A stretch of 64,000 bases of DNA from Streptococcaceae bacterium ESL0729 (GTDB lineage Bacteria > Bacillota > Bacilli > Lactobacillales > Streptococcaceae). Of this stretch, positions 1 through 64,000 are shown in pieces. The position numbers and the translations under genes are program-made. Every line of letters starts with the position of its first letter. Position 1 is the stretch's first letter. The notes below the pieces were generated by a model, which searched no databases, was not told the origin of the DNA, and saw nothing but the letters and a program-made list of their open reading frames with translations. Location of the stretch: the NCBI GenBank assembly GCA_029391995.1, contig CP113924.1:837001-901000 (forward strand), in the 5' to 3' direction.

Positions 1-137
1 AGTACTCGCTCAAAGAAATGTTCTAGGCCCGCAACTTCTTTCGAAAAATCATCAACAAAACTTCTAACAGTAAATGATTTTCCATCTGTAATCCTTCCAA
101 AAACGCTATTTTCAAGATCCTTAACTACCTTATTCAT
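1..137 (-). CDS. N-terminal end of a probable non-canonical purine NTP pyrophosphatase (RdgB/HAM1), cut by the window edge
   Basis: Only the first 45 codons are present. The ATG at 137-135 overlaps the TGA of murI (136-134), so the two genes are translationally coupled. In streptococci and lactococci the gene after murI is usually rdgB, often with an N-terminal extension, and this charged stretch could be that extension. No catalytic motif is visible in the fragment, so the product is inferred from position alone. If the call is right, it hydrolyses ITP, XTP and dITP to keep them out of nucleic acids. Confidence 0.45.
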
Positions 138-925
138 AGGTTTACATGCTCCACTTCTATATCTTTGTCCAGCCAGGTACCTGCTATATCCTTAAAGCTT
201 TCAACACCTGCTGTTGTGTAAAATTTATGATTAATTTGCCGTCTACTTTGCCCGTTGATTAAGAAATAATCAAGCAACATGGAGATATCACTCACCGTCT
301 CTGCCCCACTGTCAATCAACTTAACCTTAGGCCCCATAACATTTTGAATGATGGGCCTTAAAAGGGGATAGTGGGTGCAAGCTAGAACCAGGGTATCTAC
401 CTTCCCAACTAAGGGTTGTAGGCTATCATAAACAACTTTTTTAGTTATAGGCGAATTTATCTCGTTACTTTCAACCAGGGGAACAAATTTGGGACAGGCT
501 AAGCTGTAGACCTCTATTTGAGGGGCCTTGCCCTCGATAATTTTTTTATAAGATTCACTTTTAATGGTCATTTCTGTTCCAATGATCCCAATCTGACCCT
601 TCTTACTGGTCTTAATAGCAGCCCTACTTCCTGGCAGAATGACTCCAAGAATGGGGATATCAATTTCTTGCCTAATTTCATCTAAAGCTAAGGCTGTTGC
701 CGTGTTACAGGCAATAACAATCATCTTAACATCCTTGGCCCTTAAAAAATCAACCAGCTGCCAAGTGTAAGAAATAATTTGCTCAGCTGGTCTCGGCCCG
801 TAAGGGGCCCGCCTTGAATCACCTATATAAATAATCTCTTCCTGGGGTAGTTGACGCATCAATTCCTTAACCACAGTCAAGCCACCAACCCCTGAATCTA
901 AAAATCCTATTGGTCTATTATCCAT
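134..925 (-). CDS. murI: Glutamate racemase
   Basis: This enzyme interconverts L- and D-glutamate, supplying D-Glu for peptidoglycan in the cytoplasm. It is 263 residues long, normal for the family. The N-terminal signature [11 protein letters not shown], the first catalytic-cysteine motif ACNTA and the second ACTHYPLL are all present, as is the GDSRRAPYG segment. The start ATG follows an AGGTGATG ribosome site. It is coupled to the following truncated gene by an ATGA overlap. The assignment is firm. Confidence 0.96.
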
Positions 926-950
926 AACATCACCTGAATCCTCAAAAAAT

Positions 951-988
951 AAATAAAGGGGTAGAGCATCGTGCTCTAGCCCTTATTT
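951..988 (-). terminator. Rho-independent terminator after yneF
   Basis: An inverted repeat with about 16 paired positions (arms reading TAGAGCA and TGCTCTA in the core, extended by GGG/CCC and AT pairs) overlaps the last codons of yneF and is followed on the minus strand by a T-rich run. It separates yneF from murI. Confidence 0.75.
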
Positions 989-1222
989 CTTTTTATTTGC
1001 CTCTTGTTTAGCAGAATTTTTAATCTGACGGAAAACTTGCTGAACTTGAGTTTCACTTGGTTTACGTCCCATAGAACTCATCATCATACGGACAGCATCT
1101 TCATTAAGGGGAGGATTATCCATCATCATTTTCTTAACTTGAGAACGACTTAGGAAAATTCCACCTGCAAAACCTGCAACTGCCGCAATAAGAATTAGCA
1201 AAATAGCAATTCCAATATTCAT
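983..1222 (-). CDS. YneF family (UPF0154) small membrane protein
   Basis: This 79-residue protein has one N-terminal membrane helix (about residues 4-24, ending in a GG-I-F-L segment). A cytoplasmic tail carries the family pattern NPPLNEDAVRMMMSSMGRKPSE followed by a lysine-rich end. UPF0154 proteins are widespread in Firmicutes and their function is not established. The start has an AAGGAG ribosome site. It sits between lysA and murI with its own terminator. Confidence 0.88.
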   Translation of the reverse strand: MNIGIAILLILIAAVAGFAGGIFLSRSQVKKMMMDNPPLNEDAVRMMMSSMGRKPSETQVQQVFRQIKNSAKQEANKKK

Positions 1223-1323
1223 TTTCTTTTATCTCCTTATCCTAATTCACTTATAAAGTATATCAAAAATAAGACTGACATTCAATAAACATATCACTAA
1301 GCCACTTTTACCGCCCCAAGATT

Positions 1324-2580
1324 CTAGTCCTGGTCGAAATCAAAACCATATAAAGTCGCAAAATAATCCTCAGGCACCTCTGCCCTTCTTATCATTTGAC
1401 TGGTCCCATCTTCCTTAAGAAGAATCTCTGCACTCCTAAGTTTGGCATTGTACTGGTAACCCATAGAAAAACCATGAGCTCCCGTATCATGAATGACTAG
1501 AATATCTCCCACTTCAGTTGGAGCAAGCATTCTTTCAACAGCAAACTTGTCATTATTCTCACACAAAGAACCAACAACATCAACCTTCTCAGAAGCCACT
1601 TCATCTTCCTTACCACTGACACTTATATGGTGGTAAGCTCCGTAAAAAGCTGGACGCATGAGGTTAACGGCACTGGCATCGACTCCCACATAGTCCCTAT
1701 ATGTTTTTTTCTTATGAAGGACCTTGGTTATCAAATGACCATGAGGAGCTAGCATGAAGCGACCCAGTTCTGTAAAAATCTTAACTGTAGAAAGACCGAC
1801 TGGTGTTAGTACCTTTTCATAGGCTTTTCTCACCCCTTCACCAATTTTAAAGATATCATTTTCTTCCTGCTCAGGTAGATAGTTGACCCCAATTCCTCCT
1901 GACAGATTAATAAAATCAAGGTCGACACCAGTCTCCTCAACCACAAAAACTGCAAGCTCAAATAATTCCTCAGCAAGGGCTGGATAGTAGTCATTAGTTA
2001 CGGTATTACTTGCTAAGAAGGAATGGATTCCAAATTTTTCAACACCTAGGTCGCGAAGCTCCTTAAAGGCTTGAACAAGCTGATCCTTGGTCATCCCAAA
2101 TTTCGACTCCTCCGGACTATCCATAATATCAGTCCCAAGGGCAAACACACCGCCTGGATTATAACGACAGCTGATGGTCTTTGGAATGGCAATTGTTTCC
2201 TTTAATAGGGCAATGTGCTCGTAGGCATCAAGATTAATAATGGCTCCAATCTCTTCAGCATAGGAAAATTCACTAGCAGGAGTATTGTTTGATGAAAACA
2301 TAATGTCATGGCCCTTAAAACCAAGCTTATGGCTCATAAGAAGCTCAACATAGCTAGCACAGTCAACACCGCATCCTTCCTCCTGTAAAATTTTTAAAAT
2401 AGCTGGCGTTGGAGTTGCCTTAACGGCGAAGTATTCCTTAAAGCCCGCATTCCATGCAAATGCCTGCTGAAGGTCCCGTGCCTTCTTTCTAATTCCAGCT
2501 TCATCATAAAGATGAAAAGGTGTTGGATATTTTTCGGTAATTTCCTGTAATTTTTCACTAGCCACAAATGCTTTCTTCAT
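1324..2580 (-). CDS. lysA: Diaminopimelate decarboxylase (PLP-dependent, LysA type)
   Basis: This enzyme decarboxylates meso-diaminopimelate to L-lysine, the last step of lysine synthesis. The protein is about 418 residues, a fold-type III PLP enzyme. The N-terminal EYFAVKATPTP segment carries the PLP lysine, and LSGGIGVNY, ELGRF and a C-terminal GSLCENNDKF/DTGAHG pair supply cofactor and substrate contacts. The Cys in GSLCE is the typical catalytic cysteine of this class. The ATG at 2580 is preferred over one 12 codons upstream because GGAGG lies 8 bases before it. LysA and related carboxynorspermidine or ornithine decarboxylases are similar, so substrate is likely rather than certain. Confidence 0.88.
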   Translation of the reverse strand: MKKAFVASEKLQEITEKYPTPFHLYDEAGIRKKARDLQQAFAWNAGFKEYFAVKATPTPAILKILQEEGCGVDCASYVELLMSHKLGFKGHDIMFSSNNTPASEFSYAEEIGAIINLDAYEHIALLKETIAIPKTISCRYNPGGVFALGTDIMDSPEESKFGMTKDQLVQAFKELRDLGVEKFGIHSFLASNTVTNDYYPALAEELFELAVFVVEETGVDLDFINLSGGIGVNYLPEQEENDIFKIGEGVRKAYEKVLTPVGLSTVKIFTELGRFMLAPHGHLITKVLHKKKTYRDYVGVDASAVNLMRPAFYGAYHHISVSGKEDEVASEKVDVVGSLCENNDKFAVERMLAPTEVGDILVIHDTGAHGFSMGYQYNAKLRSAEILLKEDGTSQMIRRAEVPEDYFATLYGFDFDQD

Positions 2581-2616
2581 CAATCTATCCTCCATATTTT
2601 TACAATATTCTAACAT

Positions 2617-2651
2617 AAAAAAGGCCGGATAAAAACTTATCCTGCCTTTTT
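2617..2651 (-). terminator. Terminator downstream of the signal-peptidase-like gene
   Basis: The hairpin has arms AAAAAGGC-CGGATAA and TTATCC-TG-CCTTTTT around a short loop, with T runs on both sides. It could act in both directions and lies just before the lysA start, so lysA probably has its own promoter overlapping this structure. Confidence 0.75.
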
Positions 2652-2664
2652 CTTTAATTACAGA

Positions 2665-3279
2665 TTAATTGGAAGAAGAATTATCTAGGCCTGTATCGAC
2701 CTTAAAGCCATTCTCAAATTTTGCTTCATCATTTTGGACAAAGCCAAAATCCTTCAAAGGATAGTATCTAAAGCTAATTCGTCCGTAAATATCTGACTTA
2801 TCAATCAGACCAAACTTCCTGCTGTCATCTTCGACCTTACGATTATCATTTAAAATCAGGTAACTATCTTTGGGAAGTTTCTTGATATCCTCACCTGAAA
2901 TACTTGCTACAGTAAAATCTGTATTATATTCTTCCCCTGGATTTTCAAGGAGATAGGCTGTTTCCCTATCTTTAATGTAAGGCTCCTTGATAACACGCCC
3001 ATCAATATAAAGAATATCATCTAGCATAACGGCCTCTTGACCAGGGATGGCTATCACCCTACCGATATATTTTTTGCCATCATGCCTGTAGGCAACCAGA
3101 TCAAGATTTTCAATTTTTGCTTCCTTGAGTGCTATCACCTGCTCTGACTTGGCCAAAACTGGTGCCATATTGTCATTATGAATCCTTATCGGCTCAATAA
3201 CGAAGATGCGTAGAAAGCCTAAAAAAATAATAATTAAGGCGGTGATTATAAGTTTAGCATATAAATCTCTCTTTACCAT
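2665..3279 (-). CDS. Signal peptidase I homologue lacking both catalytic residues
   Basis: This is a 204-residue protein with one N-terminal membrane helix (about residues 8-27), followed by the S26 fold. Family boxes are recognisable: [12 protein letters not shown] (box B), GRVIAIPG (box D) and [14 protein letters not shown] (box E). In active type I signal peptidases box B carries the nucleophile Ser in SM-x-P and box D the general base Lys in KRV. Here they are Asn37 (codon AAT) and Gly73 (codon GGT). The protein is therefore probably not a peptidase. A precedent is the streptococcal pilus chaperone-like SipA, which also lost both residues, but no pilus genes are visible here. A canonical lepB is expected elsewhere in the genome. 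The role is unknown. Confidence 0.85.
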
Positions 3280-3309
3280 ATCCCACTCCCAGAACTCCTA
3301 GATACAAGA

Positions 3310-3338
3310 AAGGGCGGTTTATGTCCCACCCTTTTTTT
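3310..3338 (-). terminator. Hairpin after the tRNA-Gln gene
   Basis: Arms AAGGGCGG and CCACCCTT (one G-U pair) form an 8-base stem. The T run is strong only on the plus strand, so termination of the minus-strand tRNA transcript is plausible but not certain. Confidence 0.5.
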
Positions 3339-3348
3339 AAATATATTA

Positions 3349-3420
3349 CTGGGGTAGCTGGATTCGAACCAACGCATGAGGGAGTCAAAGTCCCTTGCCT
3401 TACCGCTTGGCTATACCCCA
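3349..3420 (-). tRNA. tRNA-Gln (anticodon UUG)
   Basis: A 72-base cloverleaf: acceptor arms TGGGGTA/TACCCCA with discriminator G, anticodon stem around loop CTTTGAC (anticodon TTG), and a GGTTCGAATCC T arm. The 3' CCA is not encoded. It follows tRNA-Tyr on the same strand. Confidence 0.95.
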
Positions 3421-3442
3421 AAAGTATTAGCTAAAAACTAAA

Positions 3443-3523
3443 TGGAAGGGGAGGGATTCGAACCCCCGAACCCGAAGGAGCGGATTTACAGTCCGCTGCG
3501 TTTAGCCACTTCGCTACCCTTCC
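3443..3523 (-). tRNA. tRNA-Tyr (anticodon GUA)
   Basis: An 81-base class II tRNA: acceptor GGAAGGG/CCCTTCC with discriminator A, anticodon loop CTGTAAA (GTA), a long variable arm as usual for bacterial tRNA-Tyr, and T arm GGGTTCGAATCCC. It is transcribed ahead of tRNA-Gln, 22 bases apart. Confidence 0.95.
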
Positions 3524-3555
3524 ATGTTAAAAGTATATCAAAATCAACAAAGATA

Positions 3556-3584
3556 ATTCTATCAAACATTCATTGATTTTTCAA
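3556..3584 (-). promoter_or_regulatory. Promoter for the tRNA-Tyr/tRNA-Gln pair
   Basis: On the minus strand a TTGAAA -35 (3584-3579) and a TAGAAT -10 (3561-3556) are separated by exactly 17 bases. They lie about 35 bases upstream of tRNA-Tyr. Confidence 0.65.
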
Positions 3585-3612
3585 TACTTAAATTAAAATT
3601 TTTACAATTTAT

Positions 3613-3816
3613 TTACTGGGCTAAATTGTAACTTCTGATAGCCTCTTCAAGGGCTGTCGAATAATTTTTATATTGAGCAACTTCTTTACCGTTTTCCCTC
3701 AATACAAATTTCCCATCATTTTCAATAATTTGTGCTACGAGTTTTTTGCCTATAATTAGGTCAACACCATCAGTTATATCAACTATTTGGATTTCAATAT
3801 CTTTCTTTTTTCTCAT
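3613..3816 (-). CDS. DUF2969 family protein
   Basis: This is a 67-residue soluble protein. Its pattern is typical of DUF2969, a small family found in streptococci and lactococci: a basic N-terminus, a central GKKLVAQI-x-ENDGKFVLRENGKEVA segment and an EEAIRSYNLAQ end. The function of the family is not known. No strong ribosome site is visible, and the start is chosen because it fits the usual family length. It sits alone between the tRNA genes and ilvE. Confidence 0.8.
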   Translation of the reverse strand: MRKKKDIEIQIVDITDGVDLIIGKKLVAQIIENDGKFVLRENGKEVAQYKNYSTALEEAIRSYNLAQ

Positions 3817-3863
3817 GGCTTAATTCTACAGGAAATCTAATAAATTTTCAAGCTTGGAAAAAT

Positions 3864-3889
3864 AAAAGAGGGGCATCTGTCCCTCTTTT
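3864..3889 (-). terminator. Terminator of ilvE
   Basis: Arms AAAAGAGGG and CCCTCTTTT surround a short loop and are followed by a T run on the minus strand, 8 bases after the ilvE stop codon. Confidence 0.85.
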
Positions 3890-3896
3890 TAATCTT

Positions 3897-4919
3897 TTAT
3901 TTAACCTTGTAAATCCAGCCTTCAGGAGCTTCTACATCTCCAAATTGAATGCCAGTAAGTTCCTCATAAAGCTTCTTGGTTATGGGTCCTACCTCTTCTG
4001 TACTATGGAAGACATGGAAGTCATCCTTATTTTGTATTCCCCCAATTGGAGCAATAATGGCAGCAGTCCCACAGGCACCTGCTTCCTTAAAATCATCTAA
4101 ATTATCAACAAAAACGTCACCTTCAAGAGCCTTAAGTCCCAAGCGATTTTCTGCTAGATAAAGAAGGGAGTACTTGGTGATACTTGGTAGAATTGAAGGA
4201 CTCAAAGGAGTTATAAACTCATTGTTCTTGGTAATCCCAAAGAAATTGGCACTTCCCACCTCTTCGATTTTTGTGTGGGTGGCAGGATCCAGATAGATTA
4301 CATCACTAAAGCCCATATCCTTTGCAACAGCTCCAGGAACTAGGCTTGCAGCATAGTTTCCACCAACCTTGGCTGAACCCGTCCCGTAAGGAGCTGCCCT
4401 ATCATAGTCATAAGACACAAGAAAGTTATTAGGCTGAAGTCCACTCTTGAAATAATTCCCAACAGGCATGGCAAAAACTGTAAAGATATACTCAGGTGCT
4501 GGATGGATTCCAATGGCATTTCCTACCCCAATCAAGAGAGGACGAAGATAAAGGGTTCCGCCTGTCCCATAAGGGGGGATAAAGTCTTCATTTGCCCTTA
4601 CAACCTGCATGACAGCGTCGATGAATTTTTCCGTTGGAACTTCTGCCATCATCAGGCGTCTTGCAGTCTGCTGAAGCCTTTCAGCATTCTTGTCAGGCCT
4701 AAATAGATTGATTGAACCATCCTTTGTCCGGTAAGCCTTTAAGCCCTCAAAACCTTGCTGGCCGTAGTGGATGGCTGTACTTGACTCATCTATGTGTAGG
4801 ACAGCATCCTCCGTTAGATGACCCGCATCCCAAGCTCCGTCCTTAAATCTTGAAATATAACGAAAGGGAAGTTCCCTATATTCAAACCCTAGATTATCCC
4901 AATCAATATTTGCTGTCAT
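3897..4919 (-). CDS. ilvE: Branched-chain amino acid aminotransferase
   Basis: This PLP enzyme transfers amino groups between glutamate and the 2-keto acids of Leu, Ile and Val. It is 340 residues long, the usual length for the class IV (long) form. Visible signatures are HYGQQGFEGLKAY near residue 51, YDYDRAAPYGTGSAKVGGNYA with the PLP lysine near the KVGGNYA motif, and the C-terminal EAGACGTAAIIAPI cofactor loop. The start has a GGAGGA site. Gene and upstream CodY-like element agree with nutrient control, which is inferred. Confidence 0.95.
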   Translation of the reverse strand: MTANIDWDNLGFEYRELPFRYISRFKDGAWDAGHLTEDAVLHIDESSTAIHYGQQGFEGLKAYRTKDGSINLFRPDKNAERLQQTARRLMMAEVPTEKFIDAVMQVVRANEDFIPPYGTGGTLYLRPLLIGVGNAIGIHPAPEYIFTVFAMPVGNYFKSGLQPNNFLVSYDYDRAAPYGTGSAKVGGNYAASLVPGAVAKDMGFSDVIYLDPATHTKIEEVGSANFFGITKNNEFITPLSPSILPSITKYSLLYLAENRLGLKALEGDVFVDNLDDFKEAGACGTAAIIAPIGGIQNKDDFHVFHSTEEVGPITKKLYEELTGIQFGDVEAPEGWIYKVK

Positions 4920-4940
4920 TTCATATCCTCCTACTTTTTT

Positions 4941-5013
4941 GATATAATCGTTTTGATAATTCTAAAACAAATTTTACTATATTACAAGAATTTATGAAAA
5001 AATTCAGAATATT
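4941..5013 (-). promoter_or_regulatory. ilvE promoter with a CodY-like box upstream
   Basis: On the minus strand a TTGTTT -35 (4970-4965) and TATATC -10 (4946-4941) are 18 bases apart. About 30 bases upstream, AAAATTCAGAATATT (4999-5013) matches the CodY consensus AATTTTCWGAAAATT at 12 of 15 positions. CodY control of ilvE is common in this family; here it is a prediction. Confidence 0.45.
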
Positions 5014-5033
5014 TAGGAGAAAATAGAGAAAGC

Positions 5034-5861
5034 ATGGACTTATTTAAACATACTGATTGGAAAAAATTAATCGAATTTCTAGGCTTAAAGGCATTTCACC
5101 TAATCATTACTACCCTTTTATTTTACATTCTCTACAAGCTCTGCCGTAAAATAATCGAGCAATTTTTCAAAAACTATGCCAAAAAATCTTGGTCAGATAC
5201 TGCTTGGACCATGACCTTTTCAAGGATTTCCTTAAGTGCCCTCCAATATGTAACCCTCTTTTTATATGTCTACACCATTCTTGATATTGTAGGAATTCCA
5301 ACAAGTAAGCTGTTAGCTGGAGCTGGTTTTTTTGGGGTTGTCCTATCTTTGATCGGTCACGACCTACTCTCAGATATTATCACTGGCTTCTTTATCATCT
5401 TTGAAAATCAGGCCAATGTTGGGGATTATATATCCATTGTCAACATGCCACCAGCCATAGGGTACGTTGAATCTGTAGGGATTAGAAGCCTTACCATTAT
5501 CGACTGTAATGGGGCAACCATCTATGTTCCCAACCATAATATCCAAAGCATCAGGAATTTTTCCAAACAAGACTACAAGGTATTTGTCGATTTACCAACA
5601 CCTAATATCAATAATCCCGACTACATTAAAAATCAAGTCTTAGCCATTAATGAAAAAATCTACGAGGAAAATAAGGATATCTTCCTGGAAAAACCCATTT
5701 ACTTGGGTATTCAAGACCTAGCAGCCTCAGGCCTTTACCTTAGAACCGTAGCCTTTGTCAAATATGAGCAAAATGTAGTTGCCCAAAACCTTCTCCTCGA
5801 ACAGTACATTAAGATGAGTCTAATTGAGCCAACTCCACAAAAAGAGAGCCCAGACCAGTAG
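5034..5861 (+). CDS. MscS-family small-conductance mechanosensitive channel
   Basis: This 275-residue membrane protein opens under membrane tension to release osmolytes during hypo-osmotic shock. Three N-terminal helices (about residues 15-38, 62-85 and 90-125) end in a pore-lining segment rich in Gly and Ala (LLAGAGFFGVVLSLIGHDLLSDIITGFFIIFE). A beta domain follows with the MscS signature NVGDYI and YVESVGIRSLTI-x-D-x-NGATIYVPN. The length and domain layout are those of the YkuT/YggB class. It is divergent from ilvE and convergent with the acetolactate decarboxylase gene. Confidence 0.9.
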   Translation: MDLFKHTDWKKLIEFLGLKAFHLIITTLLFYILYKLCRKIIEQFFKNYAKKSWSDTAWTMTFSRISLSALQYVTLFLYVYTILDIVGIPTSKLLAGAGFFGVVLSLIGHDLLSDIITGFFIIFENQANVGDYISIVNMPPAIGYVESVGIRSLTIIDCNGATIYVPNHNIQSIRNFSKQDYKVFVDLPTPNINNPDYIKNQVLAINEKIYEENKDIFLEKPIYLGIQDLAASGLYLRTVAFVKYEQNVVAQNLLLEQYIKMSLIEPTPQKESPDQ

Positions 5862-5877
5862 TCTGAGGCTCTTTTTT
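5845..5877. terminator. Bidirectional terminator between the MscS gene and the acetolactate decarboxylase gene
   Basis: Arms AGAGCC-CAGAC and GTCTG-AGGCTCT form a strong stem, flanked by an A run on one side and a T run on the other. The stop codons of both convergent genes touch it. Confidence 0.85.
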
Positions 5878-6586
5878 ATTCACTCATATTAATATCTTCC
5901 TTGAGTCTTTCAACATCTAAGTCAGCCAAAAGGAAGTTCTTATCATTGGTTGGAAAGTTCTGCTCAAGAACATGGACAGGCCCCAATTCAAAGCGACCTT
6001 CCTCCAAAATATAGCTCATGACATGGCCACCAAAAGTACGGTCATCTGAGATAAAATGAAGGTGGAAACCTGCAAGACTTACCCCGTGGAACATTTCAGG
6101 TGTCCAAATTCCTACGATGGTACCGCGAACATTTTCTTCAGTGTATTCAGGTTGATTTTTGGCAACACTGGCAAAACGCCTCCCACTCTCTGAGCGAGTT
6201 ATCATCCTGACCTTCATCTCCTTAAAAAGTCCTTCAACCTTAATCGACCTAAAGAGATTAAAACCTTCAAAGTAGCTTTCCATTTTTTGGGCCAAATTAG
6301 TGCTTGTTATCTCACTTCTTTCAATTCCAATGACCTCAGGGGTGTGGAAAATAACGGCAGCATAAGGCACCAAGGAGTCATCAGAAAGCTCTGTAATTGT
6401 CTTATCTCCCTTGGCCTGAAAGGCCTTACCATCTAAAACAATCAGCTCACCATCGATTGAATCAATCGTTCCAATCCCAAAATCCCCATGCGTTAATAGT
6501 TCACCAATTGTCAAATTTCCCGCATAAAGACCAGACATTAGGGCACTTAAGGTATTATGTTGAAAAAGTTTTATTCTATCAGTCAT
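5876..6586 (-). CDS. budA: Alpha-acetolactate decarboxylase
   Basis: This enzyme converts 2-acetolactate to acetoin, which relieves acid stress and diverts pyruvate; in lactococci it also balances leucine and valine synthesis. The product is 236 residues long, near the family norm. Characteristic segments are the N-terminal LFQHNTLSALMSGLYAG and GDFGIGT, and a C-terminal GFHLHFISDDRTFGGHV whose histidines bind the metal. The ATG at 6586 is preferred over an upstream in-frame GTG because GAGGAGG lies 9 bases before it. The gene is also named aldB or aldC in related genera. Confidence 0.93.
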   Translation of the reverse strand: MTDRIKLFQHNTLSALMSGLYAGNLTIGELLTHGDFGIGTIDSIDGELIVLDGKAFQAKGDKTITELSDDSLVPYAAVIFHTPEVIGIERSEITSTNLAQKMESYFEGFNLFRSIKVEGLFKEMKVRMITRSESGRRFASVAKNQPEYTEENVRGTIVGIWTPEMFHGVSLAGFHLHFISDDRTFGGHVMSYILEEGRFELGPVHVLEQNFPTNDKNFLLADLDVERLKEDINMSE

Positions 6587-6655
6587 CTCTTGTATCCTCC
6601 TCACCCATTATAAACTAGTAGCTTAGAAAAACATATTAAAAAGTCTGTTAAATTA

Positions 6656-6685
6656 AAAAAATAGAAGCTCTTAGCTTCTATTTTT
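6656..6685 (-). terminator. Terminator of rny
   Basis: Arms AAAATAGAAGC and GCTTCTATTTT around a five-base loop, followed on the minus strand by seven T residues. It overlaps the last codon of rny. Confidence 0.88.
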
Positions 6686-8258
6686 ATTTTGCATAGTCAA
6701 TGGCCCTAGTTTCTCTAATAACCGTAACCTTAATGTTCCCTGGATAGTCCATGTCTTCTTCAATTTTTTGCTTAATCTTATGAGACAAAATAACTGCCTG
6801 GTCATCATTAATTTTACCTGGATTGACTAGGACACGAATTTCTCGTCCAGCCTGGATGGCAAAACTTGAATCAACTCCGTCAAAATCATTTGAAATTTCT
6901 TCAAGCTTTTGAAGCCTTTTAATGTAATTTTCAATCGACTCACGGCGGGCTCCCGGACGGGCCGCACTCAAGGCATCGGCTGCAGCTACTAAAAGGGCAA
7001 TCACACTGGTAGGCTCTGTGTCCCCGTGGTGACTGGCAATGGTATTAATAACAACCGGATTTTCCTTGTATTTTTTAGCAAGTTCCACCCCAATTTCAAC
7101 GTGACTTCCCTCAATCTCATGATCAAGAGCCTTTCCGATGTCATGGAGGAAACCTGCTCGCTTGGCAAGGGCAATATTCTCACCCATCTCACCAGCTAGA
7201 GCTCCTGAAAGATTTGCGACTTCAATTGAATGGTTAAGAACATTCTGTCCATAACTTGTCCTAAAGTGCAGGCGACCCATAATTTTAATAATATCAGGAT
7301 GAAGGGTGTGGGCACCTACTTCAAAAGCTGCCTGCTCCCCGTACTCGACAATTTTTTTATCGATTTCTTTACGGTTTTTCTCAACCAGCTCTTCAATTCG
7401 AGCTGGATGGATTCGGCCGTCCTGGACAAGTTGTTCCAAGGTCAGACGGGCAATTTCCCGTCTGATGGGATCAAAACCTGACAGGACAACAGCCTCAGGT
7501 GTGTCATCAATAATTACATCAATCCCTGTCAAGGATTCAAAGGCACGAATATTACGGCCCTCTCGTCCGATAATTCGACCCTTCATCTCATCATTTGGAA
7601 GAGTGACCACTGAAACTGTCTGCTCGCTTACAAAGTCTCCACTAACCCTTTGCATGGCAAGGGCTAAAATATCCTTTGCTCGCTTATCAGCTTCAGCCGT
7701 AGCCTTCACTTCGCTAGCACGAACCATTTGAGCTAGATCTCTTGTCAATAAACCTTCAGTCTCTTTAAGAACAATATCCCGAGCTTCCTCAGTCGAAAGC
7801 TTGGCCACCTGCTCCAGAGTCTCCTGTTTTATTTCATCTAACTTCTCTACTTCTCTTTCGCGCTGTTTAATTTGTTGCGTCTTGTGCTTAAGATTATCTT
7901 CTTTTGAATCAAGGTTCAATTCCTTTTGAGTCAAAGCATCGTCCTTGCGGTCTAGTAAAGCTTCCCGCTGTTTTAGACGATCCTCTTGTTTTTTAAGTTC
8001 TTGTCTATTTTCTTCAAATTCTTTTTCAATTCTTAAGCGATAATTTTGACCCTCTTCAGTAATTACCAAGCGGGCTTCATTTTTTGTATTTTCAGCATCA
8101 CGCTTAGCGGCAAGGATTAAATCATTAGCTTTACTCTCAGCACTCTCTATCAATGTTTCAGCAGTAAGCTGATCTTTATTCAGATGAATGTTGCGCAAGA
8201 TAAAACCTGCAATCAAACCAATTACAGCGCAAAGGATAGCAGCAATAACACCAACCAT
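6684..8258 (-). CDS. rny: Ribonuclease Y
   Basis: This membrane-anchored endoribonuclease starts mRNA turnover. The product is about 524 residues: an N-terminal membrane helix (residues 1-22), a long charged coiled coil (about 25-200), a KH domain with the [15 protein letters not shown] motif, and an HD domain with the metal pair in [14 protein letters not shown]. The ATG at 8258 is chosen over one five codons upstream because GAGGTG is 7 bases before it, and because the membrane helix then begins at once. A consensus promoter lies about 60 bases upstream. Confidence 0.96.
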
Positions 8259-8303
8259 CTTATTACACCTCATTGTTAAATTCTATATGGAAAAGTATCC
8301 TTA

Positions 8304-8345
8304 ACCACACCTTAACATTTTAACATAATTAAATGGTGTGGTCAA
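8304..8345 (-). promoter_or_regulatory. rny promoter framed by an 8-base inverted repeat
   Basis: On the minus strand TTGACC (8345-8340) and TAAAAT (8322-8317) are 17 bases apart. ACCACACC (8304-8311) and GGTGTGGT (8335-8342) form a perfect inverted repeat, with one arm over the -35 and the other downstream of the -10. This looks like an operator or a 5' UTR structure. No regulator is identified. Confidence 0.55.
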
Positions 8346-8415
8346 AAGATTGTGAATGTAAGTCACATGAAAAACACTAGGAATAAAATGAAAATTTCAA
8401 GGAATTATCCGCTTG

Positions 8416-8454
8416 ATTCCATTATTTGATAAATTGTTGATCAAATAATGGAAT
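8416..8454. repeat. 14-base perfect inverted repeat across the end of the monooxygenase-like gene
   Basis: Arms ATTCCATTATTTGA (8416-8429) and TCAAATAATGGAAT (8441-8454) enclose 11 bases. The structure includes the stop codon and last ten codons of the gene at 8422-8751. There is no T run, so it may protect the mRNA 3' end or act as a weak terminator. Confidence 0.6.
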
Positions 8455-8751
8455 CCCCTCCTCATCAGCAACATATCTTTCAACTTCCATGCTAAGCCCG
8501 TACTTGTCCCTTAAGGATATTATTTGATCCATGAGGGAACTTTTGTGGTGTAAATCAAGGGCCTCTTGATTGGTCCACTGGTCAATCAAAAGAATGCTGT
8601 CTTCTTCTTCAAAGGGAATGAAATACTCATACCGTAAGTTCCCCTCCTTACTTCTAATTAAATCAACCAGACCCCTATCAATCATTTCCTGGGCAAATTT
8701 TTTAGGAGTCCCATTTGCCCCCTTGTAGTAAATATTTACTGTAATCGGCAT
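8422..8751 (-). CDS. Antibiotic biosynthesis monooxygenase (ABM) domain protein
   Basis: This 109-residue protein has the ferredoxin-like ABM fold pattern. An N-terminal strand ITVNIYYKG is followed by a helix, then YEYFIPFEEEDSILLIDQWTNQEALDLHHKS, whose central W and His typify quinol monooxygenase or YgiN-like proteins. Substrate is unknown; family members act on quinones, haem or small metabolites. The ATG at 8751 has GGGAGG 6 bases upstream, while the longer frame starting at 8781 has none. It is a single gene between rny and accA. Confidence 0.75.
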   Translation of the reverse strand: MPITVNIYYKGANGTPKKFAQEMIDRGLVDLIRSKEGNLRYEYFIPFEEEDSILLIDQWTNQEALDLHHKSSLMDQIISLRDKYGLSMEVERYVADEEGIPLFDQQFIK

Positions 8752-8835
8752 CTTTTCCCTCCCGGTAAGTAATCTCTTCAAGAAAAAGCTTATAGGATTT
8801 TATGAAAATTGTCAGCTAAAAGCTCAAGCTCAAAC

Positions 8836-8868
8836 AAAAAAATAGACGGATAATCATCCATCTATCTT
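8836..8868 (-). terminator. Terminator of the fab/acc cluster, after accA
   Basis: Arms ATAGACGGAT and ATCCATCTAT (one mismatch) are followed by a T run on the minus strand, just past the accA stop codon at 8872. Confidence 0.75.
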
Positions 8869-8871
8869 CTT

Positions 8872-9630
8872 TTAGTATTTTCTAAATCTTTGATAACGTT
8901 TTTCAACAAGCTCTTCAGGACTTAAGGCAGAAAGAAGCTCAAGTTCAGAAATTAATGCTTCTTTAAGGGTATAAATCGTTCTTTCTTCCGGAATAATCTT
9001 ATCCACTACTCCATTAGCCAAAAGGTCACTAGAAGTTATCTTAAGGAGCTTGGCAGCTTCAGGGGCACGGCTTACGTCCTTCCAAAGGATGGTCGCAAAT
9101 CCTTCTGGTGAGAGAATGCTATAGACAGCATTTTCAAGCATCCAGACCCTATCTGCTACAGCAAGGGCTAGGGCTCCACCAGATCCTCCTTCACCAGTTA
9201 TTATAGCAATAACTGGAACCTTTAGATCACTCATTTCTAAAAGGTTTCTTGCAATGGCCTCACCCTGACCACGCTCCTCGGCACCAAGTCCAGGGAAGGC
9301 TCCTGCCGTATTAATAAAGGTAATAACAGGACGGTTGAATTTTTCAGCCTGCTTCATCAAACGTAGGGCCTTACGGTAACCTTCTGGATGAGGTTGGCCA
9401 AAATTACAGTTTAAATTATCCTGTAGGCTCTTTCCCTTTTGGATTCCAATAATGGTTACTGGACGACCAGAAAGGCTTGCAATCCCACCAACAATGGCAC
9501 CATCATCCCTAAAATTACGGTCCCCGTGGAATTCGATAAAGTCATCAAAAAGCTGTTCAGCATAGTCAAGCATGGTCAGTCTATCTTGACTTCTTGCCAG
9601 CTGAACAATTTTATTAGCATTTTCGGGCAT
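8872..9630 (-). CDS. accA: Acetyl-CoA carboxylase carboxyltransferase, alpha subunit
   Basis: Together with AccD this subunit transfers the carboxyl group from biotin to acetyl-CoA, making malonyl-CoA. The product is 252 residues long, the short form typical of streptococci and lactococci. The crotonase-fold signatures are present: [36 protein letters not shown] and [28 protein letters not shown]. It is the last gene of the cluster, 23 bases after accD, with a GAGGAG ribosome site. Confidence 0.96.
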
Positions 9631-9653
9631 TTTTCTCTCCTCTAAACTTAGCT

Positions 9654-10508
9654 TTAGGAATGTAGGTGCAGGATTTTTCCGATAGTACTAGCTAGATCTT
9701 TCCTTCTAACAATCTTATCAACGAAACCTTTTTCCTGTAAAAATTCCGCCTTCTGGAAATCTTCAGGTAAATTTTCACGTACAGTCTGTTCAATAACCCT
9801 CCGACCTGCAAAACCAACAAGACTTTGCGGCTCAGCCAAGATTATGTCTCCAAGCATGGCAAAAGACGCTGTAACTCCCCCAGTTGTTGGGTCGGTTAGA
9901 ACAGTTAAATAAAGTAAACCTGCATTTGAATGTCTTTTAACCGCAGCCGATATTTTAGCCATTTGCATCAGGCTCATAATCCCTTCCTGCATCCTAGCTC
10001 CACCTGATGCTGTAAAGATGACAACCGGTAGACCCTGAGCCTTAGCATGCTCAAAAAGCCTAGTAATCTTCTCACCAACAACCATTCCCATTGAGGCCAT
10101 AATGAAATTTGGGTCCATGATGGCTAAGGCTGTCTTTTGTCCCTTAATTTTTGCAAGGCCAGTTAGAACAGCTTCATCAAGACCTGTCTTTTCTTTAGTG
10201 AAGGCAAGTTTTTCAGGATAGCCCGGAAAATCAAGGGGGTCAGTTGTTTCAATTCCTGTAAATAGCTCTTCAAAAGATCCCTTATCAACGATAAGCTTAA
10301 GACGCTCCTTAGCAGAAATCCTAAAATTATAACCACAGAAGGGACAAACCTTCTCCTTACCTAAATCCTTAGTGTAGATGGTATGTTTACAAACAGGACA
10401 TTTGGCAAAAAGTTCATCAGGAATTTCAGGCTTACTTACCTTTTCATCTATTGTTGAACGGTTAGGATTTATCCGAATATACTTATTTTTTTTGCTAAAT
10501 AAAGCCAT
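9654..10508 (-). CDS. accD: Acetyl-CoA carboxylase carboxyltransferase, beta subunit
   Basis: This is the zinc-ribbon partner of AccA. The product is 284 residues. A four-cysteine zinc finger lies near the N-terminus ([22 protein letters not shown] split over residues 35-58), and the carboxyltransferase core holds [12 protein letters not shown] and [17 protein letters not shown]. It lies 6 bases after accC. No strong ribosome site is visible, so coupling to accC translation is likely. Confidence 0.96.
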
Positions 10509-10514
10509 GATTTC

Positions 10515-11885
10515 TTAAATCTCTCCCTCTAAATAGTCAGGTAGGAAAACTTCTCCAAGAAAGGAAGTATCATAATCTCCTGCGATAATTTGATCATTTG
10601 AGATCAAGTCTAGTTGGAAGTCTGCATTAGTTTGAACGCCTTCAACTTCAAGCTCAAAAAGAGCCCTTTGCATTTTCATTAATGCCTCAAAACGATTTTC
10701 CCCGTGGACGATTATTTTAGCAATCATACTGTCATAGTAAGGAGGGATGGTATAACCCTGGTACATGGCAGAATCAACTCGCAAGCCAACCCCACCTGAC
10801 GGAAGGTACAAACCACTTATATTACCAGGACTTGGGGCAAAGTTGAATTTAGGATTTTCAGCATTTATACGGCATTCAATAGCGTGACCCGTGAACTCAA
10901 TATCCTCCTGCTGAATATCAAGGCTTTCACCAGCAGCAATTTTGATTTGAGACTTAACGATATCAACTCCAGTTATAAATTCTGTTACGGGATGCTCTAC
11001 CTGAATTCTTGTATTCATTTCCATGAAATAGAAGTCACCAGATTCTTCATCCAGTAAAAATTCAATGGTTCCGGCATTTTCATAACCAACATATGAGGCA
11101 GCAGCTACTGCCGCTTGACCTATTTTATTTCTTAGGCTGTGTCCGATGGCAACTGACGGAGCTTCTTCTAGCACCTTTTGGTTGTTACGCTGGAGGGAGC
11201 AATCACGCTCACCCAGATGGATAACTCGACCAAATTCATCTGCTAGAATCTGCACCTCAATGTGTCTTGCTGGATAGATAACACGTTCTAAATACATGGC
11301 TCCGTTGCCAAAGGCTGCCTGAGCTTCAGCTTGGGCAGAAGCAAAATTAGGAACGAGTTCTTCCTTAGAATTCACCTTCCTAATTCCCTTTCCACCGCCA
11401 CCAGCAGAAGCTTTAAGCATGACTGGGTAGCCAATTTTTTCAGCAATTTCAAGGGCCTCTTGGGCTGAGTAAACCTCCCCATCAGAACCTGGAATAACAG
11501 GGACTTTGGCCGCAATCATTTGCTTACGAGCATTAATCTTATCTCCCATCATGTCCATAATTTTGGCTGATGGCCCAATAAATTTGATTCCCACTTCTTC
11601 ACAGAGGTTAGCAAATTTTGAATTCTCACTTAAAAATCCAAAACCTGGATGGATAGCTTCAGCTTTTAAAGTAACTGCAGCTGAAATTATTTGGTGCATG
11701 TTTAGGTAAGATTCGCTTGCCTTAGCTGGACCTATACAAACTGCTTCATCAGCTAATAAAGTATGAAGGGCATAGCGGTCTGCTTCCGAGTAGACGGCAA
11801 CTGTTTGAATTCCAAGTTCGCGTGCAGCACGGATAATCCTTACTGCAATCTCCCCTCGATTTGCAATTAATATTTTCTTAAACAT
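10515..11885 (-). CDS. accC: Biotin carboxylase subunit of acetyl-CoA carboxylase
   Basis: This ATP-grasp enzyme carboxylates the biotin on AccB. The product is 456 residues, normal length. Signatures are the N-terminal KILIANRGEIAVRIIRAARE, the glycine-rich ATP loop KASAGGGGKGIRKV, and the metal-binding FMEMNTRIQVEHPVTE. It follows fabZ by 11 bases within the same operon. Confidence 0.97.
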   Translation of the reverse strand: MFKKILIANRGEIAVRIIRAARELGIQTVAVYSEADRYALHTLLADEAVCIGPAKASESYLNMHQIISAAVTLKAEAIHPGFGFLSENSKFANLCEEVGIKFIGPSAKIMDMMGDKINARKQMIAAKVPVIPGSDGEVYSAQEALEIAEKIGYPVMLKASAGGGGKGIRKVNSKEELVPNFASAQAEAQAAFGNGAMYLERVIYPARHIEVQILADEFGRVIHLGERDCSLQRNNQKVLEEAPSVAIGHSLRNKIGQAAVAAASYVGYENAGTIEFLLDEESGDFYFMEMNTRIQVEHPVTEFITGVDIVKSQIKIAAGESLDIQQEDIEFTGHAIECRINAENPKFNFAPSPGNISGLYLPSGGVGLRVDSAMYQGYTIPPYYDSMIAKIIVHGENRFEALMKMQRALFELEVEGVQTNADFQLDLISNDQIIAGDYDTSFLGEVFLPDYLEGEI

Positions 11886-11896
11886 GATTCACCAAC

Positions 11897-12319
11897 CTAT
11901 TCACCAATGGCAAAGGTTAAAGTACCCTTTGCGGCTAATTTACCATCAACTGAGGCTTGGGCTTCAACAACGGCAATCGGACCACGGCGTTTAATGAATT
12001 TAGCCTTGAGGATTAGTTGATCACCGGGAACAACTTGCTTTTTAAATTTAACATTATCCATGCCAGCATAAAAAACTAATTTCCCCTTGTTTTCGTCCTT
12101 TGATAATTCAAGAACACCGGCTGCTTGGGCAAGAGCTTCCATGATTAAAACACCTGGCATAACTGGATATTCAGGAAAATGCCCATTAAAGAAAGGTTCA
12201 TTAATAGTAACATTTTTTAAGGCTGTAATCTCATCTTCACTGACCTCAAGGACACGGTCAACTAAAAGCATGGGATAGCGGTGAGGAAGGGCTTCTTTGA
12301 TTTTATTTATATCAATCAT
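11897..12319 (-). CDS. fabZ: 3-hydroxyacyl-ACP dehydratase FabZ
   Basis: This enzyme dehydrates 3-hydroxyacyl-ACP to trans-2-enoyl-ACP. It is 140 residues long with one hot-dog domain: [11 protein letters not shown] near the start, then the catalytic histidine in [22 protein letters not shown], whose glutamate is the partner residue. The ATG overlaps the accB stop as ATGA, showing translational coupling. Nothing seen suggests the isomerase activity of the FabN type, but sequence alone cannot exclude it. Confidence 0.95.
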
Positions 12320-12810
12320 TTGATTCGCACCAAGTCCTCTCCAAACTCAACCATCTCCTCTGATGCTACAAGAATTTCAGTTACAACACCGTCACACGGA
12401 GCTGGAATTTCATTCATGACCTTCATCGCTTCAATAATTAAAAGAGTTTGTCCTTTTTTAACCTTATCGCCAACTGAAATAAAGTCATCCTTATCTGGGG
12501 CTGGTTTTAGGTAGGCAACACCAACAAGGGGACTTTTAACAGCTTCTCCTTCAAGAGCTTCTTCAACCACTACAAGCTCTGGACTTGCAGGAGCATCGCT
12601 AGCTACAGGACTAACTGAGCTAGCAGGAGCTAGAGGAACCTCAACAAATTCTCTTTCACTTACTGTAGTTGAAGACTTTGATGGGCTAAGCTGGCCCGAA
12701 TTTTTAGAAAAGGCAAGATTGAATTCATTAGTTGAATAAGAGAATTCACGAAGGGAAGATTTGTCAAACTGGTTAAGTAAATCCTTAACCTCATTTATAT
12801 GCATAGGCAT
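12316..12810 (-). CDS. accB: Biotin carboxyl carrier protein of acetyl-CoA carboxylase
   Basis: This carrier protein moves carboxybiotin between AccC and AccA/D. The product is 164 residues: an N-terminal helical segment, a Pro/Ala/Ser/Val-rich linker (about residues 45-90), and a C-terminal biotinyl domain with the lysine in EAMKVMNEI. The ATG at 12810 is favoured by GGGAGG 9 bases upstream; it lies 2 bases after the fabF stop. A second in-frame ATG two codons later is possible. Confidence 0.95.
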
Positions 12811-12812
12811 GA

Positions 12813-14060
12813 TTATTCTCCCTCCCACTTCTTAAGAGCGATTACGGCATTGTGTCCACCGAATCCTAATGAGTTTGAGATGGCATACTTGATATGGTGA
12901 TTCTGGCCTTGACCAAGAACAACATTAATCATTGATGTATTTTCATCTAACTCTTTTGTTCCAGCATTAACTGGAGCGTATTGGTTTAAGATTGCCTGTA
13001 GGGTTGCAACAGCTTCAATCCCACCAGCACCACCTAGGGCATGACCTGTTAAAGCTTTAGTAGAAGATACTAAAACATTTTCATCATCGCCAAAGACCGT
13101 ATGAATAGCAAGGGCTTCTCCGCGTTCATTAGCTTGAGTCGAAGTACCGTGAGCATTGATGTACCCTACTTCAGACGGTTCAATACCACCCTCATCAAGG
13201 GCAAGTTTCATAGCCTTAGCAGCTCCTGAACCATCAGTTAATGGTGTTGTCATATGGTAGGCATCATTAGTTGATCCGTAACCTACAATCTCTGCAAGAA
13301 TATTTGCACCGCGGTTTTTAGCATGTTCAAGGCTTTCAAGAACAAGGACACCAGCTCCTTCACCCAGAACAAAACCAGATCTATCCTTGTCAAAAGGAAT
13401 TGATGCTCTCTTAGGATCTGTTTCACTTGTTAGGGCTGTTAGGTTGGCAAACCCTGCCACTCCGAATTCACAGATGGCAGCTTCTGTTCCACCTGCTAAC
13501 ATGATATCTGCATATCCATTTTTGATTTCATGGAAGGCTGATCCGATGGCATTGGTACCAGCAGCACATGCAGTAACTTCAGCACGGCTTACCCCGTTAG
13601 CTTTAACACGAATGGCAACATTACCTGTAGCCATGTTAGCAATTGATAGGGGAACGAAAAGAGGAGCAACCCTTTTTGGACCACGAGTTGCAAGTCTTGC
13701 ACCCTGTTCTTCAATAACCGGTAGCCCTCCGATTCCTGAACCAATAATGGCACCGAAACGGTCATGGTTAAGGTCGTTGTCATCTGGATCAATACCAGCC
13801 ATCTTTAAAGCTTCAAGAGCTGCATAGACTGCGTAAAGGCTGTAAGTATCCATCCTTTTTTTATCCTTGTGGACAAAATATTTATCAAAGGGAAAATCTT
13901 TAATTTCACCTGCAACTGTGATACCAGTCGCACTAGCATCAAATTTTTTAATTACATCAATCCCACTGTTACCAGCAGAAAGGTTCTCCCAAAATTCTTC
14001 CGGGCTATTACCTATAGGTGACGTTATACCATAACCGGTAATAACTACGCGATTTGTCAT
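12813..14060 (-). CDS. fabF: 3-oxoacyl-ACP synthase II FabF
   Basis: This condensing enzyme elongates acyl-ACP with malonyl-ACP. The product is 415 residues. The catalytic triad is visible: Cys in VTACAAGTNAIG, His in NAHGTSTQANERGE, His in STKALTGHALGGAGG. The ATG at 14060 has GAGGAG 7 bases upstream; upstream in-frame codons (TTG, ATG) overlap that ribosome site and are rejected. A gap of 112 bases with secondary structure separates it from fabG. Confidence 0.96.
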   Translation of the reverse strand: MTNRVVITGYGITSPIGNSPEEFWENLSAGNSGIDVIKKFDASATGITVAGEIKDFPFDKYFVHKDKKRMDTYSLYAVYAALEALKMAGIDPDDNDLNHDRFGAIIGSGIGGLPVIEEQGARLATRGPKRVAPLFVPLSIANMATGNVAIRVKANGVSRAEVTACAAGTNAIGSAFHEIKNGYADIMLAGGTEAAICEFGVAGFANLTALTSETDPKRASIPFDKDRSGFVLGEGAGVLVLESLEHAKNRGANILAEIVGYGSTNDAYHMTTPLTDGSGAAKAMKLALDEGGIEPSEVGYINAHGTSTQANERGEALAIHTVFGDDENVLVSSTKALTGHALGGAGGIEAVATLQAILNQYAPVNAGTKELDENTSMINVVLGQGQNHHIKYAISNSLGFGGHNAVIALKKWEGE

Positions 14061-14110
14061 CTTCATACTCCTCAATTAATAAACTACTTCAGGACCGTTT
14101 GTTTAAACTC

Positions 14111-14151
14111 TTCTATTTATACCAATAGAATCTATTAATATGAATAGAAGA
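14111..14151. repeat. Nested inverted repeats between fabG and fabF
   Basis: Outer arms CTTCTATT and AATAGAAG enclose an inner palindrome AATAGAATCTATT. The element lies in the 112-base gap between the two genes on the minus-strand transcript. It could be an mRNA processing or attenuation site. No T run follows. Confidence 0.5.
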
Positions 14152-14172
14152 CAAGGGTCTCCTACTTATTTT

Positions 14173-14907
14173 CTACTGCATGGTTAAACCACCGTCGATT
14201 GCGATGGTTTGACCTGTAAGGTACTCTTGACCTGCTAAGAATAAGGCAACTTCTGCAACTTCAGAAGGGTTTCCGAAACGTTTCATTGGAATTTGAGCCT
14301 TCATGCTATCCTTAACCTTGTCAGATAAAACGTCGGTCATATCACTTTCAATAAATCCAGGAGCAATAGCATTTACCCTGATATTTCGCCCAGCAACCTC
14401 ACGGGCCACTGATTTTGTAAGTCCGATAAGACCTGCCTTAGAAGCAGCATAGTTGGCCTGGCCAATATTTCCCATTAGACCTACGACAGAAGTCATGTTA
14501 ATAACGGCACCTTGACGAGCCTTGGTCATTGGTTTTAAAACTGCTTGAGTCATGTTAAAGGCACCTGACAGGTTGATGTTTAAAACTTGCTCAAAGTCAG
14601 CCAGGGTCATCTTAAGCATGAGTTTATCATTAGTGATTCCTGCATTGTTGATTAGAATATCAACACTTCCTAGGACTTCAGTTGCTTCTTCAATCATTCT
14701 TTTGGCATCAGCTGCATCACTAACATCCCCAGAAATAGCTACAGCACGACCTTCATAGTCCTTAAATTCATTCAAAAGCTCCTCTGAAATTTGAGAGCGC
14801 CCGTTTAAAACAACGTTGGCACCAGCTTTTGCAAACTTGTGGGCAATGGATAAACCAATCCCACGACTTGAACCAGTGATAAAGACGTTTTTATTTAAAA
14901 TTTCCAC
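14173..14907 (-). CDS. fabG: 3-oxoacyl-ACP reductase FabG
   Basis: This NADPH-dependent short-chain dehydrogenase reduces 3-oxoacyl-ACP. It is 244 residues long with the Rossmann loop TGSSRGIGLSIA, NNAGIT, the catalytic Ser in INMTSVVGLMG and the Tyr-x3-Lys pair in YAASKAG. The start is GTG, preceded by GGAGAAATAAAAA and 3 bases after the fabD stop. Confidence 0.96.
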   Translation of the reverse strand: MEILNKNVFITGSSRGIGLSIAHKFAKAGANVVLNGRSQISEELLNEFKDYEGRAVAISGDVSDAADAKRMIEEATEVLGSVDILINNAGITNDKLMLKMTLADFEQVLNINLSGAFNMTQAVLKPMTKARQGAVINMTSVVGLMGNIGQANYAASKAGLIGLTKSVAREVAGRNIRVNAIAPGFIESDMTDVLSDKVKDSMKAQIPMKRFGNPSEVAEVALFLAGQEYLTGQTIAIDGGLTMQ

Positions 14908-14910
14908 TTT

Positions 14911-15831
14911 TTATTTCTCCAAAAATGCTTGTAAGCTTGCTAAATCCTCAACTTGATCAACTTCAACTGTCTTGTCAATCTTTTTAAGGAAACCTGATAA
15001 TACCTTGCCTGGACCAATTTCTAGGAAGTGATTAACTCCAAGATCAATCATCTCTTCTACCGATTCGTAAAATTTAACCGGCTCCATAACCTGACGGGTT
15101 AAAAGATTTTTAATATCATCAAAGGCCATGGCCTGGGCAGTAGTGTTTGATATTAAAGGTAAATCAAATTGATTAAACTCAACTGCTTCAAGAACCTGAC
15201 CTAATTTTTCAGAGGCAGGTTTTAGGATTGCTGTGTGGAAGGGACCTGAAACCTTTAGAGGAATCATTCTCTTAACACCTTCAGCAGAAAGAAGGTCTAA
15301 AGCCTTATCAACTGCTTGAGCTTCCCCGCCGATTACAATCTGCGCCCTTGTATTATAGTTTGCAGGACTTACAATTCCTTGTTCAGAAGCCTTCAAGCAG
15401 ATTTCTTCAATCAATTCAGGATCTGTATTCATAATGGCAACCATTTTACCAGAACCAGCTGGAGCTGCTTCAGTCATAAATCGGCCTCTTTTGGCAACAA
15501 GCTCTAAGGCACTCTTAAAATCTAAGGCACCACTTGCAACTAAGGCAGAATACTCACCTAGAGAAAGACCAGCTACCATCTGATAATCAAGTCCCTTTTC
15601 CTTAAGCAGGCGCAAAATTGCAACTGAAGTCGTAAGAATTGCAGGCTGTGTATAGGTCGTATCTCCTAATTTTTCAGGATCTTCATCAATCAAGTCTCTT
15701 AAATCATAGCCAAGAATATCAGAAGCCTCAGCATAGGTGTCTCTTACAAGATCAAAATTATCATAGAGATCACGAGCCATTCCCACCTTTTGAGCTCCTT
15801 GACCTGCAAATAAAAGTCCAGTTTTTTTCAT
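14911..15831 (-). CDS. fabD: Malonyl-CoA:ACP transacylase FabD
   Basis: This enzyme loads malonyl onto ACP. It is 306 residues long. FAGQGAQKVGM at the N-terminus, the nucleophile serine in GLSLGEYSALVASG and the His in VSGPFHTAIL are the family landmarks. It sits between fabK and fabG on the same strand, with an unusually AT-rich 108-base gap upstream. Confidence 0.96.
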   Translation of the reverse strand: MKKTGLLFAGQGAQKVGMARDLYDNFDLVRDTYAEASDILGYDLRDLIDEDPEKLGDTTYTQPAILTTSVAILRLLKEKGLDYQMVAGLSLGEYSALVASGALDFKSALELVAKRGRFMTEAAPAGSGKMVAIMNTDPELIEEICLKASEQGIVSPANYNTRAQIVIGGEAQAVDKALDLLSAEGVKRMIPLKVSGPFHTAILKPASEKLGQVLEAVEFNQFDLPLISNTTAQAMAFDDIKNLLTRQVMEPVKFYESVEEMIDLGVNHFLEIGPGKVLSGFLKKIDKTVEVDQVEDLASLQAFLEK

Positions 15832-15939
15832 GTCTTATCTTTTCCTCAATATCAATAGGGTCATTTAAAAGACTTGTCTTTAAAAGGACCTTAATTTTGT
15901 TACTTTATTTGTTGCTTATTTGTTACTTTACTTGTTGAC

Positions 15940-16896
15940 TTAGTCAATCCACTTAGCAGCTGCTTTTATTTCAGCTTGGAAACCTTGATATAAATCTAAA
16001 ATGATTTCCTCAACACTTTCTTCCTTACGAACAAGACCAGCTATTTGTCCAGCCATAACTGAACCATTATCAACATCCCCGTGAATTACAGAAGCAGGAA
16101 GTTTTCCAGCTCCCATTTCTTCAAAGACTGATAAATCAGGATTTTCTTGTTTGAAGGCTGCAAGCTCAGCTACCTCAAAGTCCTTAGTTAATTGGTTTTT
16201 GATGGCACGAACAGCATGACCAAAATGACTTGCTGAAATAACAGTTGAAATGTCTTTGGCCTTCAAAACTTTATCTTTATAGTTTTGGTGGGCATTTGAC
16301 TCCTTGGCAACAATAAAACGAGTACCAAGTTGAACAGCTTCAGCTCCTAACATGAAGGCTGCTGCCATTCCTTTACCGTCAGCAATCCCTCCTGCTGCAA
16401 TAACAGGCAAATCAACTGCGTCAGCAACCTGACGAACCAAGGTCATGGTTGTCAGCTGGCCAATGTGACCTCCAGCTTCCATCCCTTCAGCAACAATGGC
16501 ATCAACGCCAATTCTTGCCATTGATTTTGCCTGGGCAACACTTGCAACTACCGGAATAACAACCATTCCAGCTTCTTTGAAGCGTTCCATATATTTTTTA
16601 GGGGAGCCTGCTCCAGTTGTTACAACCTTTACACCTTCTTCAATCACAAGGTCGACAATCTCATCGACAAAGGGCGAATGAAGCATGATATTAACTCCAA
16701 ATGGTTTGTCTGTAATCTCGCGGATGCGTCTAATGTGTCCTTTGATAATATCCTTTGGTGCATTACCACCGCCAATAATACCAAAGCCCCCAGCCTTAGA
16801 TACAGCACCAGCCAAATCTCCATCAGCAACCCAGGCCATACCACCTTGAAAGATTGGATATTCAATGTTTAATAATTCAGTAATTTTAGTTTCCAT
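15940..16896 (-). CDS. fabK: Enoyl-ACP reductase FabK
   Basis: This FMN- and NADH-dependent enoyl-ACP reductase catalyses the last step of each elongation cycle; the FabK type is insensitive to triclosan. The product is 318 residues, a TIM barrel with N-terminal EYPIFQGGMAWVAD, the catalytic-His segment EGMEAGGHIGQLTT, and the FMN phosphate site PVIAAGGIADGKG-x-AAAFMLGAEAVQLGTRF. A FabT palindrome lies just upstream. A second, longer FMN enzyme gene is found at 18985-20082. Confidence 0.93.
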   Translation of the reverse strand: METKITELLNIEYPIFQGGMAWVADGDLAGAVSKAGGFGIIGGGNAPKDIIKGHIRRIREITDKPFGVNIMLHSPFVDEIVDLVIEEGVKVVTTGAGSPKKYMERFKEAGMVVIPVVASVAQAKSMARIGVDAIVAEGMEAGGHIGQLTTMTLVRQVADAVDLPVIAAGGIADGKGMAAAFMLGAEAVQLGTRFIVAKESNAHQNYKDKVLKAKDISTVISASHFGHAVRAIKNQLTKDFEVAELAAFKQENPDLSVFEEMGAGKLPASVIHGDVDNGSVMAGQIAGLVRKEESVEEIILDLYQGFQAEIKAAAKWID

Positions 16897-16935
16897 AATT
16901 TATTATATTTTTTTATTTTTATTACCTTTGATTAA

Positions 16936-16956
16936 ATAGTTTGATTATCAAACTAT
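16936..16956. promoter_or_regulatory. FabT operator upstream of fabK
   Basis: A perfect 21-base palindrome, arms ATAGTTTGAT and ATCAAACTAT around one T. It contains the FabT consensus core TTTGATTATCAAA and lies 40 bases before the fabK start. FabT binding sites at fabT and fabK are established in Streptococcus pneumoniae. Confidence 0.88.
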
Positions 16957-16965
16957 AGCTATAAA

Positions 16966-17003
16966 AAATTTTGAGAACGCTCGCACGTCCTCAGAATTTT
17001 TTA
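16966..17003 (-). terminator. Terminator between acpP and fabK
   Basis: Arms TTTTGAGAACG and CGTCCTCAGAA pair with one A-C mismatch, and A/T runs flank both sides. It lies immediately after the acpP stop codon, so fabK and downstream genes depend on read-through or on the promoter near the FabT operator. Confidence 0.75.
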
Positions 17004-17231
17004 TTATTCAGCAATTTTTTCATTTACGAAGGCTACTAAGTCACCAACTGTATTTAAACCATCTTCAGTTTCAATAGCGATATCGTATTCGTCTTCAATT
17101 TCGTTAATAATTTGGAAGATATCAAGTGAGTCAGCGTCAAGTGAATCAAATGTTGTTTCTAATGTGATTTCGCTTGCGTCTTTACCTAATTCTTCAACGA
17201 TAATTTCTTGAACTTTTTCAAATACTGCCAT
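17004..17231 (-). CDS. acpP: Acyl carrier protein
   Basis: This acidic 75-residue four-helix protein carries acyl chains on a 4'-phosphopantetheine arm attached to Ser35 in the [10 protein letters not shown] motif. Position next to fabH and fabK shows that it is the fatty-acid ACP. In FabT-regulated streptococci acyl-ACP is the FabT co-repressor. It has its own terminator. Confidence 0.97.
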
Positions 17232-17334
17232 GATTAATTCTCCATTTTTCTTTTTCTTATTTATATACTCTTAAAACATCAACTATTTTTTAAATAATAA
17301 ATTCGTTTTTTATTTGTGTTTTAAGTAATATAGG

Positions 17335-18315
17335 CTAAATTCTAACAACAAGTGTTCCCCATGTCAAGCCTCCACCAAATCCGGTCATAACAATCCTTTG
17401 ACTGCCATCTAATTTGATGATTCCTTCTTCTACTGCTTCTGACAGAAGAATGGGAATGCTTGCGGCACTTGTATTACCATATTCTTGCATGTTTTGTAGG
17501 AATTTTTGGCGATCAACACCCACCTTGCGGGCAAGCTTATCTAAAATCCTTGCATTGGCCTGATGCATTAAAAAATAATCAACATCAGCTGCATCAAGTC
17601 CTGCTGCCTCTAAACTAGTACAAATATTTTTGGGTACATCCCTAACAGCAAAGTCAAAGATTGCCCGACCATCCATCCTTAAAAATAAATCGTCAGTGTC
17701 ATTTTCAGATGAAAATGGGGAGCTTGGAGCCGTTAAATTACTAGTAAGGCTCATGGCCCGGCTACCATCAGATTTTAAGGATTCAGCCATGATTAAGGGG
17801 CTTTCAGAATTTGCTTCAAGCAAGACTCCCCCCGCCCCGTCACCAAAGAGAACACTAGTTGTCCTGTCTGACCAGTCAACAACCTTTGAAAGAACCTCTG
17901 CTCCAATAACAACTCCCTTTTGATAGCAGCCACTTACTAAGAGCTTATCAGCGAGGGATAAGGCATAGACAAAGCCACTACAGGCTGCTGTAAGGTCAAA
18001 GGCAAAGGCATTCACTGCTCCAATTTTGGCCTGGACAAGTGAGGCCGTACTTGGCATGTTCCCATCTGGTGAGATGGTCGCAACGATAATGAAATCAAGC
18101 TCCGAAGCCTGGATGGAAGATTTTTCAAGCAGGTCTTTTGCAACCTTAGCTGCTAGATCAGACGTATTTTCATCCCTTGAAATATGACGCCTTCTAATTC
18201 CTGTTCTGCTGGCAATCCACTCATCTGATGTCTCCATGATTTTTCCCAAATCATCATTACTAACAAGCTGATCTGGTGCGTAGTGGGCTGCACTTACTAT
18301 TCTTGCAAAGGTCAT
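17335..18315 (-). CDS. fabH: 3-oxoacyl-ACP synthase III FabH
   Basis: This enzyme starts fatty-acid synthesis by condensing acetyl-CoA (or branched acyl-CoA) with malonyl-ACP. It is 326 residues long. The triad is Cys112 in [12 protein letters not shown], His in [10 protein letters not shown], and Asn in EYGNTSAAS; the C-terminal GFGGGLTWG loop is also typical. The ATG overlaps the fabT stop (ATGA), coupling the two genes. Confidence 0.96.
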
Positions 18316-18752
18316 TTTATCTCCTCTAAAAAGGTATTGAGGTTTTCCAAGCCAGTTTGGAGGATTTTTACAGAATCATCCGGTAAACCGGCAACCAAAC
18401 GTTTGACCATCTCCCGGTGAAACTTCTTATGCAGGCGGTAAAGTAGTCTACCTCGGCTGGTCAAGGATACATTGACCACTCGTCTGTCGCTTTCACTTCG
18501 GTAACGCTCAATATAACCTTTTTTCTCCAATCGATTTAAGGATACGGTTATGGTTCCTACCGTTACCATCAAATCCTTAGCTATGTCACTTGGCGTTGTA
18601 ACTTTTGCCTCACCAATGCTATCGATAGTGTGCATTTCCTTTATTGAAACATCTGAGAATTGTGACGATTGCAGGCTTGCTTCTTCAATAATTAAAACAT
18701 TATTGAAGATATGCGTAAGATATCCATTGATTTTTGTGTAATCTATAGCCAA
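18312..18752 (-). CDS. fabT: MarR-family fatty-acid repressor FabT
   Basis: This winged-helix repressor controls the fab cluster, with long-chain acyl-ACP as co-repressor. The product is about 146 residues. [60 protein letters not shown] form the helix-turn-helix and wing and closely match streptococcal FabT. There is no ATG; two TTG codons two apart are candidates. The one at 18752 is better spaced from AAAGGAG and matches the short N-terminus of the family. Its promoter and operators lie immediately upstream. Confidence 0.93.
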
Positions 18753-18778
18753 ACACAATCTCCTTTATTTATTATAAT

Positions 18779-18896
18779 TTTGATTATCAAACTATTTGAC
18801 CATCAAATTATATCAAGATGTATGAAGGCTGTCAATATATCTTTAAAAATTACTTTGATTATCAAATGATTTGATAATCAAACTTTGACATTCAAA
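18779..18896. promoter_or_regulatory. Divergent fabT / fabX-like control region with five FabT-type palindromes
   Basis: TTTGATTATCAAA at 18779-18791, TTTGACCATCAAA at 18795-18807, TTTGATTATCAAA at 18854-18866, TTTGATAATCAAA at 18870-18882 and TTTGACATTCAAA at 18884-18896. The second overlaps the fabT -10 and the fifth overlaps the -35 of the divergent gene, so both promoters should be repressed by FabT. Confidence 0.88.
18807..18835 (-). promoter_or_regulatory. fabT promoter
   Basis: Consensus TTGACA (18835-18830) and TATAAT (18812-18807) with a 17-base spacer on the minus strand. The -10 overlaps a FabT box, which fits autoregulation. Confidence 0.85.
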
Positions 18897-18912
18897 TAAA
18901 GTTTGCTAAAAT
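18885..18912 (+). promoter_or_regulatory. Promoter of the FabX-like gene
   Basis: TTGACA (18885-18890) and TAAAAT (18907-18912) with a 16-base spacer, about 70 bases before the start codon. The -35 lies within the fifth FabT box. Confidence 0.75.
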
Positions 18913-18984
18913 AGATTGTGTGGTTTATTTCATTCACATGATAAAACCATCAAATAATTTTACAAATTTGAATAAGGAAGAAAA

Positions 18985-20082
18985 ATGAAACTACCAGAAT
19001 TAAAAATAGGTGATTTAACTGCCAAAATCCCAATTATACAAGGGGGAATGGGGATTGGAATTTCCCTCAATCGTCTTGCAGGATCTGTTGCTGCCCAGGG
19101 TGGAATTGGGATTCTCTCAACTGCACAAATTGGTTATCAGGAGGAGGGTTTTAAACGTTCTTCGGTCAGAACCAACTTAAAAGCCATTAAAACTCAGCTT
19201 GATAAGGCACGTAGTTTTGCCCAGGGTGGAATTCTTGGGTTTAATGTAATGGTAGCAAGTTTTCGCTATGATGATGTGGTCAAGGCAACCGTTGAGGCTG
19301 GGGCTGATGTCATTATTTCAGGGGCTGGTCTACCCATGAACCTGCCTGAACTTGTTGGAAATGCGAAAACCAGGATTGCTCCAATCGTCTCATCTGTTAA
19401 GGCGGCTAAGATTATCCTCCGTAACTGGGCTAAAAAATATAATAGGACAGCTGATTTTGTCGTGATTGAAGGACCTAAGGCAGGGGGCCACCTTGGTTTT
19501 AAGGCTGACCAAATCGAAGAGGCCATCCTTACCATGGATGAGGAGGTTGTAAAAATCATTGAGCATGTCAGGGAGTATGAGGAAAAATTCAACCAATCAA
19601 TTCCTGTTATCTTTGCTGGTGGTGTTTGGAACCGAAGTGATATCGACCACTATCTAAGCCTTGGATGCTCTGGAGTCCAGATGGCTACACGTTTTATCGG
19701 AACTGAGGAATGTGATGCCCCAGATGACTTCAAAGACCGCTTTCTTAAGGCAACAGAAGATGATATCCACCTAACGACATCACCTGTTGGCCTTCCGGGG
19801 CGTGCCATTGATAATAAATTTACTGAAATAATTACCAAGGGAGCTCCTGCCTACAAGGCCCAAGAAGACCCTAAAACTCCGATTATCCCCATTGCTGGCT
19901 GCCTCAACTGCCTGCAAAAGAAATTGTGTGACAGAAAAACCATTCCCTACTGCATCAGTGAGGCCCTCCTCAACTCTGTTGAACATAATACAGATATGGG
20001 ACTTATCTTCTCAGGGTCAAATGGTTACCGAATCAATGAAATCACAACGGTTAAGGCAATTTTTGACGAACTCAAAGGATAA
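18985..20082 (+). CDS. FMN-dependent nitronate-monooxygenase-family enzyme with a Cys cluster, FabX/UfaA-like
   Basis: This is a 365-residue TIM-barrel flavoprotein. PIIQGGMGIGISLNRLAG opens the barrel, VVIEGPKAGGHLGF carries the catalytic histidine typical of FabK and its relatives, and PVIFAGGVWNRSDID plus GVQMATRFIGTEEC bind the FMN phosphate. Beyond FabK it has a C-terminal extension with Cys306-x2-Cys309-x5-Cys315-x7-Cys323, resembling the [4Fe-4S] site of Helicobacter FabX, which makes the cis-3 double bond for unsaturated fatty acids. Neisseria UfaA belongs to the same family. It occupies the position where streptococci have fabM and sits under FabT boxes. The role in unsaturated fatty-acid synthesis is inferred; a second enoyl reductase is the main alternative. 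Start chosen at ATG after AAGGAAG. Confidence 0.8.
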   Translation: MKLPELKIGDLTAKIPIIQGGMGIGISLNRLAGSVAAQGGIGILSTAQIGYQEEGFKRSSVRTNLKAIKTQLDKARSFAQGGILGFNVMVASFRYDDVVKATVEAGADVIISGAGLPMNLPELVGNAKTRIAPIVSSVKAAKIILRNWAKKYNRTADFVVIEGPKAGGHLGFKADQIEEAILTMDEEVVKIIEHVREYEEKFNQSIPVIFAGGVWNRSDIDHYLSLGCSGVQMATRFIGTEECDAPDDFKDRFLKATEDDIHLTTSPVGLPGRAIDNKFTEIITKGAPAYKAQEDPKTPIIPIAGCLNCLQKKLCDRKTIPYCISEALLNSVEHNTDMGLIFSGSNGYRINEITTVKAIFDELKG

Positions 20083-20108
20083 AAAAGATAGGTTTTCCTA
20101 TCTTTTTT
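20081..20108 (+). terminator. Terminator of the FabX-like gene
   Basis: Perfect arms AAAAAAGATAGG and CCTATCTTTTTT around a 4-base loop, starting at the stop codon. Confidence 0.9.
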
Positions 20109-20178
20109 AGTTTTCAGCTTTTTTATTCCTAGCTATTTTGCTAAAATTAGCCTTGTAAATAATTAAATGGAGAAGATA

Positions 20179-21123
20179 ATGGCAAATTTAAGAGCAAGTT
20201 TTATTGGACACACCTATGACAATCCTTTTATGAACGCATCAGGTGTTCACTGTATGGATTCCTTAGAACTAGACCAGCTGGCAGAATCACAGGCTGGATC
20301 ATTTGTTACCAAATCAGCGACCCAAGAAGCCCGTCTTGGAAATCCAGAACCTCGTTATGTTAATCTGGACCTTGGAAGCATTAACTCCATGGGTCTTCCC
20401 AACAAGGGACTTGATTATTACCTTGATTATGCCATTAAAAGGCAAGAAGCTTATCCAAATTCACCTTTTGTCATGAGTGTTGCTTCATACAAGGGCTTTG
20501 ATGAGTATGTCGAAAACATGAGAACAATTCAAGATAGCGACTATACAGGGCTTGTTGAGCTTAATCTTTCTTGTCCAAATGTTCCTGGAAAACCTCAAAT
20601 GGCCTATGATTTTGAGGATACTGAAAAACTTCTCAAGGAGATTTTCGCCTTCTATACCAAGCCTTTTGGAGTTAAACTTCCACCTTACTTTGACATCATG
20701 CACTTTGATAAGATTGCTAGCGTCCTTAATCAATTTGACTTAAAATTTGTTAACTGCGTTAATTCAATCGGTAACGGCCTTTATATTGATGAGGCTACAG
20801 ACACTGTTGTCATCAAGCCAAAGGGTGGTTTTGGAGGAATCGGGGGCGAATATATTAAACCTACAGCTCTTGCCAATGTCCGTGCCCTTAAAGAACGTCT
20901 GAATCCAAGTATCGAAATCATTGGAACTGGTGGAATTATAAATGGGCGTGATGCTTATGAACACCTACTTTGCGGGGCTTCCATGCTACAAGTTGGAACC
21001 CAGCTTCAAAAAGAAGGACTCGGTGTGTTTGACCGCCTGAACCAAGAACTTCTTGAAATCCTTGAAGCCAAAGGATTTGATTCAATTGATGACTTCAAAG
21101 GAAAACTCAAGACCATTGACTAA
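20179..21123 (+). CDS. pyrDA: Dihydroorotate dehydrogenase, class 1A (fumarate-dependent)
   Basis: This cytosolic FMN enzyme oxidises dihydroorotate to orotate with fumarate as acceptor. The product is 314 residues and very like lactococcal Pyr[13 protein letters not shown] at the N-terminus, [35 protein letters not shown] with the active-site cysteine, and [27 protein letters not shown] at the FMN phosphate site are all present. The ATG at 20179 has GGAG 6 bases upstream; an ATG four codons earlier forms part of that ribosome site. It stands alone with its own terminator. Confidence 0.95.
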
Positions 21124-21131
21124 TATAAAAT

Positions 21132-21163
21132 AAAAAAAGTACCTGAATATCAGGTACTTTTTT
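21132..21163. terminator. Bidirectional terminator after pyrDA
   Basis: Perfect arms AAAAAAAGTACCTG and CAGGTACTTTTTT with a 5-base loop. It serves pyrDA on the plus strand and the 51-residue gene on the minus strand. Confidence 0.9.
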
Positions 21164-21317
21164 ATTTATTGAAAATCTTTGGACCCTTTCTCATATTGGT
21201 CCTGGCATTTTTAGGAGCTGGCATGGTTTTTGAACGACCACCACCCTGCTTATTTTTAATGATTTCAGCCATTTTTTCCTTGGTTGTTAACTCTTTTTTG
21301 CTTGTAACTTGTGACAT
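21162..21317 (-). CDS. Small basic protein of 51 residues, unknown function
   Basis: The product begins MSQVTSKKELTTKEKMAEII and ends with a Lys/Arg/Gly-rich tail (KNKQGGGRSKTMP, then RKGPKIFNK). The ATG has GAGG 6 bases upstream and the frame ends inside a terminator, which supports a real gene. The composition suggests nucleic-acid or ribosome binding, but no family is recognised with confidence. It lies convergent to pyrDA and opposite a longer plus-strand frame that lacks such signals. Confidence 0.7.
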   Translation of the reverse strand: MSQVTSKKELTTKEKMAEIIKNKQGGGRSKTMPAPKNARTNMRKGPKIFNK

Positions 21318-21524
21318 ACCTTACCTCTATTATTCGACTCCCCCAAATTTAAACTTTATTCAAAGAAGCCCTCTTCTATATTTCATCCTATTCTATCACT
21401 TTTACAAGCATTCGTCTGTAAAATTAGAGGACTTTCTTGAAATAAATTCTGGTCTTACCTAAAGTTCTTCTAAAAGTCTAAATATTGATATAATAAGTAT
21501 CACAAACTTACAAAGGAGATATTA

Positions 21525-22415
21525 ATGGCGCGTGGGAAAAATATCCAACTTTTTTTAATGGATGGAACACCTAAGGGAAGAATAAAGTGCACTCTAGCAA
21601 ACTGGACAGGGCTTGCCTATAAGATTCCAAGGACTGAACTTGACCGAGCAAAAGACATCGACTTTCTCAATCAAAGCGGAATCTATTTTCTATTTGGTAA
21701 GTCTGATGAAGACAATCAAGGAATTATCTATGTCGGCCAAGCTGGTCTTCGGAAAAACGGAAATGGAATTTTAAATCGCCTTTTTGAACACCGAAGAAAT
21801 CTAGACAAGGATTATTGGACTGAGGCACTGGTACTCACGACCTCAAATGATACCTTTGGTCCTACTGAAATAAGTTACCTGGAAAATCAATTTACTAAAC
21901 TTGCTCGCGATAATAATCGTTATCTTGTTAAAAACGGGATAGAGCCAAGCCTAGGGCATGTAACCGAAGAAAAAGAATCAGAACTTGAGGAATACATTGA
22001 CTATGCTAAGATTATAACAGGTGTACTGGGCTATAGGGTATTTGAACCCCTAATAGAATCGGATTTTCAAGAAATTAAGACAGAAGCAATTGATGATGGC
22101 CCCCTTTTAAAATTAAAATTCAAACCACGTAATGAAAAACAAATAGAGGCTTGTGGTAAACAAACCAGCGAGGGATTTGTTGTCCTTAAAGGAAGTAAAC
22201 TGCGTGCAAAAACAGCTCCTTCAATGGTTAAAGGAGCCCTCCTTATGCGAAAAAAAGTTAAAATCAATAATCAAAAATTTATTCTCTTAGAAGACGTCCT
22301 ATTTACAAGCCCTTCAACTGCTGCATCATTTATTACAGGCAGTTCTGTTAATGGACGAGATGTTTGGAAAGATGAGCAAGATAGATCAATAAATGACCTT
22401 GAGCAAGATCAATAA
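21525..22415 (+). CDS. GIY-YIG nuclease family protein with DUF4357-like C-terminal domain
   Basis: The product is 296 residues long. The GIY-YIG core is visible as SGIYFLF (residues 51-57), GIIYVGQAG (67-74), an arginine in ILNRLFEHR and the catalytic glutamate in ISYLENQF. The C-terminal part (about 195-285), with GFVVLKGSKLRAKTAPSM and a final FTSPSTAASFITG-S-S-VNG, resembles DUF4357. Proteins of this layout are often found next to type I restriction systems, as here. The role in defence is unproven. The start has AAAGGAG 9 bases upstream. Confidence 0.82.
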   Translation: MARGKNIQLFLMDGTPKGRIKCTLANWTGLAYKIPRTELDRAKDIDFLNQSGIYFLFGKSDEDNQGIIYVGQAGLRKNGNGILNRLFEHRRNLDKDYWTEALVLTTSNDTFGPTEISYLENQFTKLARDNNRYLVKNGIEPSLGHVTEEKESELEEYIDYAKIITGVLGYRVFEPLIESDFQEIKTEAIDDGPLLKLKFKPRNEKQIEACGKQTSEGFVVLKGSKLRAKTAPSMVKGALLMRKKVKINNQKFILLEDVLFTSPSTAASFITGSSVNGRDVWKDEQDRSINDLEQDQ

Positions 22416-22502
22416 AAACACCCCGACAAATAATTTATTGGGGTATCAATGATAATTTTTCAGTAACTTTTAATTCTTTAAAACTATAAGCGGATATTTT
22501 TT

Positions 22503-22539
22503 AAATGGCTATTATTCTACTGTAGAGTAATAGCCATTT
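22503..22539 (-). terminator. Long hairpin at the end of hsdR
   Basis: Arms AAATGGCTATTA and TAATAGCCATTT are perfect over 12 bases and continue inward as TCTAC/GTAGA. The structure includes the hsdR stop codon. A TTTT run follows on the minus strand. Confidence 0.7.
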
Positions 22540-25500
22540 TCTTCAGCCGCAAATAAATAATTATTACTTATTTCCTCATCACTATAACTTCCTTCGCCTG
22601 CATCAGCCCACATCTCTGCTTGACGCAGAACTGTTTTAAGAGCCTCCACTTGCTCTTCTGGCGGATACTTATACTTACGGAGAAGACGTTTAATCATCCT
22701 GCGCATTCCCGCACGTGTAGATTCCTTCAACTGCCAGTCAATGGTTCTGTTTTTCCTAAGCATGTCAGTCAATTCATGTACCATATTCAACAATTGGTCA
22801 TTATTATAAAAATCTTTTACGGCTTTAGGTTGGGTTAAAGCATCGTAGAAAGCCTGTTCTTCAGGAGTTAAATTTAACTCATTTGCCTCCCTACTAAGTT
22901 TAACCATATCTTTTGCCATGTCCATAAGCTCTTTAATAACCTCTTCATTAGTCAAAAGACCATTTATGTAAGTATTCATAGCACGGCTAAGTTTGTCAGA
23001 AAATTTTTCTGACTGAACCAGGTTAATTCGCTGATAGATTCTTATTTGCTCAACCAAGAGTTTTTTCAGGATCTCCACAGCAATATTTTTCTCCTTCATC
23101 TTAGAAACTTCTTCTAGAAATTTGGAATCAAAAAGAGAAAAATCACTGTCCGCTGTAGAAAAAAGATTAATGACACCCTTGGTGTGGATACTGGCCTCAA
23201 TCAGATTATTAATTCTTTCATTAATTTCCCTGAAAGAAAGAGGCTTATCTGCTCCCGTAATTCGAGTGAGGAGAGTTCGGACCGCTTCAAAATAAGCAAG
23301 TTCATAGCGCTCTTCAGGCCTTAAAAGCGAGCTACATAGGGAAGCTGCTTGACGAAGTAGAGTAGCCTCCCGAATAAATCTCTCTTTTTCATCCTGCCTT
23401 TGTGGGGCCAGAAGAAAATTTGTCCCTCCACTGATAAGTCGACTACGAGCCAAATCAGTAGTACTAGCAGCGAACATACCTGAGTAATCATACCCACAGA
23501 GAAGCTCCCGACAACATTCAAGTTTTTCCTTAAATCTTGGAAGAGCTGTTTTTGCGATATCCGGATCACCAAAGTTCCCCTTGTCTCGTTTGGTATAGTC
23601 ATTCATAGCCTCTTTAAGTGCCCCTGCTATACCAATATAGTCAACAACTAGACCCCCTACCTTTTCTCCATAAACCCGGTTTACACGAGCAATAGCCTGC
23701 ATCAAATTATGACCCTTCATCGGCTTATAGACATACATGGTCGCAAGACTCGGGACATCAAAACCAGTCAGCCACATGTCAACGACAATGGCAATCTTAA
23801 AGGGATCTTCATTGTCCTTAAATTTCCTGGCCATCTCATTTTTATGGTGCTTATTTCCAACTATTTCATGCCAATTTTCCGGGTCATTATTGTTTGAAGT
23901 CATTACAACTCCAATCTTTTCTTTCCAAGAAGGTCTGAGTTCTAACATTCTCTTATAAATCTTCATGGCAATTGGCCGAGAATAGGCAACAACCATGGCC
24001 TTACCAGTAAGCTCATTTTCCCGGAAGTTCTCATAATGATCTATAATATCTTTAACCAAGGCGTCAACCGTCTGATCAGCGCCTAAAATAGACTCCAAAC
24101 GACCCAACTCACGCTTACTTCTCTCAATAGCGTATTCTTCAGCCTCATCTGCCATCAGGGCGTATTCATCATCAATTTTTCTGAGAATATTATCATCCAG
24201 GTTGAGATGGATAACCCGACTTTCATAAAAGACTGGACGAGTAGCCCGGTCTTCCACAGCCTGGGTCATATCATAGATATCAATATAGTCTCCAAAAACT
24301 TCAGTTGTAGACTTGTCCTTAGCAGAAATTGGTGTTCCTGTAAAACCAATATATGTCGCATTTGGCAGCTGGTCACGAATGATACGGGCTGTTCCAACTG
24401 TGATTTTACCAGTCTTTGCATCTACTTTTTCTCTGAGTCCATATTGTCCCCTATGGGCTTCATCAGCCATAACGACTATATTTCTTCTTTCTGAGAGAGG
24501 TTCATCAAGCTCCTCAAACTTTTGCATGGTGGTAAAGATAATACCATTGGCCTTACGGTCGGAAAGGAGGTTTTTTAGATGTTCTCGGCTTCCAGCTTGA
24601 ATTGGTTCCTGCCGTAAGAAATCTTTACATTTTGAAAACTGACTGAAGAGCTGGTTGTCCAAATCATTCCGATCAGTTATAACAACAACCGTTGGTGACC
24701 CCATAACTTCTTGAAGTTCATGGGTATAAAAGACCATGGAAAGAGATTTTCCGCTTCCTTGAGTATGCCAGAAGACCCCTCCTTTTCCACGATCTTTCCC
24801 CTCGGTTTCTGCTGCATGTTCTGTAGACACCACAGCCTTATTAACTGCATAATACTGATGATAAGCCGCAAGAATTTTGGTATCGCCAGAAAAACAGATG
24901 AAATTCTTTAAAATATTTAAGAAACGTTTTTTATCGAATATCCCTTCAACTAGTGTATCCCATTGGGCATGCTGAGTATTTTCATAACTCCCGTCAATAG
25001 TTTTCCATTCCATATAACGATCTTCATTTGCAGTAATAGTACCAGCCTTAGATGTTGCAAGGTCTGTCGTTACTGAAAAAGCATTATAGGAAAAAAGACC
25101 TGGAATTTCTTTTTGATAGGTCTTAAGCTGAAGGTAGGCATCATAAAAATCTGTACTTGTTCTAGATGGACTTTTTAATTCAAATACAACAAGTGGTAGT
25201 CCATTTAAAAATACAATTATATCTGGCCTTTTTTCACTATTTTCTATTACTGTCCATTGATTAATGACTTTGAATGAGTTTAGGTCAATATTTTCATAGT
25301 CGACAAGCTTAACAAGCGAATATCTTTCCTCATTCCCATCGAAATAAGAAACTTCAACTCCATTTTGGATCCAATCCGTAACTAACTTATTTTTCTCAAT
25401 TAAACTTCCAAGTCCCAATCGTGTTATTTTGCTAAGAGCTTCATTAATTGCATCTTGAGGAAGAGATGCATTTATTCTTTCAAGTGATGAAATAAGATCA

Positions 25501-25622
25501 GCAAGATAATAAGGTTCACGGTAATCCCTTTCAATATCAGGGCCATGTAAATAATCATAGCCTAGATGTTGTTCAAACAACTCAATCATAGCATTTTCAT
25601 ACTTATCTTCAGTAAAATACAT
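22512..25622 (-). CDS. hsdR: Type I restriction enzyme, R (translocase/endonuclease) subunit
   Basis: This subunit translocates DNA and cuts unmodified sites in complex with HsdM and HsdS. The product is 1036 residues, full length. The PD-ExK nuclease site is RPDIIVFLNGLPLVVFELKSP (Asp134, Glu148, Lys150). The helicase core has Walker A QGSGKS (289-293), DEAH (387-390) and ARVNRVYG near residue 650 as motif VI. No frameshift is seen, so the system should be active. It lies beyond the split hsdS and has its own start region. Confidence 0.96.
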   Translation of the reverse strand: MYFTEDKYENAMIELFEQHLGYDYLHGPDIERDYREPYYLADLISSLERINASLPQDAINEALSKITRLGLGSLIEKNKLVTDWIQNGVEVSYFDGNEERYSLVKLVDYENIDLNSFKVINQWTVIENSEKRPDIIVFLNGLPLVVFELKSPSRTSTDFYDAYLQLKTYQKEIPGLFSYNAFSVTTDLATSKAGTITANEDRYMEWKTIDGSYENTQHAQWDTLVEGIFDKKRFLNILKNFICFSGDTKILAAYHQYYAVNKAVVSTEHAAETEGKDRGKGGVFWHTQGSGKSLSMVFYTHELQEVMGSPTVVVITDRNDLDNQLFSQFSKCKDFLRQEPIQAGSREHLKNLLSDRKANGIIFTTMQKFEELDEPLSERRNIVVMADEAHRGQYGLREKVDAKTGKITVGTARIIRDQLPNATYIGFTGTPISAKDKSTTEVFGDYIDIYDMTQAVEDRATRPVFYESRVIHLNLDDNILRKIDDEYALMADEAEEYAIERSKRELGRLESILGADQTVDALVKDIIDHYENFRENELTGKAMVVAYSRPIAMKIYKRMLELRPSWKEKIGVVMTSNNNDPENWHEIVGNKHHKNEMARKFKDNEDPFKIAIVVDMWLTGFDVPSLATMYVYKPMKGHNLMQAIARVNRVYGEKVGGLVVDYIGIAGALKEAMNDYTKRDKGNFGDPDIAKTALPRFKEKLECCRELLCGYDYSGMFAASTTDLARSRLISGGTNFLLAPQRQDEKERFIREATLLRQAASLCSSLLRPEERYELAYFEAVRTLLTRITGADKPLSFREINERINNLIEASIHTKGVINLFSTADSDFSLFDSKFLEEVSKMKEKNIAVEILKKLLVEQIRIYQRINLVQSEKFSDKLSRAMNTYINGLLTNEEVIKELMDMAKDMVKLSREANELNLTPEEQAFYDALTQPKAVKDFYNNDQLLNMVHELTDMLRKNRTIDWQLKESTRAGMRRMIKRLLRKYKYPPEEQVEALKTVLRQAEMWADAGEGSYSDEEISNNYLFAAEENGYYSTVE

Positions 25623-25755
25623 CCCATCTCCTCCTTCGCTCTTTAATTAATTAGCTTATAACCCTTCTTCCCACGACAAAAAGACCATACGCATATACTT
25701 TTTTTCCTTTATTATAGCAGGAATTATAGCTTATGGCCTAAAAAAGCTTTGAAAC

Positions 25756-25772
25756 GGTAAATCATCATTTAG
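25756..25772 (+). repeat. hsdS inversion site 1 (start of the inverted C-terminal half)
   Basis: GGTAAATCATCATTTAG, identical to the copy at 28007-28023 and inverted relative to those at 26404 and 28660. In the reading frame of the inverted hsdS half it encodes Val-Asn-His-His-Leu. Confidence 0.88.
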
Positions 25773-26395
25773 AAGAAATTCTCAGAATTCATTTTAGAAA
25801 TTTGTTGAAAACAGAGCCATTAGAAACACACTCACTAAAAGATCTAGCAACTATTATAGATAACAGAGGAAAAACACCTCCTTTATGTCCCTATAGTTCA
25901 TTCCCACTGATAGATGTTCGAACTTTAAGTGGGGACACAAGGATTATTGATTATAAAAATGCTCAAAAGTTTATAGACGAAGAAACTTTTAATAATTGGT
26001 TCCGAAGCGGTCATCCCCATCGTTATGACACTTTGATATCGACAGTTGGAAGTATTGGCTTGTTAAAAATGTTTTTGGAGGAGAAGGGGACAATTGCTCA
26101 AAATATTGTTGCGCTGCGTCCTAAATATGGCAATGGCATATTCCTTTATCAACTGTTAAAAAATTTACAGAAAAAGATACAAGCATATGACATTGGGTCA
26201 GTTCAACCAAGTATAAAAGTGACTCAATTCATGAGAGAAACAGTAGAAATTCCAATCATTGAGTATGTAACCTCCTGGGAAAATGAAGTCGAAGCTCTGG
26301 TTTTGCAGATCGAAAACAATTCTAAGGAAATAGGATTTTTGGAAGACCTTCGTGATACATTGCTTCCAAAACTTATCTCCGGCAGAATTTTTTAA
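25760..26395 (+). pseudogene. Silent inverted C-terminal half of a second hsdS (TRD2 cassette)
   Basis: The frame is open from inversion site 1 (Asn-His-His-Leu-Glu-Glu-Ile-Leu) to the TAA at 26393-26395. It encodes about 211 residues: SLKDLATIIDNRGKTPP (a typical HsdS TRD start), a DNA-recognition domain, and the C-terminal conserved helix ending LRDTLLPKLISGRIF. It lies opposite to the other hsd genes and has no good start codon or ribosome site; only TTG codons occur at 25802-25807. It is best read as a stored recombination cassette. Inverting 25756-26420 would join it in frame to the N-terminal half at 26397-26951. Confidence 0.88.
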
Positions 26396-26419
26396 ACTAA
26401 GCCACTAAATGATGATTTA
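26393..26419. repeat. 27-base inverted repeat, copy A (with 28009-28035)
   Basis: These 27 bases are the perfect reverse complement of 28009-28035. The element covers the end of the C-terminal cassette, the stop of the N-terminal half and the shared Asn-His-His-Leu core. Both copies mark the boundaries where inverted halves end. Confidence 0.92.
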
Positions 26420-26951
26420 TCTTCCTGTTCTTCTCAATTTTATCATCAAGTATAGATAACGTATCTCCGATAGATTTCTGAATTGCTAGTGATGGAAGAG
26501 GTATTTCCAACTCCTCAATCATTTTTTTAGTTAAGGCTTTACGAGTTGCACCAGCTGAGGAAAGCTGCAACATCAAGCTTTTGACGTACTGGAGAAAATA
26601 AAAAATATACCTATTATCTGCTACAGAATCATCGGGCCGTATAATCATAACATGTTGGTTAACTCTAGCAGGAAGATATTCATTAGGAACTATGCAACAT
26701 CTTGCCACGGAATCCCCAGTAATATTCAATAATATATCTCCCGAACACACTTCTACATTATTTAACTTATTAGCTTGAATATCATCAATAAATGCCAATC
26801 CACTTTTATCAAAAGCAAAATCTAAAATATTTTGACTGCGAATCAATGCTATTCCAGAAGGTTTATAAGCACTTTTACCCCCAGTTGGAGTTGCGCCACT
26901 ACTAATCTTTGTACAAATCGTGCCTAGCTTTACGATTTTCCACTTGGTCAT
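26397..26951 (-). CDS. N-terminal half of a second HsdS specificity subunit (TRD1 plus central helix)
   Basis: The product is 184 residues: TRD1 (WKIVKLGTICTKISSGATPTGG to about residue 155) and the conserved central helix LSILDDKIEKNRKINHHL, after which two codons and a TAG end the frame. The stop comes directly from the inverted repeat, so this is half an HsdS in the present orientation. Half-size S proteins can dimerise in other systems, so it might still be functional. The start has AGGAAAA upstream. It follows the recombinase gene by 11 bases. Confidence 0.9.
   Translation of the reverse strand: MTKWKIVKLGTICTKISSGATPTGGKSAYKPSGIALIRSQNILDFAFDKSGLAFIDDIQANKLNNVEVCSGDILLNITGDSVARCCIVPNEYLPARVNQHVMIIRPDDSVADNRYIFYFLQYVKSLMLQLSSAGATRKALTKKMIEELEIPLPSLAIQKSIGDTLSILDDKIEKNRKINHHLVA
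26404..26422 (-). repeat. hsdS inversion site 2
   Basis: CTAAATGATGATTTATCTT on the plus strand, identical over 19 bases to 28660-28678 and inverted relative to 25756 and 28007. It encodes Lys-Ile-Asn-His-His-Leu on the minus strand. Confidence 0.88.
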
Positions 26952-26962
26952 TGAATATTTTC

Positions 26963-27952
26963 CTATCCTATAAATTTACGATGTGAATTTTTCACATTTG
27001 ACTGATTTACCATTGCATAATGCATGGTTGTTTCTATTTTTACATGTCCTAAAAGATGTTGGACCTGTTCTATGGGCATTCCCTTGTCTATTGCTCTAGT
27101 CGCAAGAGTTCTTCTAAACTTGTGCGGATGTATCTTTTGAAGCTGAGCTTTTTCACCGATTGCTTTTAGTCGAGCTTCTACTCCCCCAATTGATAGCCTA
27201 GCATAAGGCTTATTTAATGAAATGAAAAGAGCTGGGTTACTGTCACTTCTGCTTTCCAGATAATTTAACAGGTGAATTTTAGTTCGAGCATCAAAATATA
27301 CCAGTCTCTCACTGTTCCCTTTCCCAAAAACTAGACATTCTCGCTCATGAAAGTTTATATCTTCTCGATTAAGTTTTTCAAGTTCCCCAACCCGCATACC
27401 TGTTGAAGCCAGAAGGTCAATCATAGCCAAATCTCTAACTTCAGTGCAAGCGTCTCTCAAAAGTTCCAACCCCTCATCACTTAAGGTTTCCTTGATGATT
27501 TTATCCGTCTTAATTTTTCTAATCCTACGGACGGGACTTTTCAAAATATAATCCTCATCCTCCAGCCAGCTAAAAAAACTGCTGAAAATCCGTCTCATAT
27601 TATCAATTGTAACCTTGCTCGAATTCCTACTTGACTGATAATTAGCCAGGTAACAACGCAAATCTTCTGTTAAAACATTTCTAACCTCTTTATTTACATC
27701 AACAAGCATTTTTAAAATTGTAGTCTGATAATACTTCAAAGACTTCTCACTACAACCTTCAATTCTTTTGGCTGCAATGAACTTGGCTAGTAAAGATTCA
27801 TTGGAATCAGCTTTAAATTCACTAGTTTTCTCCACAATCTCATAATTTGTTAAAACAGACATAAGCACAAGTCCTAAATCATTTAGCTGTTCAACAGTAA
27901 GCTTCTTCTTCATCCCATTTTGAACTTCCGAAATCAACATATCTTTCATCAT
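26963..27952 (-). CDS. Tyrosine recombinase, probable hsdS invertase
   Basis: This 329-residue XerC/D-like enzyme is expected to catalyse inversion between the hsdS repeats. An N-terminal SAM-like core-binding domain (about 50-135) precedes a catalytic domain with Arg187 in STGMRVGEL, Lys211, His277 and Arg280 in HPHKFRRT, His303 in LLGHVKI and the nucleophile Tyr312 in HYA. All catalytic residues are present. It lies between the complete and the split hsdS, the position seen for invertases of phase-variable type I systems. Two adjacent ATG codons are possible starts. Confidence 0.92.
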   Translation of the reverse strand: MMKDMLISEVQNGMKKKLTVEQLNDLGLVLMSVLTNYEIVEKTSEFKADSNESLLAKFIAAKRIEGCSEKSLKYYQTTILKMLVDVNKEVRNVLTEDLRCYLANYQSSRNSSKVTIDNMRRIFSSFFSWLEDEDYILKSPVRRIRKIKTDKIIKETLSDEGLELLRDACTEVRDLAMIDLLASTGMRVGELEKLNREDINFHERECLVFGKGNSERLVYFDARTKIHLLNYLESRSDSNPALFISLNKPYARLSIGGVEARLKAIGEKAQLQKIHPHKFRRTLATRAIDKGMPIEQVQHLLGHVKIETTMHYAMVNQSNVKNSHRKFIG

Positions 27953-28006
27953 ATACCCTACCCTTTCTGCTCAAATTTTATCATTATTTGTAAAAAGAGA
28001 TGGAAT

Positions 28007-28023
28007 GGTAAATCATCATTTAG
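28007..28023 (+). repeat. hsdS inversion site 3, end of the active hsdS
   Basis: GGTAAATCATCATTTAG, same orientation as site 1. It is part of the 27-base repeat copy at 28009-28035 that abuts the stop codon of the complete hsdS. Confidence 0.88.
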
Positions 28024-28035
28024 TGGCTTAGTTTA
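28009..28035. repeat. 27-base inverted repeat, copy B (with 26393-26419)
   Basis: Perfect reverse complement of 26393-26419. It contains the TAA of the complete hsdS (28028-28030) and, read on the plus strand, Asn-His-His-Leu-Val-Ala-stop, exactly the tail of the N-terminal half gene. Flipping 28007-28676 would therefore truncate HsdS1 in the same way. Confidence 0.92.
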
Positions 28036-29197
28036 GGGGAGACATAAGTTGTGGAAGTAGACTGTCCCTTAAATTACTAAGGTTCGAATTTTCAAGTTTC
28101 AGATTATCAATGTAGTTTAAAATAGGACTAATTTTACTCTGGACAGTTTCCAGCGTCGGAGAAGGAATCATAAGATTCCTAAAGTCGGTTTTATTAAATT
28201 TTTGCTGGGCAGATCCCGATGTTATTGAATCCAATTCATGCTGTCCTTCACGGGAATTAAAATATACATATAGAAAATCGGTAAGTTCTGGATTTTTAGA
28301 TTGCATGAAAATTACATTGTTTCCCGCAACCATAGGAATTTTAAGCTTAGGTACCCGATGAACTGAACCTACGTCGCCCACATTCGATATAATAACTTCT
28401 CCACCATAAAGACGTGATTTTTTTAGAAATCCATAAGAATCTTTCGTAACGTATCGTCGTTCCCCATCCAAATTATTTTTTAAATCAGTATTTCGGAGAA
28501 AAAGGGCATAATCGAGGCGTTCCACTATTTGAACGTTATCACGCAATGATTTAAAACTACCGTTTGCCACATGATCTGAAACTACCATATCCATCTCCTT
28601 TATTTTGCACTTAGGAGAATTATCAATTATCTCTCGTATAATTATTTGAATTAACTTATCTAAATGATGATTTATCTTTTTGTTGTTTTTGATTTTGTCA
28701 TCAATTACGGACAATGTATCAACTATAAGATCTTGCTGATGACGAGGAATATCTGGAACAGGCATACTTCCGTAGGTTTTCGCATTGATATTCCCTCGGG
28801 TACTTCCTGTGTTAACAGATTGCACCCATTCCTTATATTCTCTTGACTGACAATAATACTTAATAAATTTAGGGTTACATTTTTCAGGATCTAAACTGAA
28901 TTTTATTAAAAATCCTGCATATACAAATTCTCCATCACTGCCGTCATAGAAATAATTTCGACCTGTACTTCCACCTGTTCTTGCAAAGACAATATCATTA
29001 GGTTTTAAAAAGTAATTGGTTGCTTTTTCATTGCTTACGGATTTTAGTCCTTCAGTATTCAAGGTTCCATCATCATCAATATCTGTTATCCTCAAATAAG
29101 TGAGGAGCGAATCATCTTTTTCCACAGCAGATGCTGCAATCCCGTATTTACCGCCATCTAAAGACAATTCGTCCAAAGTCTTATATTTCAAACCCAA
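28028..29197 (-). CDS. hsdS: Type I restriction-modification specificity subunit, complete
   Basis: This subunit sets the DNA sequence recognised by the HsdR-HsdM-HsdS complex. The product is 389 residues, full length: TRD1 (about 1-155), central conserved helix with VIDDKIKNNKKINHHL (164-179), TRD2 (about 200-345) and C-terminal helix ending LRDSLLPQLMS. The start is TTG, within the end of hsdM (17-base overlap), after GGGGGTGA. Inversion sites lie at its central helix and at its stop codon, so its second half can be exchanged. Confidence 0.94.
   Translation of the reverse strand: MGLKYKTLDELSLDGGKYGIAASAVEKDDSLLTYLRITDIDDDGTLNTEGLKSVSNEKATNYFLKPNDIVFARTGGSTGRNYFYDGSDGEFVYAGFLIKFSLDPEKCNPKFIKYYCQSREYKEWVQSVNTGSTRGNINAKTYGSMPVPDIPRHQQDLIVDTLSVIDDKIKNNKKINHHLDKLIQIIIREIIDNSPKCKIKEMDMVVSDHVANGSFKSLRDNVQIVERLDYALFLRNTDLKNNLDGERRYVTKDSYGFLKKSRLYGGEVIISNVGDVGSVHRVPKLKIPMVAGNNVIFMQSKNPELTDFLYVYFNSREGQHELDSITSGSAQQKFNKTDFRNLMIPSPTLETVQSKISPILNYIDNLKLENSNLSNLRDSLLPQLMSPLN
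28660..28678 (-). repeat. hsdS inversion site 4, in the central helix of the active hsdS
   Basis: CTAAATGATGATTTATCTT on the plus strand, identical to 26404-26422. It encodes the Lys-Ile-Asn-His-His-Leu of HsdS1 at residues 174-179. Confidence 0.88.
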
Positions 29198-30689
29198 TCA
29201 CCCCCAATCTTTCTCTGATTTCGTCTTCTAGTTTATGCGATTCCGCAAACATTTCTGAAAGCTCAGAAGTTAGTCGTTTCATTTTTTCCTCAAATGGTTC
29301 ACCGTCATCTTCTTGTTCTTTAATTCCAACATAACGTCCTGGTGTGAGGATGTAGTCTTGTTTGGCGATATCTTCTGTGTCAACTACTGCACAGTAACCT
29401 TTTTCATTTTCAAGAGTTCCATTTTGAAAATCTTCGAAGGTCTTGCCAAGCTTATGGATGTCTTCTTCACTGAAATCACGGTGGGTTCTATCAACCATTT
29501 CACCCATCTCACGGGCATCAATGAAAACTGTTTTTCCCTTTTGCTTTTTGTTTCTTGAGATAAACCAGATGCATGATGGAATAGTTACACTGTAGAAGAG
29601 GTTAGCTGGTAAAGCAACAATTCCCTCGACCAGGTCAGCCTCAATGATATTCTTTCTAATTTCACCTTCCCCACCCTGCATGCTTGAAAGGGAACCATTG
29701 GCAAGAACCATACCCATCTTTCCATCTGGTGCCAGGTGAGAAATCATGTGTTGAATCCAGGCATAGTTAGCATTTGAGTTTGGTGGAGTTCCGTACTTCC
29801 AGCGGGGATCATCTTGAAGCTTATCGGCACCCCAGTTTTTAATGTTAAATGGAGGATTGGCCATAATGTAGTCAAATTTCATTCCCTTATGAAGGTCATT
29901 AAAGAAGGTATCGGCATTGTGCGGGCCAAAATTTGCTGAGAGTCCCCTAATGGCCATATTCATAACAGCCATCTTCCAAGTATCGGCATTTGATTCCTGC
30001 CCATAGATAGAGATATTTCTTAGATTCCCATGATGACTTTGAATAAATTTTGCTGACTGAACGAACATTCCCCCTGAACCACAGGCTGGATCATAGATGC
30101 GTCCCTTATAAGGTTTTAGAATTTCAACAATCGTCTTAACGATTGCCGTTGGAGTGTAAAATTCTCCTCCCTTTTTCCCTTCAGATTCAGCGAATTGCTC
30201 GATAAAGTACTCGTAAGTGCGCCCTAAAAGATCTTTTTCCTCATTTTCATCGTGCAAATGAATATTGGTGAAGACATCTACTACCTCTCCAAGAACGCGT
30301 TTGTCCAGATCAGGTGTCGCATAATTTATGGGAAGAACGTTTTTAAGCGAAGGATTTTCCTTTTCAATAGCCCTCATGGCATCATCAATCACAATCCCAA
30401 TCTCCGGAGTATGGGCATGATTTGCAATGTTTTTCCAGCGAGCGCATTCAGGAACAAAGAAGACATTTTTTTCAGCATAGGCATCACGGTCTTCTTCATC
30501 TCCCTCCCAGTAATCATCTTCATTAATAATTTCTTTATATCTAAAATCAAAAGCATCTGAAACATATTTTAAGAATATAAGGCCAACTGCCACCTTCCGG
30601 TAGTCTGAAGCCGAAATATGTCCACGTAATTTATCAGCTGATGCCCAAAGCTCTTTTTCAAACCCTAAATTTGCATTTGTTTTTTTCAT
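29181..30689 (-). CDS. hsdM: Type I restriction-modification methyltransferase subunit
   Basis: This N6-adenine methyltransferase subunit uses S-adenosylmethionine. The product is 502 residues. The N-terminal helical domain is followed by the AdoMet motif DPACGSGGMFVQS and catalytic motif NPPFNIKNW, with GEFYTPTAIVKTIVEIL in front. The ORF is intact. It leads the operon; a TATAAT at 30716-30711 upstream is a likely -10, though no good -35 is seen. Confidence 0.97.
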   Translation of the reverse strand: MKKTNANLGFEKELWASADKLRGHISASDYRKVAVGLIFLKYVSDAFDFRYKEIINEDDYWEGDEEDRDAYAEKNVFFVPECARWKNIANHAHTPEIGIVIDDAMRAIEKENPSLKNVLPINYATPDLDKRVLGEVVDVFTNIHLHDENEEKDLLGRTYEYFIEQFAESEGKKGGEFYTPTAIVKTIVEILKPYKGRIYDPACGSGGMFVQSAKFIQSHHGNLRNISIYGQESNADTWKMAVMNMAIRGLSANFGPHNADTFFNDLHKGMKFDYIMANPPFNIKNWGADKLQDDPRWKYGTPPNSNANYAWIQHMISHLAPDGKMGMVLANGSLSSMQGGEGEIRKNIIEADLVEGIVALPANLFYSVTIPSCIWFISRNKKQKGKTVFIDAREMGEMVDRTHRDFSEEDIHKLGKTFEDFQNGTLENEKGYCAVVDTEDIAKQDYILTPGRYVGIKEQEDDGEPFEEKMKRLTSELSEMFAESHKLEDEIRERLGVIGFEI

Positions 30690-30777
30690 TTCTATCCTCT
30701 TTATTTATATATTATAACAATAATTTAATATTTACGTATTTTCATCTGTTTGTTATTATATCATTTACTTTAAAATT

Positions 30778-30811
30778 AAAAAATCGCACTTTTGAAAAAG
30801 TACGATTTTTC
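30778..30811 (-). terminator. Terminator of the synthetase operon
   Basis: Arms AAAATCG-C-ACTTTT and AAAAGT-A-CGATTTT with one mismatch and a two-base loop; a T run follows on the minus strand. It lies 58 bases after the DUF488 stop codon and before the hsdM control region. Confidence 0.8.
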
Positions 30812-30868
30812 TTAAATTATATTTTAGAAAAGTTCTGTAATTTTACTATTCTATAAACTTCCAAATCC

Positions 30869-31249
30869 CTACATCTCCCCCAACTTCCCCACCACATAAT
30901 CCTTCAAGACCACTGCTTCGTTGTGTTCTCTGTCACGCGCCCCGTATAGAAACACCACATTGCCTTCCTTGAGTTTTTCGTCAATCAAACTTAAGAGTTC
31001 TGGGGTTTTGGGATTTGCATCAAGCTCCTTTTGGTAGCGACTTTTAAAGTCAGGATAGCGGTCGGCTATGTGATTAAACCACTTTCTTAGGTCATTTGTT
31101 GGGGCAAAGTCCTTGGCCCACAGATCAAGATCTGCCCGCTCCTTGGAAACTCCCCTGGGCCACAAGCGGTCAACAAGTATCCGAAAACCGTCTTTTACTT
31201 CCTGACTCTCATCCTTATCGTAAATTCTTTCTAAAATAATTTTTCCCAT
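30869..31249 (-). CDS. DUF488 family protein (YeaO type)
   Basis: The product is 126 residues with the family pattern IYDKDESQEVKDGFRILVDRLWPRGVSKERADLDLWAKDFAP, split here by position, and FLYGARDREHNEAVVL near the C-terminus. Biochemical function of DUF488 is not established. The ATG at 31249 has GGAAG upstream; the longer TTG start overlaps that site. It lies 21 bases after the ABC exporter gene and before the terminator, so it is probably co-transcribed with the synthetase genes. Confidence 0.85.
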   Translation of the reverse strand: MGKIILERIYDKDESQEVKDGFRILVDRLWPRGVSKERADLDLWAKDFAPTNDLRKWFNHIADRYPDFKSRYQKELDANPKTPELLSLIDEKLKEGNVVFLYGARDREHNEAVVLKDYVVGKLGEM

Positions 31250-31270
31250 AATAACTTCCAACCTTTCTTT

Positions 31271-32911
31271 TTAACCAACATATAAGATATTAGCAGCATT
31301 ATCTGTTAACTTATCGTGAGAAATAATAAGTATAATCTTATCTTTGGCACATTCTTTAATGATTTTTAATAGATCTGGATATAATTTATTTGATATGTTT
31401 GAAAATGGTTCATCCAGGATAATCAACTGAGCTTGAGGCTTGGTCAAGGTAGCTAGTAAATTAATAAGCTGCCTTTCACCTCCTGACAGATTTTCAAATT
31501 TTTTATGACGGTAGGAGTCAAAGTCTTGCTTTAAATCCATCAGACTGGGTAAAAAATTGATAAACTTGTCAAATGGGCTGGTCCTCAAAATTTTCTTCAA
31601 GTCATCTTCTGGCAAGTAGGTCTCAAGGACATCGGCCACTGAAATAGTCTGGCAAACATTATTTTGAACCATAAAGGAAATTGATTTTTTCCTAAGAGAT
31701 CTAAGATCTAAGGAGTTGATATCTTGATTGTTAATCTTAATTGAGCCCTCGTAGTTATTTTTAAGAAGTCCGACCAGAGTTTTCATGAGGCTAGTTTTTC
31801 CACTACCATTTTTCCCTTTAATGAAATAGATTTGACCTCTTTTAAAGTTTGCGGTCAAGCTGCTTGTATAAAGATGGTCCTCTATATCTCCAGCTGGCCT
31901 AGAAAGATTAAGGTCTGTCACTGAAAGATTATTAATCTCTTGGGGGCATAGGTCTCCTTCTATGTCTTGGGGCAGGTCTAGTAGTTCATTTAACCTAGCT
32001 ACAGCACCCCTGTACTCTTCCAGGTCAACAGCCAGGTAAAAGAAATTATCAACTGATGAAATAAAGGTGCTAAAATACTGAATAACTGCGGTAAAACTAC
32101 CAATTGTCATCTTCTTTTGAACAACTGACACACCACCCACCCAGAAGAAAAGAGCCTGGGCTAGGAAGGTTGTGACAATTTGGATGGTTGAAATCGTATA
32201 TCTTAGGCCAAAATTTGCCTTGACGGATTCCATAAAGGGAGTCCATTTTTTGTTAAGCCTTGCTCCTTCAAACTCCTCCGTCCTTTGAATAAAAATCTCA
32301 GATAATCTTTGAAAAATACTGCTTTTACCGGCCGCAAAATGATTGTCTCTTTCCCTGATTATATTGAATGACGAATACATTTTTTGGCGGAAATACAGGT
32401 AAATTCCAATATAGACTAGAACAATCAGATAAAAGTAGAGGAAGACTTGCCTCTCTAAATAAAAGAGGATAAGGGAGATTACTACAAGGGTCAAAACATC
32501 CTTGATAAATTTAGGTAGCCTGACAAAGAGGAAATGGACAACAATTTCAAGGTCAGAGTTTATTCTTGAATTTAAGTACTGCCCTTCATAGTTTTCAAGG
32601 CTAGAATAATCCTTTTGAAAAATCTTATTCACCAAAAACTGATACAATTTGTAGTTTACGTCAACAAGACTCACATATTCAATCCGGCTTGAGAAATAAG
32701 AAACCATAAGTCTGGCCACAAAGATGGCTACTCCTCCCAGGCAAAGATAGATATATGTTTTAGAAAGAGTCTCCGCAACCAGATTATTAATCAACATCCC
32801 TTCCAAAAGAGGGGTTGAAATCTCAATAGCTGTAAGAATAAGAACCAAGATAACCTGAAAAATACCGTAGCTTGTAAATTTACCAAGCTCCTTTTTTAAT
32901 AAGCTATTCAT
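31271..32911 (-). CDS. ABC exporter, fused membrane and ATPase domains
   Basis: The product is 546 residues: about six membrane helices (first 310 residues) followed by an ATPase with Walker A GKNGSGKT (366-373), signature LSGGE (475-479) and Walker B LIILDE (496-501). This half-transporter architecture (works as a dimer) exports peptides, lipids or drugs. The ATG overlaps the end of the MFS gene by 8 bases. Position in the synthetase operon suggests export of the product or of a lipid-linked form. No peptidase C39 domain is present. Confidence 0.9.
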   Translation of the reverse strand: MNSLLKKELGKFTSYGIFQVILVLILTAIEISTPLLEGMLINNLVAETLSKTYIYLCLGGVAIFVARLMVSYFSSRIEYVSLVDVNYKLYQFLVNKIFQKDYSSLENYEGQYLNSRINSDLEIVVHFLFVRLPKFIKDVLTLVVISLILFYLERQVFLYFYLIVLVYIGIYLYFRQKMYSSFNIIRERDNHFAAGKSSIFQRLSEIFIQRTEEFEGARLNKKWTPFMESVKANFGLRYTISTIQIVTTFLAQALFFWVGGVSVVQKKMTIGSFTAVIQYFSTFISSVDNFFYLAVDLEEYRGAVARLNELLDLPQDIEGDLCPQEINNLSVTDLNLSRPAGDIEDHLYTSSLTANFKRGQIYFIKGKNGSGKTSLMKTLVGLLKNNYEGSIKINNQDINSLDLRSLRKKSISFMVQNNVCQTISVADVLETYLPEDDLKKILRTSPFDKFINFLPSLMDLKQDFDSYRHKKFENLSGGERQLINLLATLTKPQAQLIILDEPFSNISNKLYPDLLKIIKECAKDKIILIISHDKLTDNAANILYVG

Positions 32912-34127
32912 TTTCCCTTCCCCCTAGGCAAATCGAAATTACAGCCAGTAAGAAAATAGCAAGCCCCACTAAAATAAAGGTCAGGCTATGTACAGCTTGG
33001 GGAATTAGGGTAATCAGGGCTGTTCCAAATGGCATAAAAAGAATGGCAATGGTAAAGACTGTCGAAAAAACACGTCCTAAATAATCATCAGCTACCTTAG
33101 ACTGAATGCTACTTACAAAATGAATATTATAGATGGTCAAAAAGAACATAAAAATCAGATTACCTAAATAAGAAATTAAAGAGCCAAAAGAAAGAAAACT
33201 TGGAGCTGCAATAATGGCAATCCCTAGGCCACTAAGTCCTAGAGAGCTCAAAAGGGCAAACCTTGTATTGGGCAAGAATTTAGCACAAATGGCCCCTAAA
33301 ATTGAACCTATGGCCCCAAAGGTTAAAAGTTTAGAATAAAATTCCTGGTCACCAAAAATTTGATTGGAAAAAGGCATCAAATAATTATAAAAAGAGATAA
33401 AAAAGTTAACAAAGGCTGAGGTCACAAGAAGCTCAAAGAGCCTTTTATCCGATTTAATATATTTTAGACCGTCTTTTATATCCTCTAAAAGCTCTGCAAA
33501 ATTCCTTTTAACGCTTGCCTTTTGCCTGTTTTTTACTGCCTTCTCTTTTTCAACTTCCTCACCACTTCCTCTCTCAAAAACCGTCAGCATTACCAAGTAG
33601 CAGGCTAGAAAACTTAAAGCAGTCACAAGTAGGGTCGCCCGAATTCCAAAGCTATTATAAATATAAAAGGACATGAGAGGGGACAGGACGCTAAAAACTT
33701 GCATAATTGTCTCTAAAACTGAATTAAAAGAAAGAATTTTACTTTTTTCAATGGCATTAGGAATTAGGGACTTGAAGGCAGTACTGGCAAAGGAGTACAT
33801 GATGGCAAGGATAATGTTTGCGACCACTATCCCGTAAAGCATCAATTTGTCATCCCCGATTAAAGAAATTAAGAGGCAGGCCAAAAAACTTACAAGGTCC
33901 GTAAATAGGATTATCTTCTTTCTCTTAAAGCGGTCCGCCACAGCTCCTGCAATGGGATTAAAAAAGATGGAAATCAGAGTTTCCGACATCTGATAGATTC
34001 CCAGGTACTTTTGGCCCAGGGCACCCATGGAGGCAATCCAAACACTGTTGGCATAATCATAGGTAACACTTCCTACCTGGTATAAAATTCGGTTAACTAA
34101 TAGCTTAAAATAATTGTCCTTCTTCAA
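32904..34127 (-). CDS. Major facilitator superfamily exporter
   Basis: The product is 407 residues with about 12 membrane helices. The loop 2-3 motif GAVADRFKRKKIILFTDL is typical of MFS drug/H+ antiporters, including macrolide and siderophore exporters. The start is TTG with AAGGAG about 8 bases upstream; it begins 20 bases after the synthetase stop and overlaps the ABC gene. Export of, or resistance to, the synthetase product is the simplest reading. Confidence 0.88.
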   Translation of the reverse strand: MKKDNYFKLLVNRILYQVGSVTYDYANSVWIASMGALGQKYLGIYQMSETLISIFFNPIAGAVADRFKRKKIILFTDLVSFLACLLISLIGDDKLMLYGIVVANIILAIMYSFASTAFKSLIPNAIEKSKILSFNSVLETIMQVFSVLSPLMSFYIYNSFGIRATLLVTALSFLACYLVMLTVFERGSGEEVEKEKAVKNRQKASVKRNFAELLEDIKDGLKYIKSDKRLFELLVTSAFVNFFISFYNYLMPFSNQIFGDQEFYSKLLTFGAIGSILGAICAKFLPNTRFALLSSLGLSGLGIAIIAAPSFLSFGSLISYLGNLIFMFFLTIYNIHFVSSIQSKVADDYLGRVFSTVFTIAILFMPFGTALITLIPQAVHSLTFILVGLAIFLLAVISICLGGRENE

Positions 34128-34147
34128 ATTCTGCTCCTTGACTCCTC

Positions 34148-37090
34148 TTAAATGTTAATAAGCCCTTGGGTGATTGGTAGGAAAATTAAATCCTCACCAC
34201 AAGAAAAGTAGCTTATGTAAAGTTTGGCCCTTGAAAAATTCTCAAGTGAGTACTGCTGCTTACTTAGCTCTTCAATGGTCTCTTCCAAGTCTTTTTCTCT
34301 AATGGCTCCTAAAAAATTGCTGCTAAATTTTAAATTATCATCCAAGTAAAATTCATACTTTTTCAGATCTTCTGGAATATAAGGGTAGGCCTTATAAATG
34401 CTATTGTTTAAGTTGTCTCCCCTTAAAAAGTAAGAGTAAATAAGGTCATAAGACTTCCTAAAGCTCTCCTCACTGTCTTCTTTGTGGTAAACAAAGGGCA
34501 GGGTAGTGTGGACGTCACCAAAGACCTGGCTAAAGTCGTACCCATCAAATTGACGCAGGTTAATGATGGTTGAACCTGCGACAATATTTTGATCCTGGGA
34601 CTGGCACAAGAGGCTTGCCAGAATAAAGTTTCCGTAAAAAATGTTGTCGTAGTGATTCTTGTAGGGTGTTTTCACCCTCAGATAGTTCTTAGCTTCCTCG
34701 TAAGATTTGCTATAAAAATCAGCTCCTGCTACCAGCTCAAAGCCTTGACTACAAACAGCTTCAAGACTTTCTGGCCTAGAATTTTCATTGATAAAACGAA
34801 TAAAATCACTGTAAGTTGGGTTACTTTCTAAGGTTCCCCCTTCAAGGACGGTCAAAACATCTCTTTCAAGGATGCTTAAAGACGACTTGTCAGTAATCAA
34901 ATGATTGATGAAAAAGTGGAGTTCTGAGGTATCCTCTACAAAGTAAACCTCCCACAAAAGACGATCAATGACCACATCCTCCAGGTCTTTAATGATTAAG
35001 TCCCTAAGGTTTTCCAGGGTATTTCGAGAAATAACTGGAATTTTATGCCTGTAAGGTTCATATACTGCTAGCTTTTGCCCTTCATCTTGTCTGATGAAAG
35101 AACGCAAGAGTTCTGATTTTTCAATGACCTTGTCCACAAGCCCCTCAATTTGCCCAATTTCTCTAACTTCCTCAGGTAGTACAAGCTTTAGTTCTAAAAC
35201 TTGACAAAAATCGTCGGCCAAATAAGCCTTCTGCAGGTAGTATGAATTTTTAAGCTCGCACGCACCACGCTTAAGGACAAGTTTATTTAACTCTCTAATA
35301 TTTTTGAGATTGGCAAAGTAGTTAGCCTTCTGGAAATCCGTTAGCTGATCCTTGTCATGGCTTTTAGTTCTATAATTGCCCGTAAGATGCGATTTTATGT
35401 CCTTTATGGTCTGATTTTGCTTTAAGAAATCCTCAGATAAATTAAGACCATAGTAGTCTTCAAGGGCCACAATTACCTCAATTTCCCTTAGGGAATCCAT
35501 CTGGGATAAAAGCCTCAAATTCTTATCATCGTCTATTGAAGGAAGATTCAAAATGCCTGCAATAAGAGAGTTTAAACTTTCAGTCCGTGGCCTCTTCTCT
35601 TCTAGCTTATCTGGTTCTTGCCAATCTGCCTGGTATTTCTGCTTGAATTCTTCCTCCAGGAAGGCAAGGTCAAGCTTATTACTGGCCGTTAATTTAAATT
35701 CCTTGACTAAAACATGATAAGAGGGAATCATATAGCTAGGCAAATGATCTTCTAGGCAGTTTTTTAGGTAAGAAAAATCAAGCCATCTATCAGAAAAAAG
35801 CACTAAATTATTATCAATTTTTAAGACATTGAAACTAGTAAAATCATCAATGTAAGAATGAATGGCCTGCTCAATTTCTGCCAGTTCAATCCTAATTCCA
35901 TTTATCTTGACCTGCTTGTCCTCCCGGCCCTGGTAGTAAATCAGGCCATCTTCCTTATAGCCCAAATCTCCAGTTCGGTAGTAGGTTTTCCCATCAAGAT
36001 TTATAAAACGCTCCGCAGTAAGTTCAGGATTACCAAAATAGCCACGACTTACCCCGCAACCTCCAATCAAAATCTCGCCCTGATTTGGGTTTATCAACTG
36101 ATCTTGATAAAATTTAATATCTGCTCCCTTTAAGGGTTGACCGATTGGAACACTTGAACCTTCAATTGGCCTTTTAATCTGATAGTAGCTAGCATAAATG
36201 GTTGTTTCTGTTGGACCATAGCAGTTAAAAAGATTAAGCTCAGGCATTAAGGTTAAGAGCTGGTTGGCCAGATTAACAGGCAGGGCTTCACCTGCTAGGA
36301 TAATGTTTTTAAGTCCTGTATCCTTAAAGTCGCTTCGGGTCATAGCAAGGAGAGTTTTTAAGGAAGTGGGAGAAAGGGCAATGTGACTGATAGAGCCCTC
36401 CAATAGGATTTTTTTAAGGTTTTTAAACTGCTGAATGGGGGTACCTGGCTCCATAAACTGCAAGCTACCTGTACCGAAAATAAAGGACAGACTTTCATGG
36501 AAGGAAACATCAAACTGAGGCGGAGTTGAGATGATAAAGGTGTCACCTTCTGTAAAGGGCACAAGTTCATTCATTTGATCTAAGAGCCAGTAAAGGTTGT
36601 CAAAAGTCACCGCAACCATCTTAGGATTTCCTGTAGTTCCTGAGGTTGATAGGATATAGGCAGTATCACTCCCGCTTTGGCTGGCTACCCGACTAATACC
36701 TAAAGCGTATTTACTTGTCTGTGAAGACTCAAAGGAAAGCTCTTTTATATGGTCTAAACTTCCTTCATAATTTCTCGTCAAAATTAATTTACTGTTAATG
36801 GCTACAAGCATGTTCTCTACCTTTTTTGGCGGAGTATTGCTGTTGATGGGCATATAAATCTTTCCCGCCTTCCAAGCCGCAAGCATGGCCGTCAAATAGT
36901 CTAAGTTATCATTTGAAAGAATAGGCACAATGTCCAGACCCTCAAACTCTTTTTCTATAAATGCTGCTAGTTGATTTACCCTTTGGTCAAAATCCTTGTA
37001 GGTCAAAGATTTGCCATTAGACATTTTCAAGATAATCTTTCTAGCTCTTTTTTCAACTACTTTTTCATATTTTTTCAATAATCTATTCAT
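34148..37090 (-). CDS. Single-module nonribosomal peptide synthetase, adenylation-carrier-condensation
   Basis: The product is about 980 residues. The adenylation domain (about 10-480) has core motifs A3 STSGTTGNPK, A5 NCYGPTETT, A7 YRTGDLG, A8 KINGIRIELAEIE and a divergent A10 (TASNKLD). A hand alignment to GrsA gives the pocket residues D-V-H-A-I-A-C-I-Y; the leading Asp suggests an alpha-amino acid, substrate unknown. The carrier domain has its serine in QMDSLREIE (about 535). The C-terminal 385 residues look like a condensation domain, with NHLITDK in place of HHxxxDG: the second His and the Asp remain, the first His and the Gly do not. No thioesterase or reductase is present. The ATG at 37090 is preferred over one two codons upstream. 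Confidence 0.88.
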   Translation of the reverse strand: MNRLLKKYEKVVEKRARKIILKMSNGKSLTYKDFDQRVNQLAAFIEKEFEGLDIVPILSNDNLDYLTAMLAAWKAGKIYMPINSNTPPKKVENMLVAINSKLILTRNYEGSLDHIKELSFESSQTSKYALGISRVASQSGSDTAYILSTSGTTGNPKMVAVTFDNLYWLLDQMNELVPFTEGDTFIISTPPQFDVSFHESLSFIFGTGSLQFMEPGTPIQQFKNLKKILLEGSISHIALSPTSLKTLLAMTRSDFKDTGLKNIILAGEALPVNLANQLLTLMPELNLFNCYGPTETTIYASYYQIKRPIEGSSVPIGQPLKGADIKFYQDQLINPNQGEILIGGCGVSRGYFGNPELTAERFINLDGKTYYRTGDLGYKEDGLIYYQGREDKQVKINGIRIELAEIEQAIHSYIDDFTSFNVLKIDNNLVLFSDRWLDFSYLKNCLEDHLPSYMIPSYHVLVKEFKLTASNKLDLAFLEEEFKQKYQADWQEPDKLEEKRPRTESLNSLIAGILNLPSIDDDKNLRLLSQMDSLREIEVIVALEDYYGLNLSEDFLKQNQTIKDIKSHLTGNYRTKSHDKDQLTDFQKANYFANLKNIRELNKLVLKRGACELKNSYYLQKAYLADDFCQVLELKLVLPEEVREIGQIEGLVDKVIEKSELLRSFIRQDEGQKLAVYEPYRHKIPVISRNTLENLRDLIIKDLEDVVIDRLLWEVYFVEDTSELHFFINHLITDKSSLSILERDVLTVLEGGTLESNPTYSDFIRFINENSRPESLEAVCSQGFELVAGADFYSKSYEEAKNYLRVKTPYKNHYDNIFYGNFILASLLCQSQDQNIVAGSTIINLRQFDGYDFSQVFGDVHTTLPFVYHKEDSEESFRKSYDLIYSYFLRGDNLNNSIYKAYPYIPEDLKKYEFYLDDNLKFSSNFLGAIREKDLEETIEELSKQQYSLENFSRAKLYISYFSCGEDLIFLPITQGLINI

Positions 37091-37123
37091 TTTCATCCCC
37101 TATACAAAACCCAATATTATCCT

Positions 37124-37152
37124 CTATTAAAGCATAATTTTTTATTTATCAA
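37124..37152 (-). promoter_or_regulatory. Promoter of the synthetase operon
   Basis: TTGATA (37152-37147) and TAATAG (37129-37124), 17 bases apart on the minus strand, 34 bases before the synthetase start. Confidence 0.6.
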
Positions 37153-37188
37153 TAATAATATATGGACGGATGTGAATTTTTAGGTAAG

Positions 37189-37213
37189 AAAAAAGACTTG
37201 TAGAAGTCTTTTT
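37189..37213 (-). terminator. Terminator of the 109-residue gene
   Basis: Perfect arms AAAAAGACTT and AAGTCTTTTT with a four-base loop, followed by T residues on the minus strand. It separates this gene from the synthetase promoter. Confidence 0.85.
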
Positions 37214-37251
37214 GTCTAAGTTATTAAAAAATCAAAAAACCACAGGAATCC

Positions 37252-37581
37252 TCAGCCACATGCCCAGAAAAAATCCTTTTGACCTTTTTTAAAGGCTAAA
37301 ACAGCGGCAAATGTGCGATATGACTCTAGTACATAGGTTGAGCGATACTCCTCGCCTTCAATGGTTGGAAACCTTAAGACTTGAAATCTTGGCTTCACTT
37401 CTTCATCTGATGGCTCCGTATTTAAATGTATGAAACTAGGATTTTTTACTTTCCAAGTCAAATCAACTGCCGCTACACCCCAGTTTGAATAATCATCTTT
37501 CTTAATTTCAGGGTCCATAGGAGCCCAATAAAACTTGAATTTATTACCTTTTTGCACAATTAAGTGATACTTTCCGTTCAT
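37252..37581 (-). CDS. Hypothetical protein of 109 residues
   Basis: The product has no recognised family. It is soluble, rich in aromatic residues (many Trp, Tyr and Phe), and has alternating hydrophobic strands such as KYHLIVQKGNKFKFYWAP and RFQVLRFPTIEGEEYRSTYVLES, suggesting a small beta-rich domain. It ends in FFWACG. The ATG has AAGGGAG 8 bases upstream, which supports a real gene. It lies just before the synthetase operon but has its own terminator. It is not an MbtH homologue: the conserved MbtH tryptophan and proline pattern is absent. Confidence 0.65.
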   Translation of the reverse strand: MNGKYHLIVQKGNKFKFYWAPMDPEIKKDDYSNWGVAAVDLTWKVKNPSFIHLNTEPSDEEVKPRFQVLRFPTIEGEEYRSTYVLESYRTFAAVLAFKKGQKDFFWACG

Positions 37582-37802
37582 AAGCTGCTCCCTTCAACTA
37601 TCTGAATTATTAACTAGAATAGTTATATCTGCACTGTATTAATCATATATTATTTTAACATAAAATTAAAAATAAATATTTAAATAAGCAAAAATAGTCT
37701 TGTGATAAACTGATATATCTAATTTTCATCAAAAAACAACCCAAAAATCTCTTGGATTGCCTTGCATTAAGTGTTAGATATACGATTAAGGGTGTCATCA
37801 AC

Positions 37803-38180
37803 TTAATAATTTTTATGATAATAAGAAAACATCAAAAGATTAGCCATTTTTAAAATTAAATAAGCTGTTAAGGTTAGGACCAAAATAAGAAAGTCGACCT
37901 GCATGATACTAAAAGTAAGTAGTAGCAAACCAAAAACGCCATCAAGCATGTCAAAGGCAAATGCCTTGGCCTTAATATCAATTTGATAATTTCTTTCGTC
38001 TCGGTCGATAACTTTCTTCCTTGTTATAGGAAGAATGATCATCGAGATACTAACTGCTATTAGAATACCGTACCTAAGATTACTTGGAAGCACCTTTAGT
38101 AAGACCAATACAATAGCTACTAGTAGCAGGGTAAAAATAGCGATTTCCTTGTAATTAACTTGAGTTTTTTTAGTTTCCAT
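37803..38180 (-). CDS. Small membrane protein paired with an XRE regulator
   Basis: The product is 125 residues with four predicted membrane helices (about residues 12-30, 34-50, 76-95 and 98-115) and a charged loop TRKKVIDRDERNYQIDIKAK between the second and third. Such pairs of a 70-residue XRE regulator and a four-helix protein with a DER motif are common in lactic acid bacteria; the function is not known. The ATG at 38180 overlaps the regulator stop by 11 bases and follows GAGGAGG. Longer upstream starts lie inside the regulator and are rejected. Confidence 0.78.
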   Translation of the reverse strand: METKKTQVNYKEIAIFTLLLVAIVLVLLKVLPSNLRYGILIAVSISMIILPITRKKVIDRDERNYQIDIKAKAFAFDMLDGVFGLLLLTFSIMQVDFLILVLTLTAYLILKMANLLMFSYYHKNY

Positions 38181-38385
38181 GATTTTCATCCTCCTCGGTG
38201 TAAATAAAAATTTCCTCAACATTTTTTCCAAAGTACCTTGCAATCTTCATTGCTAGTAGAATGGATGGGTTATAACGACCATTTTCAAGCGAGCTGATTG
38301 TCTGCCTGGTAACCCCTAGATACTTTGCAAAGTCTTGCTGGCTGACCTTTTTTTCCTTCCGCAAACTTTCTAAATTATTTAGCAA
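38170..38385 (-). CDS. XRE-family transcriptional regulator, short form
   Basis: The 71-residue protein is almost wholly a helix-turn-helix domain: LRKEKKVSQQDFAKYLGVTRQTISSLENGRYNPS, then a helix AMKIARYFGKNVEEIF. The start is TTG with AAAGGAG about 8 bases upstream. It is translationally coupled to the membrane protein gene. Three regularly spaced repeats just upstream (38435-38529) are candidate binding sites for autoregulation. Confidence 0.88.
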   Translation of the reverse strand: MLNNLESLRKEKKVSQQDFAKYLGVTRQTISSLENGRYNPSILLAMKIARYFGKNVEEIFIYTEEDENHGN

Positions 38386-38427
38386 AATTAATCTCCTTTC
38401 TACCTGTAGTCACAAAATCTTCTATAA

Positions 38428-38532
38428 ATAAAATTAATTTTCCATAAATGTAGCTTTAAGCCATTTTATGTAAAGTTAACTTTCCATAAGTCTACCACTA
38501 AATTTAATATATGTAAAGCTAACTTTCCAATA
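38428..38532. repeat. Three evenly spaced direct repeats upstream of the XRE regulator
   Basis: Cores TAATTTTCCA (38435-38444), TAACTTTCCA (38477-38486) and TAACTTTCCA (38520-38529), at 42 and 43 base intervals, about four helical turns. The latter two share a longer context (ATGTAAAG-T/C-TAACTTTCCA); the middle one includes the palindrome AAAGTTAACTTT. They probably bind the regulator. The rest of the gene-free stretch 38386-38802 holds a terminator, a coding remnant and an AT-rich hairpin, described separately. Confidence 0.6.
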
Positions 38533-38569
38533 ATTATAAATAAGTAAAAATAATCACCCCTCAATCATA

Positions 38570-38604
38570 AAAAAACAACCCAAGAAAATCTTGGATTGTT
38601 TTTT
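38570..38604. terminator. Terminator-like hairpin upstream of the XRE cassette
   Basis: Arms AAAAACAA-C-CCAAGA and TCTTGG-A-TTGTTTTT with A/T runs on both sides. A degraded copy of its left half (AAAAAACAACCCAAAAATC) occurs at about 37731-37750, on the other side of the regulator/membrane gene pair. Confidence 0.65.
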
Positions 38605-38615
38605 ACTATCATATA

Positions 38616-38690
38616 TTACACCCGTGTAAGCAGCCCTACTACTTCCACATGCCTTGACATGACGAGATTGATGTCTTGGGCTTTTTTATA
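38616..38690 (-). pseudogene. Vestige of the 3' end of a second RlmD-type methyltransferase gene
   Basis: Reading the minus strand, [11 protein letters not shown] followed by a stop is almost identical to the last residues of the intact gene at 39314 ([13 protein letters not shown]). DNA similarity covers about 30 bases; further upstream it fades. The remnant suggests a former tandem copy, mostly deleted. Confidence 0.6.
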
Positions 38691-38767
38691 AATCTCATTT
38701 ATTTCTTAGTAACATTCTGAGGGTCTTTTTGAAATAATAATCTTACCAATACTAAGTAAGACTACTA

Positions 38768-38800
38768 GAATAAATAATTTATCTAATAAATTATTTATTC
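38768..38800. repeat. 15-base perfect inverted repeat after the HIT gene
   Basis: Arms GAATAAATAATTTAT and ATAAATTATTTATTC around CTA, immediately after the HIT protein stop codon. All AT except the ends; possibly a weak terminator. Confidence 0.6.
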
Positions 38801-38802
38801 TG

Positions 38803-39213
38803 TCAAAATGTAATTTTTAATGTTTGAAAAAGCTCCTCGGAAGTTTCGTACTTCTTGTTAGATAAAATTGGCCATGCATTAATACCATCATCAATACTCC
38901 TTGGGATGAGATGGTAGTGGATATGTTCAACAGATTGCCCTGCACTTTTTCCACTAGCCATTAAGATATTAACTCCAGTATAGCCACAATTATTTATTAA
39001 GTGGTCATTTATCATAAATAATGTTTTTTGAAGCTCAATATATTTTTCAACACTAACATCATTTAAATTAGCAAAGTGATCTTTTGTAATAACTAATATA
39101 TGTGCACTCACATCTGGCTTATTTGACAAAAAAGCCATTGTTGTATCATTTTCAAAAATTATTCTTCCAGATTTTTTTCGTGAGACAATATCACAAAAAA
39201 CACAAGAATCCAT
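38803..39213 (-). CDS. HIT family hydrolase
   Basis: This 136-residue histidine-triad protein has an N-terminal CVFCDIVSRKKSGRIIFEND, usual for HIT hydrolases, and the catalytic triad in SVEHIHYHLIPR. Such enzymes hydrolyse nucleotide phosphoramidates and dinucleoside polyphosphates; the physiological substrate is unknown. The ATG at 39213 has GAGAGGG upstream; the longer frame is rejected. It is a single gene and is more divergent than the usual streptococcal hit gene beside ecsA, so it may be a second copy. Confidence 0.88.
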   Translation of the reverse strand: MDSCVFCDIVSRKKSGRIIFENDTTMAFLSNKPDVSAHILVITKDHFANLNDVSVEKYIELQKTLFMINDHLINNCGYTGVNILMASGKSAGQSVEHIHYHLIPRSIDDGINAWPILSNKKYETSEELFQTLKITF

Positions 39214-39313
39214 AAATTTTTCCCTCTCTAAGTTAAATGAACTACCAATTTTTCCACACATTCAATATTAGATTTTATCAGCAATTGCTCATACGTTTTA
39301 AATACAGTGGGCT

Positions 39314-40708
<1,395 letters not shown>

Positions 40709-40730
40709 TTATTGCGACTTTCCTACAAAT

Positions 40731-40772
40731 AATTAAAGCAAGGTCATTATCATGTTTGACCTTGCTTTAATT
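40731..40772 (-). terminator. Terminator of the LCP gene
   Basis: A 16-base perfect inverted repeat, arms AATTAAAGCAAGGTCA and TGACCTTGCTTTAATT, with a 10-base loop; 6 bases after the LCP stop codon. Confidence 0.85.
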
Positions 40773-40777
40773 ATTTT

Positions 40778-42091
40778 TTAATTGCCTAGGGTATTATCAA
40801 GCTTAAGCTTGTACTTGTCAAAATCAACCTCAATGGCTGCACCACCGTACTTGTCCATGACATCAACCCAGTCGCCAAGTTCAGGTACTGTAAAGCTTTC
40901 AATCCCATTTTTTGCGTGTAGGAGGGTCGGAAGGGCCTTGGTCACAATCAAGGAATCAGGAACATCTGTCGATGTTAGAGCCTTAATGGTTCCAATGGCA
41001 CTTGCTCCTGTGAAGAGGGTCATCGGATTTTTAGCCTGTGACAAGATAGCTGAAAGAACCTGCTGCTGGCGTTTGGTACGACCGTAATCGCCCTCGTCGT
41101 CCTTCCTAAACCTTGCATAGTTAAGGAGGGTTCGCCCGTCCATTTTCTGGTTACCCACCTTGATAATCTGGACAGGATCTTGGTGTTCAGGAGTCCAGTT
41201 TAAATCATCTGGAACGCTAACCTCGCTGACCTGTTCTCCACCAACGGTTGAAAACTGAGCATCAATCTTAACTCCACCAGGGAAGAGGGAGTCAATAACT
41301 TCAGCAAAGCTTGTAAAGTTAACCATGGCATAGTACTGAATATCTAGGCCGTAATTTTCCTTAAGGGTTGCCCTGACTAACTCTGCCCCCTTATTGCCTT
41401 CCTGCTCGCCCAGATTAAAGGCCAAATTAAGCTTACTATCTTCCCAACCTTCAGGGCTATAACCTGGAATATTGACTAAGGTATCCCGCATAAAGCTCAC
41501 TAATTTTACCTTCTTATCAGGAGCACCGATTTGTAGGACCATCATACTATCACTTCGGGCATCCCCCATTGACTGGTAGTCCCTTTGGTCGGTCCCCAAG
41601 ATTAAAATATTTATAGCCCCATTTTGGGTTTTGGTCCCGTTAAATTCCTCCACTGTAAAATTCCCAGCAGGGGTACTTTTTACCTTGAAGTAACCATAGG
41701 CAAAGAAGGCTATCATTAGAAGAATAATTATAAGGAGTAGATTACGAATGGTCTTACCTAAAGATCGTTTTCTTTTGACTTTAACCTTCTTCTTAGCTTG
41801 CTTGACCTTTTTTACCGGCCTAAAGTCAGAATTATCATCTTCTTGATCTTCATCATAATCATCCTGGTAGAAGGCTTGTGGCCTGTCTTTTCTGAAAATT
41901 TTCTGAGAGGTATCCTCCAGATTTTCTTCTTCACTAAAAGATGCTCCATCAAAAGAATTCCCATCAAAGGAAACTTCTTCCAGTCCTTCGATTCGCTTCA
42001 GTCGTTCTAATTCAATTTTTTCATTTTGATTCAAGTACTTGTAATTTCGCTCCAAGTACTCTCTTCTTCTCTTAAATTTTTTATCCATCAT
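40778..42091 (-). CDS. LytR-CpsA-Psr (LCP) family glycopolymer transferase
   Basis: LCP enzymes attach teichoic acids or capsular polysaccharide to peptidoglycan on the outer side of the membrane. The product is 437 residues: a charged cytoplasmic N-terminus (1-115), one membrane helix (about 116-135) and the LCP domain with INILILGTDQRDYQSMGDARSDSMMVLQI, SFMRDTLVNIPG and LLNYARFRKDDEGDYGRTKRQQ. The conserved Arg and Asp residues that bind the polyprenyl pyrophosphate are present. It lies 29 bases after the MORN-like gene. Confidence 0.93.
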   Translation of the reverse strand: MMDKKFKRRREYLERNYKYLNQNEKIELERLKRIEGLEEVSFDGNSFDGASFSEEENLEDTSQKIFRKDRPQAFYQDDYDEDQEDDNSDFRPVKKVKQAKKKVKVKRKRSLGKTIRNLLLIIILLMIAFFAYGYFKVKSTPAGNFTVEEFNGTKTQNGAINILILGTDQRDYQSMGDARSDSMMVLQIGAPDKKVKLVSFMRDTLVNIPGYSPEGWEDSKLNLAFNLGEQEGNKGAELVRATLKENYGLDIQYYAMVNFTSFAEVIDSLFPGGVKIDAQFSTVGGEQVSEVSVPDDLNWTPEHQDPVQIIKVGNQKMDGRTLLNYARFRKDDEGDYGRTKRQQQVLSAILSQAKNPMTLFTGASAIGTIKALTSTDVPDSLIVTKALPTLLHAKNGIESFTVPELGDWVDVMDKYGGAAIEVDFDKYKLKLDNTLGN

Positions 42092-42120
42092 TAAAACCTT
42101 ACTAAAAGAGGAAAATTAGC

Positions 42121-42906
42121 TTATTCCTCTTTATTGGTTAGCACACCATTAACAAAATTTCCCTTTAAAACTTGTCCGTCAATCGCCTTATATTGCCCTT
42201 GGCCATTAGGTATCCCCAAAGAAAATTCACCTTCGTATTCAGCCTGGTTGGCAAATTTGATATTACCCTTGTAGACCAGACCATGCGTGTCCCAAGAACC
42301 TACATAAGAAAATTCATTGCTGGTCTCCTCATAGGTTCCCTTAGAATAATCAAGCTTATTACCATTAGCTAGGACAATGTTAGCTGATATTTGACTGCCT
42401 ACGCTACCCTGTACCAGGTTTTTATCAGCATCCGTATACTCAAATTTCCCCACAAGCTTACCAGCCTTGAAGGTTCCCTTTAAAAGGCTCCCATTTGAAA
42501 AACTGAGGCTTGCAGGGCCTTCGTAGCTTCCCCTTTTAACCTTGCCCTCATAGGTATAATCATCCGTTTTAATTGTCTGATTCTTACCCGACCAGGAAAA
42601 AAGATCCAAGGAAAGACTGGCAAAAATAACCATCATTACAAGACTTAGGCCAATAAATAAATCCATGAAGGATTTACTTGTCTTTACCCTTGAAGACTTT
42701 TTACTGTCATTTAGCTCAAAGGCATCTAATTTTTGTCCGCTAGCTTCCTCAGCTAAATCAGCTTGGGCCAATTCATAATCAATCTCCTTGAGCTCATCTT
42801 GGACAAGCTCCTTTACAGCTTCATCCTCGTTAGTTATTTGAGCTGCACGCTTACTTTGGGCAGCCTCCCTTGCCTGGGCAAGTTTTTTTCTGATATCTTC
42901 TGTCAT
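42121..42906 (-). CDS. Membrane protein with MORN-like repeats
   Basis: The product is 261 residues: an acidic cytoplasmic N-terminus (1-85), one membrane helix (about 86-105), then repeated units of the form Y-x-G-x(3-5)-G-x-Y/F-x-G seen in DDYTYEGKVKRGSYEGPASLSFSNG, KGTFKAGKLVGKFEY, YVGSWDTHGLVYKGNIKFANQ and YEGEFSLGIPNGQGQY (each quoted in part). These match the MORN motif. The extracellular repeats are next to an LCP transferase gene and co-directional, so a cell-envelope role is likely. No catalytic function is apparent. Confidence 0.75.
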   Translation of the reverse strand: MTEDIRKKLAQAREAAQSKRAAQITNEDEAVKELVQDELKEIDYELAQADLAEEASGQKLDAFELNDSKKSSRVKTSKSFMDLFIGLSLVMMVIFASLSLDLFSWSGKNQTIKTDDYTYEGKVKRGSYEGPASLSFSNGSLLKGTFKAGKLVGKFEYTDADKNLVQGSVGSQISANIVLANGNKLDYSKGTYEETSNEFSYVGSWDTHGLVYKGNIKFANQAEYEGEFSLGIPNGQGQYKAIDGQVLKGNFVNGVLTNKEE

Positions 42907-43028
42907 TTTTTATCTCATGTATTTATTTTTGCTTTACTAGCTAGTATTTTATATAACAAGCACAATTATATCATAGTATTCCTCAAAAGCGAAAAGACTT
43001 TGGAAAATGATTACCTGACTCTAATTTC

Positions 43029-44945
43029 TTAACCAAGTTCATCAAGTTTTTCCATCAAATCAGTCCAAGCTTCCAGTAAATCCTCTTGTTCAAGGGCTAA
43101 TTTGTCAAGAGATGCTTGAAGGTCAATAAGAATCAAATGGTCCTTTTCGACTAGCATGGACTGATTAATGGCTTCACTTTCAGAATCATTTGCAGCCATT
43201 TTTTCTTCACAGCTTGCTATATCACGCTCAAGCTTTCTTCTGTACCTTTGGGCTTCCTTTTGAAGCTTATAATCATCCTCTTCAAGAAGCTGACTTTTAA
43301 CTGGAGCATTCTCCTGGTCATAAATCTCCTTAAGGGCAGCTTCTTCAGCTTTTTTCTCCAGGTAATAATCATAGTCTCCCAAATAAAGCTTGCTTCCCTC
43401 AGCCGTCAGCTCAAGAACCTTACTGGCTAGTTTATTGATGAAATACCTGTCATGACTGACAAAAAGAAGGGTACCGTCAAAATCAACAAGGGCACTTTCC
43501 AAAACCTCCCGGCTATCGATATCTAGGTGGTTGGTCGGCTCATCAAGGACTAAAAAGTTATCATTTTTCATGGATAATTTTGCCAGCAGTAACCGAGCCT
43601 TCTCACCACCAGACAGCATACCGACTGTTTTTTCAACGTCATTACCCGTAAAGAGGAAGGAACCAAGTCTAGTCCTGATATCAGCCTCTGGCACCAGGCG
43701 ATTTTCATTCCACAATTCTTCAAGAACGGTATTGCTTTTGGTCAAATCTTTTTGTTCCTGGTCATAGTAACCAAGCATAACATTGGCTCCAAGGCTTGCT
43801 TGACCCTTGACAAAGGGAACCTGACCGATTATCGACCTGATCAGAGTTGTTTTCCCGACTCCGTTTTCTCCCACAATGGCAATTGAGTCATACTTTCTTT
43901 CCTCAAAATTCACAGGCTCACTCATGATGTCTCCATCATAGCCAATGGCCGCATCCTCCACCTTCAAGACCACATTTCCGCTTTCCTTTTCAGGAATAAA
44001 GGCAAAGTTCACTGCCTTGTCTTGGCTTACAGGCTTGTCAAGGACTGACATCTTCTCAAGCTGCTTTCTCCTTGACTGAGCCCTTTTAGTGGTGCTAGCC
44101 CTTGCAATATTTCTATTTACAAAGTCTTCAAGATTTGCAATTTCCTTTTGCTGCTTCTCAAATTCCTTGAGTTCCCTGGCTAGTTTTTCAGCCCTTAATT
44201 CAACATACTTGGAATAATTACCAGCGTATCTAGTCAACTCACCCCTTGATAATTCAAAGGTTTCATTGACTACCTTATCAAGGAAATAACGGTCATGGCT
44301 GACAATTAAGAGGGCACCTCGGTAATTTTTCAGGTAGTTTTCAAGCCAAGAAAGGGTATCAATATCCAGGTGGTTGGTCGGCTCATCAAGAATTAGAAGG
44401 TCAGGATATTCAACCAGCATCTTAGCCAGAGCCAGCCTGGTTTTTTGGCCCCCTGAAAGACTGGTTATCTTCATCTCCCACATGTCCTCAGGAAATTTAA
44501 AACCATTTAAAACACTCTTGATCTCAGAATCATAGGAAAAGCCATTTTTAGCCCGAAATTCCTCAGTCAGACTATCATACCTGCTCATTAAAGCTTCAAG
44601 CTCACTTCCAAGCAAGTCAGACATCTGAAGCTCCATTCTGCGGAGTTCTTTTTCCATACCGATAACCTGGCTAAAAGAAGTAAGCATCTCCTCATAGATG
44701 GTCTTGTCCGACGAAAAATTACTATCTTGGGCTAGATAGCTCATTGACAGATTCTTAATTTTTGAAATCTCTCCCCTGTTGGGACTTTCAACCCCTGCAA
44801 TTATTTTTAAAAGAGTTGATTTTCCAGCCCCATTTTTTCCGACAAGGGCAATTTTACTGGTATCACTAATTGAAAAACTAATATTTTCAAAAAGGACATC
44901 TCCACCAAAATTTCGTTCCAACTTATTTCCCTGTAGTAAGATCAA
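43029..44945 (-). CDS. ABC-F family ATPase (YdiF/Uup-like)
   Basis: This soluble protein has two ATPase domains and no membrane helix, as in ABC-F factors that act on the ribosome. The product is 638 residues. Domain 1: Walker A GKNGAGKST, LSGGQKTRLALA, DEPTNHLDI. Domain 2: GENGVGKTT, LSGGEKARLLLA, DEPTNHLDI. A charged linker and a C-terminal coiled coil (about 560-638) are typical of the Uup/YdiF group. Housekeeping translation role is more likely than antibiotic resistance, but this is an inference. Confidence 0.93.
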   Translation of the reverse strand: MILLQGNKLERNFGGDVLFENISFSISDTSKIALVGKNGAGKSTLLKIIAGVESPNRGEISKIKNLSMSYLAQDSNFSSDKTIYEEMLTSFSQVIGMEKELRRMELQMSDLLGSELEALMSRYDSLTEEFRAKNGFSYDSEIKSVLNGFKFPEDMWEMKITSLSGGQKTRLALAKMLVEYPDLLILDEPTNHLDIDTLSWLENYLKNYRGALLIVSHDRYFLDKVVNETFELSRGELTRYAGNYSKYVELRAEKLARELKEFEKQQKEIANLEDFVNRNIARASTTKRAQSRRKQLEKMSVLDKPVSQDKAVNFAFIPEKESGNVVLKVEDAAIGYDGDIMSEPVNFEERKYDSIAIVGENGVGKTTLIRSIIGQVPFVKGQASLGANVMLGYYDQEQKDLTKSNTVLEELWNENRLVPEADIRTRLGSFLFTGNDVEKTVGMLSGGEKARLLLAKLSMKNDNFLVLDEPTNHLDIDSREVLESALVDFDGTLLFVSHDRYFINKLASKVLELTAEGSKLYLGDYDYYLEKKAEEAALKEIYDQENAPVKSQLLEEDDYKLQKEAQRYRRKLERDIASCEEKMAANDSESEAINQSMLVEKDHLILIDLQASLDKLALEQEDLLEAWTDLMEKLDELG

Positions 44946-45478
44946 TCTATACCTCCCACATCTGACCTAAAAAGCCGATGTTCACCTTTAATTTTCTAAG
45001 ATTCATTAATATTCCATAATTATATAAAAAGACGAACGAAAAGACAAATGGAGCCTACCTAAGCTTGAATTTAGACCATAATTCCATAACTTTTCCCTAA
45101 TTCTTTGCCTATAGTAAAAGTATATTGCTTTTTAATTGTAAATGAGTTATAGTAGACAACGTATTAATTTTAATAGATTGTTTAATTAACTATCTTATAA
45201 TTGATATTGTGAATTATTTTAAATATTATAAACTTATTTTAACAATTACCTAATATTTTTTGTCTTATGAAATGTAAGAAAGCCCTTATTTTATAAGGGT
45301 TTCAGAAATTTTCTTGAAAGATTTCATGAAAACAAATTTGGTGAATTTAGAACACCTTTTAAACCCACAATTTCTTGCATTCACTTTTTTTTTAGGATAT
45401 AATTGAAAGTCTGGTTTTAACATTTGTATAATACACAAACTTTTGTTATTATGGTTAGGAGAATCACAGGAGGATATT
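44946..45478. other. Gene-free AT-rich region upstream of rex
   Basis: About 530 bases without a supported gene between the divergent ABC-F gene and rex. It contains a hairpin with arms AAGCCCTTA and TAAGGGTTT (45279-45302) and tandem promoters for rex near the right end. The short minus-strand frame at 45286-45501 covers these signals and has no ribosome site. A small RNA is possible but unproven. Confidence 0.5.
45375..45432 (+). promoter_or_regulatory. Tandem promoters of rex
   Basis: P1: TTGCAT (45375-45380), 17 bases, TATAAT (45398-45403). P2: TTGAAA (45403-45408), 18 bases, TATAAT (45427-45432). The start codon is at 45479 after AGGAGG. Confidence 0.7.
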
Positions 45479-46135
45479 ATGCAAACAAAAACTAAAAACA
45501 ATGAAGTCTTACCAAAAGCAACTGCTAAACGTTTGCCTGCTTATTACCGTCTTTTCAAAAAATTATATAATGGTAATATTGAGCGAACAAACTCGCGTCA
45601 AATTGCAGACAGTCTAGGAGTTGACTCAGCAACCGTCCGTAGGGACTTTTCTTATTTTGGTGAGCTAGGACGCCGTGGTTACGGTTATGAAACAAAGGTC
45701 CTACGCGATTTTTTTGCTGAGCTTTTAAATGATGGCCAGGAAACGAACATTGCCCTTGTCGGTGTGGGAAATCTTGGACGTGCCCTCATCCACTACCGCT
45801 TCCACGATCGTAACAAGATGAGAATTACCCAAGCCTACGACATCGCTGGAAATCCTCTTGTTGGAACAACAACAGATGATGGTATTCCCATCTACAATAT
45901 TTCAGACATTAAAAAGAACCTTGAAAAAGATGGGATTGAAACCGCCATCTTATCAGTTCAAAGCGAAAAGGCCCAAGAAGCTGCCAACCTTTTAATCGAC
46001 GCTGGTATCAAAGGAATTTTAAACTTTGCCCCAAGACGCTTGGAAGTGCCAGACGATGTTATCGTGCAGTCAGTTGATTTAACTAGTGAATTACAAACCC
46101 TGCTTTTCTTCATGAGAAATAAGGATGTCCAATAA
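45479..46135 (+). CDS. rex: Redox-sensing transcriptional repressor Rex
   Basis: Rex senses the NADH/NAD+ ratio and represses fermentation genes when NAD+ is high. The product is 218 residues: an N-terminal winged helix ([41 protein letters not shown]) and a Rossmann domain with GVGNLGRAL (about 93-101) and a C-terminal swapped helix [12 protein letters not shown]. The ATG at 45479 has AGGAGG 5 bases upstream; the longer frame lacks one. It converges on radC. Confidence 0.95.
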
Positions 46136-46140
46136 GATTT

Positions 46141-46166
46141 AAAGATCATCATAAGATGGTCTTTTT
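46141..46166. terminator. Bidirectional terminator between rex and radC
   Basis: Arms AAAGA-T-CATC and GATG-G-TCTTT around ATAA, with a T run on the plus strand leading into the radC stop codon. Confidence 0.75.
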
Positions 46167-46846
46167 TATGGAAGTCTCTTGTTCTCCCTGTAGCTATAAT
46201 ATCCTGTACTTCCAACTACAATATGATCCAAAAGATTAATCCCAACCAGGTCACAGGCCTGGCTTATTTTTTCTGTAAAGGCATGGTCTTGACTGCTGGG
46301 AGTTGAGTCGCCTGAGGGATGGTTGTGGGAGATTATGATACTTGTGGCCATATACTTACAGGCATAGTAAAGAATCTCCCTTGGATTGGCTGTTGAGGAG
46401 TTGACTGTCCCAATAAAGATGACCTTCTTACGAATAATATTATTTTTAGTATCCAAATAAAGGGTTATCAAATGCTCCTGCTCCAGGTCACTAAGCTCTT
46501 CGACCAAAAGATTGCCAAGGCTGTGACTATTAAGGATAGAGCCGTATTTTTTCACCTCAGACAGCTGAATTCTCTTACCAAGCTCAACCATAGCCTGAAT
46601 CTCAATGGCCTTGGCTGGGCCAATTCCCTTAATCTTTTGGAGTTCCTCAACTGTGGCCTTCTTAAGGGCAAAAAGACTTTCAAAATGCTTGAGAATTTGA
46701 TCAGCAAGCTGGGTGGCTGACAGCTCCTTGGTGCCCGTCCTTAAGATGATTGCTAGTAACTCCTGTTCACTAAGTTTTTCAGCCCCCTTAGCGGCTAATC
46801 TTTCCCTGGGTCTTAAGAGTTTTAGACTTTTCCTTACCTTATACAT
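46166..46846 (-). CDS. radC: RadC/JAB-domain protein
   Basis: The product is 226 residues: an N-terminal helix-hairpin-helix segment (LQKIKGIGPAKAIEIQAMVELG, about 65-90) and a JAMM domain with the metal motif SHNHPSGDSTPSSQD (about 172-186). Despite its name the protein is not needed for DNA repair in tested pneumococci; the function is unclear. The ATG at 46846 follows AAAGGAATAATTTTT; an upstream TTG is part of that region. Confidence 0.9.
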   Translation of the reverse strand: MYKVRKSLKLLRPRERLAAKGAEKLSEQELLAIILRTGTKELSATQLADQILKHFESLFALKKATVEELQKIKGIGPAKAIEIQAMVELGKRIQLSEVKKYGSILNSHSLGNLLVEELSDLEQEHLITLYLDTKNNIIRKKVIFIGTVNSSTANPREILYYACKYMATSIIISHNHPSGDSTPSSQDHAFTEKISQACDLVGINLLDHIVVGSTGYYSYRENKRLP

Positions 46847-46921
46847 AAAAATTATTCCTTTCAAGTAAAGCGTATATATCTATCCATACGAAATTAATTC
46901 CCTAAAATACCCAAAAACAAT

Positions 46922-46949
46922 AAAAAACTAGCCTGCTAGCTAGTTTTTT
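46922..46949 (-). terminator. Terminator after the TIGR01906 gene
   Basis: Perfect arms AAAAAACTAGC and GCTAGTTTTTT around a 6-base loop, overlapping the end of the gene. Confidence 0.85.
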
Positions 46950-47562
46950 TTATTGTTCTCATTCTTCTTTCTGCTGACTTATAAAGGCCGTAAAAAATGA
47001 GCAAGTAAATTAAGACAAAAATGATGAAACAATGCATGAAATATGTCTCTGGAAGGATGGTAATCACAGGATCAGTATAGGGATTAAACATCCAGGTATC
47101 ATCAGAAAAGGCAAGTTTATGGAAGCCAATAAAGATTGAATCAAATCCATTAAAAAGGGCAAAAACTCCCAAAAATAAGGGAAGGTAGAGGAATAATTTC
47201 AAGATACCGCGGTAGCTCAAACTAAGCCTAAACCTAATAAATGATAGGAAGAAGGGAAAACTTACCAGCATAATGATGAAGGTCAGCTGGAAAAGGTTCT
47301 TCACATCCTTAAAGTGCTTAAGACCCTCTTTTGAACTCTTAAAATCTGGCATGTTAAGCTTGTTAACAGTGGGATTTAAGAGATATTTCATAAGTACTGT
47401 AAAATTATCCATTAGGGTCTTCTTGGTTTGATAGGCATACTCGGTTATTTTCAGATGATTGATATCAAACCTATAAAGGGGAATGGCTAGAATAATTGTC
47501 AGGCAAACGGAAAATGAAATTACGAATAATATGGTAAAAATCAATTTAATGCTATTTTTCAA
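46936..47562 (-). CDS. TIGR01906 family integral membrane protein
   Basis: The product is 208 residues with four to five membrane helices (about 7-28, 89-107, 118-137 and 170-192). The family is conserved in lactobacilli and streptococci and usually follows a HAD phosphatase and an acyl-ACP thioesterase, as it does here. No function is established. The start is TTG after GGGGGAA and overlaps the preceding 34-residue frame by 11 bases. Confidence 0.85.
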   Translation of the reverse strand: MKNSIKLIFTILFVISFSVCLTIILAIPLYRFDINHLKITEYAYQTKKTLMDNFTVLMKYLLNPTVNKLNMPDFKSSKEGLKHFKDVKNLFQLTFIIMLVSFPFFLSFIRFRLSLSYRGILKLFLYLPLFLGVFALFNGFDSIFIGFHKLAFSDDTWMFNPYTDPVITILPETYFMHCFIIFVLIYLLIFYGLYKSAERRMRTIKKTS

Positions 47563-47656
47563 GGAACATTTCCCCCTTCCCAGTCCAATAACTCAATCTA
47601 TCTATATCCTCGTCATCGTCATCTGCCTTGGGAATAGGTTTTTGATAAACTCTCAT
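47552..47656 (-). CDS. Small acidic protein of 34 residues
   Basis: The sequence begins MRVYQKPIPKADDDDEDIDRL and ends GKGEMFLEK. GGAGGAG lies 4 bases before the ATG, one of the better ribosome sites in this region. The frame overlaps the TTG start of the TIGR01906 gene by 11 bases, so it may act as a coupled leader or as a genuine small protein. No family is recognised. Confidence 0.6.
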   Translation of the reverse strand: MRVYQKPIPKADDDDEDIDRLSYWTGKGEMFLEK

Positions 47657-47694
47657 AAACTCCTCCTAAATCTTTTAAATCTTAAAAATAAATC

Positions 47695-48459
47695 CTAAAA
47701 ACTCCACTCATCCAAACTGTTTAAAACATGGCTAGGGGTTACAGGTAAGTCGCCCAGATCCTCCCTTTTGGTAAAGCCAGTCAAAACAAGCATGGTATCC
47801 ATTTGGGCATTGATCCCTGCCCTAATATCAGTCAGATAATTATCTCCTACCATAATTAAATCTTCCTTGGGCAGACCAATTCTTTCAATGGCCTTATCCA
47901 TAATAATTGCTTGAGGTTTTCCAATAATTGTTGGCTCAACGCGGGTTGCTGCTTCAAGTAGTTTAAGTAGGCTTCCTGCACCAGGCAAAAGTCCCCTTTC
48001 AGTCGGGATATTAAGATCTGGATTTGTCCCGATAAAGATTGCACCATTTTCAATGGCAAGGGTGGCAAGGGTTAGTTTTTCGTAGGTAATCTCTGTATCA
48101 AGTCCCACCACAACATAGGCTGGATTTTCTGTGTCTTCTACATAACCCCTACTATAGATAGCCTCCTTAAGCCCTTTTTCACCAATCACATAGACAGTCT
48201 TTGCAAGATCTAACTCATCCATATAGTCAACAGTCGCAAGACTTGCTGTATAAATGGTCTCAAGGTCTGTTTTTATATCAAATAATTGATCCAGGCGACT
48301 TTTAACCTCTTCAGGCGTCTTGGTTGTATTATTAGTTACAAAAAGGTGGGGGATATTGTTTTCTTGCAAGCTGTGAACAAAGGCTGTTCCAGCTTCAATT
48401 TTTTCATTTCCTAGGTAAATAGTCCCGTCTAAATCCAGGAGGTAACCTTTATACTTCAT
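47695..48459 (-). CDS. HAD-superfamily sugar/nucleotide phosphatase, NagD-like (TIGR01457)
   Basis: The product is 254 residues, HAD class IIA. Motif [10 protein letters not shown], motif [14 protein letters not shown], and motif [22 protein letters not shown] near the C-terminus are all present, with a [11 protein letters not shown] cap domain. Physiological substrate unknown; related enzymes dephosphorylate sugar phosphates or nucleotides. The ATG overlaps the thioesterase stop by 11 bases. Confidence 0.9.
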
Positions 48460-49198
48460 TATTTCTTCTTCTCCAAATTATTTCTGCCTGGGCATTTTTT
48501 TCATCATTTGAACCAATTTCATGGTAGCTTACTAAATCATCCTCTTCAAACAGCACCTGACTCTTAACCCTGCTACCATAATGAATCTCCTTGAGATACT
48601 TAAAATGAAGTAGCTTGGGCTCATAATTTGTTAAAAAGTCACGATCCAGTACATCAAGCATCCAATCAAAGTAGATGGTGTTGTTAACATGACCATTAAT
48701 ATCAAGGTCATAAAAGCGGACATTATACTCTTGTTCTAGGCTAATCTCAGAAATCTTCCTGTACTTGTTGCCGCGAATAATCGTATTTATCTTCTCAGCC
48801 TGATAAGGCTCAACAATCTCATCAGTAATATTAACAATTTTTCTACTTGCAAGGTCCATTAGCGACCAGGTCGAATGAATTTTGACCAATTCCTGACCAT
48901 CTGCATCATAATAGGTAAATTCCCTGTAGGTAAAAAATTTGTTAAATTTTGTTGCTTCAGTTTCAATTTTTACAATTTCATCATGCTGGGGCATACGGCT
49001 AATCTCAAAACGATATTCAAGGACAATCCAACCACAGCCATACTCTTCAAGCATATAGCTATCACTTCTACCCAACATTCTACCATGCTCCCCTGATACT
49101 TCAAGGGCTACACTCATGATATGAGGCAATTTCATATTGCCATTAACATCTGTATCAAAATAAGAAACTTGGTAATCTTTAGAATACTTTAATCCCAT
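48449..49198 (-). CDS. Acyl-ACP thioesterase
   Basis: This enzyme releases free fatty acids from acyl-ACP. The product is 249 residues with two tandem hot-dog domains. The first has [16 protein letters not shown], the second the catalytic-type [19 protein letters not shown] (the Asn-x-His-x-Asn pattern of FatA-like bacterial enzymes). It could supply free fatty acids or respond to acyl-ACP excess. It leads the thioesterase/HAD/TIGR01906 group. The start follows AGAGG. Confidence 0.9.
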
Positions 49199-49337
49199 TT
49201 AACCTCTCACTTTCTAGCCTTAATTCTAACATAAATCATACAAACTGTCTTAGGCTGATAAATTAGCCTTAAAATCCTAGCTTCTACAAGTCATTAAAGC
49301 TTATTATTATATAGAAAAAGATGGATAAATCCATCCC

Positions 49338-50138
49338 TTAATTATTTAAAAATATTTGCTGGTAGGCTTCCATGCTACTGGCTTGATTTAGGTCTAAATC
49401 ATGGTCAAAGCCAAGAAGACGTCCCTTAGATGTATACTGATGAAGGGCATAATCCTTAAAGGTATCGGGTCTTGAATCAAGACTTCCCGTATCAGCTCCG
49501 TAGTGGGCAAACCAAAGGGCCTTAAATCCAGCTAGCTCAATATCCTGGTTTTCTAAAAACCAGTCCTGGCTGTAGATACCAATATTTGTGACCCCAAGAC
49601 TTGCAAGCTCTGACCTGAAGGCCTCAATACCTGCATTCATGTCATCCATGGTCTCCTCTTCAACATCTAGCCACCAAAAGCTCGGTGAAAAATCAGCGGC
49701 TCTTTCATAAAAATCACGGGCCTCCTGCCTCATGTCTTCAAGGCTCGTCCCACTTACATAGGCATAAACGGCGACAGGAACATTCCGCCTTTGAAGCTCT
49801 GTAATATGGGTCTGGTAGGATTTATCTTCCCCATTGGTGTAAGCTGCCGCATTGACCTGCTGGTTTTCCCCGCCGTGTTGGACACGCACAATGGCACCAG
49901 ATATCTGCTGGCTCAACAGGTCATAATCAATCTGACTTGGAAGCTGCCAACCTGATAAATCAAGTATTGGCCTTGTAGGGGCAGGATTTTTAGGCTGATT
50001 CTCACCTGCAAGAGCAGGTAAAAAATTACCACCTCCTGATAGATTAAATTTTGGCCTGATAAATTTATTAAAGGCAAAAATTAATAAAAGACCAATAACA
50101 AATATTTTTAAAATTTTATCGAAAAAAGTTTTGAACAT
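49338..50138 (-). CDS. GH25 family muramidase, membrane-anchored
   Basis: Glycoside hydrolase family 25 enzymes cut the MurNAc-GlcNAc bond in peptidoglycan. The product is about 266 residues: an N-terminal signal anchor (about 8-25), a short linker, and the GH25 barrel with ILDLSGWQ, GAIVRVQHGG, PVAVYAYV, FWWLDVEEETMDD (catalytic Asp/Glu region), IGIYSQDWF and ALHQYTSKG. The start is uncertain: no good ribosome site is seen at this ATG or at two upstream ATGs. It has no cell-wall-binding repeats, so it probably acts locally at the membrane. Confidence 0.85.
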   Translation of the reverse strand: MFKTFFDKILKIFVIGLLLIFAFNKFIRPKFNLSGGGNFLPALAGENQPKNPAPTRPILDLSGWQLPSQIDYDLLSQQISGAIVRVQHGGENQQVNAAAYTNGEDKSYQTHITELQRRNVPVAVYAYVSGTSLEDMRQEARDFYERAADFSPSFWWLDVEEETMDDMNAGIEAFRSELASLGVTNIGIYSQDWFLENQDIELAGFKALWFAHYGADTGSLDSRPDTFKDYALHQYTSKGRLLGFDHDLDLNQASSMEAYQQIFLNN

Positions 50139-50247
50139 ACTTAAACAACCAATCTTGAATTTACATACCAGCATTAAGTCTACCATAAAATAAGGTAGGC
50201 TTTTTATCAAAACAATTGATTACATGTATCAAAATATTACAAGTTGA

Positions 50248-51366
50248 TTAATCAAGTAAAAAACTCTCAAAGACTTCATTTCCAAGAAGAAATCCCTTCT
50301 TGGTCATGAAAATCCTATCATCGTCTAAATCAAGAAGTTCTTCCCTCCTAAGCCTTGCAACCTCTTGACCAAAAAGTTGATCAAAATTTGTCTCAAACTT
50401 ACTTTCAAAGTTTTTAATGCTGACCCCTGATTTCTTTCTTAGGCCAAGGAACATCTCCTCTTCCATCTGAGCCTTCTTATCAAGGGGCTCTTCTGTAACA
50501 ACCTTCCTATCATGGGCCAGATAATGATGGACTGGGCCATAGTTTTTATACCGAACATTAGCTAAAAAGCCACTAGCACCAGCCCCAATCCCGTAATATT
50601 CTTCATTATTCCAGTAAACCAAATTGTGCTTACTTTCAAAGCCTGGCCTAGAAAAGTTAGATACCTCATAGTGGTCGTAACCCGCAAGCTCAAGCTGGTC
50701 AATAATATACTGGTACATCTCAGCATCAGTATCCTCACTAGGAAGGTTAAGCTTCCCCCTTCTCATCCTATTCATAAAAATAGTATGATTTTCAAGGATT
50801 AGGCTATAAAGAGCCACATGGGGCAGATTAAGCTCAAGAAGCTTGTCCAAATCATCCTTAACCTGATCAAAGCTTTGACCAGGTAGGGCATAAATAAGGT
50901 CAATTGAGATATTTTCAAAGCCATTTTCCCTAAGGAGGGCAATATTTTCATAAACATCACGGGCCGTATGACTGCGGCCAATTTTTTTAAGGAGCTTATC
51001 ATTAAAGGTTTGAACCCCAAGGGAAATCCTATTTACGGGGCTCTGAGCCAAGACAGCTATCCTTTCATCATCAAGGTCTCCAGGATTGGCTTCAACCGTA
51101 AATTCTTCAAGCTTACTTAAATCAAGATTTTTAGTAAGACCCTTAATTAGCCTATCAAGCTGGACTGCATTCAAGGCCGTTGGGGTACCTCCTCCAATAT
51201 AAAGGGTTCTAAGCTCCCTAATTTGATAGGAGTCAAATTCTTCAATCAAGGAATCTAGGTACTGGTCAACCGGCTGATTTTTAATAAAAACCTTTGAAAA
51301 ATCACAGTAGTAGCAAATCTGCGTACAAAAGGGAATGTGAACATAGGCACTCTTTACTTGTCCCAT
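50248..51366 (-). CDS. hemW: HemW-type radical SAM protein
   Basis: The product is 372 residues. The radical SAM cluster CxxxCxxC is in HIPFCTQICYYCDF, followed by YIGGGTPTAL and the C-terminal HemN-like domain. In bacteria without haem synthesis the gene is often annotated as coproporphyrinogen oxidase, but HemW proteins lack that activity and act as haem chaperones. The start codon lies within the end of ribF (13-base overlap). Confidence 0.9.
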   Translation of the reverse strand: MGQVKSAYVHIPFCTQICYYCDFSKVFIKNQPVDQYLDSLIEEFDSYQIRELRTLYIGGGTPTALNAVQLDRLIKGLTKNLDLSKLEEFTVEANPGDLDDERIAVLAQSPVNRISLGVQTFNDKLLKKIGRSHTARDVYENIALLRENGFENISIDLIYALPGQSFDQVKDDLDKLLELNLPHVALYSLILENHTIFMNRMRRGKLNLPSEDTDAEMYQYIIDQLELAGYDHYEVSNFSRPGFESKHNLVYWNNEEYYGIGAGASGFLANVRYKNYGPVHHYLAHDRKVVTEEPLDKKAQMEEEMFLGLRKKSGVSIKNFESKFETNFDQLFGQEVARLRREELLDLDDDRIFMTKKGFLLGNEVFESFLLD

Positions 51367-52301
51367 AGGCGAGCTCGCTTTTCATCATCTTCTAATTGGG
51401 CAACTAGGGAGTCAATCCCATCAAATTTAACCATATCACGGATTCTATCCAGCCAGATAATCTCAATTCTTTCCCCGTACAAGTCCCCTGAAAAATCAAA
51501 GATATTGACCTCAAGCCTAAGTTCCTGGCCATCAAAGGTTGAATTTTTCCCAACACTTGTCATGGAACGAAAAATTTGACCCTTGTAGATTACATCAGTA
51601 ATGTAAACCCCGTCAGCTGGAAGCCTTATGGCTTCTGTCAGGGCGATATTGGCTGTTGGATAACCCAGCATGCGTCCCCTGGCGTCTCCGTGGACGACCA
51701 GACCCTCATTCTTAAAATGATAGCCTAAGAGCTTGTTGGCAAGTCTTATATTGCCACAGTCTAAGGCATCCCTAATCCTTGATGAGGATATTTTAGTGGT
51801 CAAAGCCTTATTTTCGCAGGCTTCAAGCTCCTCAGTAACTGGTGAAATGTTATAGGTTTTTCCCTTAAACATTTTAGCCAGATCATCAATCCCCAATTTT
51901 TCATGACCAAAACTATAATCAAAACCTGCAACGAGAACCTTGGCTCCCAGTCCTTCAAGGTAGTCTTTTACAAAGTCCTCTCCCTTGATACTGGCAAAAT
52001 TTGAGGTGAAATCAGTCAGATAAAGGTAATCAACCCCCAAATCCGCAAATTTTTCCAAGCGGTCCTTGCGGCTTGAAAGGTGAAATAAAAGGTCTGGACT
52101 AAAGCGACTAAAGGCTAATTTGGGACTTTCTGGAAAGGTCAAAACAGCGATTTTTAAATTTAAAATCTGGGCTAGTTTTTTAGCCTCATCAAAGAGTTTT
52201 TTATGCCCCCTATGTAGGCCGTCAAAATATCCCAAAACCAGGATAAGACCATCCTTATTTTTTTTAATGTCATAGACTGACTCTAATTTTATTACTTCCA
52301 T
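51354..52301 (-). CDS. ribF: Bifunctional riboflavin kinase / FMN adenylyltransferase
   Basis: This enzyme makes FMN and FAD from riboflavin. The product is 315 residues. The N-terminal nucleotidyltransferase has VLGYFDGLHRGHKKLF and the C-terminal kinase has GDARGRMLGYPTANI and GKNSTFDGQELRLEVNIFDF. It supplies FMN to the flavoenzymes encoded in this window (FabK, FabX-like, PyrDA). It lies between truB and hemW in one minus-strand operon. Confidence 0.95.
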   Translation of the reverse strand: MEVIKLESVYDIKKNKDGLILVLGYFDGLHRGHKKLFDEAKKLAQILNLKIAVLTFPESPKLAFSRFSPDLLFHLSSRKDRLEKFADLGVDYLYLTDFTSNFASIKGEDFVKDYLEGLGAKVLVAGFDYSFGHEKLGIDDLAKMFKGKTYNISPVTEELEACENKALTTKISSSRIRDALDCGNIRLANKLLGYHFKNEGLVVHGDARGRMLGYPTANIALTEAIRLPADGVYITDVIYKGQIFRSMTSVGKNSTFDGQELRLEVNIFDFSGDLYGERIEIIWLDRIRDMVKFDGIDSLVAQLEDDEKRARLWDK

Positions 52302-52312
52302 TACTTTTATAC

Positions 52313-53230
52313 CTAATTTTCTATAAGAACCTTCTTGGGCTTATAAAATTCCTTCTTATTGGGGTGGGGCATGTAGATAGCTACCAGCTGACCTTGATAG
52401 AAGACAGCTAAAAGATTACCATTTTGCCCAACTTCCGCTGGAACTTCCTCAAGGTCTAAAAATTTTCCAACCCTAACCTTCTGGTACTGGTCATCATTGA
52501 TTTCAAGGACAGCTAAATCACTAACCCCATCTTCCATGGGCATTAGTAGGCTTGTGATTGTTCCATTGTTCATAAATTCTTCGATTTCATGAAGTTTATG
52601 GGCATTTTCAAGCTCAAGTCCTGCACTTTTCGTCCTAACTAGACGTGACATGTGACCTGGATAGCCAAGTTTTTGAGCCAGATCAACTGCAAGAGTTCTA
52701 ACATAAGTCCCCTTACTGCAAGCTACCCTGAAGCTAAAGCGTGCCAGACCATTTTCATAGGTAACTGGGCTGGTTCTTTTAAAGTCATAAATAGTAGCCT
52801 GCCTGATAGGACGCTCCACCTCTTGTCCTGCACGAGCATATTCATACAGCCTTTTACCATTTACCTTTACGGCAGAATACATAGGGGGAATTTGCTTGAT
52901 TTCACCGACAAACTCTTCCATGGCTTGGTCAATTAAGGCTTCATCAAGTGGAGTATCGAGGAGTTTTTCCTCAACAAGAGCTCCTGAGGCATCCTCCGTT
53001 TCTGTTGAAAAGCCTAGGGTAACCTCACCTTCATAGACCTTACCTGACTCGGTCATAAATTCAAGCACCTTGGTCGCCTTACCGACAGCAATGGGTAAAA
53101 CTCCCGCAACATCAGGATCAAGTGTCCCTCCGTGGCCAATTTTTTTTGTAGCTAAAATCCTTCTTAGTTTAAAGACGCAATCATGAGAAGTCATTCCTGC
53201 TTCCTTATAAAGGTTGATTATTCCATTCAT
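52313..53230 (-). CDS. truB: tRNA pseudouridine synthase B
   Basis: This enzyme makes pseudouridine 55 in the T loop of tRNA. The product is 305 residues. [17 protein letters not shown], the catalytic Asp in [21 protein letters not shown], and [15 protein letters not shown] are family signatures; a C-terminal PUA-like part follows. The truB-ribF pairing is widely conserved. Confidence 0.95.
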
Positions 53231-53299
53231 TACTTCTTCCTTTATAGCGAGAAGATATTAGAAGCCTGTTTAAAACAAACTTCTATTATCCAGCTAGTT

Positions 53300-55603
53300 T
53301 TATTTTTGTTTTTCAATCGGAGCCATCTGGGCTAAAAGTCTCTTAAGACCAACTTCTGGGAATGCTATTTTAAGCTCCATACTTCTTCCCTCACCTTTTA
53401 CATCAAGAACAGTCCCTACACCCCATTTTTTGTGAACGGCCTTATCGCCAATAGACCAGCTTGTAGGATTTTCTGCCGAACTTCCACTAGGACTAGGAGC
53501 TGGTCTTGAACTAAGTGGCCTGCTTGCACCTGGCCTTTTTGAAGTAGATTTCCCTGCCATCATTTGTGAAAGACTTACCCCGCGACCATTTACGAATTGA
53601 TCTTTGGACCTATTTTGATAGCTGGCATTAAAGGAATTACTTCCATTGCTTGCCCTAGCCTGACCGACATAGCTAAGTAGGTCTGGGTCAATCTCATCCA
53701 AAAAGCGGCTGGGTCTATTATAGCTTGAACGACCGTACATAAGCCTGCTAGAAGCATTGGTCAAATAAAGGAGCTCTTCGGCCCTAGTAATTCCAACATA
53801 GGCAAGACGTCTCTCCTCCTCAAGCTCATCAGGATCTTCACTTGCCCTACTTAGGGGGAAGATTCCCTCTTCCATACCAATAATGAAGACCACTGGGAAT
53901 TCAAGTCCCTTGGCAGCATGGAGGGTCATAAGGGTAACCTGGCTTTGTTCTTCCTCATAGCTATCTGTATCAGCAATCAAGGATAAATCATTTAGGAAGC
54001 GGCTGAGGCGTTCTAAGCCACTTTCATCTTCTATACCTTCTGTCTTATCATCAAAACTTTGGGTAACTGTGAAGAATTCTTCCAGGTTTTCAATCCTTGC
54101 CTGACTTTCTAGGTTATTTTGATTGACCAAATAGGCCATATAGCCTGTCTTGTTCAAAATTTCTTCAGTTAATTGACTGATTGAGTAGCCATCCATCTTC
54201 TCCCTCAAGCCTGTTATTAATTCGGAAAAATCATAGATTCCCTGGGCTGCTTTCCCCTTAAGACCACTTAAGGTAACATTTAAGCCTGCTTCAAGAAGAG
54301 AGTAGTCATAGGCTCTTGCAAAATCTCGTAATTTTTCGATACTTCCAGGGCCAATTCCTCTTTTGGGCTCATTGATTACTCGCTCAAAACTCATGTCATC
54401 GCGGTCATTGGCAACAATGTTAAGGTAGGCAATTAAATCCCTAATTTCCTTTCGGCTGTAGAACTTGGTTCCACCCACCATGGTATAGGGGATATTTGAC
54501 TTAAGAAAGGCTTCCTCAATGGTTCTACTTTGAGCATTGGTCCTATAAAGAACTGCGAAATCACTATAATCTCGGTCCTCTTTTGCCCTCAACTCCCGTG
54601 TAATCATGTCGGCCACAAAATTTGACTCATCCCGCTCATTACTAGCCCGATTGTAGATAATTTTTTCTCCCTCGTCCCTACTGGTCCAAAGCTTCTTATC
54701 CCTACGGTTGCTGTTATTTTTGATGACACCATTAGCTGCCTCAAGAATAGTTTTTGATGACCTGTAATTCTCCTCAAGTAGGACGACCTTGGCATCTGGA
54801 TAGTCTTTTTCGAAATCCAAAATATTCTGCATATCAGCTCCCCGCCAACCATAAATCGACTGGTCAGCATCCCCCACTACACAAATATTCCTAAAACGCT
54901 CAGACAAGACCTTGACCAGCTGATACTGGGCATGGTTGGTATCCTGGTATTCATCAACATGGATATACTGATAGCGACCTTGATAGTAGGCTAGGACTTC
55001 CTTATTGTCAAACAGTCTCAAGGTGTTCATAATCAGGTCATCAAAATCCATGGTTTCACTTCGTTTAAGCTCGCGGTCATATTCCAAATAACATTTGGCT
55101 ACAATCTCTTGATACAGATTATTAGCCCCGTCTCTATAAGCTTCTGCCGTTAGTAAATCATTTTTAGCATTTGAAATTGTTGCAAGAATGTTCTTAGGTT
55201 CCCATTTTTTAGAGTCCAAATTAAGATTTTTCAAAATACGCTTCATCAGGGTTTTCTGCTCGCCCGGGTCAATGATTGTAAAATTCCTACTATAGCCAAT
55301 GTGGTCTGCGTCTCGCCTTAAAATTCTCACACACATGCTGTGGAAGGTGGCAATCAGTGATTCTTCGGCTTGCGGTGTAAGAGCTACTGTCCGCTCCTTC
55401 ATCTCACGGGCCGCCTTGTTGGTAAAGGTTATGGCTAAAATATTCCAGGGATTTACCAGTTTTTCCTCAATCAGATAAGCAATCCTGTGCGTTAGAACAC
55501 GGGTCTTTCCAGATCCAGCTCCAGCCATTATTAAAAGGGGACCTTCAGTTGTCCTAACTGCCTCAGCCTGTCTATCATTCATATTCTTAAGTAAGGGATT
55601 CAT
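53300..55603 (-). CDS. pcrA: ATP-dependent DNA helicase PcrA
   Basis: This UvrD/Rep-type superfamily 1 helicase acts in DNA repair and rolling-circle replication. The product is 767 residues. Walker A GAGSGKTRVLTHR, motif II VDEYQDTN, motif III VVGDADQSIYGWRGAD, motif IV LLEENYRSS, and motifs V-VI TLHAAKGLEFPVVF and YVGITRAEELL are all present. The C-terminal tail ends in a Tudor-like VHKKWGVGTVLDVKGEG. No defects seen. Confidence 0.96.
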   Translation of the reverse strand: MNPLLKNMNDRQAEAVRTTEGPLLIMAGAGSGKTRVLTHRIAYLIEEKLVNPWNILAITFTNKAAREMKERTVALTPQAEESLIATFHSMCVRILRRDADHIGYSRNFTIIDPGEQKTLMKRILKNLNLDSKKWEPKNILATISNAKNDLLTAEAYRDGANNLYQEIVAKCYLEYDRELKRSETMDFDDLIMNTLRLFDNKEVLAYYQGRYQYIHVDEYQDTNHAQYQLVKVLSERFRNICVVGDADQSIYGWRGADMQNILDFEKDYPDAKVVLLEENYRSSKTILEAANGVIKNNSNRRDKKLWTSRDEGEKIIYNRASNERDESNFVADMITRELRAKEDRDYSDFAVLYRTNAQSRTIEEAFLKSNIPYTMVGGTKFYSRKEIRDLIAYLNIVANDRDDMSFERVINEPKRGIGPGSIEKLRDFARAYDYSLLEAGLNVTLSGLKGKAAQGIYDFSELITGLREKMDGYSISQLTEEILNKTGYMAYLVNQNNLESQARIENLEEFFTVTQSFDDKTEGIEDESGLERLSRFLNDLSLIADTDSYEEEQSQVTLMTLHAAKGLEFPVVFIIGMEEGIFPLSRASEDPDELEEERRLAYVGITRAEELLYLTNASSRLMYGRSSYNRPSRFLDEIDPDLLSYVGQARASNGSNSFNASYQNRSKDQFVNGRGVSLSQMMAGKSTSKRPGASRPLSSRPAPSPSGSSAENPTSWSIGDKAVHKKWGVGTVLDVKGEGRSMELKIAFPEVGLKRLLAQMAPIEKQK

Positions 55604-55642
55604 TTTTTTCTCCTTGTCAAAAAATCTTTCTCCATTATATCA

Positions 55643-55674
55643 AAAGATACCCAACATTCCCATTGAGTATCTTT
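55643..55674 (-). terminator. Terminator of trxB
   Basis: Arms AAAGATACCCAA and TTGAGTATCTTT (one mismatch) with an 8-base loop, between trxB and pcrA. Confidence 0.75.
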
Positions 55675-55695
55675 GTCTAAACTTATTTTTAAGGC

Positions 55696-56607
55696 TTAAA
55701 AGCTACTGGTAAAATGATAAGCTTGTTGGCCAGCAATGGCACCATCACCTACTGCTGTTGTAATCTGGCGAAGATCCTTGGCACGAACATCCCCAATGGC
55801 ATAAATTCCAGGAATGGCTGTCTCCATCTTGTCATTAGTGATAATCCAGCCAGCTTCATCAGTTATGCCTAGATTTTCGACTGCCTTGGTCATTGGATCA
55901 AGACCTACATAGATAAAGAGGCCGCCCACATCCTTTTGACTAATTTCACCTGTTTTAAGGTTTTTAAGGTCAACATGGGTAATTTTAATTTCATTACCTT
56001 CAATTTTTTCAATGGCAGTATCCCAAATAAATGATATTTTTTCATTGGCAAAAGCACGCTCTTGAATAATTTTTTGGGCACGAAGTTCATCACGGCGGTG
56101 AACAATGGTTACTGATTTACCAAAACGAGTTAGAAAAATCGCTTCTTCAATGGCAGAATCTCCTCCACCGACAACCATAATGTCTTGATTCCTAAAGAAG
56201 GCACCATCACAAACAGCACAGTAGGATACCCCGCGAGCACCGTATTCTTCCTCACCAGGAACATTCAAATGCCTATGGTTGGCACCAGTTGCGATGATTA
56301 CTGTACGACCTTCATACTCACGGTCTTCAGTTACAACCTTCTTGTGGTCACCCAAGTCTTCTACTGCCTTTACAATACCGTAAGCATTTTCGACACCCAA
56401 TCCTGCCAGAGGTTCATGCATCTTCATTGATAGCTCAGGACCCATAATGTTATCAAATCCTGGATAGTTCTCAATCTCAGCTGTATTATTCATCTGTCCA
56501 CCAGGAGCTCCTTGTTCTAATAAAAGAACGCTCATATTACTTCTTGCTGCATAAAGAGCTGCGGTCATTCCAGCGGGGCCAGCCCCGATTACAATTGTAT
56601 CGTACAT
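55696..56607 (-). CDS. trxB: Thioredoxin reductase
   Basis: This NADPH-dependent FAD enzyme reduces thioredoxin. The product is 303 residues. FAD motif VIGAGPAGMTAALYAARS, active-site disulfide in YCAVCDGAFF, NADPH motif VVGGGDSAIEEA, and GIYAIGDVRAKDLRQI at the FAD are all present. Its adjacency to an amino-acid transporter operon of cystine type and the DUF4059 gene matches Streptococcus pneumoniae, linking thiol uptake and redox control. Confidence 0.95.
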   Translation of the reverse strand: MYDTIVIGAGPAGMTAALYAARSNMSVLLLEQGAPGGQMNNTAEIENYPGFDNIMGPELSMKMHEPLAGLGVENAYGIVKAVEDLGDHKKVVTEDREYEGRTVIIATGANHRHLNVPGEEEYGARGVSYCAVCDGAFFRNQDIMVVGGGDSAIEEAIFLTRFGKSVTIVHRRDELRAQKIIQERAFANEKISFIWDTAIEKIEGNEIKITHVDLKNLKTGEISQKDVGGLFIYVGLDPMTKAVENLGITDEAGWIITNDKMETAIPGIYAIGDVRAKDLRQITTAVGDGAIAGQQAYHFTSSF

Positions 56608-56680
56608 TTTTTCTCCTTCTTTTCGTTTAATACTTCCTAACTTACCTATATTCTAATATGTCTCGGCCCAAAAACCAAAG

Positions 56681-56703
56681 AAAAAGCTCAAAATGAGCTT
56701 TTT
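56681..56703 (-). terminator. Terminator of the amino-acid ABC operon
   Basis: Perfect arms AAAAAGCTCA and TGAGCTTTTT around AAA, just after the DUF4059 gene. Confidence 0.88.
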
Positions 56704-56707
56704 CTTA

Positions 56708-56938
56708 CTAACGTGCTTTAAGGACAACTATTATCGCTAAAATGGCAAAGGATAGGACAGGTATTGTCAAAACATCCACCATTAGAACGTCTAGTATCTT
56801 ATTTTGCCTTTGAATAATTGTTTTCTTTTGACCACCCCGTGCCATATACCCTAGTAGGTAGATAAGACTTATAACTAGGGTCAGGACTAGAGTTATTAAA
56901 AAGGCCTGTACATATAATGTTAGGGTTGTATAAAACAT
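56708..56938 (-). CDS. DUF4059 family membrane protein
   Basis: The product is 76 residues with two membrane helices (about 7-30 and 52-72) separated by a basic loop GQKKTIIQRQNK. DUF4059 is a streptococcal family of unknown function, usually found between trxB and an amino-acid ABC transporter, as here. Its position as last gene of the transporter operon suggests an accessory role. Confidence 0.82.
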   Translation of the reverse strand: MFYTTLTLYVQAFLITLVLTLVISLIYLLGYMARGGQKKTIIQRQNKILDVLMVDVLTIPVLSFAILAIIVVLKAR

Positions 56939-56951
56939 TTAAAATCCTTTA

Positions 56952-57713
56952 TTATTCTTCGATAACATCCAGTATACCACTATTTATATTTTTATTCAAA
57001 AACTCTTTGGTTCTTGGGTTTTTAGGATGATTGAAGACGTCCTCAGGACTTCCCTCTTCAATAATTTTACCATGTTCTAAAAAGAGAACTCTGGTTGCCA
57101 CATTGTAAACAAAATCCATCTCATGGCTGACAAGAATCATGGTTTGACCCTCCTCAGCTGCCCTTAAAATGGAAGCCTGAACTTCACCCACAAGCTCTGG
57201 ATCGAGGGCACTTGTCGGCTCGTCCAGCAGTAAGAGTTTAGGTTTCATGGCAAGTGCTCGGGCAATTCCTACCCTTTGCTTTTGGCCACCTGATAAAAAT
57301 TGGGGATAAGAATCCTTCTTTTCAATCATACTGACCTTTACAAGCTCCTCTTCTGCAAGTTTTTGAGCCTCTGCCTTGGCCATTTTTTTTACAACAACCA
57401 AACCCTCCATAACATTTTCAAGGGCTGTCCTTCTTTTAAAAAGATTGAATTGTTGGAAGACCATGGCTGTTTTTCTTCTTAAGGTAAGAATATCTTCCTT
57501 GCTAATTTTTTTAAAATCCACCTTGAAATCATCAATCTCAACCTGACCAGAATCTGGTTTTTCCAGGTAATTAATGCTTCTTAAGAAGGTTGATTTACCG
57601 GCACCACTGGCACCAATGATTGCAATGACATCCCCTTGATTTACATCGAGGGAAATATCATCTAAAACCTTAACATTAGAAAATTTCTTACTCAAATTTT
57701 TTATCTTAATCAT
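56952..57713 (-). CDS. Polar amino acid ABC transporter, ATP-binding protein
   Basis: The product is 253 residues. Walker A GASGAGKST, Q-loop VFQQFNLF, signature LSGGQKQRVGIARALAMKP and Walker B LLLLDEPTSALDPE are complete; the length and the LFKRRTALENV segment mark the polar amino acid (glutamine/cystine) class. The ATG directly follows the permease TAA. In pneumococcus the corresponding locus imports cystine, which is a plausible substrate here. Confidence 0.92.
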   Translation of the reverse strand: MIKIKNLSKKFSNVKVLDDISLDVNQGDVIAIIGASGAGKSTFLRSINYLEKPDSGQVEIDDFKVDFKKISKEDILTLRRKTAMVFQQFNLFKRRTALENVMEGLVVVKKMAKAEAQKLAEEELVKVSMIEKKDSYPQFLSGGQKQRVGIARALAMKPKLLLLDEPTSALDPELVGEVQASILRAAEEGQTMILVSHEMDFVYNVATRVLFLEHGKIIEEGSPEDVFNHPKNPRTKEFLNKNINSGILDVIEE

Positions 57714-58514
57714 TTACTTACCTCCATGATCAAAGGGATTAGCAAAGAGTCCCTTCTTTCTTGGAACTTCCGGATCAGAAATCTCAAGCCTTCTTTCAAT
57801 GAAAGAAATAATCTTTTCAAAAACAATGTTAATGACCCAGTAGACTAAGGCTAGGGCAAAGTAGGTTTCAAAAATCCGGTAGTTACTACCTCCTAAAATC
57901 TTTGCCTCAGCAGTCATTTCAATAACCCCTGCAACAAAGGCTAAAGAGGTTCCCTTAAACAGACCAATTAGGGAATTTCCAAGGGGAGCTAGAGCTACAG
58001 TAGCAGCTTCCGGCAAGGTTACCCGCTTGAAAACTTGAAAATTAGTCATCCCAAGCGATTTAGCAGCTTCAATTTGCCCGCTATCCACTGATTGGATGGC
58101 TGAACGAATGGTTTCGCTATTAAAAGCTGCTTCATTGAGGGTAAAGGTTAAAATAACGAAAAGAAGGGGACTGATATTGTTTATATTGTAGGCCGTCCCG
58201 TAGTTCATGTTAATGGCCCTTAAAATCAGAGGAATCCCATTATAGGTCAAAAGTAGTTGAACATAGATGGGAGTTCCCCTCATAAAGCTTACAAAGAGTC
58301 CCCGCAATTGATTTAAAACAGGTATTTTATTAATACTTACAAGAGCCAGAGCTAGGGCAAGTATTAGACCAAAAAACATAGATATTAAGGTTATTTCCAA
58401 GGATACTGGTATGCGGCTGATAACATTTGGAAAAGCTTCAACAAAGGAATCCCAGTTGAATATCTTATCAAAAAACATGGTCCAAAATTCTTGGAAGGTA
58501 TACTTACCTTGCAT
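57714..58514 (-). CDS. Polar amino acid ABC transporter, permease
   Basis: The product is 266 residues with about five membrane helices and the EAA loop GQIEAAKSLGMTNFQVFKRVTLPEA, which contacts the ATPase. MRGTPIYVQLLLTYNGIP is the family N-terminal signature. Probably a homodimer. It lies 15 bases after the binding-protein gene and abuts the ATPase gene. Confidence 0.92.
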   Translation of the reverse strand: MQGKYTFQEFWTMFFDKIFNWDSFVEAFPNVISRIPVSLEITLISMFFGLILALALALVSINKIPVLNQLRGLFVSFMRGTPIYVQLLLTYNGIPLILRAINMNYGTAYNINNISPLLFVILTFTLNEAAFNSETIRSAIQSVDSGQIEAAKSLGMTNFQVFKRVTLPEAATVALAPLGNSLIGLFKGTSLAFVAGVIEMTAEAKILGGSNYRIFETYFALALVYWVINIVFEKIISFIERRLEISDPEVPRKKGLFANPFDHGGK

Positions 58515-58529
58515 AAATTATCTCCTTAA

Positions 58530-59384
58530 TTACTTAAACTCACTTGCATCTGGCACAAAATCACCTGCAAAGAATTCTTCAGATAGCTTTTTAAGGGTAC
58601 CATCTGCTTCAAATTCAGCTAAAATCTTGTTAACTTTCTCTTGGAGGACACGTCCTTCATCTGTCTTGGCAAAGAGGAAATACTCCCTACCAGAATGAAC
58701 ACCCAAGTCTTCCTTCAAATCAATAGAGTTAACTTGGAGTTTGAATCCTTGCTCCTTAATAACGGTATTTAAGGAGATGGCATCATAAAGAAGAAAGTCA
58801 ATTTTCTTACTTTCAATATTACCCAAGCGAGTAGCTAGTGGGATATTGTCAACATAGTTAAGCTTGATTTCCTTATCAGGATGTTCCTTATTCCAAGCTA
58901 GGAGGATGTCAGTATAGTTAACCCCCGTTGAAACTTCTGTAGACTTATTAGCCAAGTCATCGATGGTTGATACATTATCACCAACCCGCGTTGCTACAGC
59001 ATTATTAGTCTTAGATACAGGATATGAAAAATAGTACTTCTCATCCCTTTTTTCATTCCAAGCAAAGTTATTTGCCCCCATCTGGTAGCGGCCAGAGTCA
59101 ATTCCTACAGAGATGGCATCAAAATCTGTAACATCAACCTTTAAATCGTATTCAGGTAATTTTTCAAAAACCTTACGAGCAAGCTCAACATCATAACCAG
59201 TTGCCTTACCGTCGACTGTGTAGGTAAAGGGTTTGGTATTACCGTCTGTTGCTACAACAATCTGGGTCTTTTTATCACTTGTCTGGTTTTGGTCCTTGCT
59301 GGTATTTTTACCGCAAGCAGTCAAGGTGAGTCCTAAAGCAAGAAATGCAATACCAAGACCTAGGCCTCTAAACTTTTTAACCAT
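58530..59384 (-). CDS. Amino acid ABC transporter substrate-binding lipoprotein
   Basis: The product is 284 residues. The signal peptide ends in lipobox LTACG (Cys24), so the protein is lipid-anchored outside the membrane. The family-3 solute-binding fold is shown by TKPFTYTVDGKATGYDVELA, the DFDAISVGIDSGRYQMGANNF segment and the C-terminal DGTLKKLSEEFFAGDFVP. Substrate probably cystine or another polar amino acid. It is paralogous to the lipoprotein at 61554-62396. Confidence 0.92.
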   Translation of the reverse strand: MVKKFRGLGLGIAFLALGLTLTACGKNTSKDQNQTSDKKTQIVVATDGNTKPFTYTVDGKATGYDVELARKVFEKLPEYDLKVDVTDFDAISVGIDSGRYQMGANNFAWNEKRDEKYYFSYPVSKTNNAVATRVGDNVSTIDDLANKSTEVSTGVNYTDILLAWNKEHPDKEIKLNYVDNIPLATRLGNIESKKIDFLLYDAISLNTVIKEQGFKLQVNSIDLKEDLGVHSGREYFLFAKTDEGRVLQEKVNKILAEFEADGTLKKLSEEFFAGDFVPDASEFK

Positions 59385-59422
59385 AAAATTTCCCCTATTC
59401 TTATCTGGCTGAGGGCAGGATA

Positions 59423-60763
59423 TTAGAAGCTTTGCTTCTTAGCCTTACGCTCAGCTCGTCCACGGGCCCTTTGTTCTTGACGACGTTGTTTCTTGTTACG
59501 CTCGTCAATGGCCCAGCCAATTTTTTTCTTATAACCTGGTTTAACTTTTTTCTTTTTCTTTTTGACAAGACCAATCATTGTAATATCAAGATCTTGTTTT
59601 GATTTTTCACGTTTTTCACGACGGTCACGGTCGTAAGTGTCGACAATTTCGCCGTTTTTAATAACCTTAGGTTGGAACTTAATGCCCATTTTTTCAAGGT
59701 CACGGATGGCAGAATCATCAGTCGGTGAATAAAGGGTGATTGCTGTACCTGAAAGACCATTACGGCCAGTACGCCCCACCCGGTGGATGAAGAATTCAAG
59801 ATCACGAGGGATGGCATCATTAATAACATGACTAACCCCTTCAATATCAATCCCGCGGGCTGCAAGGTCTGTTGCTACCACATACTGATAGTCAAGATTT
59901 TGGACTGACTTCATAATACGCTTACGTTCACGCGGTGGAATCCCCCCATGAATTTTTGCAACCTTGAGACCGTTATTCACCAGGAAGGCATGAATCTCAT
60001 CAGCACGCTCCTTGGTGTTGGCAAAAATCATTGCCAGGTATGGATTGATGGTCTTAACAACTTCAAGGAGTTGACTGTTGTTATTTTTCCCCTTGGTTGA
60101 AATCATCCAATTGTCAATAGTATCACTGATAATGGTCTTACTAGCAATTTTCTCAACCACTGGATTGTTCAAGTATTTTTTCAAAAATGGTTGTAATTTT
60201 TGCGGGATGGTTGCTGAAAAGACAAGCATCTGAACCTTCTTATCAAAGGTACTTGCAATCTTATCAACGTCTGTTAAAAATCCCATGTCAAGAGTCATAT
60301 CAGCCTCATCAACAACATAAGTACTTGCTGTATAAGTTTTTAGGGCCTGAGAATTTACTAGGTCAAGTACACGACCAGGTGTCCCAATAACTAAGTGAGG
60401 CTGGTTGTTGGTCAATTTTTCAATCTGACGATTCTTATCAGTTCCACCAACATAGTTAACCACCCTAATGCGTTCATCATTTTCAACGAATTTCATGGCT
60501 GCATTATAAATTTGAGTGGCTAATTCACGGCTTGGAGCGGTAATTACTGCTTGAACTGTATCAGATTCTGGATTAATCTTTTGGAAGATTGGAATTAAGA
60601 AGGTGTGGGTCTTACCACTTCCTGTCTTTGATTCTCCAATGACATCTCGCCCCTGTAAAATCAAGGGAATAATTTTTTCTTGAACGGCCGTTGCATCCTT
60701 AAAGTTTATATCCTCTAAGGTTTTGTTAATAAATGGTTTTAGTTTAAAATCTGTAAATTTCAT
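59423..60763 (-). CDS. DEAD-box RNA helicase (CshB-like)
   Basis: The product is 446 residues. Motif Q FKDATAVQEKIIPLILQ, motif I ESKTGSGKTH, Ia APSRELA, II VVDEADMTLD (DEAD), III SAT, and VI HRVGRTGRNG are in order. The C-terminal tail is strongly basic (KKKKKKVKPGYKKKIGWAI then an Arg/Lys-rich end), as in CshB proteins involved in cold tolerance and RNA turnover. The ATG at 60763 has GAGAGG upstream; a longer frame is rejected. Confidence 0.92.
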   Translation of the reverse strand: MKFTDFKLKPFINKTLEDINFKDATAVQEKIIPLILQGRDVIGESKTGSGKTHTFLIPIFQKINPESDTVQAVITAPSRELATQIYNAAMKFVENDERIRVVNYVGGTDKNRQIEKLTNNQPHLVIGTPGRVLDLVNSQALKTYTASTYVVDEADMTLDMGFLTDVDKIASTFDKKVQMLVFSATIPQKLQPFLKKYLNNPVVEKIASKTIISDTIDNWMISTKGKNNNSQLLEVVKTINPYLAMIFANTKERADEIHAFLVNNGLKVAKIHGGIPPRERKRIMKSVQNLDYQYVVATDLAARGIDIEGVSHVINDAIPRDLEFFIHRVGRTGRNGLSGTAITLYSPTDDSAIRDLEKMGIKFQPKVIKNGEIVDTYDRDRREKREKSKQDLDITMIGLVKKKKKKVKPGYKKKIGWAIDERNKKQRRQEQRARGRAERKAKKQSF

Positions 60764-60873
60764 AGTATCCTCTCTCATTTTCCGATTAATAAACACTTAT
60801 AGTGAATTGTGGAAATAATCAAGCTAATTTACAGATGTTCGTGTCTGAAAATTGCTCATTAGAACATTATATC

Positions 60874-60901
60874 AAAAAAACACGCCTCAAGACGTGCTTT
60901 T
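60874..60901 (-). terminator. Terminator of sodA
   Basis: Stem CACGCC/GACGTG with wobble pairs, loop TCAA, and a run of seven T on the minus strand, ten bases after the sodA stop codon. Confidence 0.8.
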
Positions 60902-60911
60902 ACAGAAAATA

Positions 60912-61523
60912 CTATTTTGCTGCTGCGTAAAGCTCGTTAACTTTATTCCAATTTACTAGATCAAAGAAGGCTGCAATATAGTCTGGGCGTACATTATGAT
61001 ATTTTAAGTAGTAAGCATGTTCCCAAACATCAAGACCTAAAACTGGTGTAAGTCCGTCTGTAATTGGTGAATCTTGGTTGGCAGTAGACGTAATTTTTAA
61101 GTTACCATCTTCATCAACTACAAGCCAAGCCCAACCAGAACCAAAGCGGCCAACTGCTGCTTGCTTGAATGCTTCCTTAAAATCTTCAAATGATCCAAAT
61201 GTTTCAGCAATGGCATCACCGATTTCACCATCAGCAGGTCCACCAGCATTTGGAGCCAAAATTTCCCAGAAGAATGAGTGATTTAGATGACCACCACCAT
61301 TATTACGAACAGCACCACGGATATCCTCAGGTACCATGTCAAGGTCTTCAATTAATGCTTCTAGGCTTTCAACCTTTAAGTCTTGGTGTTTTTCCAAGGC
61401 TGCATTTAAGTTTGTGACATAGGTTTGATGATGTCTGTCATGGTGAAGTCTCATTGTAGCTTCATCAAAGTAAGGCTCTAAAGCATCGTATGCGTATGGT
61501 AATTCTGGTAGTGTAAATGCCAT
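60912..61523 (-). CDS. sodA: Superoxide dismutase (Mn type)
   Basis: This enzyme converts superoxide to hydrogen peroxide and oxygen. The product is 203 residues. Metal ligands are seen as His in [17 protein letters not shown], His in [13 protein letters not shown], and the C-terminal Asp/His in [22 protein letters not shown] and the residue pattern around it suit manganese. It lies between the helicase gene and the orphan binding protein; sodA near holA is the usual streptococcal order. Confidence 0.96.
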
Positions 61524-61553
61524 AATAAATATCCTCTTTTCTTTTATTTCCTA

Positions 61554-62396
61554 TTATTTATATTGATCAGCAGCTGGAACATAGTCGCCCCCGTAAAACT
61601 CTTCAGAAAGTTTTTTAAGGGTTCCGTCTTCAGCAAGCTTTTTGACCTCTGTATTGACTGCCTTTTGCAGGTCAGATTCGTCTTGACCTAAAATAAAGTA
61701 CTCATAGGTAGCGAAAACTGGATAGTCTTCAAGCTCAGGTACGTTACTTGCTAGGTCAAGGCCATTATTTTTAAGGAGAAGGTCTCCGTTAGACTTACTT
61801 GCGAACATGAAGTCAATCTTTCCAGACTCAACAGCTTCCATCCTAACCTTAAGTGGGTCTTCTGAGTAAGAAAAGTCAATCTTCTTGTCAGGATTTTCCT
61901 TGTTCCATTGTTCATAGATAGCCCCGTAGTTTGAGCCTGGTGGAACCAAGGTTTTTTTACCGACTAAATCTGCAATGCTTGTGAAATTTTCATCCTTCCT
62001 TGAAAAGATAGCGTTCACATTCTGCGAGATTGGATAAGAGAATAAGTATTTTTTCTCACGTTCCGCGGTCTTACCAAAGTTATTGGCACCAATCTGGGCA
62101 CGTCCTGTATCAATATCAGTCAGAATAGTCTCATCTGGGACTTTTTTATAGTCAAACTCATATTGAGGTAGGGCATCATCTACGGCCTTTAAGACTTCAA
62201 TATCAAAACCTGTAAGCTTGTCACCATCCATGTATGAATAAGGTCTTGAATCAGCTGTTTGTGCAATTGTTACCTTAGTTACCTTGTCACTTGAACTGCT
62301 GCTTTCAGTCTTAGAGCTTTTTGTTGAACATGCAGTAAGTAAGACTGTACTTGTTAAAAGGATTGCTCCTACTCCTAAAATATTCTTAAATTTCAC
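61554..62396 (-). CDS. Orphan amino acid-binding lipoprotein
   Basis: The product is 280 residues. The start is GTG after AGGAGG. The signal peptide ends in lipobox LTACS, followed by a Ser-rich linker. The solute-binding domain is similar to that at 58530-59384: SYMDGDKLTGFDIEVLKAVDDALPQ, IDTGRAQIGANNFGKTAEREKKYLFSYPIS and the end DGTLKKLSEEFYGGDYVPAADQYK (each in part). No permease or ATPase gene is next to it, so it probably shares the transporter at 56952-58514. Confidence 0.9.
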   Translation of the reverse strand: MKFKNILGVGAILLTSTVLLTACSTKSSKTESSSSSDKVTKVTIAQTADSRPYSYMDGDKLTGFDIEVLKAVDDALPQYEFDYKKVPDETILTDIDTGRAQIGANNFGKTAEREKKYLFSYPISQNVNAIFSRKDENFTSIADLVGKKTLVPPGSNYGAIYEQWNKENPDKKIDFSYSEDPLKVRMEAVESGKIDFMFASKSNGDLLLKNNGLDLASNVPELEDYPVFATYEYFILGQDESDLQKAVNTEVKKLAEDGTLKKLSEEFYGGDYVPAADQYK

Positions 62397-62615
62397 TAAA
62401 ACCTCCTAGTAATTCCTAACTATTAAAAGTTAAACTGTTGTATTCGTGGTTCAAAGAAGCCACTGCGACAGTAAACAAGGGCTAAGGATAAGCAACAAAT
62501 CCTAAAATGCTACAAACGTTTACTTGTTTATTGTCTAATAATTCAGTCACATCGTCAAATAATAAGCTCACAAAATAATTTTTAACAAGATTCAACTTTT
62601 TTTGATTAATTATAA

Positions 62616-62646
62616 TACAAAAAAAGGGATGAAATCATCATCCCTG
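62616..62646 (-). terminator. Terminator of holA
   Basis: Arms AGGGATGA and TCATCCCT around AATCA with seven T on the minus strand, just after the holA stop codon. The rest of 62397-62648 is a leader of about 150 bases with a possible TTGACG/GACAAT promoter at its far end; no riboswitch signature was recognised. Confidence 0.88.
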
Positions 62647-62648
62647 GC

Positions 62649-63665
62649 CTAGATTTTTAAGGTCATTTTTATAATCAGGCTATCAAATAAGAAGACCTTA
62701 TCCCCTCCTCCACTTTTTATCTGGTAGTCAAGGTCAATCAAATCCTTTAGGCTCTCAGCCAAAAATTTGTAAGAGAGGTTCTTAACTGCTTTTATGGCTA
62801 GCTTAATCCTATAGGGGTGGATTTTCATAACCTCCCTCATCTCCTCCTGTCCGTAACCCTTGGCTACAAGAAGCTTGACCTGATAAAATAAGCGGAAATT
62901 ACCGGTTAAAATAGCCAAAAGCTTAATTATATCCTCTCCCTGAAGGGTCAAATCGCTAATAAGGCTTCTAGCAGCCTGGACGTGGCCACTTAGAATCATA
63001 TCAGTCAAGCTAAAAATATTATCTTGCAGGGTCTTTGGTAAAAGTAAATCAAGGTCACCTCTTGTAACCTGCATGTCTTCCTTGTAGATTTTGACCAAAT
63101 CCAAATTTCTTTTAATTAAAGAAAAATTATAAGAGGATTTTTCAAAGAGATAGACTAGGTTTGATCCATCAATTTTCAGCCCTAGCTGGTTGATGTAGGC
63201 CATAAAATAGGCTTTCAGCTCATACTCACTAAGGGCCTTGGCCTCAAGTAAAACAGCCTTTTGCTTTAACTTCTTTACGATTCTTCTTTTACTGTCTAAT
63301 TTACCATGAACAAAGATTACTAAAACGGTAGTCTCAACAGGATGGTCAATATAAGACTCAAGCTGTAAAAGTTCAGCTTCCTTAAAGACAGACTTCTTGG
63401 CAGTCGAAATATCCCATAGATTTTCATAGATTACCAACCTCTGGTCTTCAAAAAAAGGCAGGCTTTCTAATTCTTCTAGGGCAAAACCTGTGTCTGCTTC
63501 AACCAAGTCCAAGTAAATCTGACTTAGGTTACTGACCTGGTAATCAACCTTGTCAAGAAGCTCTTCCTTGGCTTCTGACATAATGCTTTCATCTTCACCA
63601 AAAACCAGGTAGATTGGGGAAGGATTTTTCATATCAATGTTTTTTATTTGATCAAAAATAGTCAT
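62649..63665 (-). CDS. holA: DNA polymerase III delta subunit
   Basis: This is the clamp-loader subunit that opens the beta sliding clamp. The product is 338 residues with the expected pattern: YLVFGEDESIMSEAKEELL at the N-terminus, FFEDQRLVIYENLWDIS, the YVF-like FEKSSYNFSLIKRNLDLVKIY region and a C-terminal FDSLIIKMTL. It begins one base after the sensor kinase stop. Confidence 0.92.
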   Translation of the reverse strand: MTIFDQIKNIDMKNPSPIYLVFGEDESIMSEAKEELLDKVDYQVSNLSQIYLDLVEADTGFALEELESLPFFEDQRLVIYENLWDISTAKKSVFKEAELLQLESYIDHPVETTVLVIFVHGKLDSKRRIVKKLKQKAVLLEAKALSEYELKAYFMAYINQLGLKIDGSNLVYLFEKSSYNFSLIKRNLDLVKIYKEDMQVTRGDLDLLLPKTLQDNIFSLTDMILSGHVQAARSLISDLTLQGEDIIKLLAILTGNFRLFYQVKLLVAKGYGQEEMREVMKIHPYRIKLAIKAVKNLSYKFLAESLKDLIDLDYQIKSGGGDKVFLFDSLIIKMTLKI

Positions 63666-63666
63666 T

Positions 63667-64000
63667 TTATACCTTTAACTTAACTGTAAATTTTGAGCCC
63701 TTGGGCGTATTTTCAGAAACTTGAATTTTTCCATGCAGGCGGTCAACTATTTGTTTGGCTAGAGATAAACCTAAGCCAAAGCCACCAGTAGCACGAGTCC
63801 GTGCCTTGTCAACCCTGTAGAAGCGATCAAAAATCTTCTCCCTATTTTCAGGACTTATACCCTCACCATTGTCAGTCATGGTCATGACTAGGTAGTTGTT
63901 TTTTTCAGTAACTTTGGCAGTAATATGACCATCTGACCCAGTATATTTAAGGGCATTATCAAATAAAATCGTAAGTACCTGCTTGATTAAGCTCTCATCA
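63667..64000 (-). CDS. ciaH: C-terminal part of a CiaH-like histidine kinase, cut by the window edge
   Basis: About 110 residues remain. The ATPase domain shows the N box LFDNALKYT, G1 box DNGEGIS, F box FDRFYRVDKARTRATGG and G2 box FGLGLSLAKQIV. The RVDKARTR-x2-GGFGLGLSLAKQIVD run closely matches streptococcal CiaH, the kinase of the CiaRH envelope-stress system. The frame stays open to the end of the window. The sensor domain and phosphoacceptor His are not seen. Confidence 0.8.
   Translation of the reverse strand, partial: DESLIKQVLTILFDNALKYTGSDGHITAKVTEKNNYLVMTMTDNGEGISPENREKIFDRFYRVDKARTRATGGFGLGLSLAKQIVDRLHGKIQVSENTPKGSKFTVKLKV

What the first reader, a model, noticed from the sequence alone, without database searches (positions are those of the whole stretch)
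18985..20082. FabX/UfaA-like flavoenzyme replaces fabM at the head of the fab cluster
Seen: an FMN-barrel protein divergent from fabT, with four cysteines (306, 309, 315, 323) and the AGGHLG histidine. Its -35 lies inside a FabT box. No fabM is present in the window. Known: streptococci normally place fabM here to make unsaturated fatty acids; Helicobacter FabX is an FMN and [4Fe-4S] dehydrogenase/isomerase of the same family, and Neisseria UfaA is related. Inference: this lineage may make its unsaturated fatty acids with a FabX-type enzyme under FabT control, a route not usual for Streptococcaceae.
Basis: partly seen in the sequence, partly recalled or inferred. Interest (0 to 1): 0.82.

Follow-up and report, generated by a model that had tools for sequence, protein, structure and literature searches.

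The report
FabX-type unsaturated-lipid enzyme replaces FabM
A streptococcus-like bacterium lacks the usual enzyme for making unsaturated membrane fats and instead carries, apparently under the same fat-synthesis switch, a relative of the iron-sulphur flavoenzyme FabX known from Helicobacter, which also fits the long-missing enzyme of clostridia.

Summary
Window 18985-20082 encodes a 365-aa FMN-barrel protein divergent from fabT, with Cys306/309/315/323 and His169. It matches H. pylori FabX over its full length (E 7e-71, 42% identity, VIA Z 48.7), far better than FabK (Z 35.9 or less), and groups with FabX at 100/100. The four cysteines align with FabX's [4Fe-4S] ligands, with different spacing (CX2CX5CX7C). 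The one-contig genome has no FabM, no PF00487 desaturase and one FabZ, 84-90% identical to FabZ of three FabM-carrying genomes. Of 335 genomes in the family, 26 carry the gene; none of the 26 shows FabM or a second FabZ. The slot before fabT holds fabM, a FabZ-like paralogue or divergent fabX in different lineages. Five FabT-type boxes fill the fabT-fabX spacer. Best reading: this is the lineage's unsaturated-fatty-acid (UFA) enzyme, repressed by FabT. Homologues sit in clostridial fab clusters and in 103 of 116 sampled Clostridiaceae-type genomes, where the UFA enzyme was reported unknown in 2009. FabX/UfaA is a known family already linked to anaerobes, so this is a new variant of a known kind. 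Open: the exact reaction, the electron acceptor, any biochemistry. Three Enterococcus carriers also have a second FabZ-family gene.

The parts
18985..20082 (+). fabX-like gene: FMN barrel with a C-terminal four-cysteine subdomain (Cys306, 309, 315, 323) and catalytic-type His169
18884..18912 (+). putative fabX promoter, -35 TTGACA at 18885-18890 and -10 TAAAAT at 18907-18912; the -35 lies in a FabT-type box at 18884-18896
   Evidence: consensus match only
18854..18896 (.). three FabT-type boxes (18854 and 18870 exact; 18884 with 2 mismatches) upstream of and over the fabX -35
   Evidence: 0 of 500 simulations reach the count of the spacer
18779..18807 (.). two FabT-type boxes (18779 exact; 18795 with 2 mismatches) at and just downstream of the -10 of the fabT promoter
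   Evidence: - strand promoter-like site 18835-18807, 12 of 12 matches
18312..18758 (-). fabT, MarR-type repressor of fatty-acid synthesis
   Evidence: NF050133 229.4 bits over cut-off 200
17335..18315 (-). fabH
   Evidence: order of the cluster and homologues in other fab clusters; name from sequence reading
17004..17231 (-). acpP, acyl carrier protein
   Evidence: name from sequence reading
16940..16952 (.). exact FabT-type box upstream of fabK
15940..16896 (-). fabK, the enoyl-ACP reductase; the FabK role is therefore already filled
   Evidence: TIGR03151 478.7 bits over cut-off 453.1; S. pneumoniae FabK 2z6i 523.6 bits
14911..15831 (-). fabD
   Evidence: name from sequence reading
14173..14907 (-). 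fabG
   Evidence: name from sequence reading
12813..14075 (-). fabF
   Evidence: name from sequence reading; no search for a second FabF was made
12316..12828 (-). accB
   Evidence: name from sequence reading
11897..12319 (-). fabZ, the only FabA/FabZ-family (PF07977) match of the genome
   Evidence: TIGR01750 203.8 bits, cut-off 155.15
8872..11885 (-). accC, accD, accA
   Evidence: names from sequence reading
20167..21123 (+). pyrD (class 1A dihydroorotate dehydrogenase), also beside fabX in G002, G039 and G046; no role in the reading

Best explanation
The gene encodes the unsaturated-fatty-acid branch-point enzyme of this lineage, a FabX-family FMN/[4Fe-4S] enzyme. It acts on C10 acyl-ACP (decanoyl- or trans-2-decenoyl-ACP) and yields cis-3-decenoyl-ACP, which FabF elongates to UFAs while FabK makes the saturated chains. 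Shown here: family, fold, catalytic-type and cluster-ligand residues, absence of the alternative UFA genes sought, a conserved place beside fabT, FabT-type boxes, purifying selection. Inferred: bound FMN and [4Fe-4S], the substrate, the reaction, and repression by FabT. The gene stands where g10 relatives have fabM and others a FabZ-like paralogue.
For: Full-length match to H. pylori FabX, E 7e-71, against 3e-22 for the best FabK. AlphaFold model pLDDT 93.9, pTM 0.92; best PDB match FabX 7e1q, Z 48.7, rmsd 2.0, 346 aligned; best FabK Z 35.9. Tree: 16 FabK rows split from 49 FabX rows (H. pylori and window included) at 100/100. H. pylori N99, E175, H182, Q240, T243, K152 and C300/304/308/320 (roles from PMC8626469) are kept as N87, E162, H169, Q232, T235, K139 and C306/309/315/323. 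The cysteine motif is in 0 of 44 FabK ORFs. Own genome: no FabM, one FabZ, no PF00487 desaturase. 26 of 26 carriers lack a FabM-level ECH match (the weak matches of 17 carriers, 19-28 bits, all lie in accA) and have at most one PF07977 gene. 7 of 7 g10 genomes tested have FabM-level matches: 6 are 64-100% identical to the G274 protein, which is FabM by NF050134 at 482 bits. fabX is divergent from fabT in 9 of 12 other carrier neighbourhoods viewed. FabT-type boxes. The single FabZ is 84-90% identical to FabZ of three FabM-carrying g10 genomes.
Against: No biochemistry or fatty-acid profile. H. pylori FabX needs O2 as electron acceptor (PMC8626469), while this clade sits among fermenters and anaerobes. 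H. pylori T130 and Y277 are not conserved (M118, L270), R160 is N147 and R164 is K151. Three Enterococcus carriers (L067, L069, L070) also have a second FabZ-family gene, so the gene is not always the sole candidate. Cysteine spacing differs from H. pylori (CX3CX3CX11C). Of 12 other carrier neighbourhoods, G008 has fabX beside fabH without a recognised fabT and without boxes, and in G006 and G007 no fab gene is in view.
Confidence: 0.85

Rival explanations
1. It is a second FabK-type enoyl-ACP reductase, or an ordinary nitronate monooxygenase, with no part in UFA synthesis.
For: Pfam places it in PF03060 NMO (169.6 bits), the superfamily that also holds FabK. In F. nucleatum, FabX overexpression partly relieves FabK inhibition (PMC11091888 passages).
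Against: FabK model 120.9 bits, cut-off 453.1. It falls outside FabK at 100/100. Its C-terminal part carries four cysteines whose motif is absent from 44 of 44 FabK ORFs. A true FabK is in the cluster. Its promoter lies among FabT-type boxes, and relatives across Bacillota lie in fab clusters.
Confidence: 0.06
2. The single FabZ isomerises (as FabN or FabQ do) and makes the UFAs; the FabX-like protein does something else.
For: No sequence signature denotes isomerase ability in FabZ (PMC2700279 Discussion).
Against: This FabZ is 84-90% identical to that of three g10 genomes, which have FabM, so it is probably dehydratase-only. Of 9 examined genomes with neither FabM nor FabX, 7 have a second FabZ-family gene (exceptions G031 and G032). 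C. acetobutylicum FabZ, also single, does not isomerise (PMC2700279).
Confidence: 0.06
3. The lineage makes no UFAs and scavenges them; the FabX-like gene is incidental.
For: Small genome (1.448 Mb). Exogenous fatty acids can bypass FAS in some Lactobacillales (PMC9260719 passage).
Against: A full FAS II cluster with fabX among the same kind of operator sites and dN/dS 0.014; the gene persists in 26 genomes of 7 genera.
Confidence: 0.03

Closest known systems
Helicobacter pylori FabX (HP0773; PDB 7e1q, 9lt5)
   Same: Whole fold (Z 48.7), 42% identity, catalytic His, FMN residues, four cluster cysteines, ACP-facing K152.
   Different: Cysteine spacing CX2CX5CX7C against CX3CX3CX11C; T130, R160 and Y277 not kept; paired here with FabK, beside fabT; O2 dependence unknown.
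UfaA, Neisseria gonorrhoeae NGO1024 (the name UfaA is recalled)
   Same: By PMC11300592 (passages) a FabX homologue essential for anaerobic UFA synthesis with unknown electron acceptor; it works like what is proposed here.
   Different: Sequence not in hand; kinship not tested.
Fusobacterium nucleatum FabX (C4N14_08920)
   Same: FabX and FabK in one organism, cluster cysteines kept (PMC11091888 passages).
   Different: No arrangement beside fabT described in the passages read.
FabM of Streptococcus pneumoniae and of genus g10
   Same: Same place (next to fabT, head of the fab cluster; 3 of 3 g10 loci) and presumably same product, cis-3-decenoyl-ACP (PMC2700279 Background).
   Different: Unrelated family (PF00378); no homology.
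FabN of Enterococcus faecalis / FabZ paralogues
   Same: A second FabZ-family gene occupies the same slot before fabT in G001, G003, G029 and G033.
   Different: Unrelated family (PF07977); sits in clusters without a recognised fabK. That these paralogues isomerise is inferred.

Membership tests
FabX | NMO-type FMN barrel with the FMN residues N99, E175, Q240, T243 | tested here: met
   N87, E162, Q232, T235; PF03060 169.6 bits; model Z 48.7 to 7e1q
FabX | Catalytic histidine (H182) | tested here: met
   H169; His in 110 of 110 FabX-like ORFs
FabX | Four cysteines that hold [4Fe-4S] in a C-terminal subdomain | tested here: met
   C306/309/315/323 align with C300/304/308/320; each column Cys in 109 or 110 of 110 ORFs; spacing differs. 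Only residues tested
FabX | Bound [4Fe-4S] cluster and FMN | not testable with these tools
   needs purified protein
FabX | ACP-contact residues K152, I156, R160, R164, T130 | tested here: inconclusive
   K139 and I143 kept, R164 is K151, R160 is N147, T130 is M118
FabX | Clade with H. pylori FabX apart from FabK | tested here: met
   100/100 split, 49 against 16 rows; H. pylori is on a long branch
FabX | Decanoyl-ACP dehydrogenase/isomerase, O2 as acceptor | not testable with these tools
   assay needed
FabK | NCBIfam FabK equivalog score over cut-off | tested here: not met
   120.9 bits against 453.1
FabM | Crotonase-family (PF00378) protein | tested here: not met
   no PF00378 match for the protein at E 0.001; none over cut-off in the genome
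UfaA (N. gonorrhoeae) | Same clade as NGO1024 | not tested
   sequence not obtained; paper not held
Nitronate monooxygenase | PF03060 superfamily match | tested here: met
   169.6 bits, cut-off 28; superfamily level only
Nitronate monooxygenase | Oxidation of nitronates | not testable with these tools
   assay needed

The most novel reading that the evidence does not exclude
The Bacillota clade to which this gene belongs (CX2CX5CX7C in Lactobacillales, mostly CX2CX3CX7C in clostridia) is an oxygen-independent branch of FabX that makes UFAs in anaerobes. It either isomerises the trans-2-decenoyl-ACP released by FabZ without net redox change, or hands electrons through the cluster to an unknown cell carrier. 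It would be the enzyme that the classical clostridial pathway has lacked, and Lactobacillales would have received it from clostridia and put it in the fabM slot.
Probability: 0.4. Interest if true: 0.8.

Novelty: new variant of a known kind. Interest (0 to 1): 0.62.

Why it matters
If true, one chromosomal slot beside one regulator has been filled by three unrelated enzymes for the same step (FabM, a FabZ/FabN-like paralogue, FabX), a clean case of non-orthologous displacement that seems tied to the choice of enoyl reductase. The same gene in fab clusters of clostridia, and in 103 of 116 sampled genomes of the family of C. tyrobutyricum, makes a long-open question directly testable: which enzyme introduces the double bond in clostridia (PMC2700279). 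It also bears on the claim that FabX relatives are rare in human-associated bacteria (PMC8626469 Discussion, PMC12079444 passages): homologues of this clade lie in records named Blautia, Roseburia and Dialister, genera that I recall as having human gut members. That a FabX-like protein might serve anaerobes lacking FabA was raised in 2011 (title of Isabella and Clark, seen in the reference list of PMC11300592), which lowers the novelty.

Tried and rejected
Rejected: FabK duplicate (model score and tree); FabM or a FabA/FabZ-family enzyme elsewhere in the genome; desaturase (only PF00487 was sought, not PF03405). The weak ECH matches of carriers, of which G049 and G050 pass the 27-bit cut-off at 28-29 bits, are all accA (17 of 17 loci). 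ECH matches of 257-265 bits in g5 and g6 (G011, G018, G029, G030) were first suspected to be FabM: the two scanned (L038, L039) are MenB over cut-off, and all four are only 26-28% identical to FabM. Strict mutual exclusion everywhere was rejected: the three Enterococcus carriers tested have two FabZ-family genes each.

Led nowhere: a search for FabT operator literature gave nothing useful, so the box core TTTGATTATCAAA is recalled, not cited. Searches for print on this gene in Lactobacillales: 'FabX' alone from 2015, 20 papers, 19 listed; FabX+Streptococcus; FabX+Clostridium; FabX+FabM+FabA; fabT+nitronate monooxygenase; fabM+Lactobacillales. Going by titles and abstract starts, and by passages of the few papers opened, none reports it for Lactobacillales; this is an open-licence library only. 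The UfaA search gave one unrelated paper. Isabella and Clark 2011 and Bi et al. 2016 are not held.

Not done: naming the species. That the family is Streptococcaceae and g10 Streptococcus is inference from FabT, FabK and FabM matches; my guess that g9 is Pseudolactococcus and g5 Lactococcus is unverified.

Rows left out: one search counts 110 different FabX-like ORFs of 250 aa or more, so fragments (L032, L033) and identical copies are missing. The tree uses 47 of these 110 and 15 of 44 FabK ORFs, plus the window's two proteins and H. pylori FabX. Searches were given 42 of 335 family genomes (all 26 carriers, 16 others); one search also had 6 genomes behind named loci. In one search the G001 accC value (46%) is a match to another gene, because its accC is split in my ORF list, and was dropped.

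Full report
What is there. The ORF at 18985-20082 (+) encodes 365 aa. [quoted passage not shown] names other than fabT, fabK, fabZ and pyrD from sequence reading). FabT reaches its equivalog cut-off (229 against 200 bits) and FabK its own (479 against 453), while the protein in question reaches only 121 bits on the FabK model. The genome is one contig of 1,448,317 bases, 99.93% complete.

Which family. Against the Protein Data Bank by sequence, the first four distinct sequences are H. pylori FabX entries (E 7e-71, residues 3-363; titled FabX); the best FabK has E 3e-22. In MAFFT the window protein is 42% identical to H. pylori FabX. A model from the window protein aligned with 41 locus proteins has mean pLDDT 93.9 and pTM 0.92; its weakest blocks are residues 281-300 (69 and 62). 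FabX 7e1q aligns with Z 48.7, 346 residues, rmsd 2.0; FabK structures have Z 35.9 or less, nitronate monooxygenases and the related quinone reductase about 27-34. A shared fold shows no function, but the gap between FabX and FabK is large. In a tree of 65 rows, 16 FabK and 49 FabX rows are split at 100/100, H. pylori on the FabX side with a long branch (1.45), and the window in a group of Lactobacillales and one Lachnospiraceae MAG nested among clostridia.

Active-site residues. PMC8626469 (abstract, passages, and sections 9 and 13 read) gives FMN contacts N99, E175, Q240, T243, catalytic H182, cluster ligands C300, C304, C308, C320 and ACP contacts that include K152, R160, R164 and T130. In the window these are N87, E162, Q232, T235, H169, C306, C309, C315, C323, K139, N147, K151 and M118. 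In 110 different FabX-like ORFs the Asn, Glu, His and Gln columns are invariant, Thr is T in 97 and S in 13, and the cysteine columns are 109, 110, 110 and 110 (L204 is the odd one). The spacing is CX2CX5CX7C in 31 ORFs (29 Lactobacillales, plus L068 and L100 of Lachnospiraceae), CX2CX3CX7C in 78, and 1 fits neither. H. pylori has CX3CX3CX11C. 0 of 44 FabK ORFs have the CX2CX5CX7C motif.

What else could make the double bond. Own genome: one ECH_1 match below cut-off, which is accA; one FabA/FabZ-family gene, the fabZ of the cluster; no PF00487 desaturase. The single FabZ is a FabZ equivalog (203.8 bits) and is 84-90% identical to the FabZ of three g10 genomes, where fabM coexists; so it is probably not the isomerase (inference).

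Distribution in the family. Of 335 genomes in 10 genera, 26 carry a FabX orthologue at 63-100% identity: 2 of 4 in the window's genus g1, 5 of 5 in g2, 1 in g3, 1 in g4, 3 in g7, 2 in g8 and 12 in g9 (G005 is a fragment with a stop in the match, G037 is in two pieces). g10, the largest genus, has only FabK-level matches (86.9 bits at best). I gave 42 genomes, all 26 carriers and 16 others, to the ECH and FabA/FabZ searches. Carriers with a FabM-level ECH match: 0 of 26; 17 have a weak match of 19-28 bits, two of them over the 27-bit cut-off, and all 17 are accA. Carriers with more than one PF07977 gene: 0 of 26 (G004 and G036, 58% and 83% complete, have none). Of the 16 others, 7 of 7 g10 genomes have FabM-level matches (151-181 bits), 6 of them checked as FabM relatives (64-100% identity; G054 not fetched); 7 of the remaining 9 have two or more PF07977 genes; G031 and G032 have one each and no FabM. 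The ECH matches of g5 and g6 are MenB in the two of four scanned, and all four are 26-28% identical to FabM. In a sample of 246 genomes of the order, which held none of the other 25 carriers, only the window's genome and 5 genomes of one genus in another family (f3) carry it at E 1e-60; the two of these five that were put in the tree group with Enterococcus.

The slot. In 3 of 3 g10 loci viewed fabM lies directly before fabT on the same strand. In G001, G003, G029 and G033 a second FabZ-family gene lies there, in clusters without a recognised fabK. G011 has neither in view. Of 12 carrier neighbourhoods viewed besides the window's, fabX is divergent from fabT in 9 (G002, G009, G010, G034, G035, G038, G039, G042, G046), divergent from fabH without a recognised fabT in 1 (G008), and without fab genes in view in 2 (G006, G007). 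All.

Regulation. With the recalled core TTTGATTATCAAA, the 226-bp spacer holds three exact and two 2-mismatch boxes; 0 of 500 first-order simulations reach the counts at 1 or 2 mismatches, 1 of 500 at 3. The fabX -35 lies in box 18884-18896, and boxes 18779 and 18795 lie at and downstream of the fabT -10. Another exact box lies before fabK (16940). Boxes with 2 mismatches or fewer occur in 9 of 10 other fabX spacers scanned (none in G008), and an exact box lies just before fabX in records named Clostridium tyrobutyricum and a Lachnospiraceae MAG (L098, L074). Of the three g10 loci scanned, two show boxes with 1 mismatch or fewer near fabM and one (G163) shows none at that level. Binding is inferred.

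Outside the family. In 48 of 80 loci at least two fab genes other than fabG lie within 8 kb, a lower bound because some contigs end early. In C. tyrobutyricum and C. [quoted passage not shown] In the family of C. tyrobutyricum 103 of 116 sampled genomes carry it. PMC2700279 (abstract, Background and Discussion read) reports that C. acetobutylicum lacks fabA, fabM and fabN, that its single FabZ does not isomerise, and that the enzyme was unknown in 2009; I did not identify C. acetobutylicum itself among the genomes. The genomes of L083 (C. celatum), L098 (C. tyrobutyricum) and L076 (Dialister) have one PF07977 gene each; counter-case: L067, L069 and L070 (Enterococcus) have two each.

How it may work. 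H. [quoted passage not shown] O2 cannot serve strict anaerobes. NGO1024 of N. gonorrhoeae, a FabX homologue, is essential for anaerobic UFA synthesis with unknown acceptor (PMC11300592 passages). I recall, without a source read here, that clostridia fed octanoate and decanoate place the double bond as expected if it is set after one more elongation, which would favour isomerisation of the enoyl intermediate over dehydrogenation of a saturated chain. So two mechanisms stay open: dehydrogenase/isomerase with another acceptor, or isomerase only. I did not test for a conserved redox-partner gene.

Origin. RNase Y of G001 and G003 (own genus, no fabX) is 85% identical to the window's, that of two g9 genomes 71-73%. 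For the eleven fab genes shared the order is reversed: 61-94% with these g9 genomes, 36-68% with G001 and G003. G001 and G003 keep the left neighbours of the block (murI to rny) but have other genes where the window has the fab block, and their fab cluster lies on another contig. Either the window's lineage took a FabK/FabX-type fab block (with pyrD) from a g9-like donor, or the other lineage replaced its own. UFA genes thus differ within one genus.

Verdict. Confirmed observation; a FabX-type UFA enzyme under FabT control is the best reading (0.85). The family is known; the setting, the replacement pattern and the clostridial link make it a new variant of a known kind.

Noticed in passing
window 8872-21123 against L176, L177, L179, L189, L205-L208: The fab block (accA to fabX and pyrD) appears horizontally replaced within the genus: RNase Y is 85% identical to G001/G003 and 71-73% to two g9 genomes, while eleven fab genes are 36-68% to G001/G003 and 61-94% to g9. 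Direction not settled.
   Followed up: partly
window 25752-29197: Beside a type I restriction-modification set (hsdR-like 22512-25622, hsdM-like 29181-30689; labels from sequence reading) lie an integrase-like gene 26963-27952 and split hsdS-like pieces with perfect 27-bp inverted repeats at 26393-26419 and 28009-28035, as in phase-variable specificity switches.
   Followed up: partly
L067, L069, L070: Enterococcus genomes carry fabX divergent from fabT and also a second FabZ-family gene; why both are kept is unexplained.
   Followed up: no
L176, L177, L194, L195: The four clusters with a FabZ-like paralogue before fabT lack a recognised fabK, while the FabM- and FabX-type clusters seen whole in the family have fabK, so UFA route and enoyl-reductase type seem to go together. 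In Enterococcus L069 and L070 the fabX-side clusters lack a recognised fabK.
   Followed up: partly
L068, L100: Two Lachnospiraceae records carry FabX with the CX2CX5CX7C spacing otherwise seen in Lactobacillales; L068 (MAG, 61% identity) sits at the base of that group, by transfer or misbinning.
   Followed up: no
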